From contig JAGYMQ010000123.1 of NCBI GenBank assembly GCA_018400535.1, positions 1-54,697 on the forward strand: a stretch of 54,697 nucleotides of DNA, given 5' to 3'. Numbering within the stretch: the stretch's first letter is position 1; the number at the start of each line of letters is the position of its first letter. The DNA comes from Candidatus Cloacimonadota bacterium. GTDB taxonomy: Bacteria; Cloacimonadota; Cloacimonadia; Cloacimonadales; TCS61. Positions 1-54,697 of the stretch are shown one piece after another. The notes beneath the pieces were generated by a model. That model saw nothing but the letters and a program-made list of their open reading frames with translations. It had not been told where the DNA came from and ran no database searches. A program made the translations under genes and the position numbers.

Positions 1-503
1 CTTTGGAAGAATCTTATGAACTTCTTTTAGCTTTACATCTCTGTCTGTGAGCAAGATACGAGAAGGAATAAAGAAAGAAAAACACGAGATTCTCCGTGAG
101 TGAAGATGAAAGATTTCTCAGAATGACCTAATTTCTTTTTTGCAAAACCCATTCATAATCAATCAGCGTCTTTCTGCGTCTGTACTAATACTTTTTACAC
201 TTTTAGGGACATAATTATACCCTGTTTCTACATTTTTTGATACTTTATATATAAGATAATTACACTTTTTTGGAGATGATAATATAATTCTTTACACTTT
301 TAGGGACATAATTTTACCCTGTTTCTACATTTTTTGGTAGGTTGTTTTTATAATTAATCATCTTAAATCTGTGTTAATCTGTATATAATTAAAATTCCAT
401 TAAGCTGATAGGAGTACATTATACCAAACTCAGATTGAAGTTTTTTATTGTTTGACATTCACTTTAAATCCACAATTTAGGCTGGAATGCGTTTTAAAAA
501 GGA
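1..503. other. Gene-poor region with degenerate repeats
   Basis: No convincing gene is visible. The stretch is AT-rich and holds fragments of dispersed repeat text, such as 'cagcgtctttctgcgtctgt' near 161 and 'aatctgtgttaatctgt' near 365. It also holds a duplicated 46-bp unit (194-239 and 291-336). Stop codons are frequent in all frames. It looks like decayed intergenic DNA, perhaps the remains of a small mobile element. Confidence 0.6.
194..336. repeat. 46-bp direct repeat, two copies 97 bp apart
   Basis: Copy 1 lies at 194-239 and copy 2 at 291-336. They read the same except for one base (ataattata versus ataatttta in the middle). Each begins tttacacttttagggacata and ends tttctacattttttg. 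The 51 bp between the copies contain a third partial echo ('tacacttttttgg', about 261-273). No tandem array or spacer diversity is present, so this is not CRISPR. The near identity beside decayed sequence suggests the end of an insertion element or a recent duplication. Confidence 0.8.
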
Positions 504-737
504 ATGATCATCATTAATAAGATAGTTGCAAACGGCTTGAATGAAGCGCAGAGATCACATAAAATGATCCTTCACTGGAGTGCGAAGATCGACAGGTTGA
601 ATGAAGTTTTTCACGCAGAAACTTACCCGATTAAAACTCTGCTGAATCTTGTGACAGAAAAGTTTTCTAATTTTCAAGTGCTCGAATATACTTATCCTGC
701 CAGAGACAACAAAGATAAGAAGCTGCCCAAAAAATGA
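504..737 (+). CDS. Unrecognised small open frame, 77 aa
   Basis: I recognise no family. The translation has a hydrophilic, lysine-rich end (ARDNKDKKLPKK) and no signal peptide or membrane segment. The only Shine-Dalgarno-like string (aagga, 499-503) touches the ATG with no spacing, which argues against efficient initiation here. The frame sits in a repeat-bearing, gene-poor segment, so it may be the tail of a decayed gene whose upstream part is lost. It could equally be chance. Confidence 0.25.
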   Translation: MIIINKIVANGLNEAQRSHKMILHWSAKIDRLNEVFHAETYPIKTLLNLVTEKFSNFQVLEYTYPARDNKDKKLPKK

Positions 738-987
738 ATAAAAATCAATGTCCTAAGTGTACATCATATCATACAAAAAAGTGCAAACCTTATTTAGGAC
801 TTGACTAAACACCTAAACCTCTAACTTTATAGATCTTACTTGAAAGATTTTTTTCGGAGAAGCTTCGGAAAATTTGCCTTTATCATCAAACATTTAAAAA
901 AATATGGTCTTTCATTAAAAATTCTAAATTGGATTGTTTTATGCATTTAATTTTGCTGTTCCAAAAATCATTTCGGGGAGGTAAATT
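738..987. other. Leader region of the C25 protease gene
   Basis: No gene is visible. There is a 7-bp inverted repeat, GTCCTAA (750-756) and TTAGGAC (794-800). It is followed directly by ttgact (801-806), a possible -35 box, with tttata about 19 nt downstream as a weak -10. A strong ribosome binding site, ggggaggt (975-982), precedes the ATG at 988. Promoter assignment is tentative. Confidence 0.3.
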
Positions 988-3900
988 ATGAGGTTAAGAA
1001 TTTGTCTTTGTATGATCTTTATGTTTTCGGTGGCTTTTATTTTTTCCACAGAATCTGAAATTTCCTATGAAAAAATCGATCCCGCTTCGCTGGAATTAAC
1101 TTTTGAGCTTGGAGATTTTGAATTACAGAATATTCAAATTGCTGGAAAGGTCTTCACTCAAATCATATTTTCAGGAGAATTACGCACAAAGCAAAAAGGT
1201 TACGCAGCTCTACCCTATCTTCACACAGCGCTGAAACTTCCAGACCAGAAGAATTTTTCTTCCTCGATCAAGATCACAGATTCAGAAGTTATCACATTGA
1301 AGCATCCTTTGTTGCCCTCGCGCGGAACGCTATATCGCGATCAAGATCCTTCTGCTGTTCCCTATAAAATTTCTGCTGCATCGCAAAAAGATGAGCTTTA
1401 TCCAAAAAAAATTCACCAAACATCTGACCCTTTTATATTGCGAGATATTCGTGGCTTGAACGTTTTTATCCATCCTTTCCAATATAACGCTATCAAAGGT
1501 GAATTACATATTCATAAAAAGGGGAAAATAAAATTGATCGAGAATGAAGAAAATCCGATAAATCCACTAATTCAAGAACGTTCCAAAATCACCCGCGAAA
1601 TGGAAGCTCTCTATCGCTCAGCTTTCATAAATTATTCAGAAACAAGATTTGAAAATGAATTGGAAGACCACGGATCGCTGCTGGTGATTTATACGAATCG
1701 AGATTCACTCGCGATCGCACCATACATCAATTGGAAAAGAGAAAAAGGCTACATTGTCTATGAAGAAGTGGTAGCTGCTGGAACGAACGTTACCAATCTT
1801 GTGCAAGACCTTTATAATACTCATAACGATATTTTATATGTGCAATTAGTAGGTGATTGGCAAGATATTCAAGCCCCGACTTCTGGTAGTGCACCAGCTG
1901 ATCCCAATCTTGGATTGGTAGTAGGAACAGATTTTTATCCCGATCTGATCGTGGGACGTTTTTCTGCCAATTCTGCAAATGAAGTTACCATCCAGATAAA
2001 TAAGGCGATTGATTATGAAAAGAATACAGAAGCTGGTGAAGATTGGTTTGAAACAGCTACCGGAATCGCTTCCAATCAAGGTCCTGGCGATGATAATGAA
2101 ATGGATAATGAACATATCGAAATTATTTATGACAACAAACTTGATCCTTTCACCTATGATTTTCACAATCCAATATTTGATCCCAGCGCAAATCCCAGTA
2201 TGGTGGCAGATGCCGTTAATAACGGAACCGGGATCATCAATTATTGTGGGCATGGCACAACGACGAGTTGGTCATCTTCCAGCTTCAATAATGGACATAT
2301 CAGCAATCTTTCCAATGGCGAGCAATTACCGGTGATCATCTCTGTGGCTTGTGTGAATGGAGCATTTGCCAGTACAGAATGTTTTGCCGAAGCCTGGCTG
2401 CACAAAGAAAATGGCGGCTCTGTGGCAATGTTTGCTTCTTCGATCAATCAAAGCTGGGATCCGCCGATGCGCGGTCAGGATTATATTAATGATCTGCTGG
2501 TGGGTGGATATGATTATAGCTTGTATCCCAATCAAAATGGAATATCTACCGATGTGCGGAAATTAACTTTCGGCTCTCTCTGTTTCAATGGTTCGATCTT
2601 GATGACCCTGGAAGAACCCAGCGGTGGACTTCCGATCCTGGAAACCTGGATCGTCTTTGGAGATGCCACTTTGGACGTGCGCACAGCAACAACGCAAGAG
2701 CTCTCATTATCCAATACAATCATCACATCGAACATTGATTTCAATACCACCGTAACTTCTGATGGTGAAGCGGTGGAAGGTGCTTTGGTCTCACTATTCC
2801 AAGCTGGAGTTTCTTTCACGGGCACTTCAGATGAAAATGGAAATGTTTCCATCTCTCATGATCTGGAAGTCGGATCAGCCAAACTCACTGTTTCTGCTTT
2901 CAATTGTGAAACGATCAATGAAGAGATTGATGTGATACCGCCCGGCGGTGCTTATTTGACGGTTAATGACTTCATCATCGATGATTCGGCTGGTAATAAT
3001 AACGGAATTGTCGAGCATGGAGAAGATATCACGTTTGACCTTAGTTTGCTAAATCTGGGAACAGAAACTGCGGAAAATGTTTCTGCCATCATCACTACCC
3101 AAAATCAATATGTTTTTCTCGAAAATATCACTTCTCAATATCCAAACATTGCCCCAAATGAACTGGAATATGGAAATGAACAATTCAGCTTTTCGATAGA
3201 TCCTTATTGCCCCGATGCTGAAGATCTGGAATTAGAGATCATGATAAATTCGGCCACAAATAGCTGGGAAGAAGTTTTTACGATCACTTCTTATGCTCCG
3301 ATCTTACAAACATCAAATCAAATCGTGATCGATAGTGGCGGAGATGGCAGCTTGCAACCTGGAGAATCAGCAGAACTTGAGATAAGCCTGATCAATCAAG
3401 GCACTGGAATCGCCGAAAATATCACCGGAATTCTTTATACCGATGATGATCTTGTCTCTATCAACCAAAATAGCGCAGAGATAGCTGCCCTGCAAAATGG
3501 AGAAACTGCTTTTTTTGATGAAACTTTTGCATTTTCCATCTCAACCGATTGCCCACCAATTCATAATATCCGTTTTAATCTTTTGCTTTCAGAAGCTTTG
3601 GGCTATTATCAAATTCTGCAACTTGATATAAATGTCGGATTTTTTGATAACGTGGAATATGGCGAAAATGGTTGGACTCATCTTTCATTAAATGTTGGCA
3701 GTGATGAATGGCATCAAAGTGAAAACCGTTGTTTTTCGGAAACTCATTCCTGGAAAGTTGGCAGCACCACAACAGGAACTTATGGAAATAATCTGATTTG
3801 CGCTTTGGAATCTCCTGAACTTGATATAAGTAGCGATGGATATTTAACTTTTCGTCATTGGCTGCAAGCAGAAACCAGTGCTTCCTATCCCGATGAATGT

Positions 3901-4755
3901 TATGATGGCGGATTGCTCGAGATCTTTTATAATGATGTTTGGACGCAGATCACGCCAGAAAGCGGCTATCCTTACATTACAAGAGGCGATAATAATCCGC
4001 CCTTTGCAAACGCAACACCAGTTTATTCGGGAGAAATTGATTGGGAAAGAGCATATTTTGATCTCAGCGATTATGATGGCATTATCAAAATTCGTTTCGT
4101 TTTTGGATCAGACGGAGCAGTGGCAGAAGAAGGCTGGTATATCGATGATATTGCGATCGTTGATGAAACAATGATGTTGCAACCACCAACAAATCTTACT
4201 GCGGAGAATGTTGAACCCATTGAAGCAGAAAATCTATTGAATTGGGAAGCACCATCAACAAATCCTCTCAGCTACAATGTTTATTATCGCACACAGCTGG
4301 ATGATCCATATCTTTTTCTATCAAATGTCAATGAAACTTATTTCATGCATTCTAATCTGATGGAAGATATTTATTATTATGTCGTGACAGCGCTTTATCA
4401 AGAAGGAGAAAGTCGCTTCAGCAATCCAGCGCAAACTTATACAAATGCAACAGACAGCATCGAGCAAATAATTTCCAGCAAAATGAGTCTGATGAATTAT
4501 CCCAATCCTTTCAATCCAACCACAATGATCCAATTTTCCATCAAGGAAAGTTCTGAAATTACAACATTGGAGATCTTTAATATTAGAGGACAGCAAGTTC
4601 GAACTTTGATCGATGAGAAATTGGAAGCAGGCAAACACGAGATTTTCTGGGATGGAAAAGACAAAAACGCAAAAGCCGTTGCCAGCGGATTATATTTTTC
4701 TCGCTTAAAAAATGGGAAAAACATCGCAGTGCAGAAAATGTTATTATTGAAATAG
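988..4755 (+). CDS. Secreted gingipain-type (C25) cysteine protease with type IX-like sorting tail
   Basis: This is a multidomain exported protease of 1255 aa. Residues 1-22 are a signal peptide and roughly 25-220 resemble a propeptide. The peptidase C25 domain (about 230-580) has the catalytic His in NYCGHG (H422) and the Cys in SVACVNG (C455). The 33-residue spacing equals that of gingipain R (H211/C244, from memory). Next come two CARDB-like domains (about 655-760 and 772-870), a MAM/jelly-roll-like module (about 885-1062) and a fibronectin III-like domain (about 1065-1150). A C-terminal FlgD-like/type IX sorting tail (about 1165-1255) carries NYPNPFNPTT and ends KMLLLK. PorU, the T9SS sortase, is also C25, but this protein carries a tail like a cargo protein, so a secreted protease is the better reading. 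A strong RBS fixes the start, and a terminator follows. Confidence 0.9.
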   Translation: MRLRICLCMIFMFSVAFIFSTESEISYEKIDPASLELTFELGDFELQNIQIAGKVFTQIIFSGELRTKQKGYAALPYLHTALKLPDQKNFSSSIKITDSEVITLKHPLLPSRGTLYRDQDPSAVPYKISAASQKDELYPKKIHQTSDPFILRDIRGLNVFIHPFQYNAIKGELHIHKKGKIKLIENEENPINPLIQERSKITREMEALYRSAFINYSETRFENELEDHGSLLVIYTNRDSLAIAPYINWKREKGYIVYEEVVAAGTNVTNLVQDLYNTHNDILYVQLVGDWQDIQAPTSGSAPADPNLGLVVGTDFYPDLIVGRFSANSANEVTIQINKAIDYEKNTEAGEDWFETATGIASNQGPGDDNEMDNEHIEIIYDNKLDPFTYDFHNPIFDPSANPSMVADAVNNGTGIINYCGHGTTTSWSSSSFNNGHISNLSNGEQLPVIISVACVNGAFASTECFAEAWLHKENGGSVAMFASSINQSWDPPMRGQDYINDLLVGGYDYSLYPNQNGISTDVRKLTFGSLCFNGSILMTLEEPSGGLPILETWIVFGDATLDVRTATTQELSLSNTIITSNIDFNTTVTSDGEAVEGALVSLFQAGVSFTGTSDENGNVSISHDLEVGSAKLTVSAFNCETINEEIDVIPPGGAYLTVNDFIIDDSAGNNNGIVEHGEDITFDLSLLNLGTETAENVSAIITTQNQYVFLENITSQYPNIAPNELEYGNEQFSFSIDPYCPDAEDLELEIMINSATNSWEEVFTITSYAPILQTSNQIVIDSGGDGSLQPGESAELEISLINQGTGIAENITGILYTDDDLVSINQNSAEIAALQNGETAFFDETFAFSISTDCPPIHNIRFNLLLSEALGYYQILQLDINVGFFDNVEYGENGWTHLSLNVGSDEWHQSENRCFSETHSWKVGSTTTGTYGNNLICALESPELDISSDGYLTFRHWLQAETSASYPDECYDGGLLEIFYNDVWTQITPESGYPYITRGDNNPPFANATPVYSGEIDWERAYFDLSDYDGIIKIRFVFGSDGAVAEEGWYIDDIAIVDETMMLQPPTNLTAENVEPIEAENLLNWEAPSTNPLSYNVYYRTQLDDPYLFLSNVNETYFMHSNLMEDIYYYVVTALYQEGESRFSNPAQTYTNATDSIEQIISSKMSLMNYPNPFNPTTMIQFSIKESSEITTLEIFNIRGQQVRTLIDEKLEAGKHEIFWDGKDKNAKAVASGLYFSRLKNGKNIAVQKMLLLK

Positions 4756-4764
4756 TTTTATCTC

Positions 4765-4797
4765 AGGCTGGTGGAAACATCAGCCTTTTTTATTTTT
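4765..4797 (+). terminator. Rho-independent terminator after the C25 protease gene
   Basis: A 9-bp stem (aggctggtg 4765-4773 with catcagcct 4778-4786, one G-U pair) is closed by a GAAA tetraloop. The tract ttttttattttt follows. It lies 10 bp past the protease stop and separates that gene from the lptB operon. Confidence 0.88.
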
Positions 4798-4938
4798 AGG
4801 AAAGTTCAGAACAGAGTCTATTTATTTGCAGATTAGAAATTTGTGAAAACCGCTTTGATGCAGAATTTGTTCCAATTTCGTAAATTAAGAAACTATCGCT
4901 TGACAGGAAAAGAAAAAATAAGAAAATACAAATCAGAT

Positions 4939-5676
4939 ATGAAAAATCTCAGCACAAAAAAATTAGTGAAGATCTATGGAAAAAGAAAGGTTGTGAATAA
5001 CGTCAGCATCAAAATTGAACAAGGAGAAGTTGTTGGAATTTTGGGACCGAACGGCGCTGGCAAATCCACCACCTTCTATATGATATTAGGATTGATCAAA
5101 GCAAATAAGGGTAAGGTTTTTTTTGATGATAAAGATATTACGGATCTTCCAATGTTCAAACGAGCGCAAAAAGGTATCGGCTATTTAGCTCAAGAGCCGT
5201 CGATATTTCACAAATTAACGGTCGAGCAAAATATTATGGCGATCCTGGAAACGCTCGGATTATCCAAAAAAGAGAGAAAAAGACGTCTTTCTGAACATCT
5301 GCAAGAATTAGGCCTGGCAAAATTGGCCAAACAGAAAGCCTACACGCTTTCTGGTGGAGAAAGACGAAAACTGGAGATCACAAGATCGCTGGTCACTTCA
5401 CCGTCCTTTATCTTGATGGATGAACCTTTTGCGGGCGTCGATCCAATGGCTGTAGCCGATATTCAGGATATTATCCAAAAATTAAGAAAGAAAAATATCG
5501 GAATCCTCATCACAGATCATAATGTATTAGAAACTTTGAAGATCACAGAAAGAGCTTATATTATTTTTAATGGTGAAATTTTGTTTTCAGGAACTTCAAG
5601 AGAATTAGTCAATGATCAGAAAGCACGTGAAGTCTATCTTGGCGATAGATTCACCAATCCTTTCGTGGAAAATTGA
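4939..5676 (+). CDS. lptB: LPS export ABC transporter ATPase LptB
   Basis: This is the ATPase that powers lipopolysaccharide extraction and transport with LptF/G/C. From the ATG at 4939 it is 245 aa, the usual LptB length. The frame stays open upstream to a GTG at 4843, but those 32 lysine-rich residues are unlike the family. Walker A is GPNGAGKST, the signature is LSGGERRKLEI, Walker B is FILMDEPFAGVDP and the H-loop is ITDHN. The segment YLAQEPSIFHKLTV is characteristic of LptB rather than general ABC ATPases. It is first in a same-strand run with rpoN, which begins 20 nt after its stop. Its presence implies a diderm cell with an LPS-type outer membrane. Confidence 0.93.
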   Translation: MKNLSTKKLVKIYGKRKVVNNVSIKIEQGEVVGILGPNGAGKSTTFYMILGLIKANKGKVFFDDKDITDLPMFKRAQKGIGYLAQEPSIFHKLTVEQNIMAILETLGLSKKERKRRLSEHLQELGLAKLAKQKAYTLSGGERRKLEITRSLVTSPSFILMDEPFAGVDPMAVADIQDIIQKLRKKNIGILITDHNVLETLKITERAYIIFNGEILFSGTSRELVNDQKAREVYLGDRFTNPFVEN

Positions 5677-5696
5677 ACGACCTGTAGGTGATTATT

Positions 5697-7160
5697 ATGA
5701 GTAAAATGAAACAGACGCTTTATCAGAAACAAACTCAGAATTTACTATTAAAACCGAAAATGCTCCAATCCTTGGAAATGCTAACGCTACCATTGTTGCA
5801 GTTAGAAGCACATTTGAAAATGGAAATGATAAATAATCCAATGCTGGAATTTACTGAGATCAATGAAGATGAAAATACACAAGAAAAACCTGAAAATGAA
5901 AAAAATAACGAAGATGAAGAAAATCTGGATATTGACAATGAAAATGAGGATCCTGATCTCCAAAAAACCCTCGACGAATCTGAAGCACTGAGCGAAATCC
6001 TCGATTCTTACAATGAATTTTACTCCAGCGCTTCTTCCAGCTATAACAAAGATAATGATAAAATGGAAGTTTTTGAAAAGGTCATCCGCACTGATGTGAA
6101 TAAAAAAATTGCTTTTGTCGATCAATTGGATTGGCTGAAACTATCACAACATGAATATGATTTTGCCTGTGATTTGATCGACAGCGTGAATATTCATGGC
6201 TATCTGGAAGAAGAAAATACTGTTCAAGAACTCGCAGAAGATTATAGCATCGATCTGGAAAGAGCAAAAGAAATTCATCAGGAAATTCTGCATTTTGAAC
6301 CAGCTGGCATCACAGCTCGCAGCATTGAAGAATGCTTGCTTGCTCAAATACAAGAAAATAACGAATTGCTGATAACATTGATCAAAGATCATTTTCAAGA
6401 CCTGATCCATCGTCGCTATAAAAAGATCGCTTCCAAAATGGGCGTTCTCATCGAGACTGTGATGAAACTCAAAGAAAAAATATCGCATTTCGATCCCAAA
6501 CCGGGATTGAGATTGCAATCTGGCACAAATGAACAGGTAATGCCCGATCTCATCCTGAAAAAGATCGGAGATGATTATGAAATAATTTTAAATGATTATT
6601 CTTTTCCAAAAATAAGATTGAATCGAAATTATCGTAAAGTCTTGGAAGAAGTAAAAAAGGACAAGATCGGAATCGAATATCTGCGCAATAAGGTCAATTC
6701 TGCCAAATTCCTGATAAAATCTGTCTATTTGCGTGGCCGCACTCTGGAAAAAGTGATGCGCTCTATCATTAAACATCAATCAGAATTTTTCTATCAAGAT
6801 AGCGGCTATTTGAAACCTCTCACCTACGCCGTGATAGCAGATGAATTGCAAGTAAACGAGTCGACGATCTCCCGCGTTGTCAGTAGCAAATTTGTAGACA
6901 CACCCTTCGGAGTAATGTGTCTGAAAGATTTTTTCACAAGCAAAGCTGGCAAAGATATGAATTATAATTCTGTTTCACGCCATAATGTGGAAATGCGGAT
7001 CAAGAAAATGATCGATGAAGAAGACATTCAAAATCCCTTAAGCGATCAAGAGATCAAAGACAAACTCTATGAAATGGGAATAAATGTCTCGCGTCGGGTC
7101 GTGGCAAAATATAGAAAATCAAAAGGAATATTAAATAGCCACCTCAGGAGAAAAGAATGA
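5697..7160 (+). CDS. rpoN: RNA polymerase sigma-54 factor
   Basis: This is sigma-54, which directs polymerase to -24/-12 promoters and needs AAA+ activators. It is 487 aa from the ATG at 5697, with gtaggtg upstream; a GTG at 5688 would add three residues. Region I is the Gln/Leu-rich N-terminus (KQTQNLLLKPKMLQSLEML), followed by an acidic region II (about 55-100). The core-binding and HTH regions include ADELQVNESTISRVVSSK. The RpoN box appears near the end as SRRVVAKYRKSKGI. The lptB-rpoN adjacency and the nearby hpf and hprK match a widely conserved neighbourhood. The last 4 bp overlap lpd (ATGA), so translation is probably coupled. Confidence 0.96.
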   Translation: MSKMKQTLYQKQTQNLLLKPKMLQSLEMLTLPLLQLEAHLKMEMINNPMLEFTEINEDENTQEKPENEKNNEDEENLDIDNENEDPDLQKTLDESEALSEILDSYNEFYSSASSSYNKDNDKMEVFEKVIRTDVNKKIAFVDQLDWLKLSQHEYDFACDLIDSVNIHGYLEEENTVQELAEDYSIDLERAKEIHQEILHFEPAGITARSIEECLLAQIQENNELLITLIKDHFQDLIHRRYKKIASKMGVLIETVMKLKEKISHFDPKPGLRLQSGTNEQVMPDLILKKIGDDYEIILNDYSFPKIRLNRNYRKVLEEVKKDKIGIEYLRNKVNSAKFLIKSVYLRGRTLEKVMRSIIKHQSEFFYQDSGYLKPLTYAVIADELQVNESTISRVVSSKFVDTPFGVMCLKDFFTSKAGKDMNYNSVSRHNVEMRIKKMIDEEDIQNPLSDQEIKDKLYEMGINVSRRVVAKYRKSKGILNSHLRRKE

Positions 7161-8554
7161 AAAAATTTGATGTTGCAGTTATTGGAGGCGGACCTGGAGG
7201 TTACGTCGCGGCAATTCGATTAAACCAGTACAAGATCAATACCGTAGTATTCGAAAGAGAACGGATCGGTGGAGTTTGTCTGAATCATGGCTGCGTTCCC
7301 ACAAAATCTCTGGTAAAAGTTGCAGAAGTTTATGACGAATTCCAATCCTCAAAAAAATTTGGTATCTCAGTTGAAAATATCAGCCTGGACTATCAAAAAG
7401 TCTGGCAACGGAAAAATGAAATTGTTGAGCAATTAGTTTCGGGCGTGGAATTCATCTTCCAAAAAAGAAAGATTCCTGTTCAAAAAGAAACGGTTAACAA
7501 AATATCCAAAGAAGATGAGCATTTTCTGATCCATACTGAAGATCAGGTTTATCAAGCAAAAATTCTCATCATTGCTACTGGTTCATCTTGGAAGGAGCTT
7601 CCCAATATAAAAACTGATAACGAAAATGTTTTGAGCTCACGCTCGATACTACAAATGCAGAAATTGCCGAAGAAATTGGTTGTGATCGGCGGTGGCGTGA
7701 TTGGCTGTGAATTTGCTTCCATCTATCACAGAATGGGCGTGAAAGTGGAGATCGTGGAATTCTTGCCTGCACTTCTGAACAATGAAGATAAAGAAGTTTC
7801 CCGCAGATTGCAGATGGCAATGAAACGAACCGGGATCAAAATCCATTTAAAAACTTCAGTTCAAAGATGGCAAAAGATAAAAGATGGAATTCAGCTGGAA
7901 CTTTCCAATGGAAAAAAGCTGACAACAGAAAAAGTCTTACTGAGCGTTGGAAGAAAACCAATTTTCGATATTAAAACTGAAAATTTCAATCTTATCTTCG
8001 ATCGCGAAGCAATCCTGATCGATGATCAAATGAGAACAAATATGCAAAATATTTATGCGATCGGAGATGTGACAGCAAAATCTATGTTAGCACACACTGC
8101 CAGCAAACAAGCGATCCTCGCCTGTGATGATATTTACCGAAAGCTGAAAGAAAAACAGATAGAAACTGTTCATCTCGATTACCATAATATTCCCAACTGC
8201 ACTTTTACCAAACCAGAAATTGGCTCTATCGGCTTAACTGAAGATCAGGCAAAGAAGATCTATCAAAAAATATTGGTCGGGAAATTTCCTTTCGCAGCAA
8301 ATGGAAAAGCTCTGGGAATGTCCGATACTTTTGGCTTTGTGAAAACTGTGATCAACGCAGAAACAAAAGAGATCCTGGGAGCTCAGATCATCGGACCGCA
8401 AGCAACAGAGCTGATAGCACAAATTGCAGCACTAATGGGTTCAAAAGCAAAATTGGACGATATAAAAAAAATCGTCTTTGCCCATCCGACTTTATCTGAA
8501 ACTATTATGGAAGCTTTCGAAGATGCAGAAAATCTTGCTATTCATAAGTTGTGA
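7157..8554 (+). CDS. lpd: Dihydrolipoyl dehydrogenase (E3)
   Basis: This FAD enzyme reoxidises dihydrolipoyl groups of 2-oxoacid dehydrogenases or the glycine cleavage system, passing electrons to NAD+. It is 465 aa, the typical length. The N-terminal FAD fold carries GGGPGGYVAA. The redox disulfide is in GGVCLNHGCVPTKSL, the NAD fold in GGGVIGCEFAS, the FAD contact in YAIGDV, and the C-terminal dimer-domain catalytic motif is HPTLSET. It overlaps rpoN by 4 bp and lies 3 bp before lipA, so lipoyl synthesis and lipoyl recycling are paired. No E1/E2 or glycine-cleavage gene is in the window. Placement of lpd-lipA between rpoN and hpf departs from the usual order. Confidence 0.95.
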   Translation: MKKFDVAVIGGGPGGYVAAIRLNQYKINTVVFERERIGGVCLNHGCVPTKSLVKVAEVYDEFQSSKKFGISVENISLDYQKVWQRKNEIVEQLVSGVEFIFQKRKIPVQKETVNKISKEDEHFLIHTEDQVYQAKILIIATGSSWKELPNIKTDNENVLSSRSILQMQKLPKKLVVIGGGVIGCEFASIYHRMGVKVEIVEFLPALLNNEDKEVSRRLQMAMKRTGIKIHLKTSVQRWQKIKDGIQLELSNGKKLTTEKVLLSVGRKPIFDIKTENFNLIFDREAILIDDQMRTNMQNIYAIGDVTAKSMLAHTASKQAILACDDIYRKLKEKQIETVHLDYHNIPNCTFTKPEIGSIGLTEDQAKKIYQKILVGKFPFAANGKALGMSDTFGFVKTVINAETKEILGAQIIGPQATELIAQIAALMGSKAKLDDIKKIVFAHPTLSETIMEAFEDAENLAIHKL

Positions 8555-8557
8555 TCT

Positions 8558-9424
8558 ATGATAAAAAGAAAACCGCATTGGCTCAAATCAAATAAATTGG
8601 GCGCTAGAAAAAGCGGAATGATCCGCAGTAAAATGCACAAATATCATCTGCACACAGTTTGTGAAAGCGCAAAATGTCCCAATCAAGGAGAATGCTTTGA
8701 AAGAGGAACAGCAACTTTTATGATATTAGGTGAGATCTGCACAAGAAATTGCACTTTCTGCGCTGTTCGCAAAGACAAAAAAAATATCAAACCGCCCGCT
8801 CCTGATGAACCAAAAAATATTGCACTTGTAGCACGCGAATTAAATCTGAAACACATCGTGATCACGACGGTGACAAGAGATGATCTGCCTGACGGTGGTG
8901 CTAACCAATTTGCTGAAACGATCAGCGAGATCCGTAAAATTTGTGAACAGAAACCTACGATCGAGGTTTTGATCTCTGATCTGCAAGGAAAAAACGAAAA
9001 TTTGGAGATCATCTTCAAAGCAAAGCCAGATGTGATCAATCACAATCTGGAAACGGTTCCTCGACTCTATCCAAAAGTTCGTCCGATGGCAAATTATCAG
9101 CGTTCACTGAAAGTTTTACAAACAGCTCAAGAAGCTGGATTTTTGACAAAGAGCGGGATCATGCTCGGTTTGGGTGAAAAGAAAGAAGAAGTATTAGAAT
9201 TAATGGCAGACCTGCGAAATGTCAAAACAAAAGTGATGACCATCGGGCAGTATATGCAACCGAGTAAAGATCATTTTCCGGTGGTTGAATATGTGCATCC
9301 TGAAGTTTTTTCTAAATATAGAAAAATAGGTTTGAAAATGGGGTTTAAATTGCTGGAATCAGCACCTTTGGTACGCAGTTCCTATCATGCGGAAAAAGTT
9401 AGACCCCTGATTGAAAAAAGTTGA
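8558..9424 (+). CDS. lipA: Lipoyl synthase (radical SAM)
   Basis: LipA inserts two sulfurs into protein-bound octanoyl groups. It is 288 aa. The auxiliary 4Fe-4S cluster ligands are in CESAKCPNQGEC and the radical-SAM cluster ligands in CTRNCTFC. The C-terminal LVRSSYHAE contains the Ser that ligates the auxiliary cluster in characterised LipA proteins. It starts 3 bp after lpd, so expression is almost certainly joint. No lipB or lplA is seen in the window. Confidence 0.96.
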   Translation: MIKRKPHWLKSNKLGARKSGMIRSKMHKYHLHTVCESAKCPNQGECFERGTATFMILGEICTRNCTFCAVRKDKKNIKPPAPDEPKNIALVARELNLKHIVITTVTRDDLPDGGANQFAETISEIRKICEQKPTIEVLISDLQGKNENLEIIFKAKPDVINHNLETVPRLYPKVRPMANYQRSLKVLQTAQEAGFLTKSGIMLGLGEKKEEVLELMADLRNVKTKVMTIGQYMQPSKDHFPVVEYVHPEVFSKYRKIGLKMGFKLLESAPLVRSSYHAEKVRPLIEKS

Positions 9425-9454
9425 AAAAAGATCATTTTAAAAAAAGGAGTTATT

Positions 9455-9982
9455 ATGCAAATCACAATTACTGCACGTCATTTTGACCTGACGAATGCGA
9501 TCAGAGATCATGTTTATGAAAGTAGTGAAAAAATGGAAAAGTATTTTGATCATATCATCAACACACAATTTGTGCTCTCTTTCGAGAATAATATGAGCAA
9601 AGTCGAATTACTTGTCCATGCTCCCAAAAATAATTTGGTTAGCGAAGCAGAAGATAAAGATATGTATCTTGCCGTCGATAGCGCAATCGACAAAATGGTA
9701 GCTCAGATCAAAAAGCTGAAAGAAAAATGGGCAGACCATCAAAAGAAAACAAGCTTGAAAGATAATTCTCGCTTTGTTTATGCAAATTTGATCAAAAAAA
9801 ATGAAGCAAAAAGCCGCATAAAAGTGAAAAGGATATTGGCCGAAGATATGTTGTTAGAAGAAGCAATAGAAAGATTTGACGTCGGAGATGATCCTTACTT
9901 TGTGTTTAAAAATATCGAAACTGATAAAGTAAATGTTTTGATCAAAAAAGATGAAGAACATTACAAACTAATTGAACCATAA
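9455..9982 (+). CDS. hpf: Ribosome hibernation promoting factor, long form
   Basis: This protein binds the 30S subunit and pairs ribosomes into inactive 100S dimers. It is 175 aa, so it is the long form. Residues about 1-100 are the S30AE domain (MQITITARHFDLTNAIRDHV). Residues about 118-175 form the dimerisation domain (EEAIERFDVGDDPYFVFKN), which pairs two ribosomes without RMF. A strong RBS (aaaggag) sits 7 nt before the ATG. In many bacteria hpf follows rpoN and precedes ptsN/hprK, and here hprK follows 30 nt later. Confidence 0.93.
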   Translation: MQITITARHFDLTNAIRDHVYESSEKMEKYFDHIINTQFVLSFENNMSKVELLVHAPKNNLVSEAEDKDMYLAVDSAIDKMVAQIKKLKEKWADHQKKTSLKDNSRFVYANLIKKNEAKSRIKVKRILAEDMLLEEAIERFDVGDDPYFVFKNIETDKVNVLIKKDEEHYKLIEP

Positions 9983-10012
9983 CTCAATTCCTCTTCATAA
10001 TTGGGAAAAATA

Positions 10013-10954
10013 ATGAAAAACATTAAAGTTAAAAGATTTTTTGAGGAAAAAAAAGAAGATTTCTCGTTGGCTTTGATCACAGATCCAAAAGCAATGAACA
10101 AGGAAATCGCCAATCAATATCTGAATCGTCCAGGATTGGCTTTTGCTGGATATTTGGAAAGATTTGCCCACAGCCGAATTCAAATCTTGGGCGAAACCGA
10201 GATCAGTTTTCTACAATCCCGCAAAAGCGAGGATATCTACAATATCATCAAAGAAGTATTTATGTATGATATCCCGTGCATCATCATCACAAAAGGACTT
10301 TCAGCTCCCGAACAAATGGTATTCCTGGCAAATGAAATGAATATCCCGATCTTCATTTCCAGGCTTTCCACAGACCGCCTGTTTCATTCTCTCCGCAAAT
10401 ATCTCGGTGACCATTTTGCTCCTTCCAAAACAATTCACGGTACTCTCGTCGATGTCTTTGGCGTGGGAATTCTGCTCACTGGAAAAAGTGGGATCGGAAA
10501 AAGCGAATGTGCGCTTGATCTGGTAGAACGTGGTCGGAGGTTAGTCACCGACGATGTGGTAAAAATGATCATGCGTGATGATGAGTTGATGGGAACAGGC
10601 ACAAATAATTTCGGTCATTTTATGGAAGTGCGCGGAATTGGTCTGATCGATGTTGCAAAAATGTTCGGTATTCAGGCTGTTCGACCCACCAAACGCATTG
10701 ACGTCCAGATCGAATTGATGCCCTGGCAAGACAATATGGATTATGAACGTATCGGATTAAGCGATAATTTCGTCAATATCCTTGATGTAAAAATCCCCAT
10801 AATCTATCTTCCAGTTTCTCCTGGCAAAAATGTCTCTGTCATTATCGAAGTGGTGGCAATGAATCATATGTTGAAGCTCTATGGTTATGATGCAGCCAGC
10901 GAATACACAAGCAAATTGCAGCAAGAGATCAAACGAAAAAGCGGTAAGATCTAA
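10013..10954 (+). CDS. hprK: HPr kinase/phosphorylase
   Basis: HprK phosphorylates and dephosphorylates HPr on Ser46 in response to metabolite and phosphate status. It is 313 aa from the ATG at 10013; an in-frame TTG at 10001 is less likely. The C-terminal kinase domain has the P-loop GKSGIGKS followed by ALDLVERGRRLVTDDVV and the family signature EVRGIGLIDV. It is followed after 2 bp by ptsH, its substrate, and then ptsI. This gives a complete kinase/HPr/EI module, but no sugar permease (EII) lies in the window, which points to a regulatory role. Confidence 0.95.
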   Translation: MKNIKVKRFFEEKKEDFSLALITDPKAMNKEIANQYLNRPGLAFAGYLERFAHSRIQILGETEISFLQSRKSEDIYNIIKEVFMYDIPCIIITKGLSAPEQMVFLANEMNIPIFISRLSTDRLFHSLRKYLGDHFAPSKTIHGTLVDVFGVGILLTGKSGIGKSECALDLVERGRRLVTDDVVKMIMRDDELMGTGTNNFGHFMEVRGIGLIDVAKMFGIQAVRPTKRIDVQIELMPWQDNMDYERIGLSDNFVNILDVKIPIIYLPVSPGKNVSVIIEVVAMNHMLKLYGYDAASEYTSKLQQEIKRKSGKI

Positions 10955-10956
10955 TT

Positions 10957-11223
10957 ATGGTCAGGAAAACTATTGAGATAACAAATAAACTAGGTATGCA
11001 CGCTCGTCCCGCCACGATGATCGTTAAAACAGCAACAAAATATAGATCAGATTTCAAGATCATCAAAGATGATATGGAAATCAATGGTAAGAGCATTATG
11101 GGCGTGATGACTTTGGCAGCAGAATATGGTTCAAAGCTGGAACTAGTCGCAGACGGTGTGGATGAAGAATATCTGCTGTCCGAAGTTGCTCAATTATTTG
11201 CTGATAAATTTGGAGAAGAGTAG
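10957..11223 (+). CDS. ptsH: Phosphocarrier protein HPr
   Basis: This is an 88-aa HPr. The phosphorylatable His15 is in GMHARPA, and the HprK target Ser46 is in INGKSIMGVM. Both residues fall at exactly the classical positions. It lies between hprK (2 bp upstream) and ptsI (6 bp downstream). With both phosphorylation sites intact it can receive phosphate from EI and be switched by HprK. Confidence 0.95.
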   Translation: MVRKTIEITNKLGMHARPATMIVKTATKYRSDFKIIKDDMEINGKSIMGVMTLAAEYGSKLELVADGVDEEYLLSEVAQLFADKFGEE

Positions 11224-11229
11224 GTTGAT

Positions 11230-12912
11230 ATGAAGGTTTTAAAAGGAACTTCTGTCTCTATGGGAATTTCGATCGGTAGAATCAAAAAGATCCAAAAACC
11301 AAAATTGCAGATCAAAAAGAAAAAGATCAATGAATCAGAAGTCGATGACGAGATCCTGCGGTTTGAAGAAAGCGTGAAAAATGTAATCAACGAAGTTGAT
11401 AATTTGATCGAGAATATTCAACATTCTCAAGATAATAAAGACATTCTAACCACCCATAAAATGATCCTGAAAGATCCAGAATTTTCTAAAAATGTCAAAA
11501 ATCTGATCAGTCAGGAACTAATGAGTTTGGAATTTGCAATAAAGACTCATTTCACAGACATCATCGAGATTTTCAACAAAATGGAAAATGATTACTATTC
11601 CGAACGCTCGTCTGATTATGAAGACGTTGCCTATCGCCTACTACGTCAAGTTCTGGATCATGAAGACATTAATCTGGATGACCTCGAGGAAGATTCGATT
11701 TTGATCTTGGAAAATATCACTCCATCGCTTGTCACAAAAGTTTTTTCCAAAAATATTCGTGGACTGTGCACCGAGAAAGGCAGCAAAAATTCCCACAGCA
11801 GCATTATCGCGCGTTCTCTGAATCTTCCGATGATCGTCAACGCTCCCAATCTTATGAATTCGTGCGAAGAGGGAAACCAGATCATCTTGAATGGCAACAA
11901 TGGCAATATCTATATTTCGCCCGAAAAAGATGTTTTGGAAAAATTTCATAAACAATATGAAGAAGAAAAGAAGCAAAAAAAAGCATTGCTGAAGCTCAAA
12001 GATAAGCAGAATCTCACAAAAGATGGAAAACACATCAAATTGATGAGCAATATTGAAATTCCTGAAGAAGTTGAACAGGTAAAAAATGTGAACAGCGAAG
12101 GAATTGGACTCTTTCGCACAGAATTTCTTTTTATGGATTCTGACGAAGCGCCTTCCGAACAAAAACAATTTGAGATCTATCACAAAATTGCGCTGAAATG
12201 CGAGCCTCACCCAGTTATCATCAGAACGATAGATCTGGGCGGAGATAAACTTTCACGGGCTTTGAATATCGAACATGAGATAAATCCGAATCTGGGCTGT
12301 CGCGGCATTCGGATCTCGCTGAAACACGAAAATCTTTTCAAGAAACAGATCAAAGCGATCTTACGTGCAAATGAAAAGGGAAATGTCAAGATCATGTTCC
12401 CGATGATCTCTTGCGTCGCTGAAATTAAAAAAGCAAAAAATATCATCGCGGAATGTAAAGCAGAATTGACCAAAGAAAAGATAGCCTTCAACGACAAGCT
12501 GGAAATCGGCGCAATGATCGAAATTCCTTCCGCTGCCATCACCTCCGATATGATCGCAAAAGAATGTGACTTTTTGAGCATCGGCACAAACGACCTCGTG
12601 CAATACACCCTTGCTGTCGATCGCGATAATCCCTCTGTGACAGAATATTATCAGCCAAGTCATCAATCAGTTTTGCGATTGATCCAAATGACAATAAAAA
12701 ATGCTCATCAAGAAAATGTGAAAGTTGCCATCTGCGGCGAAATGGCTTCCGAAAAAAAATATATCGAATTGCTCATTGGCATGGGAATCGATGAACTGAG
12801 CGTCAGCCCCGGAAGATTGTTAATGATCAAAAATGAAATTTTACAGACAGATTTCTTGAAAGCAAAAAAGATGGATGAAAAAATATTTCGTTCACTGAAC
12901 GAAGTTGAATAA
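11230..12912 (+). CDS. ptsI: PEP-protein phosphotransferase, Enzyme I
   Basis: Enzyme I transfers phosphate from PEP to HPr. It is 560 aa. The N-terminal HPr-binding/phosphohistidine domain holds the active His at residue 189, the same number as in E. coli, within GSKNSHSSIIARSL. Most family members read GGxTSHxAI, so Gly-to-Ser and Thr-to-Asn changes flank the conserved Ser-His pair. The C-terminal PEP domain has GLFRTEFLFM, GTNDLVQYTLAVDR and the catalytic Cys motif ICGEMA. It ends 18 nt before metK. Confidence 0.94.
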   Translation: MKVLKGTSVSMGISIGRIKKIQKPKLQIKKKKINESEVDDEILRFEESVKNVINEVDNLIENIQHSQDNKDILTTHKMILKDPEFSKNVKNLISQELMSLEFAIKTHFTDIIEIFNKMENDYYSERSSDYEDVAYRLLRQVLDHEDINLDDLEEDSILILENITPSLVTKVFSKNIRGLCTEKGSKNSHSSIIARSLNLPMIVNAPNLMNSCEEGNQIILNGNNGNIYISPEKDVLEKFHKQYEEEKKQKKALLKLKDKQNLTKDGKHIKLMSNIEIPEEVEQVKNVNSEGIGLFRTEFLFMDSDEAPSEQKQFEIYHKIALKCEPHPVIIRTIDLGGDKLSRALNIEHEINPNLGCRGIRISLKHENLFKKQIKAILRANEKGNVKIMFPMISCVAEIKKAKNIIAECKAELTKEKIAFNDKLEIGAMIEIPSAAITSDMIAKECDFLSIGTNDLVQYTLAVDRDNPSVTEYYQPSHQSVLRLIQMTIKNAHQENVKVAICGEMASEKKYIELLIGMGIDELSVSPGRLLMIKNEILQTDFLKAKKMDEKIFRSLNEVE

Positions 12913-12930
12913 TATTAGAAAGGACTTTTT

Positions 12931-14088
12931 ATGAAAAATGAAAAACATTTCTTCACCTCAGAATCGGTCACCGAAGGTCATCCTGATAAAATGGCAGATC
13001 AAATTTCTGATGCTATTCTGGATGAAATTCTGCTTTGCGATCCCAACGCACGCGTTGCCTGCGAAACTTTTCTGACAACTGGTTTAGCTTTGATAGGAGG
13101 GGAGATCACAACAAATTGTTATGCTGATATTCCCGAAATCGTGCGCAAAACGATCAGAAAAATTGGCTATATTAAACCAGAATATGGAATCGATTCTCAT
13201 ACTTGTGCTGTTTTAACAACGATTAATAAGCAAACAGAAGATATTGCGCAAGGCGTCAACGAAACACAGGAACACGAACAAGGAGCCGGCGACCAGGGAA
13301 TGATGTTTGGATACGCCTGTGATGAAACACCTGAATTGATGCCGATGACAACGATCCTGGCTCATAAACTGGCACAGAATTTAGCAAATATCCGAAAAAA
13401 AAATATTCTTCCCTATCTGCGACCAGATGGCAAAACACAAGTTACGATCGAATATTGGAATGGCACTCCCAAAAGAATCGAAGCAATAGTTGTTTCAGCC
13501 CAGCATGATCCTGATATAACACAAGAAAAAATAAAAAATGATATAATCCAAAATGTGATTTTGCCGACACTTCCCTCCCAATATATCGATGAAAAAACAA
13601 AAACATTTGTCAATCCGACCGGAAAATTTGTTATGGGTGGACCACATGCTGATACCGGATTGACTGGACGCAAAATAATAGTCGATACTTATGGAGGCAA
13701 AGGCAGTCACGGTGGAGGAGCTTTCAGCGGAAAAGATCCTTCCAAAGTAGATCGCAGCGCTTCCTATATGGCACGTTATATTGCCAAGAATCTGGTTGCA
13801 GCCAAAATCTGCAGAGAATGTGAAGTGCAGCTGGCCTATGCCATCGGAGTGGCAGAACCAGTTTCTGTGATGGTAGATACTTTTGATACCAGCAAATATT
13901 CTGATGAAAAAATCGCTAACCTCGTTCGCGACCTCTTTCCATTAAAGCCAAAAGAGATTATTTCCTATCTGCAATTGAAACGACCAATTTACCAGAAAAC
14001 TGCAGCTTATGGGCATTTTGGTCGTGAATTACCACATTTCACATGGGAAAAAAAGGATATGATCAAGCAGATCAAAGCGAAACTATAA
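12931..14088 (+). CDS. metK: S-adenosylmethionine synthetase
   Basis: MetK makes SAM from methionine and ATP. It is 385 aa, the normal length. The start region has [20 protein letters not shown], the ATP-binding hexapeptide is GAGDQG, and the second P-loop-like motif is [15 protein letters not shown]. It has its own RBS (gaaaggac, 12916-12923). It may be the last gene of the lptB-led run. No clear terminator follows. Confidence 0.96.
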
Positions 14089-14210
14089 TTATACAAAAAA
14101 AATCAACAATTAATTGACCATTAAACTGGGAAAAATTTTTTGGTTAGGCAATTCAGATATAAAAAAATTTTCCTAATGATCTCACGAAGATCTAAACCGG
14201 ACACGGGTGT
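14089..14210 (+). promoter_or_regulatory. Leader of the pyrimidine cluster with a possible AT-rich hairpin
   Basis: Two complementary tracts, gggaaaaatttttt (about 14129-14142) and aaaaaaattttcc (about 14161-14173), could fold with a loop of about 18-20 nt. TTAGG (14144-14148) and CCTAA (14172-14176) offer a competing pairing. A ttgacc (14114-14119) could be a -35 box, but no good -10 follows. The stretch before pyrD lacks a strong ribosome binding site (only acacgggtgt). No PyrR-type protein is in the window. Confidence 0.3.
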
Positions 14211-15143
14211 ATGCATAAGAGATTGAAAATTAAGTTTTTAGGATCAGAAATCGACTCACCGATTGTTTTACCAGCCGGCGTGATGGATATGTCATTTTCC
14301 AGTTTACAAGATGCGATCATCAATGGCGCAGGAATAGTTACCAGCAAATCTCTCACAGTTCAACCACGAGCGGGTCATGAAGGTCCCGTTGTTGCAGAAT
14401 TTGAAGGTGGAATGCTCAATGCAATGGGATTATGCAATCCTGGAATTGATGATGGCTTGAAAGAAATTGAACAATTCAAAACAAATTTCGCTGCTCCTGT
14501 CATTGTCAGCATCTTTGCTACAAATGTTCACGATTTTATGCAATTAGCAAAAAAAGTTGATCATTCTTCAGCAGAATTTCTTGAACTCAATCTTTCCTGC
14601 CCAAATGTTTTTGATGAATTTGGCATTCCGCTCGCAGCATCTCCGCAACAGGTTTTTGAGATCATCAAAGCGGTGAAAGAAATGACTTCTAAGCCTGTTA
14701 TCGCAAAACTTTCACCAAATGTCCACGCCATCATTCCAATTGCAGAAAGTGCACAAAAAGCTGGCGCAGATGCGCTTTGCCTGATCAATACAGTGGGGCC
14801 TGGAATGTTGATCGATATCCGAATGAGAAAGCCGATCTTAAAAAATAAATTTGGCGGAATGTCAGGACCATGCATCAAACCAATTGCCTTGAAGTTAATC
14901 TATGAAGTCCATTCTAAGATTGGACTGCCGATTATCGGAACTGGTGGAGTGCAAAGTGGTGAAGATGTAATTGAGATGTGGATGGCAGGTGCTTCGCTGG
15001 TTGGAGTGGGAACGGCTGTTCATTATAATGGAATGAACATTTTCACAAAAATAAAACAGGAAATAATTCAATTTTTGGAAGATCAGAATTATCATTTGTT
15101 AATGGATGTTCCCAGATTACCATCTCAGGTTAGAGAAAAATGA
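14211..15143 (+). CDS. pyrD: Dihydroorotate dehydrogenase, class 1B catalytic subunit
   Basis: PyrD oxidises dihydroorotate to orotate with FMN. It is 310 aa. The catalytic Cys motif is LNLSCPNV, typical of class 1 enzymes, followed by IAKLSPNV and the phosphate-binding GTGGVQSGEDVIEMWMAGA. Class 1B is assigned because the pyrK electron-transfer subunit overlaps it by 4 bp (ATGA). It heads a six-gene pyrimidine cluster that holds every de novo UMP step except carbamoyl-phosphate synthesis. Confidence 0.95.
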   Translation: MHKRLKIKFLGSEIDSPIVLPAGVMDMSFSSLQDAIINGAGIVTSKSLTVQPRAGHEGPVVAEFEGGMLNAMGLCNPGIDDGLKEIEQFKTNFAAPVIVSIFATNVHDFMQLAKKVDHSSAEFLELNLSCPNVFDEFGIPLAASPQQVFEIIKAVKEMTSKPVIAKLSPNVHAIIPIAESAQKAGADALCLINTVGPGMLIDIRMRKPILKNKFGGMSGPCIKPIALKLIYEVHSKIGLPIIGTGGVQSGEDVIEMWMAGASLVGVGTAVHYNGMNIFTKIKQEIIQFLEDQNYHLLMDVPRLPSQVREK

Positions 15144-15922
15144 TAAAAAGACTTACCCTTAAAATTGCACGAATTGAAACTGAGACAAAAAATGTGAAAA
15201 CTTTTCATTTTAGCCATAAATTAGAAGCTGAACCCGGACAATTCATCATGGTTACAGACTATGAAAATGGAGAGAAACCATTTTCTTTATCAATTTGCGA
15301 GTTAGATCATTTTGCTATAACTGTAAAGAGGATTGGTGACTTTACAAACCAACTATTTCAAAAAAAATGCGGTGACTATCTATCAATTAGAGGACCTTAT
15401 GGATCCTCTTTTTTTGTATCCAAAAAGAAAGTACTGTTAGTTGGTGGTGGATGTGCCGTGCCAACTCTTTATTTTTTATCCAAAAGATTGCTGTCAAACA
15501 ATGCTGATGTAACATTGATCAATGGAGCTAAAACGAAAGATGAGTTAATTTTTGTCGATAAGTTCCACTCCCTATTCATTCAGGAATACTTTGTTACAGA
15601 CGATGGTAGTTTTGGCGAAAAAGCAACATCAGTGCAGAAAGCAGAAGAAATTTTAAAAACCGATAATTTCTCTTTCGTTTATGCATCGGGTCCTGAACTG
15701 ATGTTATTTGCTCTAAAAGATAAATTAAAGAAAATCAATTATGAATTTCTTTTAGAAAGATACATGAAATGTGCAATTGGTGTTTGTGGGAGCTGCACAA
15801 TCGATCCGCTTGGAATTAGAATGTGCGTAGAAGGTCCCGTTCTAAATCGTGAAAAAATTGAAAAACTAACTGAATTTGGACATTATCACCGTGATGCCAG
15901 TGGGAAAAGGATCGGTTTCTAA
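15140..15922 (+). CDS. pyrK: Dihydroorotate dehydrogenase electron-transfer subunit
   Basis: PyrK is the FAD and 2Fe-2S subunit that passes electrons from PyrD to NAD+. It is 260 aa. The FAD-binding N-terminal domain reads PGQFIMV and ends in the flavin motif KPFSLSI. The NAD-binding half contains LLVGGGCAVPTLY. The iron-sulfur Cys cluster near the C-terminus is CAIGVCGSC followed by MCVEGPV. Coupling to pyrD by an ATGA overlap supports the pairing. Confidence 0.95.
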   Translation: MIKRLTLKIARIETETKNVKTFHFSHKLEAEPGQFIMVTDYENGEKPFSLSICELDHFAITVKRIGDFTNQLFQKKCGDYLSIRGPYGSSFFVSKKKVLLVGGGCAVPTLYFLSKRLLSNNADVTLINGAKTKDELIFVDKFHSLFIQEYFVTDDGSFGEKATSVQKAEEILKTDNFSFVYASGPELMLFALKDKLKKINYEFLLERYMKCAIGVCGSCTIDPLGIRMCVEGPVLNREKIEKLTEFGHYHRDASGKRIGF

Positions 15923-15943
15923 TGATAATTTGGAAGTTATAAT

Positions 15944-17242
15944 TTGAATGAAGTTATGAAGAAAATACTACTAAATTGCAAAACTTTAGCCGGCATAAAA
16001 AACATTATAATAGAAGATAATATAATTGTTGCTATGAATAATAGTAACAAAATATCCTCCCCAATATTGAAAGAAAATTATGATCAAATTTTTGATCTCA
16101 AAAATAAATTACTTTTGCCTGGATTAATTGACCCCCACGTTCATGTTCGCGATCTAGACCAATTTCAAAAGGAAGATTGGATCTCCGCTTCCAAATCTGC
16201 AATTGCCGGTGGGATAACCTCAATATGCGATATGCCAAATACAATACCGCCCACAACAAGCGAAAAAAACCTAAACCTTAAACGAAAATCTGCCAGGAAA
16301 TCTTTGGTGAATTATAAGTTTCATCTTGGCGCAACTGAAAATAATTTAACAGAATTACAAACAATTCTGAGTAACAGGCCACAAGATGTTGCTGGAATAA
16401 AAATCTTCTTTGCTGGATCAAGCTCTAATCAAATTGTAAGAAACAAAAATCAAATCAAAAAAATATTTAGTTTGGCAAAAGATTTTAATAAGGTAGTTCT
16501 TGTTCACAGTGAATGGCAAAATTGTTTAGATCGTTGGCAAGGAAAAAACATAGAAAATGACATATTTCACCACAATATAATCCGCAATCGTGAATGCGCC
16601 TATGAAGGAACAAAATATGCCCTTGAAATTGCAGAGTTAATAGGTAACAAAATTTATTTTTGTCACGTATCTACAGCAGAAGAAATAGCTCTAATTAAAT
16701 CTCACAAAAACGAAAATGTATTGTGCGAAATTACACCACATCATTTACTTTTAGATGAGGAGGTTCTTGAATTGATCGGTAATTTTGGAAAAGTGAATCC
16801 ACCCTTGCGCAACCAAGAAGATACTGAATCATTATGGAACGGCATTCTTGATGGAACTGTAGATGTGATCGGCAGCGATCATGCTCCCCATAAATTAGAA
16901 GAAAAGATTGCAGATTATACAAAATCACCTTCTGGATTTCCTGGTCTGGAAACAACCTTCCCATTACTTTTCACAGAATTTGTTGAAAGAAACATTGCAT
17001 TAGAAAAATTAGTGGAATTGATATCTACAAATCCAGCGCTAATATTTAATTTTAAAAAAAGAGGTAAACTCCAAGTGGGGAATTTTGCCGATCTTATAGT
17101 GATCAATGAAAATTCTTGGAAACCTATTATGGCAACTTTTTTCAAATCTAAGGCAAAATACTCACCTTTCGATGGCAGGGGAGTTCAGGGCAATATTGAA
17201 AAAGTTTTTGTGGGAGGAAAATTATTTAACAATGAAAAATAG
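15944..17242 (+). CDS. pyrC: Dihydroorotase
   Basis: This zinc amidohydrolase cyclises carbamoyl-aspartate to dihydroorotate. It is about 432 aa. Zinc ligands appear in DPHVHVRD, and the carbamylated-Lys region is VAGIKIFF. Further metal/substrate motifs are CHVSTAEE and GSDHAPHKLEEK. The start is ambiguous. A TTG at 15944 has GGAAG at good spacing (15932-15936), while an in-frame ATG at 15956 gives the more family-like N-terminus MKKILLN but has poor RBS spacing. Codons here look richer in A/T third positions than in the flanking housekeeping genes. Confidence 0.93.
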   Translation: MNEVMKKILLNCKTLAGIKNIIIEDNIIVAMNNSNKISSPILKENYDQIFDLKNKLLLPGLIDPHVHVRDLDQFQKEDWISASKSAIAGGITSICDMPNTIPPTTSEKNLNLKRKSARKSLVNYKFHLGATENNLTELQTILSNRPQDVAGIKIFFAGSSSNQIVRNKNQIKKIFSLAKDFNKVVLVHSEWQNCLDRWQGKNIENDIFHHNIIRNRECAYEGTKYALEIAELIGNKIYFCHVSTAEEIALIKSHKNENVLCEITPHHLLLDEEVLELIGNFGKVNPPLRNQEDTESLWNGILDGTVDVIGSDHAPHKLEEKIADYTKSPSGFPGLETTFPLLFTEFVERNIALEKLVELISTNPALIFNFKKRGKLQVGNFADLIVINENSWKPIMATFFKSKAKYSPFDGRGVQGNIEKVFVGGKLFNNEK

Positions 17243-17265
17243 CAAATATAATTTATGGAGAGTGA

Positions 17266-18639
17266 ATGAATAAGTCCGAATTTATCTTAAAATTAAAAAA
17301 AACCGGCGCAATAAAATTTGGGGAGTTTACCTTAAAAAGTGGGGTAATATCTCCCTTTTATTTTGATCTGCGCGGAGTTATAAGCTATCCAGAGGTTTTA
17401 GATGGTGTCGTTGAATTATTGGTGGAAAAAGTTAAAAATATGGAATTCGATCTAATTGCCGGTATTCCTTATACTGCATTGCCAATTGCAACCTTAGTTG
17501 CTTCTAAACTAAACAAACCACTAATTTATATACGCAAAGAAGAAAAGTCTTATGGTTCAGGCGGGAAGGTAATTGGAAAATTTCAAAAGGGCAATAAATG
17601 TCTCGTTATCGATGATCTAATTACAACCGGCGCCAGCAAAATTGAATCAGCTGAAGAATTTGAGCGGCAAGGAATTAAAGTGAAAGATTTTGTGGTCATA
17701 ATCGATCGTAGTATTCAGGGCAAAATAGACCTTGCAAAACGTAATTATCGATTGCACAGTTTGATTTCGCTAAATTTTATACTTGAAACTCTAGAGAAAC
17801 ATAATTTAATTTCTAATAGCAAAATTTTGGAAATTCAAAATTTCACTTCTAAACCTACAAAAAATTCTAATAAAAACAAAGTAACCAATCAGCTTACAAA
17901 GAAGGTTAAAGATAAAATTCATCAAAAACAATCCAATTTGATACTGTCATTAGATGTAACGAAACAACAAGATTTTTTTGAAATTTTGGACAAAGTGGGA
18001 GATCAAATTGTAATGTTGAAAACACATATTGATATCATTACAGATTTTGATGAAAAATTTATTCCCAAATTATTGAAATATGCTAAAAAACAAAACTTTT
18101 TTATTCTTGAGGATCGTAAATTTGCTGATATTGGAAATACCGTAAATTATCAATACAAAGAAGGGGTTTATAAAATTGCTGATTGGGCTGATTTTGTAAC
18201 CGCTCATTTAATTGCCGGTGCAGGAACCTTGCATGGATTGTTTGATAACCTTGAAGGTAAATCCGCCTTTGTATTGGCACGAATGAGTTCGCAAGGCAAT
18301 CTAATTAATGAAAATTATACTAGAAAATGCTTTGAGATTGCGCGTCAGTTCCCGCAATTTATCACGGGATTTATCGGGCATGGAAAAAACGCAATCGATA
18401 TTCAAAGATTCAAATCAAAATTTCCGGGAAATGAATTACTATTAGTTCCTGGTGTGAAATTGAAAAGAGGTCATGATAATTTAGGGCAACAATATCTTAC
18501 GGTAAAAGATGCAATGGATGGAGGAGCAGATTGTATTATTGTCGGCCGTGGTATATTGAAATCATCTAATCCTAGATCTGAAGCAAAACTATATCGCGAT
18601 CTGGCCTGGAAAATATATCAAAAAAATAGTAAAGAATAG
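17266..18639 (+). CDS. pyrEF: Bifunctional UMP synthase: OPRT fused to eukaryote-type OMP decarboxylase
   Basis: One 457-aa chain carries the last two steps of UMP synthesis. Residues about 1-185 are orotate phosphoribosyltransferase, with the PRPP loop CLVIDDLITTGASK. A Lys/Asn-rich linker covers about 186-225. Residues about 226-457 are OMP decarboxylase, with the catalytic DxKxxD in EDRKFADIGNT. The decarboxylase reads like the animal/fungal type: MLKTHIDII, DWADFVTAHL, DNLGQQYL and IIVGRGI all have direct counterparts in human UMPS as I remember it. Domain order (OPRT then ODC) is also that of eukaryotic UMPS. It lies between pyrC and pyrB. Confidence 0.94.
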   Translation: MNKSEFILKLKKTGAIKFGEFTLKSGVISPFYFDLRGVISYPEVLDGVVELLVEKVKNMEFDLIAGIPYTALPIATLVASKLNKPLIYIRKEEKSYGSGGKVIGKFQKGNKCLVIDDLITTGASKIESAEEFERQGIKVKDFVVIIDRSIQGKIDLAKRNYRLHSLISLNFILETLEKHNLISNSKILEIQNFTSKPTKNSNKNKVTNQLTKKVKDKIHQKQSNLILSLDVTKQQDFFEILDKVGDQIVMLKTHIDIITDFDEKFIPKLLKYAKKQNFFILEDRKFADIGNTVNYQYKEGVYKIADWADFVTAHLIAGAGTLHGLFDNLEGKSAFVLARMSSQGNLINENYTRKCFEIARQFPQFITGFIGHGKNAIDIQRFKSKFPGNELLLVPGVKLKRGHDNLGQQYLTVKDAMDGGADCIIVGRGILKSSNPRSEAKLYRDLAWKIYQKNSKE

Positions 18640-18682
18640 CGATTTAATTTGTATTTAATTATAAGTAATTAGAGGAGTAAAT

Positions 18683-19585
18683 ATGGAAAATTTAATCTCG
18701 ATGCGTGACCTTTCAAAAGAGGAAACCCTTGATATTTTGAAAAACGCTGAGAATATTGAAAAGGGACGATCGCTACCGAATCTACAAGGTAAATTGGCGG
18801 CATTATTATTTTTTGAACCATCTACCCGCACACAATTTTCTTTTGATACAGCAATGAAGAGAATGAATGGTAATACAATTATCATGAGTGGATCAAAACA
18901 CACCTCTCAGCAAAAGGGAGAAACGTTTGCTGATACATTAAAAACAATTGCACAATATTCAGATATCATTATTATTCGCAGTCCCATCGAAGGTTCAGCA
19001 AGATTTGCTGCTGAAGTTGTTGACATACCAGTTGTCAATGCTGGAGATGGTTCCAACCAACATCCAACACAGGCGCTTTTAGATCTCTATTCAATTAAAA
19101 AGACACAAGGAACATTAGAAAATCTGAAAATAGGATTAGCTGGAGATTTACGGTTTGGAAGAACTGTCCATTCCCTTGCGCAGGCATTATCCAACTTTAA
19201 TGTTGAATTCGAGTTTATTTCGCCTTCATTCCTGCAAATGCCAAAAAATATCAAAGAGGACCTGTTAGACAAAAATATCAGTTTTGAAGAATCCACCGAA
19301 ATTGAGGGGAATATCAATGATCTTGACATACTATATGTCACAAGAATCCAGAAAGAAAGGTTTGCTGATCCGGAAGATTTTGAAAAAGTAAAAAATTCTT
19401 ATGTTTTAAAGAAAAATATGTTAGACGATGTAAAAAATAATTTCCGAATAATGCATCCATTACCTCGTGTAAATGAGATTGATACTGAGGTTGATAATAC
19501 AAAATATGCCTATTATTTCACTCAAGCAAAAAATGGTGTATTTACAAGACAATCAATAATTTCAATGCTTTTAGGGGAGGTTTAA
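18683..19585 (+). CDS. pyrB: Aspartate carbamoyltransferase catalytic chain
   Basis: PyrB condenses carbamoyl phosphate and aspartate. It is 300 aa. The carbamoyl-phosphate loop is FEPSTRTQFSF and later motifs are HPTQALLDLYSI and MHPLPRVNEI. The regulatory chain gene begins at the base after its stop codon, indicating a PyrB/PyrI holoenzyme open to nucleotide allostery. It has a good RBS (agaggag, 18670-18676). Confidence 0.96.
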   Translation: MENLISMRDLSKEETLDILKNAENIEKGRSLPNLQGKLAALLFFEPSTRTQFSFDTAMKRMNGNTIIMSGSKHTSQQKGETFADTLKTIAQYSDIIIIRSPIEGSARFAAEVVDIPVVNAGDGSNQHPTQALLDLYSIKKTQGTLENLKIGLAGDLRFGRTVHSLAQALSNFNVEFEFISPSFLQMPKNIKEDLLDKNISFEESTEIEGNINDLDILYVTRIQKERFADPEDFEKVKNSYVLKKNMLDDVKNNFRIMHPLPRVNEIDTEVDNTKYAYYFTQAKNGVFTRQSIISMLLGEV

Positions 19586-20038
19586 ATGGAAAAACAAATA
19601 AAAGTTAATGCAATTAAAAATGGAACCGTTATTGATCATATTGCAGCAGGAAAAGCACTCAGAGTAATAGATATTTTAAATTTGAAAGGTAATAGTTCTG
19701 TTATGATAGGAATGAATTTACATAGTAATAAAATCGGTAAAAAGGACATTATTAAAATTGAAAACCGTGAACTTTCGGCCAATGAAGTTAATAGTATTTC
19801 GCTTATTGCTCCCGAATCTAAGCTCATTATAATCAAGAATTTTAAAGTAATTTCTAAGTCTAAATTACAAATACCAGATAAATTGGATCATTTGATAGTA
19901 TGCCCAAACCCAAATTGCATAACTAATTTAGAGAAAGTAAAAACAAAATTTAAAGTAGTAAAGAAGTCACCTATAGTTGTGCGTTGTTTGTATTGTGAAA
20001 AGAAATATGCCGCTGATGACGTGAAAGTTCACATCTGA
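19586..20038 (+). CDS. pyrI: Aspartate carbamoyltransferase regulatory chain
   Basis: PyrI binds CTP/ATP and tunes PyrB. It is 150 aa, the usual length. The N-terminal allosteric domain has IKNGTVIDHIAAGKALRVID. The C-terminal zinc domain supplies four Cys in CPNPNC and CLYC. Its ATG directly abuts the pyrB stop, and the pyrB end (ggggagg, 19574-19580) provides the RBS. It closes the pyrimidine cluster. Confidence 0.95.
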   Translation: MEKQIKVNAIKNGTVIDHIAAGKALRVIDILNLKGNSSVMIGMNLHSNKIGKKDIIKIENRELSANEVNSISLIAPESKLIIIKNFKVISKSKLQIPDKLDHLIVCPNPNCITNLEKVKTKFKVVKKSPIVVRCLYCEKKYAADDVKVHI

Positions 20039-20056
20039 TCCAAAAAGGAAAATATC

Positions 20057-21553
20057 ATGGCCAAGAAAATCATTGATGATCCTTCCCGCACTTTGATGGA
20101 ATACAGGCTTTTGCCTGGTTTGACAAAAAAAAAACAATCTCCAGAAAATATCTCGCTACGCACGCCATTAGTCTATTCCGAAAAAAATGAAAAAAAATAT
20201 TTTTTGAATATTCCACTGGTTTCAGCTGCGATGCAATCTGTTTCTGGTGCAGAAATGGGAATTGAACTGGCAAAATTAGGTGGAGCAGCTTTCATATTTT
20301 GTTCGCAATCGATTGCTGCTCAAGCGAAAATGATCAGAAAGATCAAAATGCACAAAGCAGGTTTTGTGAAACCAAAAACAGTTCTTCCAAATATGTCTAT
20401 CCAAAAAATGTTTGAGATCCGCAAAGAAACTGGATATTCGACATTCCCCGTTATCGATGAAAAAGGCTTGTTCGTCGGGCTCATTTCCAAATGGGATTAT
20501 GATATTTCTCTGCATGCAAAAGCACTTGTCAAAAACCGAATGATCCCCAAAAAAGATATTGAATTCGGCACAAATATTGAAGATTTGAAAGAAGCTAATC
20601 GCCTTTTGTTGGAAAGCCACAAATCGGTTCTTCCCATTTTGGATAAACAAGGAAAATTGAGCTCGATGGTTTTTCGCAAAGATATAAACGATCTTCTGAA
20701 TTTCCCGCTGGAAATCCACGATAAAAAAAAGCGCTTGATCGCAGTTGCAGCAGTTAATACGCATGACTTCAAAAAGCGCATACCAGCGCTACTGCAGGAA
20801 AATGTCGATGTGATCTCCATTGACTCTTCTGATGGTTTCACCGAATATCAAAAAGACGTGATAACATGGAGTAATCATCACTTTCCTGAACTGCCCGTTA
20901 TCGGCGGAAATATCATCAACAAAGAAGGTTTTCGCTTTTTAGTGGAAGCTGGAGTCAAAGCTGTTAAAGTTGGAATGGGTGGCGGCTCAATCTGTATCAC
21001 TCAAGAACAAAAGGGAACTGGTCGCGGCCTGGCAACGACTATCATCAAAGTCTCTGAAGAGCGAGATAAATATTTTTCTGAGACAGGAATTTATATACCG
21101 CTGATTGCAGATGGTGGAGTGACCAGCACAAAAGATGTGACAGTAGCTCTCGCTTTGGGTGCAGATTACGTTATGATGGGCAGATATTTTGCTCGAATGG
21201 AAGAATCTCCGACTGATAAGGTCGTTGTCAATAATCGCGTGATGAAGCCCTATTGGGGCGAAGGATCTGCAAGAGCACAGAAATGGAAAGAAAAACGCTA
21301 TAATCAAGCAAAATTCGTAGAAGGTGTCGAAGGCATGGTCGAATATGCAGGACGCTTACGAGATAATCTGGAAGAAACTCTCGCCAAGATCAAAGCAGCG
21401 ATGAGAACTTGCGGAGTAACAAATATCACAGAGTTACATCAGCAAGCTGTATTGGAAATTGTTTCTGCTCTATCAATACGCGAGGGGAAACCACATGATA
21501 TTTATCTTGGTACAGAAAACCACGAGCAAGAACATCATGAAACCACCAAATAA
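20057..21553 (+). CDS. guaB: IMP dehydrogenase, Tritrichomonas-type, with CBS domains
   Basis: GuaB oxidises IMP to XMP, committing purines to GMP. It is 498 aa. The TIM barrel is interrupted by two CBS domains (about 95-215). The catalytic loop is GMGGGSICITQEQKG with Cys313, not the common bacterial GPGSIC form. It matches the type known from the protist Tritrichomonas foetus, as do GRYFARMEESPT and the flap WGEGSARAQKW with a following RY pair. The last residues after HDIYLG (TENHEQEHHETTK) extend past the normal end, and their DNA resembles a deleted copy of the repeat directly downstream. RBS aaaagga is at 20042-20048. Confidence 0.94.
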   Translation: MAKKIIDDPSRTLMEYRLLPGLTKKKQSPENISLRTPLVYSEKNEKKYFLNIPLVSAAMQSVSGAEMGIELAKLGGAAFIFCSQSIAAQAKMIRKIKMHKAGFVKPKTVLPNMSIQKMFEIRKETGYSTFPVIDEKGLFVGLISKWDYDISLHAKALVKNRMIPKKDIEFGTNIEDLKEANRLLLESHKSVLPILDKQGKLSSMVFRKDINDLLNFPLEIHDKKKRLIAVAAVNTHDFKKRIPALLQENVDVISIDSSDGFTEYQKDVITWSNHHFPELPVIGGNIINKEGFRFLVEAGVKAVKVGMGGGSICITQEQKGTGRGLATTIIKVSEERDKYFSETGIYIPLIADGGVTSTKDVTVALALGADYVMMGRYFARMEESPTDKVVVNNRVMKPYWGEGSARAQKWKEKRYNQAKFVEGVEGMVEYAGRLRDNLEETLAKIKAAMRTCGVTNITELHQQAVLEIVSALSIREGKPHDIYLGTENHEQEHHETTK

Positions 21554-21561
21554 GAAAAAAA

Positions 21562-21763
21562 GAAACCACGAATTTACGCGAATGGACACGAAAAAATGCA
21601 CAAGAACACAACGGAGGCGACGTTGTGAAACGTTGTTTTCTTGTTAATTAGTGGTTAAAAAATGAAACCACGAATTTACGCGAATGGACACGAAAAATGC
21701 ACAAGAACACAACGGAGGAGACGTTGCGAAACGTTGTTTTCTTGTTAATTGGTGGTTAAAAAA
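21562..21763. repeat. Two tandem copies of a ~100-bp palindromic MITE/REP-like element
   Basis: Copy 1 is 21562-21662 and copy 2 is 21664-21763, differing at only a few positions. Each has imperfect terminal inverted repeats (AACCACGAATT ... AATTAGTGGTT; 21564-21574 with 21646-21656, and 21666-21676 with 21747-21757). Each also has an inner inverted pair (CAAGAACACAACG with CGTTGTTTTCTTG; 21601-21613 with 21631-21643, and 21702-21714 with 21732-21744). A transcript would form a long two-tier hairpin. The element fills nearly the whole guaB-purM gap. The opening phrase resembles a dispersed repeat family I have seen in many bacterial genomes. Confidence 0.88.
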
Positions 21764-21775
21764 GATGAGGTCAAA

Positions 21776-22837
21776 ATGAATAATTACAAAAAGGCTGGAG
21801 TTGATATCGCAGCAGGTGATCTTGCTTCCAAACTGGCATATAAAAATGCCAGCAAAACGCTTTCTTCCCGCAGAGGAATGATCGGGCAAGCGATCATTGC
21901 TGAAGGTGGCTTTGCCGGACTCATCGATATGAAGGATTTTTATCTCGTGCAATGTGATGACGGCATTGGCACGAAAATACAGATCGCAGAAAAGATCGAT
22001 AAATTTAATACACTCGGTTATGATCTGTTAGCAATGGTTGCAGACGACGCAGTTTGTCTTGGTGCCGAAACAATATCGATTTCCAACACGATTGATACAA
22101 ACAAAATCGATACTAAAATAATTAACGAAATGATGCAAGGACTTGCCGAAGCTTGCATCGAGCAAAAAGTGATTATTCCAGGCGGAGAAATTGCGGAATT
22201 GGGCAATAGTCTGACAGGAAATATCTGGAACGCAACAGCTCTTGGGATCTTGGAAAAAGATAAAATAGTGACAGGAAAAGAAATTCAGGTTGGAGACAAG
22301 ATCATCGCCCTCAAAGAAAATGGTTTTCGATCTAATGGATTTTCCCTGGTCAGATATATTTTAGAGCATAATTTTGGAAAAAATGTATATACAAAAATGT
22401 CACCATTTGGAAAAATTTGGGGCGAAATATTACTCGAGCCATCAAGAGTTTATTCATCTGAAGTTCTCAATATTTTAGGCAGATTTGGAGAGAAACGCAA
22501 AATTATGATCAAGGGAATTTGCCACATTACTGGCGGTGGTATTGCTAATAATTTCAAGAGAATACTCAAAAAGAAAGGTTTGGGAGCGCATTTTAATAAT
22601 CTTTTCTCACCCGCTGAAATGATTATTGAGATTCAAAAGATCGGCAACATCTCAGAAAGAGAAGCTTACAAAACATGGAACATGGGAAATGGCATGATGC
22701 TTGTCGTTGCTCCACAAGATGTGGAAAAAATACTTGATAGATTCCAACTTGCTGCGAAATTAGTTGGCGAGATCACAAATGACGACAGCATCAGCATCAG
22801 ATCATGTGGAGCTGATCCACAAGATATTATTTTTTAA
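21776..22837 (+). CDS. purM: Phosphoribosylformylglycinamidine cyclo-ligase (AIR synthetase)
   Basis: PurM closes the imidazole ring to make AIR. From the ATG at 21776 it is 353 aa, with gagg (21767-21770) 5 nt upstream. The frame also runs back into the repeat, but that part is not family sequence. The opening YKKAGVDIAAGD matches PurM, CDDGIGTK binds ATP/metal, and HITGGGIANNFKRIL is the late signature. The second repeat copy ends 12 nt before this start, so the repeat forms the 5' leader. Confidence 0.94.
   Translation: MNNYKKAGVDIAAGDLASKLAYKNASKTLSSRRGMIGQAIIAEGGFAGLIDMKDFYLVQCDDGIGTKIQIAEKIDKFNTLGYDLLAMVADDAVCLGAETISISNTIDTNKIDTKIINEMMQGLAEACIEQKVIIPGGEIAELGNSLTGNIWNATALGILEKDKIVTGKEIQVGDKIIALKENGFRSNGFSLVRYILEHNFGKNVYTKMSPFGKIWGEILLEPSRVYSSEVLNILGRFGEKRKIMIKGICHITGGGIANNFKRILKKKGLGAHFNNLFSPAEMIIEIQKIGNISEREAYKTWNMGNGMMLVVAPQDVEKILDRFQLAAKLVGEITNDDSISIRSCGADPQDIIF
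22805..22834 (+). terminator. Possible weak terminator overlapping the end of purM
   Basis: tgtgga (22805-22810) pairs with tccaca (22816-22821) over a 5-nt loop. After 5 nt a long T-rich run (about 22827-22845) follows. It lies inside the last purM codons and just before the next RBS. The stem is short and set off from the T run, so partial attenuation is the most it supports. Confidence 0.3.
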
Positions 22838-22855
22838 TTTTTTTTGGAGGTTTTT

Positions 22856-25090
22856 ATGAAAAGATTTTTTCTGATCACTTTTTTTGCTTTTACGTTACTT
22901 TCTGCAAAAGAAAAAGGATTAACTAATATTTTACCAGAAGAAAATTCCTTTGTTGGATCAAAAGCAAAGCCACATTTTTCTACTACTGAAAAAACAATGA
23001 GCTCAATTTCCCCAACGAGACCATCGCGTGAAAATTGGCAGCTGGTCGATTCTTTATTCTTTGATTATTATTTGAAACCTGGCGATCACTTTGGAGTCCA
23101 ATTTGATCATAATGTAAATTCGATCACTTCTGTTTCCAATTTTATCGATTTGCTCACGTCAGAAGCAGAAACTGCACTGCAAAAAACACCAAAATGGTTG
23201 CGACCTGCTCTTCGTAACAAATTAGGTTTACTGGACTCTGCTGACCAAAACGAACTTGCTGCTGTCATCAATAATTCCTTCGATCCTTACATTGATGAGA
23301 TCGCCTATTCCATCGCTCATTCTTCAGCAGAATTTCTCAGCTCAAACTTCTGCTATCCGCAAATTTTTGAGCTAAATGCGATTAAAATATATTCTGCTGA
23401 TAATAACTTAGATTACGTGGAAATTACTGATTATGGCACTTCTACAACAGATGAAAATTATTATTCAACAGCAAAATATTGGAAGATCAATGCAAATGGT
23501 GAAACTATTCAATTTGAAATTCCTAAAGAAATTTATTATTTATACGTCGTCCATCCCAAAATCACTGATGAGATCGTTTCCTACATTGATCCCGATATCA
23601 TTGAAGACAATACAACGCATCAAAATAATATCACCGAACCACCAAACGGCAAATTCTGGCGTGAATTTCTCTTCAGTCAAGCTGATGCAGGTTATCCTAT
23701 TTTGGAATTAGAATTAGCTGAAACAAGTATCTTGTGGGATGACAGCGGAAATGCAAACGACACAGCAATCCATAAAATAACAGGTTGGATCAATGTTTCG
23801 ATGAGTTTCACTTCCAATTCTGAAAGACCTCATCAACCAGTGCGCATCTACCGCAAACACATCGGCCGCTGCGGTGAATATGCAGACCTAACTTCTGCAG
23901 CCACACGTTCTGCATTGATTCCCTGCACGAGTGTTCTCAGCTATTCAGGAGATCATACATGGAACGAATTTTGGAACGAAGAATGGATTCATTGGGAACC
24001 TGTAAATGGCTATTATAATAATCCTCTGGTTTATGAAAATGGCTGGGGAAAAGTCTTTGGCTCAGTCTTCGAAATCCGAAGTGATGGCTTACTCTCCCCC
24101 ATCACAGAAAGATATTCTGAAGGAATTGCCACGATCACACTCTATGCCAAAGATGCTGAAGGAAATCCGATCGATGGTGCATTTTTTATCCTGAAAACAG
24201 GAACTCCCGGTTTGGTTTATGACAATTTTGGCTTCTCCGATGAAGAAGGAAAATATATCTTCAAAGTTGGTGAAGGTCGCTCCTATTATGCGCGCATGCA
24301 ATCTGCCATCGGTGATGATCCAGCAACCGTCAGTGAATATAGTTTACTCACAGATAATGCTCTCGATGGTGAAGAATATGAATTTGTCTTTACTGCTGAT
24401 GGCACAATGCCAGATCTCGATTTTTCCAGTATCAATGCTCCAGAAGATACAGAAGACGATTTCCAGATCATCTTTGAATTTGCCGCTCAAAAACAAATAA
24501 TTCACGGAAATTTCATTTTCGATGATATCGACGAAACACAGTTCTTTGCAGATCAAGATGGCGGTTCTACAAACTTCTTTATGACAGACGAACTTTCTTA
24601 TCTCGTTTATGATGTGGGTGGTAGTTTTGAATCTTTCAACGAAATGCTCCAGATCCCAGCTGGTTCTATAGAATTTGAAATACCAATCTCAGAAAATTGG
24701 TTTGGATTCTGGGACAACAGCTTTGCGCTCAATAATCCTGTTTATCTGCAAGGATCAGCAAAACTTTTTGAATACATCGAAACAGAAGCAGGAAATGAGA
24801 TTCAATCAAAACCAACAATTGTTCTTTCGAATTTTCCCAATCCGTTCAATCCTATGACAACGATTTCTCTGGAAATCTCTGATACTGTGGAAAATGCAGA
24901 ATTGACAATTTATAATATTAGAGGACAAAATATACGTAGATTCCAATTAGCAGACCTAAAAGCAAAAAAACATAATATCTTCTGGGATGGAAAAGATGGA
25001 AAAGGAAAATCCGTTTCCAGCGGTATTTATTATTACCGTTTCCAGTCAAATGACCTAAGCCGATCCAGCAAAATGATCTTGTTGAAATAA
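22856..25090 (+). CDS. Secreted transglutaminase-like protein with type IX-like sorting tail
   Basis: This 744-aa exported protein has a signal peptide at about 1-18 (RFFLITFFAFTLLSA). A transglutaminase/papain-like core lies in the middle. Its Cys is in GRCGEYADL (C339), its His in GDHTWNEFW (H367), and Asn384 in WEPVNG sits where the third catalytic residue (usually Asp) is expected. A carboxypeptidase-regulatory-like beta domain follows (about 420-490), then a C-terminal FlgD-like/type IX sorting tail with NFPNPFNPMT, ending KMILLK like the C25 protease. An ATG with ggagg at 22846-22850 sets the start. The substrate is unknown. Such domains act as proteases or crosslinkers of surface protein. 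Confidence 0.85.
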   Translation: MKRFFLITFFAFTLLSAKEKGLTNILPEENSFVGSKAKPHFSTTEKTMSSISPTRPSRENWQLVDSLFFDYYLKPGDHFGVQFDHNVNSITSVSNFIDLLTSEAETALQKTPKWLRPALRNKLGLLDSADQNELAAVINNSFDPYIDEIAYSIAHSSAEFLSSNFCYPQIFELNAIKIYSADNNLDYVEITDYGTSTTDENYYSTAKYWKINANGETIQFEIPKEIYYLYVVHPKITDEIVSYIDPDIIEDNTTHQNNITEPPNGKFWREFLFSQADAGYPILELELAETSILWDDSGNANDTAIHKITGWINVSMSFTSNSERPHQPVRIYRKHIGRCGEYADLTSAATRSALIPCTSVLSYSGDHTWNEFWNEEWIHWEPVNGYYNNPLVYENGWGKVFGSVFEIRSDGLLSPITERYSEGIATITLYAKDAEGNPIDGAFFILKTGTPGLVYDNFGFSDEEGKYIFKVGEGRSYYARMQSAIGDDPATVSEYSLLTDNALDGEEYEFVFTADGTMPDLDFSSINAPEDTEDDFQIIFEFAAQKQIIHGNFIFDDIDETQFFADQDGGSTNFFMTDELSYLVYDVGGSFESFNEMLQIPAGSIEFEIPISENWFGFWDNSFALNNPVYLQGSAKLFEYIETEAGNEIQSKPTIVLSNFPNPFNPMTTISLEISDTVENAELTIYNIRGQNIRRFQLADLKAKKHNIFWDGKDGKGKSVSSGIYYYRFQSNDLSRSSKMILLK

Positions 25091-25197
25091 AAAATTTTCG
25101 CCTAAACTGCGAGCAAAAAATAGCTCGTTGCTTTGATCCATGAAAAATATTTGCTTTATTCTTGTCTGCTTTTTCCAAAGTTGAAAACAGGTGTGAA

Positions 25198-28179
25198 ATG
25201 AGAAATCAAATTCAATTGCTGCTAAAAAATGAAATCAAAGATGTGCTGGGTGAAAAGGTCCAACAAGATGCTGCGGATTTTTTCCAGATCGACACGGGCA
25301 AGGTGAAAACCAGTAAAATTTACAACGTGCTTTTCGATCTTTCTCAGCCAGAACTTGAGAGATTTGCCAATCTCGGTTTGAAAGACGAGATGATTCATCA
25401 TGTTTACATCAATGAGCTTTTTCATGATCCTTTTTTCCAAACTTTCCTTTTGGTTGCCAAATTGCCCGGTGTGACTGATGATGAGGGAATTTCTGCTCAG
25501 AAAACATTGAATGATATTCTGGAATTGCAGCTCGATGTAAAAACACAGCACATTTATTCTAATGATCTTTTTCTATTTGAGAAAGCTCTTTCCCACAAAA
25601 ATTTGCAAACTTTAGCCGAGAATTTGCTGGGAAATAAACTCATTCATCATTTTGAATTTGGTGAATTCACCGGCATAATTGATTATCTTCCAGAAGTAAA
25701 GATTAGCTCAAAAGAAATGGTGAGTTTCATTGATCTGAACGTTTCAGATAAAGAATTACTCGAACTTTCCAAAAGAATGCTATTATCTTTGAATTTGGAA
25801 GAAATGAAAGCGATTCAATCTTATTTTCTGCGATCCGATGTTATTCAGAAACGTCATAAAATGGAACTTCCAACCAAACCAACCGATTGCGAATTGGAAG
25901 TTCTGGCACAAACCTGGAGCGAACATTGCAAGCACAAAGAATTTGCTGCAACAATTCATTATGAAGATCGTGAAACTGGTGAAACAGAAACGATCAATTC
26001 ACTTTTTCAAACCTATATCCGCAAATCAACAGAAATCATTAAAAAAAGATTGGAAAAGGCTGGAAATGACTGGTTACTGAAAATTTTTTCCGATAATGCT
26101 GGCGTTGTGAAAATTGATGATAATTCCGTTTTTGTTTGGAAAGTCGAAACGCATAATTCTCCTTCAGCAATTGATCCTTATGGAGGAGCGATAACGGGAA
26201 TTCTGGGAAATAATCGCGATCCGCTGGGGACAGGAATCGGCGGAGGGAAACTGCTTTTCAATACTGATGTTCTCTGCTTTGCTCCACCAAATTTCAAAAA
26301 AAAATTGCTGCCCGGTCAACTTCATCCAAGACGAATATTTAACGGCGTTCGGCACGGAATCGAAGATGGCGGGAACAAATCGGGAATACCCACCGTGAAC
26401 GGTTCGATCATTTTTGATGAAAGATATAGCGGAAAACCACTTGTCTATTGCGGAACTGGTGGAGTTATGCCCATTCAATTTAACGGTAAAAATTCATGGG
26501 AAAAAAAAATTGAAAATGGAAATTTAATCGTGATGGCTGGCGGTCGCGTGGGAAAAGACGGCATTCACGGCGCAACTTTTTCTTCTGCTGAAATTGATGA
26601 ACATTCACCTCAATCTGCTGTGCAAATCGGCAGTCCGATCACGCAAAAACTTTTAGCCGATTTTTTACAGGAAGCTGCTGAAAAAGGTTTGATCAAGTGC
26701 TCGACAGATAACGGAGCTGGTGGACTTTCTTCCTCGATCGGTGAACTGGCGGAGATTAGCGGCGGAGCTATCGTGCATCTGGAAAAAGTTCCTTTAAAAT
26801 ATCCTCATTTGAAACCCTGGGAAATTTTTGTTTCCGAATCCCAGGAAAGAATGACGTTGGTCGTGAAAAAAGCAAATCTCATTGCTCTGCAGAAACTGGC
26901 AAAAAGGCGCGAAGTTGAAATTTCCTCTATCGGTGAATTTACTGATAATGGTTTTTTAGATGTGCAATTTGCTGGAAAAAGATGTGCTTATCTGGATATG
27001 GAATTTCTGCATGATGGTGTTCCTAAAAAGATCATGAAAGCAGTTTGGGAAAAACCACAATTCAAAGAACCAAGTTTTTCAAAAAAATTGGATTATAATG
27101 AAATTTTATTTAAATTGATGGGCAGCTTAAATATCTGCTCGCGAGAAAGTGTGATCAGACAATATGATCACGAAGTGAAAGGGAAAACGATAATTAAACC
27201 TTTGATGGGGGAAAAAGCAAAAACTCCACAAGATGCAGCTGTGATGCGGATCAATTTTCAAAATTATATCGGTATCGCAATTTCCAACGGGATCTGCCCC
27301 AAATTCGGCGATCTCGATCCCTACCAAATGAGCGCTGGTGCTTTTGACGAAGCGATACGGCAGATCATTGCCGTCGGTGGAAAACTTCCCGATCCTAATT
27401 CAAATAGATTCTGGAGTGTGAACGATAATTTCTGCGTTCCAGATTCCGCTTACGATCCTGTTTCCAATCCAGATGGAAAATTGAAGCTGGCAAAACTTGT
27501 ACAAATGAATCAAGCTCTTTTTGATATGGCAACCTTTTTCAACATTCCGATGACATCTGGTAAAGACAGCATGAAAAATGATTTCAAAGCTGGAAACGTT
27601 AAAATTTCTGTACCGCCCACGATCCTATATTCGATGACAGCAAAAATAGATGATGTTCGCCGCACTATTACCAGCGATTTCAAAGCAGCTAACGATCTTA
27701 TCTATCAAATAGGAAAGACCTATGACGAATTGGGAGCTTCAGAATTTTATAATTTATTCGGTGAATTGGGAGCAAATGTACCAAAAGTTAGAAAAGAAAA
27801 TGCCAAAGTGATCTACCAGAAAATGATGCTGGCAAATGAACAAAATTTGATCGAATCCTGCCACGATATTTCTGACGGCGGTATGGCGGTTGCTGTTTGT
27901 GAAAGTGCAATCGGCACAAATTTTGGGGTTGAATTGGAGCTATCTGAACTCCAGAATCTGAGTCTGAATGCGATCCTTTTTTCAGAATCACACTCAAGAT
28001 TTATTGTCAGCATTGATCAAAAAAACAAAAAGATTTTCGAACAAATTTTTGCAGATGATTGCACATTAATTGGAAAGATAAATTCCAGCAAAAACTTACA
28101 AATTCATTTTCAAAAGAAAAAGGTAATTGATATGGAAATGAGAGAATTAGAACAGGTTTGGAGCAATGGCTTGTCATAA
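25198..28179 (+). CDS. purL: Phosphoribosylformylglycinamidine synthase, large synthetase part
   Basis: PurL converts FGAR to FGAM using ammonia from a glutaminase partner. From the ATG at 25198 it is 993 aa, far longer than the small PurL (about 730 aa) used with PurS/PurQ but shorter than the fused type (about 1250-1300 aa). The N-terminal part contains a PurS-like segment (FLLVAKLPGVTDDEG). The core has the LAQTWSEHCKHKEFAA and KVETHNSPSAIDPYGGA motifs and the duplicated AIRS-like halves. The glutaminase is the next gene rather than a C-terminal domain. An in-frame TTG at 25162 is a weaker start. Confidence 0.94.
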   Translation: MRNQIQLLLKNEIKDVLGEKVQQDAADFFQIDTGKVKTSKIYNVLFDLSQPELERFANLGLKDEMIHHVYINELFHDPFFQTFLLVAKLPGVTDDEGISAQKTLNDILELQLDVKTQHIYSNDLFLFEKALSHKNLQTLAENLLGNKLIHHFEFGEFTGIIDYLPEVKISSKEMVSFIDLNVSDKELLELSKRMLLSLNLEEMKAIQSYFLRSDVIQKRHKMELPTKPTDCELEVLAQTWSEHCKHKEFAATIHYEDRETGETETINSLFQTYIRKSTEIIKKRLEKAGNDWLLKIFSDNAGVVKIDDNSVFVWKVETHNSPSAIDPYGGAITGILGNNRDPLGTGIGGGKLLFNTDVLCFAPPNFKKKLLPGQLHPRRIFNGVRHGIEDGGNKSGIPTVNGSIIFDERYSGKPLVYCGTGGVMPIQFNGKNSWEKKIENGNLIVMAGGRVGKDGIHGATFSSAEIDEHSPQSAVQIGSPITQKLLADFLQEAAEKGLIKCSTDNGAGGLSSSIGELAEISGGAIVHLEKVPLKYPHLKPWEIFVSESQERMTLVVKKANLIALQKLAKRREVEISSIGEFTDNGFLDVQFAGKRCAYLDMEFLHDGVPKKIMKAVWEKPQFKEPSFSKKLDYNEILFKLMGSLNICSRESVIRQYDHEVKGKTIIKPLMGEKAKTPQDAAVMRINFQNYIGIAISNGICPKFGDLDPYQMSAGAFDEAIRQIIAVGGKLPDPNSNRFWSVNDNFCVPDSAYDPVSNPDGKLKLAKLVQMNQALFDMATFFNIPMTSGKDSMKNDFKAGNVKISVPPTILYSMTAKIDDVRRTITSDFKAANDLIYQIGKTYDELGASEFYNLFGELGANVPKVRKENAKVIYQKMMLANEQNLIESCHDISDGGMAVAVCESAIGTNFGVELELSELQNLSLNAILFSESHSRFIVSIDQKNKKIFEQIFADDCTLIGKINSSKNLQIHFQKKKVIDMEMRELEQVWSNGLS

Positions 28180-28244
28180 CTCAAAGATTCTTGTTTGAGA
28201 AAAAGACACCGTTAAAATGATTGCGAAACAGAAAAAGGAAAAAA

Positions 28245-29069
28245 ATGAAAAAAGTTAGATCATTGATTATCACCGGGTTTGGCATAAATTGCGAGGAAGA
28301 AATGGCATCAGCTTATCAACTGGCTGGTGCAGATGCAGAAATTCATCATCTGAACGACATCTTTGGTGGCAGGATCAATATTCAAGATTATTTTATCTTG
28401 AATTTTCCCGGCGGCTTTGCATTCGGCGATGATCTGGGTTCCGGCAAAGTTCTTTCAAACAAAATGAAATTTAAAAAAATGAGTAATGGAAATTCCTTTT
28501 TTGCTGAGATCCGCAAATTTTTGAGAGATGGAAAATTCATTCTGGGAATTTGTAATGGCTTCCAGTTTTTAGTCAAAATGGGTTTACTGCCAAACATTTC
28601 AGGAAAATGGCAGCAAGAAGTAACGCTCACTCGCAATGACTCGGGAAAATTTGAAGATCGCTGGATCCACTGCAAGGTGAATTCTCAAAATCGAACACCT
28701 TTTTTGGATGGAATCGACGTTCTGCCTCTTCCCGTGCGCCATGGCGAAGGAAAATTTATTGTAAAAAATGAAAAGATCAAAAATGAAATTCTAAAGAAAA
28801 AACTAAATTGCTTGAGCTACTGCGATGCAAAAGGAAATATTGTTGCAGAATATCCATTAAATCCAAACGGAGCAGAACTGAATTGCGCAGGATTGACCGA
28901 TAAGACAGGTCAGATTTTTGGCTTGATGCCGCATCCTGAAGCCTTTTTGAGCTTGTATAACCATCCTGATTGGGCTCGATTGAAAAGAGTTTTCCCACAA
29001 ATTTCTGAAAAAGGAGCTGGACTGAAAATCTTTAACAATATCGTTGAACATATCATGAGAAATAATTGA
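28245..29069 (+). CDS. purQ: Phosphoribosylformylglycinamidine synthase, glutaminase subunit
   Basis: PurQ is a class I amidotransferase that feeds ammonia to PurL. It is 274 aa from the ATG at 28245 (RBS aaaaagga), longer than the usual PurQ of about 225 aa. The nucleophile is in GICNGFQFL and the late catalytic His/Glu in PHPEAF. The extra length and the ending PHPEAFLSLYNHPDWAR resemble the glutaminase domain of the large fused enzyme, so the purL/purQ pair looks like a split large FGAM synthase. The gap to purL is 65 nt. Confidence 0.93.
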   Translation: MKKVRSLIITGFGINCEEEMASAYQLAGADAEIHHLNDIFGGRINIQDYFILNFPGGFAFGDDLGSGKVLSNKMKFKKMSNGNSFFAEIRKFLRDGKFILGICNGFQFLVKMGLLPNISGKWQQEVTLTRNDSGKFEDRWIHCKVNSQNRTPFLDGIDVLPLPVRHGEGKFIVKNEKIKNEILKKKLNCLSYCDAKGNIVAEYPLNPNGAELNCAGLTDKTGQIFGLMPHPEAFLSLYNHPDWARLKRVFPQISEKGAGLKIFNNIVEHIMRNN

Positions 29070-29089
29070 TTCAATCACAAGGAGAGAAT

Positions 29090-31777
29090 ATGAATGTTCA
29101 TAATCTTGATAATATTTTTAAGCCGAAAAGAATTGCACTGATCGGCGTCAGTAAAAATCCAAATAGCGTAAGCGGAAAAGTTTTGACTAATCTGGTCGGA
29201 AGTGGTTTCCGCGGCGTTGTTTATCCCATCAATCCAAATAGCGAAGCTGTGTTGGGAATTGCCTGCTATCCCGATCTAAATAGCCTGCCTCACACACCAG
29301 AATTAGCCGTGATCTGCACAGCGGCAGCAGAAGTTCCCGAATGGGTGAAAAATGCTGGTGAAGTTGGAATTCGTGGAATCATCATCATGTCGGCTGGATT
29401 CAAAGAAGTTGGTGAAGAAGGAAAAAAGCTGGAAGAACAGATAAAAAGAGAAAAAGAAAAATTTGTTGGAATGCGGATCATCGGACCAAATTGTCTGGGT
29501 ATAATCGTTCCAAAATTGAAACTTAATGTCAGCTTTGCACCCGATCTTCCCAAAAAAGGCAACATTGCTTTCATTTCACAATCAGGAGCACTCTGCACTT
29601 CAGTTTTAGATTGGGCGATGGAAGAAAAGATCGGCTTTTCCAATTTTGTTTCTATTGGAAATACTGTGGACATCGATTTTGGCCATTTGATCGATTATTT
29701 TGGTGAAGATGAAGATACAAAATCCATCCTGCTTTATATTGAATCAATCGCTGATGCGAGAAAGTTTATTACTGCATCACGAGCTTTTGCCCGTACAAAA
29801 CCGATCATTGCTTACAAAGCTGGCAGATTCCCAGAATCGGCTGCCGTCGCCGCTTCTCATACCGGTGCGCTCGCTGCCGAAGATGATGTTTATAACGCTG
29901 CTTTTCAACGGATCGGTCTGGCTCGTGTGCTGGAAATTGGCGAGATCTTTGACTGCGCTGAATTGATCGGTCGCAATAAAATTCCAAAAGGTTCCAAATT
30001 GGGAATAGTCACAAATGCTGGCGGACCAGGCGTGATGGCTACAGATGCTCTCATCGCTGAAAATGGTGTTCTGGCAAAATTGTCAGATAAAACGATGCAA
30101 CAACTCAATTTGAAGTTACCACCGATGTGGTCTCATGGAAATCCTGTCGATGTGCTTGGAGATGCACGTTCCAAAAGATTAGCAAAGGCAGTCAAGATCG
30201 TTCTGGAAGATAAAAATGTTGATGCTGTTCTCGTCATACTCACGCCGCAGGCAATGACAAATCCGACCAGTGCAGCAAAAGCTATCGGTGAATTACAGGA
30301 AAAATCTCGCAAACCTATACTCACTTCTTGGTTGGGCGGTTACCACATGAATGAAGGCATCCGCATCTTAAATCAATGTGGAATTCCCAGTTATAAAACA
30401 CCCGAACAAGCGGTTCGCGCCTTCATGACTTTGGTCGCATACGCCAAGAATCTGGAAATGCTCTATGAAACACCCAAAGATATTCCTGTCGATTTCACTC
30501 TTGATCGCAAACGGATCCGCGATGAATTTAATGAGATCATTGCTCAGAATATCCAGATATTATCGGAATCAGCATCCAAAAAAATATTAGCGGCCTACGG
30601 CATTCCTGTCAGTCAACCACAAAAAGCTGTCAATGTTGAAGAAGCTGTGAAAATTTCAAAAAATATCGGATTTCCAGTAGTTTTCAAAATACTATCTCCA
30701 CAGATCACACATAAAAGTGATTCAGGTGGAGTGGAATTGAATATCCAAAATGAAAAACAAGCACACATCTCTTTCAAAAAAATTACACAACGTGTTGCTG
30801 AAAATGAACCAAATGCACAAATTCAGGGCGTTACTGTGCAACCGATGATCAAAATGAAAGATCCAGTCGAACTTATTTTGGGAATTAAAAAGGATGCTGT
30901 TTTTGGAACGGTTATTTTAGTCGGAGCTGGTGGCGTGACAGCGGAGCTTTTTGCAGACAGAACAATTGGTTTTCCACCTTTGAATGAAAGATTGGCACGT
31001 CGAATGCTGGAAGAATTAAAGATTTGGCCATTATTAAAAGGCTATCGAGGAAAATCAGCAATTGATCTGGACAAATTGATCGAGATAATAATCCGCCTTT
31101 CCTACCTGGCAGCAGATTATCCCGAAATTGCTGAATTGGATATCAATCCTTTACTTGTTTCTTCTGAAAATGCAATAGCCCTCGATGCACGAATTGTCAT
31201 CGATAAATCTGTGAAAAATCAGGAAATTGAGAAATTTTCTCATCTCGCTCTCAAACCCTATCCAGAAGAATATGTGAAAAAAGTGAAACTGCCCGATGAA
31301 ACCCCAGTACTTTTGCGTCCAATCAAACCAGAAGATGAACCGCTCTGGTTAGAAATGTTGGGAAGTTGCTCACAAGATTCAATCTATTCGCGCTTCCGCT
31401 ATTTTTTTCATTGGGAATCACACGAAGTGGCCACTCGCTATTGCTACATCGATTATAATCGTGAAATCGCCATCGTGGCAGAAGTTGTGGAAGCTGGAAA
31501 AAGGAAATTAGTCGGCGTGGGAAGATTGATCGCTGATCCCGATTATGAAACCGTCGAATATGCGATATTGATAATTGATGCCTGGCAGAATCGTGAACTG
31601 GGAAACTTGATCACAGACTATTGTATGGAAATTTCGCAAAAATGGGGAGTAAAAAAAATCGTCGCCCAAACAACTTCCGATAATCACCGTATGATCGCTG
31701 TTTTCCAAAAACGTGATTTTGAAATAAAATTTGATAAGCACGATTCGATTGTTGAAGTGGAAAAAATAATAAATTGA
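29090..31777 (+). CDS. ADP-forming acyl-CoA synthetase fused to a GNAT acetyltransferase
   Basis: This 895-aa fusion has a CoA-binding domain (about 10-130), succinyl-CoA-synthetase-like domains, an ATP-grasp domain (about 490-700) and a C-terminal GNAT domain (about 735-895). The His expected to carry phosphate in acetate-CoA ligase (ADP-forming) is present in AASHTGALAAED. The architecture matches both that enzyme plus GNAT and protein acetyltransferases of the Pat/PatZ type. In the latter, from memory, the synthetase part is inactive. With the His retained, this protein may still make ATP from acyl-CoA. It follows purQ by 20 nt with a good RBS (aaggagag) and precedes the class V aminotransferase by 12 nt. 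Confidence 0.88.
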   Translation: MNVHNLDNIFKPKRIALIGVSKNPNSVSGKVLTNLVGSGFRGVVYPINPNSEAVLGIACYPDLNSLPHTPELAVICTAAAEVPEWVKNAGEVGIRGIIIMSAGFKEVGEEGKKLEEQIKREKEKFVGMRIIGPNCLGIIVPKLKLNVSFAPDLPKKGNIAFISQSGALCTSVLDWAMEEKIGFSNFVSIGNTVDIDFGHLIDYFGEDEDTKSILLYIESIADARKFITASRAFARTKPIIAYKAGRFPESAAVAASHTGALAAEDDVYNAAFQRIGLARVLEIGEIFDCAELIGRNKIPKGSKLGIVTNAGGPGVMATDALIAENGVLAKLSDKTMQQLNLKLPPMWSHGNPVDVLGDARSKRLAKAVKIVLEDKNVDAVLVILTPQAMTNPTSAAKAIGELQEKSRKPILTSWLGGYHMNEGIRILNQCGIPSYKTPEQAVRAFMTLVAYAKNLEMLYETPKDIPVDFTLDRKRIRDEFNEIIAQNIQILSESASKKILAAYGIPVSQPQKAVNVEEAVKISKNIGFPVVFKILSPQITHKSDSGGVELNIQNEKQAHISFKKITQRVAENEPNAQIQGVTVQPMIKMKDPVELILGIKKDAVFGTVILVGAGGVTAELFADRTIGFPPLNERLARRMLEELKIWPLLKGYRGKSAIDLDKLIEIIIRLSYLAADYPEIAELDINPLLVSSENAIALDARIVIDKSVKNQEIEKFSHLALKPYPEEYVKKVKLPDETPVLLRPIKPEDEPLWLEMLGSCSQDSIYSRFRYFFHWESHEVATRYCYIDYNREIAIVAEVVEAGKRKLVGVGRLIADPDYETVEYAILIIDAWQNRELGNLITDYCMEISQKWGVKKIVAQTTSDNHRMIAVFQKRDFEIKFDKHDSIVEVEKIIN

Positions 31778-31789
31778 GGAAAAATTGTT

Positions 31790-33550
31790 ATGGAAGAAAA
31801 AAAATTGATCAAAGATATGGATTGGCTGCGCAAAGATATTATCGGACGCAATAAACTTTTTGGTACACCTTTTGGTAAAAGACCGCTGATCTACACCGAT
31901 TATACTGCCAGTGGACGCTCTTTATATTCCATCGAAAATTATATGATGCATATTATGCAATATTACGCAAATACACACACTGAAGACGATTTTACAGGAA
32001 AAACGATGACGGAACTTCTGCATGATTCTGAGAAGATCATCAAAAAACTGGTGAACGCCAGTAAATCGGGAAAGATAATTTTTACAGAATCTGGAACAAC
32101 TGGCGGAATTACCAGATTGCAACAAATTCTGGGAGTTTTTTGGCCTCCTGCTACGAAAAAACGGATTAATAAATTTTTGGAAAGCTGCGCTGAACGGTAT
32201 CCCAGAAGAAATAATTGCCGCCAAGAATTACAAAATTATATCCAAAATCATAAACCGATCGTTTTTGTAGGACCCTATGAACATCATTCCAACGAAATAA
32301 TGTGGCGTCAGACACTCTGCGATGTGGAACAAATTCCCTTGAATGAAGAAGGAAAATTGGATCTGAATTCTTTAGAAAAAAAAATCTCTGATCCAAAATA
32401 TGCAAATCGGCCTAAAATCGGTTCCTTCTCGGCTGCTTCCAACGTGACCGGAATTAAAACACCAGTTTACGAAGTTGCTCGCATTTTACATAAACACAAT
32501 GCTCTTGCCTGCTTCGATTTCGCCGCCTGTGCTCCCTACATAAAAATCGATATGAACAAAAATGAAGAATCTTATTTTGATGCTATTTTTCTTTCTCCAC
32601 ATAAATTTTTGGGTGGACCAGGAACAGCAGGTATCCTCATTATAAACGAAAAAATTTATCCCAAAGACCTGCCACCCTGCATTGCTGCCGGTGGAACAGT
32701 TGATTACGTCTCTCTCCATCGAGAAAAATATATTGAAGACATCGAAACACGTGAAAAACCGGGAACACCAGCAATTATACAGGACATCAAATCTGCATTG
32801 ATTTTCCAGTTGAAGGAAAAGATCGGGATAGAAAATATCGAGAAGATCGAAAAATATTTCATTAGAAATTTTTATGATCATTTCAAGAATAATGACAATA
32901 TTGAATTTTACGGACCAACTGATGAAAATGATAAAATCGCTGTCATCCCTTTCAATATAAAACACAAAGACAGGTTACTCCATCCAAAATTCGTCACTAA
33001 ATTGATGAATGATCTTTTTGGGATTCAAACGCGAGCTGGTTGTTCTTGTGCTGGACCTTACGGACACCGTTTGCTGCATATTTCTGATGAGATATCACGC
33101 TATTATCAATGTCTGATCGGCGTGGATAAATATTCTGGTTTGAAACCAGGTTGGGTGCGATTAAATCTGCATTACACATTCTCGGAAGCAGAATTTGATT
33201 TTATTTTGCAAGTGTTGGATTTTATGAGCAAAAAAGCCCATCTCTTCCTTACCCAATATCAATTTGATTTCCGCTCGGGAGATTGGGAAAATATTAACAA
33301 AAACTCTACACAAAAACCACTTGACTTGGATATTGAAAACGCCTATCAGATAAAAAATTGCCCTAAAAATGAAGAACAGTTTTCCGAAAAAGATTTCTCT
33401 TCTCTGTTAAAAACTGCAAAAGAATTGGCAAAAGAGCTGACAGCTATTCAAAAATTCGACCGATTCGATGATATTCTGGAAAATCTAATGTTCTTCTATG
33501 TAGTGAATTATACGAATAGTGTGCCGTCTTTTGTCATCAAAACGATTTGA
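31790..33550 (+). CDS. Class V aminotransferase, cysteine desulfurase-like
   Basis: This is a PLP enzyme of 586 aa. The Schiff-base Lys is in SPHKFLGGPG, the Asp contacting the pyridine nitrogen in ACFDFAACAPY, and a Cys-rich loop, TRAGCSCAGPYG, occupies the place of the desulfurase active-site Cys. It is much longer than SufS/IscS (about 400 aa). The extra residues lie mostly at the C-terminus (about 480-586) and match nothing I know. Substrate could be cysteine, selenocysteine or another amino acid. No Fe-S scaffold gene is nearby. Confidence 0.85.
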   Translation: MEEKKLIKDMDWLRKDIIGRNKLFGTPFGKRPLIYTDYTASGRSLYSIENYMMHIMQYYANTHTEDDFTGKTMTELLHDSEKIIKKLVNASKSGKIIFTESGTTGGITRLQQILGVFWPPATKKRINKFLESCAERYPRRNNCRQELQNYIQNHKPIVFVGPYEHHSNEIMWRQTLCDVEQIPLNEEGKLDLNSLEKKISDPKYANRPKIGSFSAASNVTGIKTPVYEVARILHKHNALACFDFAACAPYIKIDMNKNEESYFDAIFLSPHKFLGGPGTAGILIINEKIYPKDLPPCIAAGGTVDYVSLHREKYIEDIETREKPGTPAIIQDIKSALIFQLKEKIGIENIEKIEKYFIRNFYDHFKNNDNIEFYGPTDENDKIAVIPFNIKHKDRLLHPKFVTKLMNDLFGIQTRAGCSCAGPYGHRLLHISDEISRYYQCLIGVDKYSGLKPGWVRLNLHYTFSEAEFDFILQVLDFMSKKAHLFLTQYQFDFRSGDWENINKNSTQKPLDLDIENAYQIKNCPKNEEQFSEKDFSSLLKTAKELAKELTAIQKFDRFDDILENLMFFYVVNYTNSVPSFVIKTI

Positions 33551-33559
33551 ACATGAAGC

Positions 33560-33690
33560 GATGGTTCGACTCCGCTCACCATGACATTGTCTTGCAACGT
33601 GGAATGATGGTCGATTACGCTCACCATGACATTGTCTTGCAACGCGGAATGATGATCGATTCCACTCACCATGGCATTGTTTTGTATCAT
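33560..33690. repeat. Tandem ~45-bp repeat, about 2.9 copies
   Basis: Units are 33560-33605, 33606-33650 and a decayed third at 33651-33690. The shared core is ctcaccatgacattgtcttg. On the minus strand the units read as a repeated QCHGER-type peptide, which I recognise as a common spurious translation of a dispersed bacterial repeat and not a gene. Units abut without spacers, so it is not CRISPR. Confidence 0.85.
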
Positions 33691-33691
33691 T

Positions 33692-33739
33692 TGTCATCCT
33701 GTTTTTTAAACTGTCATCCTGAGCGTAGTCGAAGGATGA
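33692..33739. repeat. Dispersed 'tgtcatcctgagcgtagtcg' repeat, one full and one partial copy
   Basis: The full copy is 33712-33739 and a truncated start of a second copy is 33692-33701 (tgtcatcctg). This phrase recurs in many FCB-group and other genomes. A very degenerate echo seems to occur near 115-130 of this window. It lies in the leader of purH, 45 nt before its start. Confidence 0.7.
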
Positions 33740-33784
33740 AAATCCAGCATCAATTATTTATATAATATAGAAAGAGGTAATATA

Positions 33785-35392
33785 ATGATCAAGATAAAAC
33801 GAGCCTTGATAAGCGTTTCAAACAAAAACCGAATCGAAGAACTGGCAAAAACACTGCAAGAATACGATTGTGAGATAATTTCTACGGGCGGAACAAAAAA
33901 AGTTCTGAAAAATGCAAATGTTAAAGTGACAGATATTCAAAAAATAACAGGTAGTCCGGAAGCGTTTAACGGTAGAATGAAGACACTTTCTTTCCAAATT
34001 GGATCGGCTCTGCTTTTCGATCGTGAAAAAGATAAACAAGAAGCGGATCAGCTCGGTATCAAACCGATAGATCTGGTCGTCTGCAATTTGTATCCATTCC
34101 AAAAAGCAAAAGAAGCAAACACAAATTTGGATGAGCTACTAGAGAACATTGATATTGGAGGTCCAACGATGTTGCGTGCTGCTGCCAAAAATTTTAAATA
34201 TGTTGCTGTTGTTACCGATTCTGCAGATTATCAGCTCATCATCAACGAACTGCGTGATAATCTGGGAAGCTTGAGTTATGATTCACGCTATTTCCTGATG
34301 CGCAAAGCCTTCAATCACACAGCAGATTACGATGCGCTGATCGCATCCACGATTGATTCAAAAGCGGGTGATGCCTCTTTGAGATTGCATTTTGTGAAAG
34401 GAATGAAATTGCGTTATGGTGAAAATTCTCATCAAAAAGGATATTTTTTTCGTGAAGCAGAAAAAGAGGATTCCCTCTTCGATCTTAACATTCTGCACGG
34501 TAAGAAGATATCTTTTAATAATCTCAATGACATTCAAGCTGCTATCGATTCTGTCAAGAATCTTGAACGTTTCGGGACTGCTGTCATCAAGCATGGAAAT
34601 CCTTGTGGTTTGGCAGAAGCGGATGATCAATTAACTTCTTTTGAAAATGCCTGGCAAGGTGATCCCATTTCTGCATTTGGCTCGATAATCGCTTTCAATA
34701 AACCTCTTGAATTGACAGCAGCTGAATTTCTGAGACTGAACCATAACAACAAAAGGGAAAGAAAATTCGTAGAAGTTATCATTGCCCCAGATTTTACGAT
34801 CGAAGCTCTCGAATATCTGAAGTTTCATAAAAATTTGCGGATAGTTAAATTTGATCCAAAAAAATTCAACCAAAAACTCGATTTGAAATTTCTTTTTAAT
34901 TCTCTATTGGTTCAGGAATCTGACGAAAAATTATATGAAAGTTTGGATTGCGTTACAAAAAAGACCATCAATATTGAAAAGGAAAAAGCGCTTATCAAAT
35001 TTGGAATTCTTGCGATAAAGCAGGTCAGATCAAATTCTATCATTATTGTGCGAGAAAAAGAAGATGGTATTTTCCAACTTCTGGGAATGGGAGCAGGACA
35101 ACCCAATCGGTTGATCTCTACGAAATTAGCAATTGAAAAAGCAAAAGAAAATCTTTCTAATGAATATGATGGTGAAAATTTCGAAAGATATTGCAAAAGC
35201 AAACTGGGAAAAGCGTTATTGTTCTCTGATGCTTTTTTCCCTTTTCCAGACAACGTGGAGCTGGCAGCAGCTGAAGGAATTAAAAAGATCATTCAGCCTG
35301 GTGGTTCAATCCGAGATAAAAAAGTGATCAAAAAATGTAATGAGCTTGGCATTACGATGATTTTTACAGGAATTCGGCATTTCAAACATTGA
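33785..35392 (+). CDS. purH: Bifunctional AICAR transformylase / IMP cyclohydrolase
   Basis: PurH performs the last two steps of IMP synthesis. It is 535 aa, the usual length. The N-terminal cyclohydrolase (MGS-like fold) begins RALISVSNKN and contains ISTGGTKK and GRMKTLSFQIG. The C-terminal transformylase has RYGENSHQKG, KHGNPCGLAEA and the ending IFTGIRHFKH. RBS aaagaggt (33771-33778) precedes the ATG. Spacing from the upstream aminotransferase (234 nt, with repeats) suggests its own promoter. The 210 nt after it, up to the convergent cls, hold only AT-rich sequence with no clear terminator. Confidence 0.96.
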   Translation: MIKIKRALISVSNKNRIEELAKTLQEYDCEIISTGGTKKVLKNANVKVTDIQKITGSPEAFNGRMKTLSFQIGSALLFDREKDKQEADQLGIKPIDLVVCNLYPFQKAKEANTNLDELLENIDIGGPTMLRAAAKNFKYVAVVTDSADYQLIINELRDNLGSLSYDSRYFLMRKAFNHTADYDALIASTIDSKAGDASLRLHFVKGMKLRYGENSHQKGYFFREAEKEDSLFDLNILHGKKISFNNLNDIQAAIDSVKNLERFGTAVIKHGNPCGLAEADDQLTSFENAWQGDPISAFGSIIAFNKPLELTAAEFLRLNHNNKRERKFVEVIIAPDFTIEALEYLKFHKNLRIVKFDPKKFNQKLDLKFLFNSLLVQESDEKLYESLDCVTKKTINIEKEKALIKFGILAIKQVRSNSIIIVREKEDGIFQLLGMGAGQPNRLISTKLAIEKAKENLSNEYDGENFERYCKSKLGKALLFSDAFFPFPDNVELAAAEGIKKIIQPGGSIRDKKVIKKCNELGITMIFTGIRHFKH

Positions 35393-35602
35393 GATGATCT
35401 TTTTCAAAAACAAATTCAACTTCACGATAATTTTTTTCAGAATGCAGAAAAAACTTTAGAAAGCAAAAAAAACACCAAAAAAAATTGTTGAAAATTTCTA
35501 TCGTTAAAAATTGTAGAATATGTCTTTTATCTTTGCAGAAAAAAAACACATCTTCATTTTAAAAAAATCTCGTCATTTTCTCTCACTTCTCATTCCCTTT
35601 TT

Positions 35603-37024
35603 TCACTGAATTGGCGCTAACAAGCGGGAGATCCGAACCAGGAGTTTGAACCAAATTGGCTTTTTCAAATAGTCATGATAATCTGTTTGCCGACAGCTTT
35701 TCAAATCCTGTAAAAACATCTCTGCCACCTTTCTGGCAAATTCACTATCCCAGAAAAGCATATCAATTTCGAAATTAATGCGGAAGGAACGATTATCCAG
35801 ATTTGAAGTTCCGATGATTGCAATTTCATCATCGACCAACATCACTTTTTCGTGTAATATTCCCTTTTCGTACCGAAAGATCTTCACCCCGCTTTCTGTA
35901 AGTTCTTTCAAAAAAGAAAAAGAAGAAAAGTAGGTGATCTTCAAATCAGATTTTTCTGGAATGATGAGCCGAACATCGACGCCGCGCATTCCAGCGAGTT
36001 GCAGAGCTGTCACAACCTGTTCATCTGGAACAAAATAGGGACTGATGATCCAGGCTTTTTTCTGGGCAGAATTGAGCGCATGTACAAAGAGCAGAGCACA
36101 AGTTTCCAGCTCATCATCTGGGCCGCTGGGAAGAGTTAATATTTTTGTTTTAGATCGCGGTGCTGAATTCAGTTCCCAGCTCAATTTTGGCACTTCACCG
36201 ATCGCCCAATACCAATCAGAGATGAAAGGCAACTGAATACATTGCACAGCTGGACCTTCGATCTGAACATGAGTATCTCGCCAAAAGCCGTATTTTGGAT
36301 CAATTCCCAAATATTTATCAGAAATATTAAAACCACCAACAAATGCAGTTTTTCCGTCAATGACTACAATTTTACGATGATTCCTAAAATTCAATCTCAA
36401 TCTTCCACCAAATTTCTTTTCTGTTCTGAAATTACTGATCTTCACACCACTTTGTGTCAATTTTTTAAGATAGGATTTTGGGAGTTGATGGCAGCCGATC
36501 TCATCATAAAGAAGATAAACAGCAACGCCTTCCTTTGCTTTTGCGATCAGTTCTTTTTGCAGTCTTTTTCCTAAATTGTCGTTTATGATCTTATAGAATT
36601 GGACAATAATGTATTCTTCTGCTGCCTCGATAGCTTGAAACATGGCGAGAAATGTAGCTTCACCATTGATCAACAATTCTGCGTGATTATTGATCGTGAT
36701 AGGAATGCGCGCCAGTTTTTCCAGAACTAAAAGATCATGCTCTTCACCATCGGCGACCAAGTTTTTGTTTACAAGCTTATTTTTCAGTTCCTGAGCAATT
36801 TTATTGATCTTCAGATTTCCGACACGTCTTGCATTGATATAGCCATAAAATTTCCTGCTACCGAAGACCCAATAGAAAGGCAAAGCAATGTATGGAATGA
36901 AAATGAGCGCAACTACCCAAGCGATCGAACCTTGAGAAGTTCTGCCTTTGATCACAGCATCCAAAGCAGCAAGAAATCCAAGAATATGAAAAAAAACGAG
37001 TATGATCTGCAGGATATACATCAT
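35603..37024 (-). CDS. cls: Cardiolipin synthase
   Basis: This membrane enzyme joins phosphatidylglycerol units. It is 473 aa. Two N-terminal membrane segments (about 2-22 and 32-55) are followed by two phospholipase D HKD motifs: HRKIVVIDGKTAFVGG and HEKVMLVDDEIAIIGTSNLD. It is last in the five-gene minus-strand operon and overlaps the upstream TPR gene by 4 bp (ATGA). It converges with purH. Confidence 0.94.
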   Translation of the reverse strand: MMYILQIILVFFHILGFLAALDAVIKGRTSQGSIAWVVALIFIPYIALPFYWVFGSRKFYGYINARRVGNLKINKIAQELKNKLVNKNLVADGEEHDLLVLEKLARIPITINNHAELLINGEATFLAMFQAIEAAEEYIIVQFYKIINDNLGKRLQKELIAKAKEGVAVYLLYDEIGCHQLPKSYLKKLTQSGVKISNFRTEKKFGGRLRLNFRNHRKIVVIDGKTAFVGGFNISDKYLGIDPKYGFWRDTHVQIEGPAVQCIQLPFISDWYWAIGEVPKLSWELNSAPRSKTKILTLPSGPDDELETCALLFVHALNSAQKKAWIISPYFVPDEQVVTALQLAGMRGVDVRLIIPEKSDLKITYFSSFSFLKELTESGVKIFRYEKGILHEKVMLVDDEIAIIGTSNLDNRSFRINFEIDMLFWDSEFARKVAEMFLQDLKSCRQTDYHDYLKKPIWFKLLVRISRLLAPIQ

Positions 37025-37893
37025 TCTTCCAGTTTATCGATCTTTTCTTTGATCTGATTTAACAGCATAGCAAGAGATACAGAAAATGGAAGATTTCTCT
37101 TTGCCTGCTCGATTATTGAGTAAGCTTCGAAAACACGATCCAGTTTCAAATATAATTTTCCCAGATCAATATGAGCTTTGATATCGAAGGGAGCTTTTTT
37201 CAAACACAGCAATAAGACCTCGATCGCCTTATTATCCTTCCCGATCTGCTCGCAAGTATAAGCATAATTTCGAAGAAAATGAATGTTATCGATTCTCATT
37301 TTTTCGGCATATTTAAATTCTACAAAGGCTTTCAGATAATGTCTTTTGTTAACATTGATCAATCCGCGCAGATAATAGATTGTGCCTTTTTCCCCAAATT
37401 TTTTTTCTGCTTTATCCAGAAGTTTCAAAGCCTTTTCATAATTTCTATTGATAAAATTGAGCTCTGCTTGAAAAATGATCGGCAATTCATTGAGAGTGGC
37501 ATCCATATTTATCTGCTCCAGTTCTGCGATCGCCTGCTGAAAATATTCCAGCTTGGAATAGGCATAGGCGCGATTATAATGCAATTCGGGAAAAGAAGAA
37601 TTGATCTTTTTCAATTGATTGAGAGCAAGACGATATTCTTTTTGCAATAGATAACAATTGGCTAATTGGAAGATAATTTTCTCGTCTGAAGGATTATTTT
37701 GTAATATTTGCAAATAGACTTCGATTGCTTTGTTGTAAAGGCGTTGAGCTTGATATAATTTTCCTAAACGAGAAACTAATTTTTTGTTTCTTGGATAAGA
37801 ACGCAATCCTTTTTGCAAAATTCTTTTTGCTTTTAGCCAATTCCTTTTTTCCTCAAATCTTACTTGCCAGAGAATTTTATCAATTTCGTTCAT
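37021..37893 (-). CDS. TPR-repeat protein
   Basis: The 290-aa protein is built almost entirely of TPR-like helix pairs (for example AIEVYLQILQNNPSDEKIIF and AYSKLEYFQQAIAELEQI). There is no signal peptide or membrane segment, so it is probably cytoplasmic. It begins 14 nt inside the end of the dus gene and overlaps cls by 4 bp. Partner and role are not evident. Confidence 0.8.
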   Translation of the reverse strand: MNEIDKILWQVRFEEKRNWLKAKRILQKGLRSYPRNKKLVSRLGKLYQAQRLYNKAIEVYLQILQNNPSDEKIIFQLANCYLLQKEYRLALNQLKKINSSFPELHYNRAYAYSKLEYFQQAIAELEQINMDATLNELPIIFQAELNFINRNYEKALKLLDKAEKKFGEKGTIYYLRGLINVNKRHYLKAFVEFKYAEKMRIDNIHFLRNYAYTCEQIGKDNKAIEVLLLCLKKAPFDIKAHIDLGKLYLKLDRVFEAYSIIEQAKRNLPFSVSLAMLLNQIKEKIDKLEE

Positions 37894-38845
37894 AATTATC
37901 CAAATATAATTTTTCGATACTATTGATCATTTCTTGTGAATTTTTACAATGATTAATTTTTTCTCTTAATTTTTTTCCACCATGCAAACCTTTTGTGTAA
38001 TAATGAAAATGTGATCGCATTTCGATGAGTGCTTTTTTCTCTCCTTTTTGTTCGATCATCAATGAAAAATGTTCTTTGATCAAATTAGTTTTATGCTCGA
38101 AAGAGATTTCGCTGTTTTCTTTGATCTCTGTAAAAATCCAGGGATTTCCAAGCGCACCACGTCCGATCATGATAGCATCGCATCCAGTTTGTTTGAACAT
38201 TTTTTCGGCATCTTGTGCAGCAAAAATATCTCCATTACCGATCACTGGAATTTTCACCTCTTGTTTCAAGAATTTAATCAGCTGCCAATCACTACTCCCA
38301 GAAAACATCTGCCGTTTTGTGCGCGGATGCAAACACAAAAAGTCTGCGCCAGCTTCTGCCATCGCTTTTCCAAAAGAAATTGCATTGATAGAAGAATCAT
38401 TCCAACCAGCACGAAATTTGACTGAGATGGGAATTTTTGCTAAATCAGAAATTTTTTTGATTTTATTCACGATCTTGCTGGCAAGAACGACGTCTTTCAT
38501 CAAAGCAGAGCCAGCTCCGCGTTTCACCACTTTTTTTACCGGGCATCCCATATTAATATCGAGAAAATCTGGATTTGTTCTGATCAAGATGGAAGCAGCT
38601 TTTTGCATAATTTCAGGATCGTTACCAAAAATTTGGATCCCAAAAGGTCTCTCTCTTTCAGAAAATTCTGTATAAGGAAAAGTTCTGGGAAGATTATAGA
38701 TAATGCCGTCCGCACTCACCATTTCACTCACCAAAACATCAGCTCCGCATTTTTTGCAGATCAAGCGGAATGCCTGGTCGGTATAACCAGCCAAAGGAGC
38801 TAACCAGATCTTTTTGTCGGTTAATTGTCCGCTCTTTTTTTTCAC
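37880..38845 (-). CDS. dusB: tRNA-dihydrouridine synthase
   Basis: This FMN enzyme reduces uridines in tRNA. It is 321 aa. It opens with IWLAPLAGYTDQAFR, the catalytic Cys is in NMGCPVKKVVKRGAGSAL, RNA/FMN contacts include HPRTKRQMFSG, and the phosphate site is GNGDIFAAQDA followed by IGRGALGNPW. The start is a GTG at 38845, overlapping the preceding methyltransferase stop as GTGA. DusB-type is assigned by overall resemblance, so the specificity is uncertain. Confidence 0.92.
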   Translation of the reverse strand: MKKKSGQLTDKKIWLAPLAGYTDQAFRLICKKCGADVLVSEMVSADGIIYNLPRTFPYTEFSERERPFGIQIFGNDPEIMQKAASILIRTNPDFLDINMGCPVKKVVKRGAGSALMKDVVLASKIVNKIKKISDLAKIPISVKFRAGWNDSSINAISFGKAMAEAGADFLCLHPRTKRQMFSGSSDWQLIKFLKQEVKIPVIGNGDIFAAQDAEKMFKQTGCDAIMIGRGALGNPWIFTEIKENSEISFEHKTNLIKEHFSLMIEQKGEKKALIEMRSHFHYYTKGLHGGKKLREKINHCKNSQEMINSIEKLYLDNYERN

Positions 38846-39576
38846 AATGTTTTCCGCTGAACAAAGTGGAACATTGCGATCGCAGCTGCCGTAGCAACAT
38901 TGAGTGATTCCATCTTTTTTGAAATGGGAATTTTGATGTAATCATCTGCAATTTCCAGATTTTTTTTCGAAATTCCAAAAGCTTCCGAACCCAAGATCAA
39001 GATCAAATTTTCTTTTGGTCGCGAATATTGAAGTATATTTTCAGAATTATCCATAGCAAGCGCCAGCTTTATTGCATTTTGTTTTTTCAGCCAAAGATGA
39101 TCTTTGACGATGAGTGGCAATTTAAACACACCACCCAAAGAAGCTCTGACGACTTTTGGATTGTAATATTCGCAACAAAAAGGCGAAAGCACGATTCCAT
39201 CCATATCAAAAGCAAGCGCAGTCCTGATGATCGTTCCCAGATTTCCTGGTTCTTTGATATCATCAAGATATAATAGAAATTTGTTACTTTGGAGAGGAAT
39301 GAATTTTTTTTTCACTACAGCAGCTACCTTTTGAGGTTGTCTCGTGTTTGTGATGTGAGTTAACTGCGCTGTTGTGATCTGATAGGTTTCTTTAGCAAAA
39401 AAGTTCATTTTATCTTCAGGATCAACCAGATAAAGTTCTTCCAGAATAATTCCATAAGAAAGAACTTGTGAAATCAAGCGTTTTCCTTCCAACAAAATAA
39501 ATTCGCTCTTCTCACGATATTTTTTTTGTTTGAGTTTGGAAAGTTCTTTTACTTTAGTTTTCGATAATTTTTCCAT
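38842..39576 (-). CDS. TrmH/SpoU-family RNA 2'-O-methyltransferase
   Basis: The 244-aa protein has the SPOUT methyltransferase motifs: NLGTIIRTALAFDMDG (motif 1), ILGSEAFGIS (motif 2) and IPISKKMESLNVATAAAI (motif 3). An N-terminal extension (about 1-95, with LEGKRLISQ) matches the substrate-binding domain of rRNA members such as RlmB. The target (rRNA or tRNA) cannot be told from sequence alone. Its ATG shares one base with the stop of the HD-GYP gene. Confidence 0.9.
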   Translation of the reverse strand: MEKLSKTKVKELSKLKQKKYREKSEFILLEGKRLISQVLSYGIILEELYLVDPEDKMNFFAKETYQITTAQLTHITNTRQPQKVAAVVKKKFIPLQSNKFLLYLDDIKEPGNLGTIIRTALAFDMDGIVLSPFCCEYYNPKVVRASLGGVFKLPLIVKDHLWLKKQNAIKLALAMDNSENILQYSRPKENLILILGSEAFGISKKNLEIADDYIKIPISKKMESLNVATAAAIAMFHFVQRKTL

Positions 39577-41168
39577 TATGAGTGATAGATCGATTTGATG
39601 GTCTTGATATCAACATTATCGATTTGCGTTGGTTGCAAAAATTCTTTTGCATAAATCATATACAAGCCCGAATCCAGAAGAAGATCGAGAAGATGAGCAT
39701 CGATCTCGCCATCATTAACCATATAAGCGAGGATCTTTAAGGCATCAGTGAGTGTTCTTGCTCTTTCCTCTCTAATATAGGGCCGATCAGAAGCAGTGAG
39801 TGCTTCATAAATATCTGCTAGAGCAATGATACGAGACTGGAGAGGAATATTTTGTGCTTTTTTATGAAAAGGATAACCGCTTCCATTCAGCTTTTCATGA
39901 TGCTCAGAGGCATATTGTGGAACATTCTTGAATTTTTTGGGATAGGTTAGTGCATTCAACATTTCGTGAGTGATCAAAGCGTGTTCATCGATGATATCTT
40001 TTTCTTCTGGAAGCAAAGTTCCTTTTTCGATCGCCAGATTTTTTGCTTCTTCTGGCGTGATCAAGATATATTTTTTCCCATGAAAATTATAGGAAAAATC
40101 AGCAATTCTTTTAATGCGATCAAAATCTTCTTTGCTCAAATATTCACCACCAAAATTTACACGAGTGATAAATTCTTTATCAGATTCAAGATTTTCTAAA
40201 TCCTTTTGCAATTTCTCACGAATATTCCGATCTCTGGTTTGGATCATTTTTTCTTTAAGAATAATTTCTATGATCTCAAATCTCATTTCTACAAGTTTGA
40301 TACGATCACAGATCGTTTCGAGTTTTGTGGATTTATCTCGAATATGAATAGGGGTGGTTATTTTACCAATATCGTGCATCCAACCAGCAATGTTTAATTC
40401 TTGCAATTCATCTTCAGAAAATTTAACTTTTTGATAAAAACCCTTGTCTTCTTGAATTGATTGAGCGATCTTCTCTGATAAATGCGCGACCCGATTTATA
40501 TGACCACCTGTATATTTTGATTTGTGATCGATTGCATTCGCGATGCTTTTGATGAATTGCATCAAGAGATTTTCTAAGCCTTCGATCAATTTTCTATTCG
40601 TCAAAGCCACTGCCGCAAGTGAAGCGAGAGAAGTGAGTGTCGAAAGATGATCATCAGTAAAAGCGATAATGTTTCCCTCTTCATCCAAAGGATTGATCAA
40701 TTGGATAACGCCAAGTAGTTCTTCCTCGTGATCAAGCATCGGAATTGCTGCCATCGATTTGGAATAATAATCGTGGTTCTTATCATAATTAATTGTTCCG
40801 CTATTATCGAAAATATCCTGATGATAGGCATCTTCGACGCTGCAAGCTTTACGGGTGTGCGCCACGTAGGAAGAAAAATTTTTGTAAATGGGATTTTTAT
40901 TTTCATCATAAAGAGGGACGCTATGCCAGCTGGCAGTATCAGCGACGCCTAATTCCAGATTCATAGAAAAAGTGCATATTATCTTGAAATCTAAGGCATT
41001 TCCATCTTCAGAAAGCGTGTAGATCGTTCCGCCATCACAATTTGTGAAAGACATAGCTGCATCCAAAACCATTTTAAAAAATTTATTGATATCTTTCTCA
41101 ACCGTCAAAGCAATTCCTATTTTCGTCATATTCTTAACATGATTAAATAATTTTTCTTGTGGATTCAT
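39576..41168 (-). CDS. GAF domain HD-GYP phosphodiesterase
   Basis: This 530-aa signalling protein has an N-terminal GAF domain (about 15-190, including TNCDGGTIYTL) and a C-terminal HD-GYP domain. The HD motif is in GWMHDIGKI, and the GYP region is HHEKLNGSGYP followed by RIIALADIYEALTASDRPY. HD-GYP enzymes hydrolyse c-di-GMP or related dinucleotides, and the diagnostic residues are all present. No membrane segment is visible, so the ligand sensed by GAF is intracellular. The start is the ATG at 41168 with gagg 5 nt upstream. It is divergent from the operon that ends with MotA/MotB. Confidence 0.92.
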   Translation of the reverse strand: MNPQEKLFNHVKNMTKIGIALTVEKDINKFFKMVLDAAMSFTNCDGGTIYTLSEDGNALDFKIICTFSMNLELGVADTASWHSVPLYDENKNPIYKNFSSYVAHTRKACSVEDAYHQDIFDNSGTINYDKNHDYYSKSMAAIPMLDHEEELLGVIQLINPLDEEGNIIAFTDDHLSTLTSLASLAAVALTNRKLIEGLENLLMQFIKSIANAIDHKSKYTGGHINRVAHLSEKIAQSIQEDKGFYQKVKFSEDELQELNIAGWMHDIGKITTPIHIRDKSTKLETICDRIKLVEMRFEIIEIILKEKMIQTRDRNIREKLQKDLENLESDKEFITRVNFGGEYLSKEDFDRIKRIADFSYNFHGKKYILITPEEAKNLAIEKGTLLPEEKDIIDEHALITHEMLNALTYPKKFKNVPQYASEHHEKLNGSGYPFHKKAQNIPLQSRIIALADIYEALTASDRPYIREERARTLTDALKILAYMVNDGEIDAHLLDLLLDSGLYMIYAKEFLQPTQIDNVDIKTIKSIYHS

Positions 41169-41187
41169 AAACACCTCATCTAAAATA

Positions 41188-41246
41188 TTGACACAATATC
41201 TTTTTTCTTTTTTTTGTAATATTGTAATTGTTCATTATTGTGTCAA
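41188..41246. promoter_or_regulatory. Perfect 11-bp inverted repeat in the divergent promoter region
   Basis: TTGACACAATA (41188-41198) and TATTGTGTCAA (41236-41246) are exact reverse complements, 37 bp apart. They lie in the 118-bp gap between the HD-GYP gene (minus) and mocA (plus). Each arm begins with TTGACA, a canonical -35, so the two could be inward-facing -35 boxes or a two-site operator. Clear -10 boxes at 17 bp are not seen. The spacer is a T-rich run with gtaatattgtaat. Confidence 0.5.
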
Positions 41247-41286
41247 ATAAATTGTTATAGATTGATGTGTTGAAATGAGGTGAATT

Positions 41287-41883
41287 ATGATAAATGCGCT
41301 GATATTAGCAGCTGGTAGATCAAGTCGAATGGGCTCTGAGAAAGCCCTGCTACCAATCAATCAATCCAGCTTCATTGAGCACATTATAAAAAAATTAGAT
41401 CACGTCGCAGCTAAAATTTTCATCGTTCTGGGAAAAAATTTTGAGCGAATTAAATTTATCCTCTCTGAACTTGATATTCCCTGTCATCTCGTGAAAAATG
41501 AAAACAGCGAACTGGGTATGTTTTCTTCCATCCAAAAAGGACTACGATCAGTTCCCAAAAATTATCCTGTACTGTTGCAGATGATTGATCAACCATCGAT
41601 TCCACTCCAGATCTACCAAAAATTGATACAAAGATATTCTGGCAAAGAATTGCTTATCCAACCATCTTTCCAGAACAAAGCAGGTCATCCGCTGCTATTA
41701 TCACCAAAACTCATCGATATTATCTTATCAAAAAGTGTTGGTTCTAATCTGAAAAATGTTATTAATGAATTTTCAGCTGAAAGAAAATTCTTGGAAGTTT
41801 TTGATGAGAGCATCCTGGAAAATATCAATACAAGAGAAAAATATTTGAGGATAAAAGAAAAATATGAAAGATCAATTTATTGA
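41287..41883 (+). CDS. MobA/MocA-like nucleotidyltransferase
   Basis: The 198-aa protein is of the molybdenum-cofactor cytidylyl/guanylyltransferase type. The nucleotide loop is LILAAGRSSRMGSEKALLPI, and QMIDQPSIP supplies the metal-binding Asp. MocA-like members attach CMP to molybdopterin for molybdenum hydroxylases, and the adjacent xdhC supports that reading. It overlaps xdhC by 20 nt. No molybdoenzyme is in the window. A sugar-nucleotide role cannot be fully excluded. Confidence 0.85.
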   Translation: MINALILAAGRSSRMGSEKALLPINQSSFIEHIIKKLDHVAAKIFIVLGKNFERIKFILSELDIPCHLVKNENSELGMFSSIQKGLRSVPKNYPVLLQMIDQPSIPLQIYQKLIQRYSGKELLIQPSFQNKAGHPLLLSPKLIDIILSKSVGSNLKNVINEFSAERKFLEVFDESILENINTREKYLRIKEKYERSIY

Positions 41884-42691
41884 AGTTCTGGAAAAAGCAA
41901 TCGCAAAAAAGAAAAAAGGCACACCTTTTGTAATTGCCACTGTTGTGCAAGCAGAAGCACAATCTCCCGCCAGAACGGGATTCAAGCTGATCTTTTTTTC
42001 TGATGGAAATTTTTTGGGGACAGTTGGTGGAGGTGAACTGGAAAGACTGGTTTTACAAAAATGCGAAGAGCTTTTGCAAACTGAAGATAATGCTTTTTTA
42101 GAATTTCAATTAACTGACGATGAAAGTGGCATCGGAATGGCTTGCGGAGGTCAAGCAAAAGTTTTCTTTGAATATTTTGGAACAGATAAAAAGGTATATC
42201 TTTTTGGAGCTGGTCATTTGTGTAAAAGTACTGTTCCATTGCTGAATTCCCTGGGATTTTCCTGTATTGTGATCGATAATCGAGCAGAGTTTGCTCAAGC
42301 TGAAAAAATACCAGAAGCCAGTGAAATTTACAATCGTGACTATTTAGAATTTCTGCAACAGACCAATTTTCAGAGAAATGATGCAATCATCATTTTCACA
42401 CATAATCACAGTTTTGATCATCAAATCTTGAATTTTCTTGCTGAAAAAAAGATCAATGTCAAATATATTGGAATGATCGGTTCAAAATCGAAAGTACAAG
42501 GAACTCTGGCCTATATCAAAAAAAATGGTTATGAACTTCCCAAAAATCTTTATGCACCCATCGGATTAAATATCGGAAAGACAACAACTTCAGAAATTTC
42601 CTTAGCGATCGCTGCCGAAATATTAGCTGTCTTCAATAACGTGAAAAATATAAACTTTCTCAAAGACAAATTCAAGGGTCAAAAAAAATGA
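41864..42691 (+). CDS. XdhC-family molybdoenzyme maturation protein
   Basis: The 275-aa protein is of the XdhC/CoxF type, which inserts sulfurated molybdenum cofactor into xanthine dehydrogenase-like enzymes. The N-terminal domain has GTVGGGELE and GIGMACGGQAKVFFEYF. The C-terminal Rossmann domain has YLFGAGHLCKSTVPLL and YIGMIGSKSK. It overlaps mocA upstream and the Ig-repeat gene downstream (ATGA), so it is translationally tied to both. The co-operon with a surface protein and a motor is unexpected. Confidence 0.88.
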   Translation: MKDQFIEVLEKAIAKKKKGTPFVIATVVQAEAQSPARTGFKLIFFSDGNFLGTVGGGELERLVLQKCEELLQTEDNAFLEFQLTDDESGIGMACGGQAKVFFEYFGTDKKVYLFGAGHLCKSTVPLLNSLGFSCIVIDNRAEFAQAEKIPEASEIYNRDYLEFLQQTNFQRNDAIIIFTHNHSFDHQILNFLAEKKINVKYIGMIGSKSKVQGTLAYIKKNGYELPKNLYAPIGLNIGKTTTSEISLAIAAEILAVFNNVKNINFLKDKFKGQKK

Positions 42692-45006
42692 GATATAACT
42701 TTATTCTGTTTTTTATGTTCTTCTCAATTCTGATGTTTGCCGATGAAGAACCACCCTACGTTGAACCTCTCTATCCAGCGAGCAATGCGGTTGGAATTCC
42801 AGTCAATACCGATATCACTTTTCATATGTATGACGATGAGGATGGTGTTGATATAAATTCGGTCGAAGTTGCTATCGATAGCATAATTTACGATTACACA
42901 AGCGGTTACTTTTTTTTTAGTGGATCGCCGCAGGATTTCATCATCACGATCAATCCACCAAATAATTTTCAGTTTGAACAAATAGTTAATATCCAGATAG
43001 ATGGACAAGATCTAGCAAATCCGCCAAACGTTATGGATTCATACAGCTATTATTTTCAATGTATCGAGGACCTGCAGCCGCCTTATGTTGGCGAACTCGA
43101 TCCTCAGATGAATGCAACAAACGTTGCTTTTGATACAAATGTCGCTTTCCATATCTATGACAGTGGTGTCGGCGTCAATATCAGCTCGGTGCTTGTCACG
43201 ATCCAAAACGTTAATTATACTCATAACGATCAGAATTTTAACTATTCAGGTAATCCCAATGATTATAACGTTGAGATCGATGTTCCTGTTAATTTTGGTT
43301 TGGGAGATACAGTTTTTGTGCAGATCAACGCAGACGATATCAACGGAATGACAATGTCAGAATTTTCCTATGAGTTTTTTGTGATAGAAGATGTGGAACC
43401 GCCTTATACTGGAGAATGGCAACCGCAACCGAATTCGACGAATAATCCAATCGATACAGACGTCAGTTTCAATATCTATGATAATATCGAAGGTGTCGAT
43501 ATTAACAGCGTAGAAGTTGTGATAGACGATGTACTTTACACTCATTTAAATACTTCTTTTTCCTATTTTCCGATTTCAAATGGCTATTCTATCACAATTG
43601 ACCTGGTTTCAAATTTTGTTTACAACGATTCAGTTTCGGTAGCTATTTCTGGAAATGATCTGGCTCAGCCTTCAAATTTTATGCAAACTTATAATTTTCA
43701 ATTCTTTTTGGAAATAGATGATCAAGCTCCCTATCTGGAAAATATTTTACCTGAACCGGGATCAAATGGAGTTCCGCTCGATTCTAATATCGAATTCAAT
43801 ATTTTGGACAATGAAACTGGCGTTGATATCACTTCGCTTTTGGTCGAAGTTAATGATTCGCTTCACAATATCAATAGTGGAAATCTGACCTATACGGGCG
43901 ATCCCGATGATTATCGGATAATTCTGGATTTGCAAAATAATTTTGTTTTCGGTCAACAAATTCAAGTCAATATCAGTGCAGCCGATCAGGCAGAACCAGC
44001 AAATCTATTGCAAGATTTTAGCTTTAATTTTCTATGCTATGAGGATGCTGAGCCGCCAACGATCAGCGAAATTTCACCAACTCCAAATTCCTCAGAAATT
44101 CCGCTCGATTCCAATATCTCTTTTCATCTTCAGGATATCGGTTATGGTGTAGATATTGATTCTGTTCAAGTTATTGTAAATGATATTCTTTATTCAGTTG
44201 CGGAAAATAATCTCTATTATTCTGGTTCAATTCAAGATTATTTTATCGAGATCAATCCCGATAATAATTTTTCCGCTGGTGACACGGTGAATGTTTCGAT
44301 CGAAGCAGCTGATCTGGCCAGTCCTTCTCATCAGATGCCAACTTACAATTTTTCTTTTCAATGTCTTGCTATCGATCAGGAAGCTCCTTTTGTCTGGGGA
44401 GTATTTCCAGAGAATGGAGCAGAAGAAATTCCAGCAAACACCAGCATTCGTCTGCATATTTCCGACGAAATTAGCGGAGTTGATTCTGCTTCGATCAATT
44501 TTCAAGTGGAAAATGAGATAATATCAGCTTATTCTCTGAGCGCAGATTCTTCAGTGGGAAGTGGTTATAGATTGGTTTATCAACCCGATATTCCATTCAC
44601 AGATGAGCAGATCGTGAATGTGTCAGTAACAGCTCAAGATCTGGCTATAATTCCAAATATGATGCAAACTTACGAATTTTCATTCCAATGTAAAAGTGAA
44701 ATAAATACCGAAACGATAGAAGAAAGAGTGGAAATCGTGCCGCACGTTGTGAGCTGGAACGATGAAAATTGTGAAATAAAGATCTTCACAACCAAAATGG
44801 TAGAAGAAATAGAATGCCGAATTTTAAATCGTAAAGGAAGACAGATCGCTGAATTATCAACATCTTCCATCAATAGAGAAATTCCTAAAATTTATCTTTG
44901 GAATAAACGAGATCACAATGGTAAAAAAGTGAGCGGTGGATTTTATATCTATCAAGTCAGGATCCAAAAAAAAATCTATCAAGGAAGTGTAATAATCGCA
45001 AGGTAG
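42688..45006 (+). CDS. Exported Ig-repeat surface protein with FlgD-like tail
   Basis: This 772-aa protein has a signal peptide at about 1-18. It then has six tandem Ig-like (Big_5/SbsA-like) repeats of about 108 aa at 21-128, 130-236, 237-344, 346-453, 455-563 and 565-668. Each begins with a variant of EPPYVEPLYPASNAVGIPVN, carries FHMYD and GVDINSV motifs, and closes with a YNFQF-like strand. The C-terminal 90 residues (about 680-772) form a FlgD-like/type IX-type tail (RDHNGKKVSGGFYIYQVRI), without the NPFNP motif of the other two tailed proteins. It should reach the outer surface as a rod about six domains long, an adhesin or stalk. It is tightly coupled to xdhC and to the outer-membrane gene 4 nt downstream. 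Confidence 0.85.
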   Translation: MRYNFILFFMFFSILMFADEEPPYVEPLYPASNAVGIPVNTDITFHMYDDEDGVDINSVEVAIDSIIYDYTSGYFFFSGSPQDFIITINPPNNFQFEQIVNIQIDGQDLANPPNVMDSYSYYFQCIEDLQPPYVGELDPQMNATNVAFDTNVAFHIYDSGVGVNISSVLVTIQNVNYTHNDQNFNYSGNPNDYNVEIDVPVNFGLGDTVFVQINADDINGMTMSEFSYEFFVIEDVEPPYTGEWQPQPNSTNNPIDTDVSFNIYDNIEGVDINSVEVVIDDVLYTHLNTSFSYFPISNGYSITIDLVSNFVYNDSVSVAISGNDLAQPSNFMQTYNFQFFLEIDDQAPYLENILPEPGSNGVPLDSNIEFNILDNETGVDITSLLVEVNDSLHNINSGNLTYTGDPDDYRIILDLQNNFVFGQQIQVNISAADQAEPANLLQDFSFNFLCYEDAEPPTISEISPTPNSSEIPLDSNISFHLQDIGYGVDIDSVQVIVNDILYSVAENNLYYSGSIQDYFIEINPDNNFSAGDTVNVSIEAADLASPSHQMPTYNFSFQCLAIDQEAPFVWGVFPENGAEEIPANTSIRLHISDEISGVDSASINFQVENEIISAYSLSADSSVGSGYRLVYQPDIPFTDEQIVNVSVTAQDLAIIPNMMQTYEFSFQCKSEINTETIEERVEIVPHVVSWNDENCEIKIFTTKMVEEIECRILNRKGRQIAELSTSSINREIPKIYLWNKRDHNGKKVSGGFYIYQVRIQKKIYQGSVIIAR

Positions 45007-45010
45007 GACT

Positions 45011-46432
45011 ATGAAAAAAATTTTGATATTATTATTTTTATTGCCGATCTTTTGTTTTAGCTATGATTTTGATAATGGCGGAGTGCGCAGTGCAGCTCTC
45101 GGTTTCACCGGGATCAGTTCAGCCAAAGATGCTTCGGCAGCAGTTTGGAATCCAGCTCTGCTACATCAATTCAATTATTTCGAATTGATCACTGACACGC
45201 GTCCCTATTTCATTCAAATGGATAATGATAATATCTATCAGAATTTCGCCTATTTAGCTATTCCAACCCGATTTTTCCCAGGAAGTTTTGGTTTGACAGG
45301 TGGATTGTTCAATTCCAACGATTTTGATGAAGGAAGATTTGGTTTTCATTTTGGCAGCAAAGTTTTTCCCAAAAAATTGAAAAATCGCTTTGCAGCTGGA
45401 ATCAGTGTTTATAACTACTTTGTGCGTTATGGTGGAAATACTAATGAGAATTCTAATGCAATTGATCTGGAATTGGGATTGCATTACAATCTGGATTCTC
45501 TTTCCAATATTGGCCTAAAATTGCGAAACATTATGCAATCTGATCTTGGTATCGAAGAACCCGACAAATTACCTTTCTCTGTCGGGATCGGCTACAATCG
45601 TTATTGGCGCAGATTTAATTTTGCTTCCGATCTGTCTTATTTCCAGAATGACAAAGAATTTAGATTACATTTAGGATCAGAATATTTACTTGCCGAAAAT
45701 ATCATCTTACGAGCTGGAATGAACAATAATTATTTCACAGGTGGTTTCGGCATCGATCTTTTTTCTCAATACTGGCAAGATTTTAAAGACCAGAATTATT
45801 CTCCTAAGTTTATCAATATTGTGTTAGATTATTCTTTCCAATATCAGCTATTTGCTGAACTTGATAACGATTATTTTTATCTGGGAAATGAATTAGAATC
45901 AGATTTTGGTGACCATTTTTTTGGATTAAAGATCGATTTCGGAAACAGTGTTCAAAGAGAAAATAATTTTCTTTCAGGATTCCAAAGTGATTTAGGAAGG
46001 CCGCTCAACGTCAGCATCGATACTGTTTTTGTGGAAAAAGTCAAGATCGACACGCTGGTGCGAGAAAAGACGATCTACGATACGATTCGAATTTACGAAA
46101 AAGTTGTAGATGAACAAGATATCCAGGATTATCTTGATGCAGAAAAAGAAAATATCCGTCGTGTGGAAATGCAAAATGTCAATCAAGCAGCGATGCATCT
46201 AAACAAAGCGCTGGAACATTATTATCAGGAAGAATATTATCTGGCGATAACAGAATGTGAGAAAGCCATTACGATCGCTCCCGATTTTTCGCTTTCCTAT
46301 CTGCGTCTCGCTTCGATCTATTATCGTCTGGGAAATATGGAAGAAGCGCTTCACCAGTTGAATATCGGATTGCGAATCGATCCTGATAACGCAGAATTAT
46401 TAAAAATGAAAAAAATGTTAATCGGCGAATAA
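45011..46432 (+). CDS. PorV/PorQ-like outer-membrane barrel with C-terminal TPR domain
   Basis: The 473-aa protein has a signal peptide (about 1-17). The opening resembles the PorV/PorQ family: GGVRSAALGFTGISSAKDAS followed by AVWNPALL. Alternating beta-strand sequence rich in aromatic and glycine residues continues to about 335. A charged linker of DTVFVEKV/DTLVREK/DTIRIYEKV repeats (about 345-375) leads to TPR-like helix pairs (about 388-473, for example YLAITECEKAITIAPDFSLS). The barrel should sit in the outer membrane with the TPR tail in the periplasm. PorV carries tailed proteins in type IX secretion. It lies between the tailed Ig protein and the FliF-FliG-like protein. Confidence 0.8.
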   Translation: MKKILILLFLLPIFCFSYDFDNGGVRSAALGFTGISSAKDASAAVWNPALLHQFNYFELITDTRPYFIQMDNDNIYQNFAYLAIPTRFFPGSFGLTGGLFNSNDFDEGRFGFHFGSKVFPKKLKNRFAAGISVYNYFVRYGGNTNENSNAIDLELGLHYNLDSLSNIGLKLRNIMQSDLGIEEPDKLPFSVGIGYNRYWRRFNFASDLSYFQNDKEFRLHLGSEYLLAENIILRAGMNNNYFTGGFGIDLFSQYWQDFKDQNYSPKFINIVLDYSFQYQLFAELDNDYFYLGNELESDFGDHFFGLKIDFGNSVQRENNFLSGFQSDLGRPLNVSIDTVFVEKVKIDTLVREKTIYDTIRIYEKVVDEQDIQDYLDAEKENIRRVEMQNVNQAAMHLNKALEHYYQEEYYLAITECEKAITIAPDFSLSYLRLASIYYRLGNMEEALHQLNIGLRIDPDNAELLKMKKMLIGE

Positions 46433-46442
46433 GGAATTTTTT

Positions 46443-47843
46443 ATGAAGAAAATATTGTTACTGTTCTTGATCTTATTGGCAATTGGATCGTCAGCAGAGA
46501 TCAAGATCGAAACGGTGCGAGAGATCGAGGCCGAAAGATCGATGGCAAGCTGGATCGAATCGATTCTGGAACCGATCATCGGAGAAACGATCGTGATCGC
46601 CAATCTCACTTTGAAATATCCTTCCAGCAAATTGGAAGTATATGGTTCTGCGCTCGATGAAAGCAAAAGTCTGCCCGGTCTGCCTATCGCCAAATCAAAA
46701 TCAGTGATGCCGACAACGATTGACGAAGAAGAGACTTATCCCACTCGCATTGTAAAAAAAGAGATTACGGTTTATGTGAAAGAAAAGATCGCAGAAGATA
46801 TGAAAGATTTTTTGATCCAGAATATCACACTTTGGCTTGATCTGAATCCAGAAAAGGGAGATCAGCTCAATATCCAGAATATCCAAACTGTTTCATCTAA
46901 CATTTCAAAAAGCACGGAAAAAACAGACATTTTCTTGAATCAAAATATCTTCATCATTTTTGGCTTGATATTGCTGCTTTTGATCTTTCTCTTCATCGTG
47001 ATGTTTCTCTTGGGAATGAACAATCTTTCCAAAGCTGTACAAAATATCAGCATTAGCGATATTGGAAAGGTATTACGCGTGAAAGGAAATTTAGGTTATA
47101 ATGTCCCTAATGTTGAAAAAAGACCGTCATTTGATTCGAGTAAACCAATTCCGATCAAAGTTATCAACGAAAAAAAGGAAAACGATATGACTGATCTTGA
47201 TTATCTGGAAGATATGAGTCTTCCAGGTTTTTTTGATCTGATGCAAACTTTGACAGATCAGGAAAAAATATTCGTATTGATCAATATTTCGGAAGAGCTT
47301 GCCAGTAGATATTTCAAGCAATATCCTGAGATTAGAAAGAAAATCTTACCACAAATGCTGAGTAAAAAATCTATTCCCCAACAAAATATCAAAGACCTTT
47401 ATAAAAAATTATCTCAGAAATTTGCTGATATCGGAAAAAGTGAAAAACATGTTTATAATAGTTCGAAACAAATCATCAAAATTCTGAATTCTCTGAATGA
47501 TGAAGATGCGCAAGAAATTCTGGCAGAAATTGAAGCAGAAGATTCATCAAGTTACGTTGAGATCAGAAAAAAAGTTCTTTTATTGGAAGATATTCCGACG
47601 CTTTCTTCCGAGCAGATCGAATGTGTTTTACAAAAGGCTGATTACACAGAGCTGGCAAAATTCCTGAAGATCAGCGCTGATGATCTAGCTAAAAGATTTT
47701 TATCGATCCTGACGCCAAGAGCAAAAGCGATCTTAAGTGAAGAGATGGAATTTCTGGATAGCATTTCTGAAGTTGAAAAAAACAACATCAAATCTGAAAT
47801 GCTGATGAAATTCAGAGAAATTTTGGGTTATCTAAAGGATTAA
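46443..47843 (+). CDS. Reduced FliF-FliG-like fusion (candidate rotor)
   Basis: In this 466-aa protein I read residues 1-18 as a signal peptide. Residues 25-150 form a periplasmic domain resembling the last ring-building part of FliF (ERSMASWIESILEPIIGE, then LDLNPEKGDQLNIQNIQTV). A single membrane helix is at about 168-191. The cytoplasmic part at about 255-466 resembles FliG middle and C-terminal domains. The end is strongest: EIRKKVLLLEDIPTLSSEQI, then LQKADYTELAKFLK, then LTPRAKAILSEEMEFLD, which parallels the FliG torque helix. Its Arg (R426) and paired acids (E433, E434) match the charged positions that contact MotA. The early FliF rings and FliG N-terminus are missing. It is 10 nt after the barrel gene (RBS aaggaa) and 2 nt before motA. 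Assignment is by eye; a profile search is needed. Confidence 0.78.
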   Translation: MKKILLLFLILLAIGSSAEIKIETVREIEAERSMASWIESILEPIIGETIVIANLTLKYPSSKLEVYGSALDESKSLPGLPIAKSKSVMPTTIDEEETYPTRIVKKEITVYVKEKIAEDMKDFLIQNITLWLDLNPEKGDQLNIQNIQTVSSNISKSTEKTDIFLNQNIFIIFGLILLLLIFLFIVMFLLGMNNLSKAVQNISISDIGKVLRVKGNLGYNVPNVEKRPSFDSSKPIPIKVINEKKENDMTDLDYLEDMSLPGFFDLMQTLTDQEKIFVLINISEELASRYFKQYPEIRKKILPQMLSKKSIPQQNIKDLYKKLSQKFADIGKSEKHVYNSSKQIIKILNSLNDEDAQEILAEIEAEDSSSYVEIRKKVLLLEDIPTLSSEQIECVLQKADYTELAKFLKISADDLAKRFLSILTPRAKAILSEEMEFLDSISEVEKNNIKSEMLMKFREILGYLKD

Positions 47844-47845
47844 TT

Positions 47846-48583
47846 ATGAAAGGTTCAGTGATTATCGGATTATTTTTTGGTTTCGGCTTGATCATTCTGG
47901 TGATCTTTCTCACACAACAGCCAGGTCTTTATGTCAATCTGGGAGCTTTAGCGATCACGCTTGGTGGCACACTCGCAGCTCTGATCATCTATTTTTCACC
48001 AATGGCTCTGCAAAAAGCATACATCTCTTTTCGGAATATTTTTCGTTACAAACAATACTATCCTTCAGATATGCTTAATCTGGTTGTAAATACATGTCGC
48101 AGATCCCATAAAATGTCGATAAAAGAACTTCTGGAAGACCCATCAATTCAGGGAATTCCTTTTTTCTACAAAGCGATCAATCTGGTGGCAGATGGCGTGG
48201 AAGCGGAAGATATAAATTATATTTTGCAAAGAGAAAATCGGACGATCACAGAACGCAATATCATTGCCGAAAGAGTTTTTCGCATTGCTGGAAGTTTCTC
48301 GCCCATGTTCGGTATGATGGGAACAGTCATTGGTTTGATCTCGATGTTGCATCAAGTGAAAGATCCTGCTGCGATTCCTGCGGCAATGGGATTAGCATTA
48401 GTTACAACCTTGTATGGATTAATTTTATCTGCTCTGGTCTTTAAACCGATCTCTGGAAAAATTAGAGATAAAAATCAGATCGATACACGAGTGCGCGATA
48501 TCATCATCGTCGGAGTGCTGGCGATCCGCGCTGGAGAAAATTCTCAAATACTAAAAGAAAAATTGTTGGGTTATATCACATAA
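47846..48583 (+). CDS. motA: MotA/TolQ-family stator protein, MotA type
   Basis: MotA forms the ring around MotB in an ion-driven stator. It is 245 aa with four membrane segments (about 4-22, 30-50, 150-170 and 178-198). The cytoplasmic loop motif is ADGVEAEDINYILQREN, then RVFRIAGSFSPMFGMMGTV and MGLALVTTLYGLIL. The two conserved prolines are present (P153, P201). Basic and acidic residues at R85/R86 and E94 fall near the E. coli R90/E98 torque pair. The size and loop fit MotA rather than ExbB/TolQ. Its stop shares one base with the motB start. Confidence 0.92.
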   Translation: MKGSVIIGLFFGFGLIILVIFLTQQPGLYVNLGALAITLGGTLAALIIYFSPMALQKAYISFRNIFRYKQYYPSDMLNLVVNTCRRSHKMSIKELLEDPSIQGIPFFYKAINLVADGVEAEDINYILQRENRTITERNIIAERVFRIAGSFSPMFGMMGTVIGLISMLHQVKDPAAIPAAMGLALVTTLYGLILSALVFKPISGKIRDKNQIDTRVRDIIIVGVLAIRAGENSQILKEKLLGYIT

Positions 48584-49239
48584 TGAGCAATATTGATAAA
48601 TTAAGCGGAATCTCACTGGAAAGACGTCTGGACGATCTTAACGACGAAACTTCCGAAAATGAAAATTTGCTGGATGTTATGGTACCTTATGCAGATCTGA
48701 TGGCTTTGCTACTTGTCTTTTTTGTCTTTTTTTATGTGATCACTGATTTCCAAAAGAACCAAAAAATTGTGCAACAAAACAAACAAATCGTGCATCAGAA
48801 TGAGAAATTGAAAGAATTAGCTGTTCTGGATAGCTTATTAGATTTTCAAGAACAAATGATCCGTATTCCGGGAGCTGTTCTTTTCAATAGCGGTGAGGCT
48901 CTTCTGAAATGGGAAGCTTTGCGCGTGCTCACGCAGGTTGCTCAAAATATCAAAAATAAAATTGCCAATGAACCCGGCTGGCAGATCAGAGTGGAAGGAC
49001 ACACAGATAATCTTCCAATTATTGGAGGAAGATATTCGTCAAATTGGGAACTTTCGACCAGGCGAGCTTTGAATGTTGTTCGTTTTTTTATCGATAATAA
49101 TTTCTTTTCTCCAGAACAGATGCAGGCAATGGGATATGGTGAATTCAAACCTTTAGTACCAAATGATACTCCCGAACATCAGGAAAAAAATCGGAGAGTA
49201 GAGATCCATCTGATCAAAAGTTTCTCGATCGAAAAATAA
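48583..49239 (+). CDS. motB: MotB-type stator protein with peptidoglycan-binding domain
   Basis: MotB anchors the stator to the cell wall and carries the ion path. It is 218 aa. A single membrane helix (about 33-55) contains the essential Asp in PYADLMALLL (D38). A plug/linker segment (about 56-90, Gln-rich) follows, then an OmpA-like peptidoglycan-binding domain (about 92-210) with RVEGHTDNLPI, NWELSTRRALNVVRF and KNRRVEIHLIK. The functional Asp and wall-binding residues are intact. It is last in the operon and ends one base from the convergent pyrG stop. Confidence 0.93.
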   Translation: MSNIDKLSGISLERRLDDLNDETSENENLLDVMVPYADLMALLLVFFVFFYVITDFQKNQKIVQQNKQIVHQNEKLKELAVLDSLLDFQEQMIRIPGAVLFNSGEALLKWEALRVLTQVAQNIKNKIANEPGWQIRVEGHTDNLPIIGGRYSSNWELSTRRALNVVRFFIDNNFFSPEQMQAMGYGEFKPLVPNDTPEHQEKNRRVEIHLIKSFSIEK

Positions 49240-49240
49240 A

Positions 49241-51880
<2,640 letters not shown>

Positions 51881-51888
<8 letters not shown>

Positions 51889-52687
51889 TATACCAGCTTT
51901 CTCCCAACTTCACAGTTTTTATCGGCTCAATTGGATGTTTTAGGATCAAAGAAGCGATCTTCTGAAATTTCTCTTCATTATCGCTCACAAAGAATTGGCT
52001 CTTTCCCAAGCTTTCTGTTTCTTTATCGGGTAAAATCTCCTTGAGTTCGTTAGAAATCGCAATTGCACTGTCAACGAGCTTGATCTCTTTTCCCAAAAAT
52101 TTTCTTATCGCTGGCTTCAAAATCGGATAATGTGTGCAACCTAAGATCAAAGTGTCAATGTTTTTGGAAATGAACGGCTGCAGATACTTCCGGATCGTCA
52201 TTTTTGTTACTGGATGATCAAGCCATCCTTCTTCTGCCAACGGAACAAAAAGTGGACAAGCGCTACTGAAAACTTCAGCAGAATCAATTTTCTCTGCGAT
52301 GGCTTCCATATAAGCATTGCTGCGGATCGTTCCTTCAGTTCCGATGATTCCAATTTTTCCCGTCAAACTTTTTTCAATGGCAGCGTTTGTTCCGGGTTCG
52401 ATGACGCCGATAACTGGAACTAAAAAATGACGTTTGAGGAATTCAAGCGCAACAGCAGAGGAAGTATTACAAGCCACGACGATAATCTTTGCTCCTTGCT
52501 GCAGAAGAAATCGCGCATTTTGCAAAGAATATTGGATCACGGTCTGAGGAGATTTGGGACCATAGGGAACACGTGCGGTATCTCCAAAATAGATAATATC
52601 TTCGTAGGGAAATTTCTTCCTGATCTCTCTATAAACAGTGAGACCGCCAACTCCTGAATCAAATATTCCGATCGGCTTTTTTTCCAA
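51881..52687 (-). CDS. murI: Glutamate racemase
   Basis: MurI makes D-glutamate for peptidoglycan. It is about 268 aa. The opening is IGIFDSGVGGLTVYREI, and the two catalytic Cys are in VVACNTSSA and LILGCTHYPIL. I prefer the TTG at 52685-52687, which has gagg 8 nt upstream and gives MEKKPIGIFDSG. A TTG two codons earlier is too close to the RBS. It is first in a minus-strand set with the M29-like gene and pyrG. Confidence 0.95.
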
Positions 52688-52789
52688 ATTCAATTCCTCG
52701 CAAAAATATAATTTTTCCCAAAATCTTTATGAAGTTTTTCTTGTCAAGATTGCTTTCAATTTTGAAATTCATTTCGAAGTGAGGTGATT

Positions 52790-53692
52790 ATGAAAAAAAT
52801 TGGATTGACTTTGGGCGGAGGTGGTGCACGTGGGCTCAGCCACATTGAATTCTTGAAAGTTCTAGATAAGAAAAAGATCAAACCGTGCATCATTTCTGGA
52901 ACCAGCATCGGTGCAATCGTTGGCGCATTCTATGCTGCCGGTTTGAGTGGAAGAGAAATCGAAAAGATTGTCTGTGAACTCGGTTTGAAAGATATCCATA
53001 ATAATCTCGAATTCGCTTTTGCTAACAACAAAAAGAAACAGGAAAAAAACATCAAAAATATTATTAATGAAGCTTTAGCCGATATCAAAGAGTTGTATAA
53101 AAAATTGGAAGAAGCTCACAAATTGGTGGATGTCTCGTTTTTTAGTAAGAAAAGTTTTATCAAAGGAAATAAAGTTACTAATTTCTTGGAAAATAAATTG
53201 CCAGTCAAAACGTTTGAAAACTTGAAAATTCCCTTGAAGATCGTGGCAACGGATTTTTGGGCAGAAGAAGATGTGGTCTTTCAGACGGGAGAGCTGATCC
53301 CGGCAATCCGTGCCAGCATGTCAGTTCCAGTCATTTTTGAACCTTATGTTTTTCAAGATAAGGTCCTGATCGATGGTGGAACAACAAATAATCTGCCTTA
53401 TGATATCATTCAAAAAGAATGTGAAAAAATTATTGCGATCGATGTTTCTGGAGTAAGAGGAAAACCGCAACAAACCAAGATCCCAAATTGGTTTGACACG
53501 ATGATGATGAGCTATGAGATTTTGCAGGCATCAGTTCTTGAATATCAAATGAAACTGAGGCAACCAGATATTTATATTAAGCCAAAGATAAAGGATATTG
53601 GAATATTGGAATTTCATCGCTCAAATGAAATATTTGAAATGGTGAAAGAGGATGTGCGAAAATTTGCAGTAGAGATCGAAAAACTTTTATAA
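52790..53692 (+). CDS. Patatin-like phospholipase
   Basis: This 300-aa cytoplasmic-looking lipid hydrolase has the glycine-rich oxyanion motif GLTLGGGGARGLSHIE, the nucleophile Ser39 in SGTSIGA and the dyad Asp195 in LIDGGTTNN. There is no signal peptide, so it differs from outer-membrane patatins such as PlpD. The ATG at 52790 has gaggtg 5 nt upstream. A TTGTCA at 52741-52746 may be its -35. The last 6 bp overlap the convergent RRM gene end (ttataa). Confidence 0.93.
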   Translation: MKKIGLTLGGGGARGLSHIEFLKVLDKKKIKPCIISGTSIGAIVGAFYAAGLSGREIEKIVCELGLKDIHNNLEFAFANNKKKQEKNIKNIINEALADIKELYKKLEEAHKLVDVSFFSKKSFIKGNKVTNFLENKLPVKTFENLKIPLKIVATDFWAEEDVVFQTGELIPAIRASMSVPVIFEPYVFQDKVLIDGGTTNNLPYDIIQKECEKIIAIDVSGVRGKPQQTKIPNWFDTMMMSYEILQASVLEYQMKLRQPDIYIKPKIKDIGILEFHRSNEIFEMVKEDVRKFAVEIEKLL

Positions 53693-53998
53693 TACTTGTG
53701 GATCGTAATCTCTTCTTCCGCCCACTCTTGTATCTTTGCGTCGGTCTTTGACGCCCGTTCTGGCTCGATTTACTTGAATGATCGAATTTCCAAGCTGATG
53801 ACCATCTAAATCTATGATTGCTTTTTTAGCCGATTTTTCATCAAAAATTTTTATGATCGCATATTTAATTAATTTGGAATCTACAATCTCTTTTTTTAGT
53901 GAAACAATATTTACCTTACCATATTCCTCGAATATTTCCTGTAAAAATTTTTTATCACTATAAGCAGGAAGATTTCCAACATAAATATCCATCATCAT
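53687..53998 (-). CDS. RRM-domain RNA-binding protein (second of pair)
   Basis: This is a small single-RRM protein of about 103 aa. RNP2 is IYVGNLP, and the RNP1 position reads KYAIIKIF, a weak match lacking the usual aromatic pair. The tail is basic (KDRRKDTRVGGRRDY). The start is uncertain: a run of ATG codons (54004, 53998, 53995, 53992) overlaps the stop of the upstream RRM gene (TGATG), and MDIYVGNL at 53992 is the most family-like. It is probably translationally coupled to the first RRM gene. Confidence 0.85.
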   Translation of the reverse strand: MMMDIYVGNLPAYSDKKFLQEIFEEYGKVNIVSLKKEIVDSKLIKYAIIKIFDEKSAKKAIIDLDGHQLGNSIIQVNRARTGVKDRRKDTRVGGRRDYDPQVL

Positions 53999-54309
53999 CA
54001 CCATTTTTTTGGTTCAGCATCATTCCAACGCCTACCACCACCACGCCCCGATTTCCTGCGGTCTTCTCTTCTCCAGCGTGAAATGTGAACACTGATGATC
54101 TTACCATCTATTTCCAAACCATCGAGCTCATCGATCGCTCTTTGGGCATCATCTTCATTCATCATTTCAACAAAAGCAAAGGTTTTCCATTCACCATTGA
54201 TTTTATCGATCAAATAATTAAAACTCGTAACACTCCCGAATTCCTGAAATTTTTCTAATAATTTCTTTTGTTCGGTTTTACGTGATAAATTACCAACAAA
54301 GATATTCAT
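53998..54309 (-). CDS. RRM-domain RNA-binding protein (first of pair)
   Basis: This 103-aa protein has one RRM. RNP2 is IFVGNLS, RNP1 is KTFAFVEM, and a Arg/Gly-rich tail (RRKSGRGGGRRW) follows, as in bacterial Rbp proteins. The ATG at 54307-54309 has a ggaaa RBS; the open frame continues upstream but is unlike the family. A TTGACA on the minus strand at 54366-54361 may be the -35. Single-RRM proteins are thought to act as RNA chaperones or cold-response proteins. Confidence 0.9.
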   Translation of the reverse strand: MNIFVGNLSRKTEQKKLLEKFQEFGSVTSFNYLIDKINGEWKTFAFVEMMNEDDAQRAIDELDGLEIDGKIISVHISRWRREDRRKSGRGGGRRWNDAEPKKW

Positions 54310-54395
54310 AATTTTTTCCAAAAATTTATTTAAAGTAAATTTGCACACTTTCCGTTTTAATGTCAAGAATTGAATGTTAGATTTTTTGATAACAG

Positions 54396-54569
54396 CTAAA
54401 AAATTTGTGTAAAAACAGTAGAGCTAAATTCAACCCTTTGGATATTAAATTTTGTGAAAACTTTACAAAGAGGAGAATTATGGCGTTCCAATCGTAACTC
54501 AAGATCATGAGTATGACCAACATAATAATTATTTTTAGAATCAGAATACAAAATATAAGTATAGAACAA
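54396..54569 (-). pseudogene. Truncated GIY-YIG endonuclease-like gene
   Basis: From a TTG at 54567-54569 with GGAG 7 nt upstream, the first part reads FYTYILYSDSKNNYYVGHT followed by DLELRLERHN, the core of the UPF0213/UvrC-like GIY-YIG family. After the 'HNSPL' region the conserved Trp-x-Leu-Val-Tyr and Glu-containing half is absent and the frame stops at 57 codons. A frame shift near 54450 leads into 'KGLNLALL', which faintly recalls the missing part. Family members are usually 80-100 aa, so this looks broken. Confidence 0.7.
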
Positions 54570-54584
54570 AACAAAACTCCAAAT

Positions 54585-54616
54585 ACAAAAACGCCGATCA
54601 GATTTCTCCGATCGGC
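54585..54616 (-). terminator. Rho-independent terminator on the minus strand
   Basis: On the minus strand GCCGATC (54616-54610) pairs with GATCGGC (54599-54593) over a 10-nt loop and is followed by gtttttgt. It would end a transcript entering from beyond the right edge. It lies just upstream of the GIY-YIG remnant, which supports the downstream start chosen for that gene. Confidence 0.75.
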
Positions 54617-54697
54617 TTATAATTGCGGAAATGACGAAAATTCCCGAAAACTTTTGGAACGAATTTTTCCACAAACATTATATTTCAATAAAAATGG

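Follow-up and report, generated by a model that had tools for sequence, protein, structure and literature searches.

To our knowledge, all the FliG rotors described so far belong to flagella, and the known gliding motors (GldLM and AglRQS) work without a FliG-type rotor. In the flagellar motor, about 33-34 FliF subunits come together in a ring through their RBM3 domain, and whether rotor and stator can be independent of type III export has long been debated in discussions of flagellar origins. We know of no FliG or FliF homologue in the Agl-Glt system of Myxococcus. Like the locus analysed here, the Agl-Glt gliding complex (AglRQS) has a motor that is related to MotAB and driven by ions, and this complex spans the envelope and serves motility without a flagellum (PMC13104615). 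Tol-Pal and Ton (TolQR and ExbBD) belong to the same superfamily of 5:2 ion-driven motors. In F. johnsoniae, every type B substrate of the T9SS uses a carrier, whose gene is usually found just downstream (PMC12618676), and SprB is tied by SprF to a moving track (PMC12635249). We found no description of a FliG–MotAB system outside flagella, or of the machine proposed below, in the literature searched (which left subscription papers and preprints mostly uncovered).

The window, that is, the whole stretch of DNA analysed, comprises 54,697 nt from a Candidatus Cloacimonadota bacterium (GCA_018400535.1, contig JAGYMQ010000123.1; the host genome is 95.7% complete). It contains five adjacent ORFs, with intergenic gaps of 4, 10 and 2 nt followed by a 1-nt overlap, exactly where an initial annotation of this DNA had placed them and with the same spacing:

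42688-45006, + strand: Ig-repeat surface protein of 772 aa, with a signal peptide, five Big_5 repeats and a T9SS type-B-like C-terminal domain
45011-46432, + strand: 473-aa outer-membrane barrel of the FadL/PorV fold, with a helix and a TPR tail on the periplasmic side (from profile, AF2 and structure matches)
46443-47843, + strand: rotor protein of 466 aa, with a signal peptide, a FliF RBM3-like periplasmic domain, a transmembrane (TM) segment and the FliG middle and C-terminal domains
47846-48583, + strand: MotA-type stator subunit, 245 aa
48583-49239, + strand: MotB-type stator subunit of 218 aa, with a TM segment carrying Asp38 and an OmpA-like peptidoglycan-binding domain

Since the start codon of the Ig gene lies in a 4-nt overlap with the preceding XdhC-like gene, the transcription unit may start upstream of the Ig gene. 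A gene for an HD-GYP/GAF protein is located close to the module and is syntenic in several relatives. A separate locus of the host genome (contig C79) encodes, close to large TPR proteins, one protein resembling TolQ and two resembling TolR/ExbD.

This five-gene set is conserved in bacteria without a flagellum, and its products resemble a flagellar motor's rotor and engine coupled to a carrier in the outer membrane and a long adhesin at the surface; it thus points to a machine, so far undescribed, by which a surface protein would be moved or powered. We consider it moderately probable that this is a non-flagellar, ion-driven rotor–stator machine which turns or drags the adhesin and its carrier within the outer membrane, with gliding-like motility as the probable purpose; rotation, coupling and motility are all inferred.

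The computed domain composition of the rotor protein is the following:

46509-46892, + strand: FliF RBM3-like domain (aa 23-150) of alpha-beta-beta-alpha-beta order (in the AF2 model, helix 25-46, strands 49-58 and 102-112, helix 118-132, strand 141-146)
46668-46697, + strand: SLPGLPIAKS motif (aa 76-85), identified by alignment and located in the loop that joins the two RBM strands
46944-47012, + strand: single TM segment (about aa 168-190; hydropathy peak at 169-187, 3.51; AF2 helix 163-200)
47199-47828, + strand: FliG middle and C-terminal region (aa 253-462), with EHPQ replaced and R426 plus an acidic pair kept (profile to 1lkv, E 2.4e-39)

Homology to both FliG_M and FliG_C was detected, and a Foldseek search with the AF2 model (of moderate confidence, with mean pLDDT 71.8 and pTM 0.33, the SLPGLP loop being a low-confidence region) returned FliG first and then many FliF RBM3/S-ring structures (probability 1.00), with E values from 7.7e-4 to below 1e-2 for the RBM3-like domain against the FliF S-ring structures and no other family at E <0.05. 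When the periplasmic domain was compared by hhalign, it matched RBM3 (P 1.8e-6, score 46.8, the 20 column-shuffled controls scoring 19.1 or less) and did not match RBM1/2; the comparison was weak with small alignments (P 3e-4) and became clear with deeper ones. The structural match of the fusion to FliF and FliG is thus borne out by two approaches, and the single-pass topology proposed in the initial annotation is also recovered (one TM segment was found), with the reservation that the FliF part is restricted to RBM3, matched by fold and profile, and the TM segment that follows it. A full MS ring in the N-terminal domain is ruled out, given that only RBM3 matches.

As in the flagellar motor, we find FliG middle and C-terminal domains with the torque-helix Arg and acidic pair, and an RBM3 fold followed by a TM segment; unlike in the flagellar motor, RBM3, TM segment and FliG are joined in a single protein, which has no RBM1, RBM2, TM1, FliG N domain or EHPQ motif (this FliM-binding motif occurs in none of the 17 rotor proteins examined, versus 12 of 12 flagellar FliGs). 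The torque charges noticed earlier are only partly conserved: motif comparison indicates that the equivalents of FliG R281 and D288/289 are kept and that the R297 position (GPVR) is lost, and the equivalent of MotA E98 is unconserved among orthologs. S76, PGLP, A83 and S85 of the SLPGLPIAKS motif are invariant in 19 aligned orthologs, including one labelled 'Gemmatimonadetes' (a phylum of which the wider search covered only two genomes), and we propose, as an inference, that this is a contact loop.

Both stator subunits are full length and gave flagellar-type matches (for MotA, PomA of 8brd, E 4.5e-35 over aa 5-244), and MotB contains the MotB_plug and OmpA domains. Its ion-binding residue, which had been described as intact, does align with the ion-binding Asp of solved MotB:

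48694-48696, + strand: codon of MotB Asp38, aligned to the PYAD motif

This Asp is conserved in the aligned orthologs with one exception (Asn in genome G046), and the MotBs of G116 and G117 are devoid of the OmpA domain. The MotA R90 position is basic in most orthologs, the window protein having His with Lys next to it. In the MotA tree, the module and the flagellar stators are separated from ExbB/TolQ with support 100/100, and the module forms its own clade, which is sister to the sampled flagellar MotAs (99/97 and 94/85) and does not fall within the flagellar MotA clade of the phylum itself. MotA and MotB are of the flagellar ion transporter lineage, and a motor of the Tol/Ton type is rejected on the basis of this tree. 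The module differs from Agl-Glt in that its MotA groups with the flagellar stators, outside the ExbB/TolQ clade, and from Tol-Pal and Ton both in this separation and in having a dedicated FliG-type rotor. Given that the window MotA scores far below the cutoffs of the MotP and PomA models, no equivalog name is used for it, and no ion (Na+ or H+) is named, because its PomA-like Thr pattern also occurs in the MotA of C. sporogenes.

The flagellar markers FlhA (PF00771), FliF_C (PF08345) and FliM/N (PF01052) are absent from the host (G000) and from each of the 35 genomes sampled in its family. The same searches were positive in flagellated controls and in ten genomes from other families (eight for FliF_C); FlhA was found in 10 of 59 genomes. 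No hook, rod or filament gene stood out in the window ORFs that were examined (without a separate search). By these three markers, then, no full flagellar set was found elsewhere in the host genome (95.7% complete). In contrast to the flagellar motor, the module is found in a genome without FliM/N, FlhA or a full FliF, and its genes are linked to those of an Ig adhesin and of a barrel with TPR. The family is without flagella and other families of the order have them, which would be compatible with the decaying remnant of a lost flagellum, made of leftover fliF, fliG, motA and motB pieces fused by deletion. However, the open frames are maintained throughout many genera, and G046 combines flagellum and module in one genome. 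Moreover, the rotor comes with a signal peptide and a conserved SLPGLP motif that are both its own, and the stator is not part of the flagellar MotA clade of the phylum. Based on the conservation, the stator tree and this genome with both systems, a relic is rejected, and we attach next to no credence to it.

The remaining two genes encode the putative load of the motor, in which two regions deserve a separate line:

44737-45003, + strand: Ig C-terminal sorting-signal-like domain (aa 684-772), ending in QGSVIIAR, the most constant part of the protein in the alignment
46112-46423, + strand: the barrel protein's periplasmic part, a long helix and a TPR tail (aa 368-471; AF2 helices 368-405 and 409-471, pLDDT mostly >90)

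The Ig protein (five Big_5 repeats, E 1.7e-24) has orthologs from 772 to at least 2,815 aa long and a CHU_C-like C-terminus: this domain matches CHU_C in 11 of 11 orthologs (best E 2.6e-10; the window member is under the Pfam cutoff, 22.5 vs 27) and TIGR04131 (type B) in seven of the 11. The WD-repeat matches of its profile against the PDB were attributed to the summing of tiny matches and regarded as an artefact. Directly downstream is the gene of the FadL-fold carrier, which belongs by sequence to a PorV/PorQ-like family (E 1.5e-10) with TPR; its AF2 model is a FadL/PorV barrel with a helical TPR tail, and its structural matches are FadL (E 2.7e-11) and the PorV of 8gl6 (E 2.8e-10). The SprA translocon is present in the host (TIGR04189, 511.8 bits, cutoff 200) and in 50 of 59 genomes. 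For GldM, GldM_1st gave no match over the cutoff in 59 genomes, and none in a control genome either, so that this search has no positive control.

Because the Ig protein ends in a type-B-like domain and the host has SprA, the Ig–barrel pair can be said, by analogy, to resemble SprB–SprF. The likeness to Bacteroidota gliding and T9SS (SprB, SprF, GldLM) consists of a type-B-like adhesin gene followed by a FadL-fold carrier gene, with SprA in the genome (PMC9143113, PMC12618676); the module departs from it in its motor, which is MotAB with FliG and not GldLM (GldM being undetected, with the caveat above), and in its barrel, which has a TPR tail and a family match to PorV/PorQ, not PorP/SprF. A twin-Cys link as in SprF–GldK was also considered: Cys416 in the TPR region of the barrel is invariant (15 of 15 in its column), no conserved Cys was found in the rotor alignment, and no disulfide mechanism is claimed.

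These T9SS features could also be read in another way, namely that the Ig adhesin is secreted or released with energy from the motor, MotAB and the rotor pushing the barrel–adhesin complex out of SprA in place of the GldLM chain for that cargo, and the adhesin being static afterwards. The presence of SprA with GldM undetected in the sample and the PorV carrier fold of the barrel are in favour of this idea, as is the fact that ejection of carrier–substrate complexes is the energy-requiring step of the T9SS (PMC12635249); nevertheless, a motor for a single cargo would be costly, and paralogous sets exist without any cargo. Since SprA occurs in nearly all genomes and the module in a minority, the module cannot be a general T9SS energiser, and we regard the cargo-specific version as unlikely, without dismissing it. 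The earlier description of a machine moving or energising a surface protein is better grounded by the type-B-like Ig C-terminus, the carrier-fold barrel and SprA, but turning, barrel contact and movement are still inferred.

The five genes keep the order Ig–barrel–rotor–MotA–MotB in 18 genomes, and versions rearranged in order and strand but still linked are found in four more (G016, G025, G035 and G126), one of which is labelled Neomarinimicrobiota; the module occurs in 24 of 125 phylum genomes. Among 59 genomes, 15 have both the barrel-TPR and rotor genes, two only the rotor, three only the barrel and 39 neither (Fisher p 2.4e-9, uncorrected for phylogeny), and the barrels without a rotor sit on contigs ending at or beside the pair. 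The gene set being conserved in many genomes and its barrel-TPR and rotor genes being associated, the module is more than a chance arrangement. The conserved linkage that had been anticipated is thus found, and the non-flagellar rotor–stator reading, having survived the flagellar-set, structural-match and linkage tests, is supported.

There are also paralogous rotor–MotA–MotB sets without Ig and barrel genes, one of them followed by a TPR (YfiO-like) gene, and the rotor–MotAB genes of G107 are likewise without both. These sets would be expected if the motor and the Ig–barrel pair were mere neighbours with no common function, the rotor and MotAB working with a different partner in the periplasm, for example a TPR protein. 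This has only a slim chance of being correct, considering that the linkage survives the rearrangements in the four genomes above, that barrel and rotor co-occur, and that the rotor-less barrels lie at or near contig ends.

In the machine that we favour, which would reach across the entire envelope, MotA and MotB would form a peptidoglycan-anchored stator, and the rotor, a minimal fusion of the RBM3 collar domain of the MS ring, its TM helix and the FliG torque domains, is expected to form a ring (an inference) with its RBM3 side periplasmic and its FliG side cytoplasmic. Torque from MotAB on the FliG part would turn this ring, whose RBM3 portion may grip the periplasmic TPR tails of PorV-like barrels, probably via the SLPGLP loop; both the rotation and the contact are inferred. 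Every barrel would carry a long Ig-repeat adhesin, as SprF carries SprB, presumably delivered by the host T9SS via its type-B-like C-terminal signal, and as the ring turns, a set of carrier–adhesin complexes would be rotated or dragged along in the outer membrane, with gliding-like surface motility or active surface-protein movement as the inferred outcome.

Several observations weigh against this reading: no experiment and no model of the complex stand behind it; a ring alone would give rotation in place; rotor–MotAB paralogs and G107 are without Ig and barrel; the module occurs in 24 of 125 phylum genomes and SprA is nearly universal; and some MotBs are altered (the Asn of G046, the missing OmpA domain of G116/G117), with the MotA E98 equivalent unconserved. 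The same parts could instead constitute a surface-sensing or tethering device without sustained rotation, in which MotAB ion flow or ring position reports adhesin load, or the outer membrane is pulled to the wall as by Tol-Pal. Adhesin, barrel, wall-binding MotB and cytoplasmic domain do make a force path, flagellar stators are load-sensitive, and the HD-GYP/GAF gene is nearby; yet the MotA is from the torque-generating flagellar lineage and not from TolQ, and the torque-helix Arg and acidic residues of FliG are kept, which leaves this device improbable in our judgement.

Going beyond the preferred rotor–stator machine, it is conceivable, although we hold it only tentatively and with more doubt than conviction, that it represents an undescribed trans-envelope rotary class, with a FliF-RBM3-FliG ring and a stator sister to the sampled flagellar stators spinning a carousel of T9SS-delivered outer-membrane adhesins, which may descend from a rotor–stator module split off before the flagellar motor gained its export apparatus. 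If true, a naturally occurring RBM3–FliG fusion that is driven by MotAB in the absence of FliM, FliN and an export gate would be the smallest known flagellar-type rotor, and it would follow that rotor and stator can function separately from type III export. Adhesins delivered by the T9SS would also have a motor of a second kind, and a largely uncultured phylum a likely mechanism of motility or surface movement.

The host genome (2.62 Mb in 146 contigs, 95.7% complete) includes the window as its contig C123, and all five ORFs reported in the initial annotation are present there, the first four spaced by 4, 10 and 2 nt and the last two overlapping by 1 nt. Directly upstream lie two further genes, the second of which (XdhC-like) overlaps the start of the Ig gene by 4 nt:

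41287-42691, MobA-like nucleotidyltransferase and XdhC/CoxI-like gene
42688-45006, forward strand, Ig-repeat surface protein (adhesin)
45011-46432, forward strand, barrel protein with TPR tail
46443-47843, forward strand, rotor protein
47846-48583, forward strand, MotA
48583-49239, forward strand, MotB

Because of this overlap, the XdhC/MobA-like genes may share a transcript with the Ig gene; they precede the module in several relatives and are missing there in others, so that they look like positional neighbours. A GAF and HD-GYP-type protein (39576-41174), divergent from the MobA–XdhC–Ig run and with synteny kept in several relatives, is likely a c-di-GMP phosphodiesterase and is a candidate regulator of the module. 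On the other side, an MscS-type mechanosensitive channel gene lies directly 3' of MotB in the relative G104 (L125 11088-11990), and several relatives have ORFs of similar size, with none after MotB in the window.

The rotor protein is laid out as a signal peptide, a periplasmic domain, one transmembrane segment (TM) and a cytoplasmic FliG region. A profile built from 19 rotor orthologs matched a solved FliG (E 2.4e-39, residues 253-462), and the periplasmic domain is modelled by AF2, with poor loops, as alpha-beta-beta-alpha-beta (mean pLDDT 71.8). Searched against the PDB with Foldseek, the model returned FliG first and then a series of FliF S-ring/RBM3 structures (probability 1.00, E from 7.7e-4 to below 1e-2). 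As an independent check, the rotor protein was aligned by hhalign to the FliF of flagellated Cloacimonadota with a score of 46.8 (P 5.8e-6), against at most 19.1 in 20 column-shuffled controls; the RBM3 part alone gave P 1.8e-6, and hhalign found no match of RBM1 or RBM2 to the rotor protein. Given the FliG profile match, the modelled fold and the RBM3-only alignment, the rotor protein is, as judged by homology and prediction, RBM3–TM–FliG(M+C), a FliF–FliG fusion without RBM1, RBM2, TM1 and FliG-N. A loop joining the two RBM strands contains an SLPGLPxAxS motif, in which S76, PGLP, A83 and S85 are invariant across the 19 orthologs (including one from a "Gemmatimonadetes" MAG). The torque-helix Arg and acidic pair of FliG are retained in rotor proteins, and the GPVR segment is gone.

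None of the 35 genomes sampled from the host's family, the host among them, matched the models for FlhA, FliF_C or FliM/N, whereas the same models match in further families of the order and in flagellated controls. Additionally, EHPQ, the FliM-binding motif of FliG, occurs in 12/12 flagellar FliGs versus 0/17 rotor proteins. G046 alone among the sampled genomes has both flagellar genes and the module, with separate MotA genes.

The window's MotA aligns to PomA across its length (E 4.5e-35). A tree was built from 17 module sequences, 13 ExbB/TolQ sequences and 17 flagellar ones, among them structurally solved proteins from Vibrio, Clostridium, Aquifex and Paenibacillus. In it, the module and flagellar proteins stand apart from ExbB/TolQ (support 100/100), the flagellar MotAs forming one clade (99/97) and the module MotAs another (94/85). 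E. coli-type stators, which fall inside the other flagellar stators (PMC12505986), were left out. An exact sister relation to flagellar MotAs is probable from these sequences, though not proven, since an earlier, narrower tree left the module paraphyletic. MotA E98 is not retained; the G046 module MotB (L078 9501-10082) has Asn where the ion-binding Asp is expected; and in two relatives, G116 and G117, other short domains replace the OmpA domain of MotB (L081 9579-10001; L079 9490-10029), one being LysM-like by eye only, with Pfam calling just the MotB plug. The host also has a second motor locus (L127 2141-12164, contig C79), resembling an AglRQS/Glt-type set. It encodes a TolQ-like protein, a pair of TolR/ExbD-like proteins and a 468-aa protein that belongs to no family, and upstream of these lie genes for two large TPR proteins.

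The rotor type was found in 24 of 125 genomes (phylum search, counted from the result table), and most named relatives with the locus are MAGs of Candidatus Cloacimonadota (Tenebribacter davisii and T. mawsonii among them), which places the host in that phylum. Besides the window, 17 genomes show the order Ig–barrel–rotor–MotA–MotB (G002, G005, G014, G015, G020, G023, G024, G028, G029, G031, G033, G046, G104-G106, G116 and G117), some loci being cut by contig ends. In G016, G025 and a Neomarinimicrobiota MAG (G126, L080), MotB is followed by Ig and, where the contig continues, by the barrel; in G035 a divergent Ig–barrel pair adjoins the motor genes. Barrel-TPR and rotor genes tend to occur together: across 59 genomes, 15 had both, two the rotor only, three the barrel only and 39 neither (Fisher p 2.4e-9, uncorrected for kinship). 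The barrel-only cases are G001 and G051, whose contigs end at or beside the Ig–barrel pair, and G045, with just a piece of barrel. The same rotor architecture occurs at a contig end in the "Gemmatimonadetes" MAG (G125, ARS67; L083 9818-11335); elsewhere this genome has a separate flagellar FliG. G023 and G032 carry an additional rotor–MotA–MotB set, paralogous to the first, with rotor pieces where contigs of G014 and G024 break off:

L051 4002-8133, paralogous rotor–MotA–MotB operon without Ig or barrel, followed (G023) by a YfiO-like TPR protein
L049, paralogous operon, likewise without Ig or barrel

At the outer membrane, the predicted barrel structure has matches in FadL (2.7e-11) and in the T9SS protein PorV (2.8e-10 and 7.8e-9), and the protein has a long helix and TPR tail (high pLDDT), with an invariant Cys at residue 416 in the tail (15/15); the rotor has no conserved Cys. 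The shortest Ig protein has 772 aa and the longest at least 2,815 aa, and the last 90 residues are constant, ending QGSIIIAR-like. CHU_C is matched by the C-termini of all 11 members (best 2.6e-10) and TIGR04131, the type B model, by 7 of the 11; taken by itself, the window member falls under Pfam's cutoff. The T9SS translocon SprA is found in the host (511.8 bits) and in 50/59 relatives; a search for GldM, run without a positive control, detected none. Bacteroidota use a dedicated FadL-family carrier, whose gene is usually just downstream, to collect type B substrates (PMC9143113, PMC12618676), and SprB is tied to a moving track by SprF (PMC12635249). On account of the type-B-like C-termini, the FadL/PorV barrel, host SprA and these carrier pairs, Ig–barrel looks, by analogy, like an SprB–SprF pair, differing from that of Bacteroidota in having a flagellar-type rotor and stator as its motor. 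Two more window proteins have T9SS type A sorting domains above the NCBI cutoff of 23: 988-4755 (32.6 bits), in which a PorU-like peptidase region was matched too, and 22844-25090 (30.7 bits).

The observation is confirmed, and the proposal that these genes form a non-flagellar rotor-stator machine is supported as far as sequence can reach; the open literature searched contained no account of a system of this kind. Its weak points are the AF2 loops, the G046 Asn, the replaced OmpA domains and the lost E98. The mechanism that follows is an inference, with rotation not shown and no model of the complex. The stator would be anchored to the wall by MotB, and MotA would turn against FliG-C of the rotor. 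The RBM3 ring would turn along and carry the barrels by the TPR tail of each, with the SLPGLP loop as a possible point of contact; that a paralogous motor set adjoins a TPR protein fits a TPR-to-RBM3 contact. Each barrel would bear an adhesin, and we count the free variation in adhesin repeat number, with a fixed C-terminus, as bearing on this proposal. Either a set of adhesins would then rotate in the outer membrane or they would be dragged along, with surface motility as the outcome.
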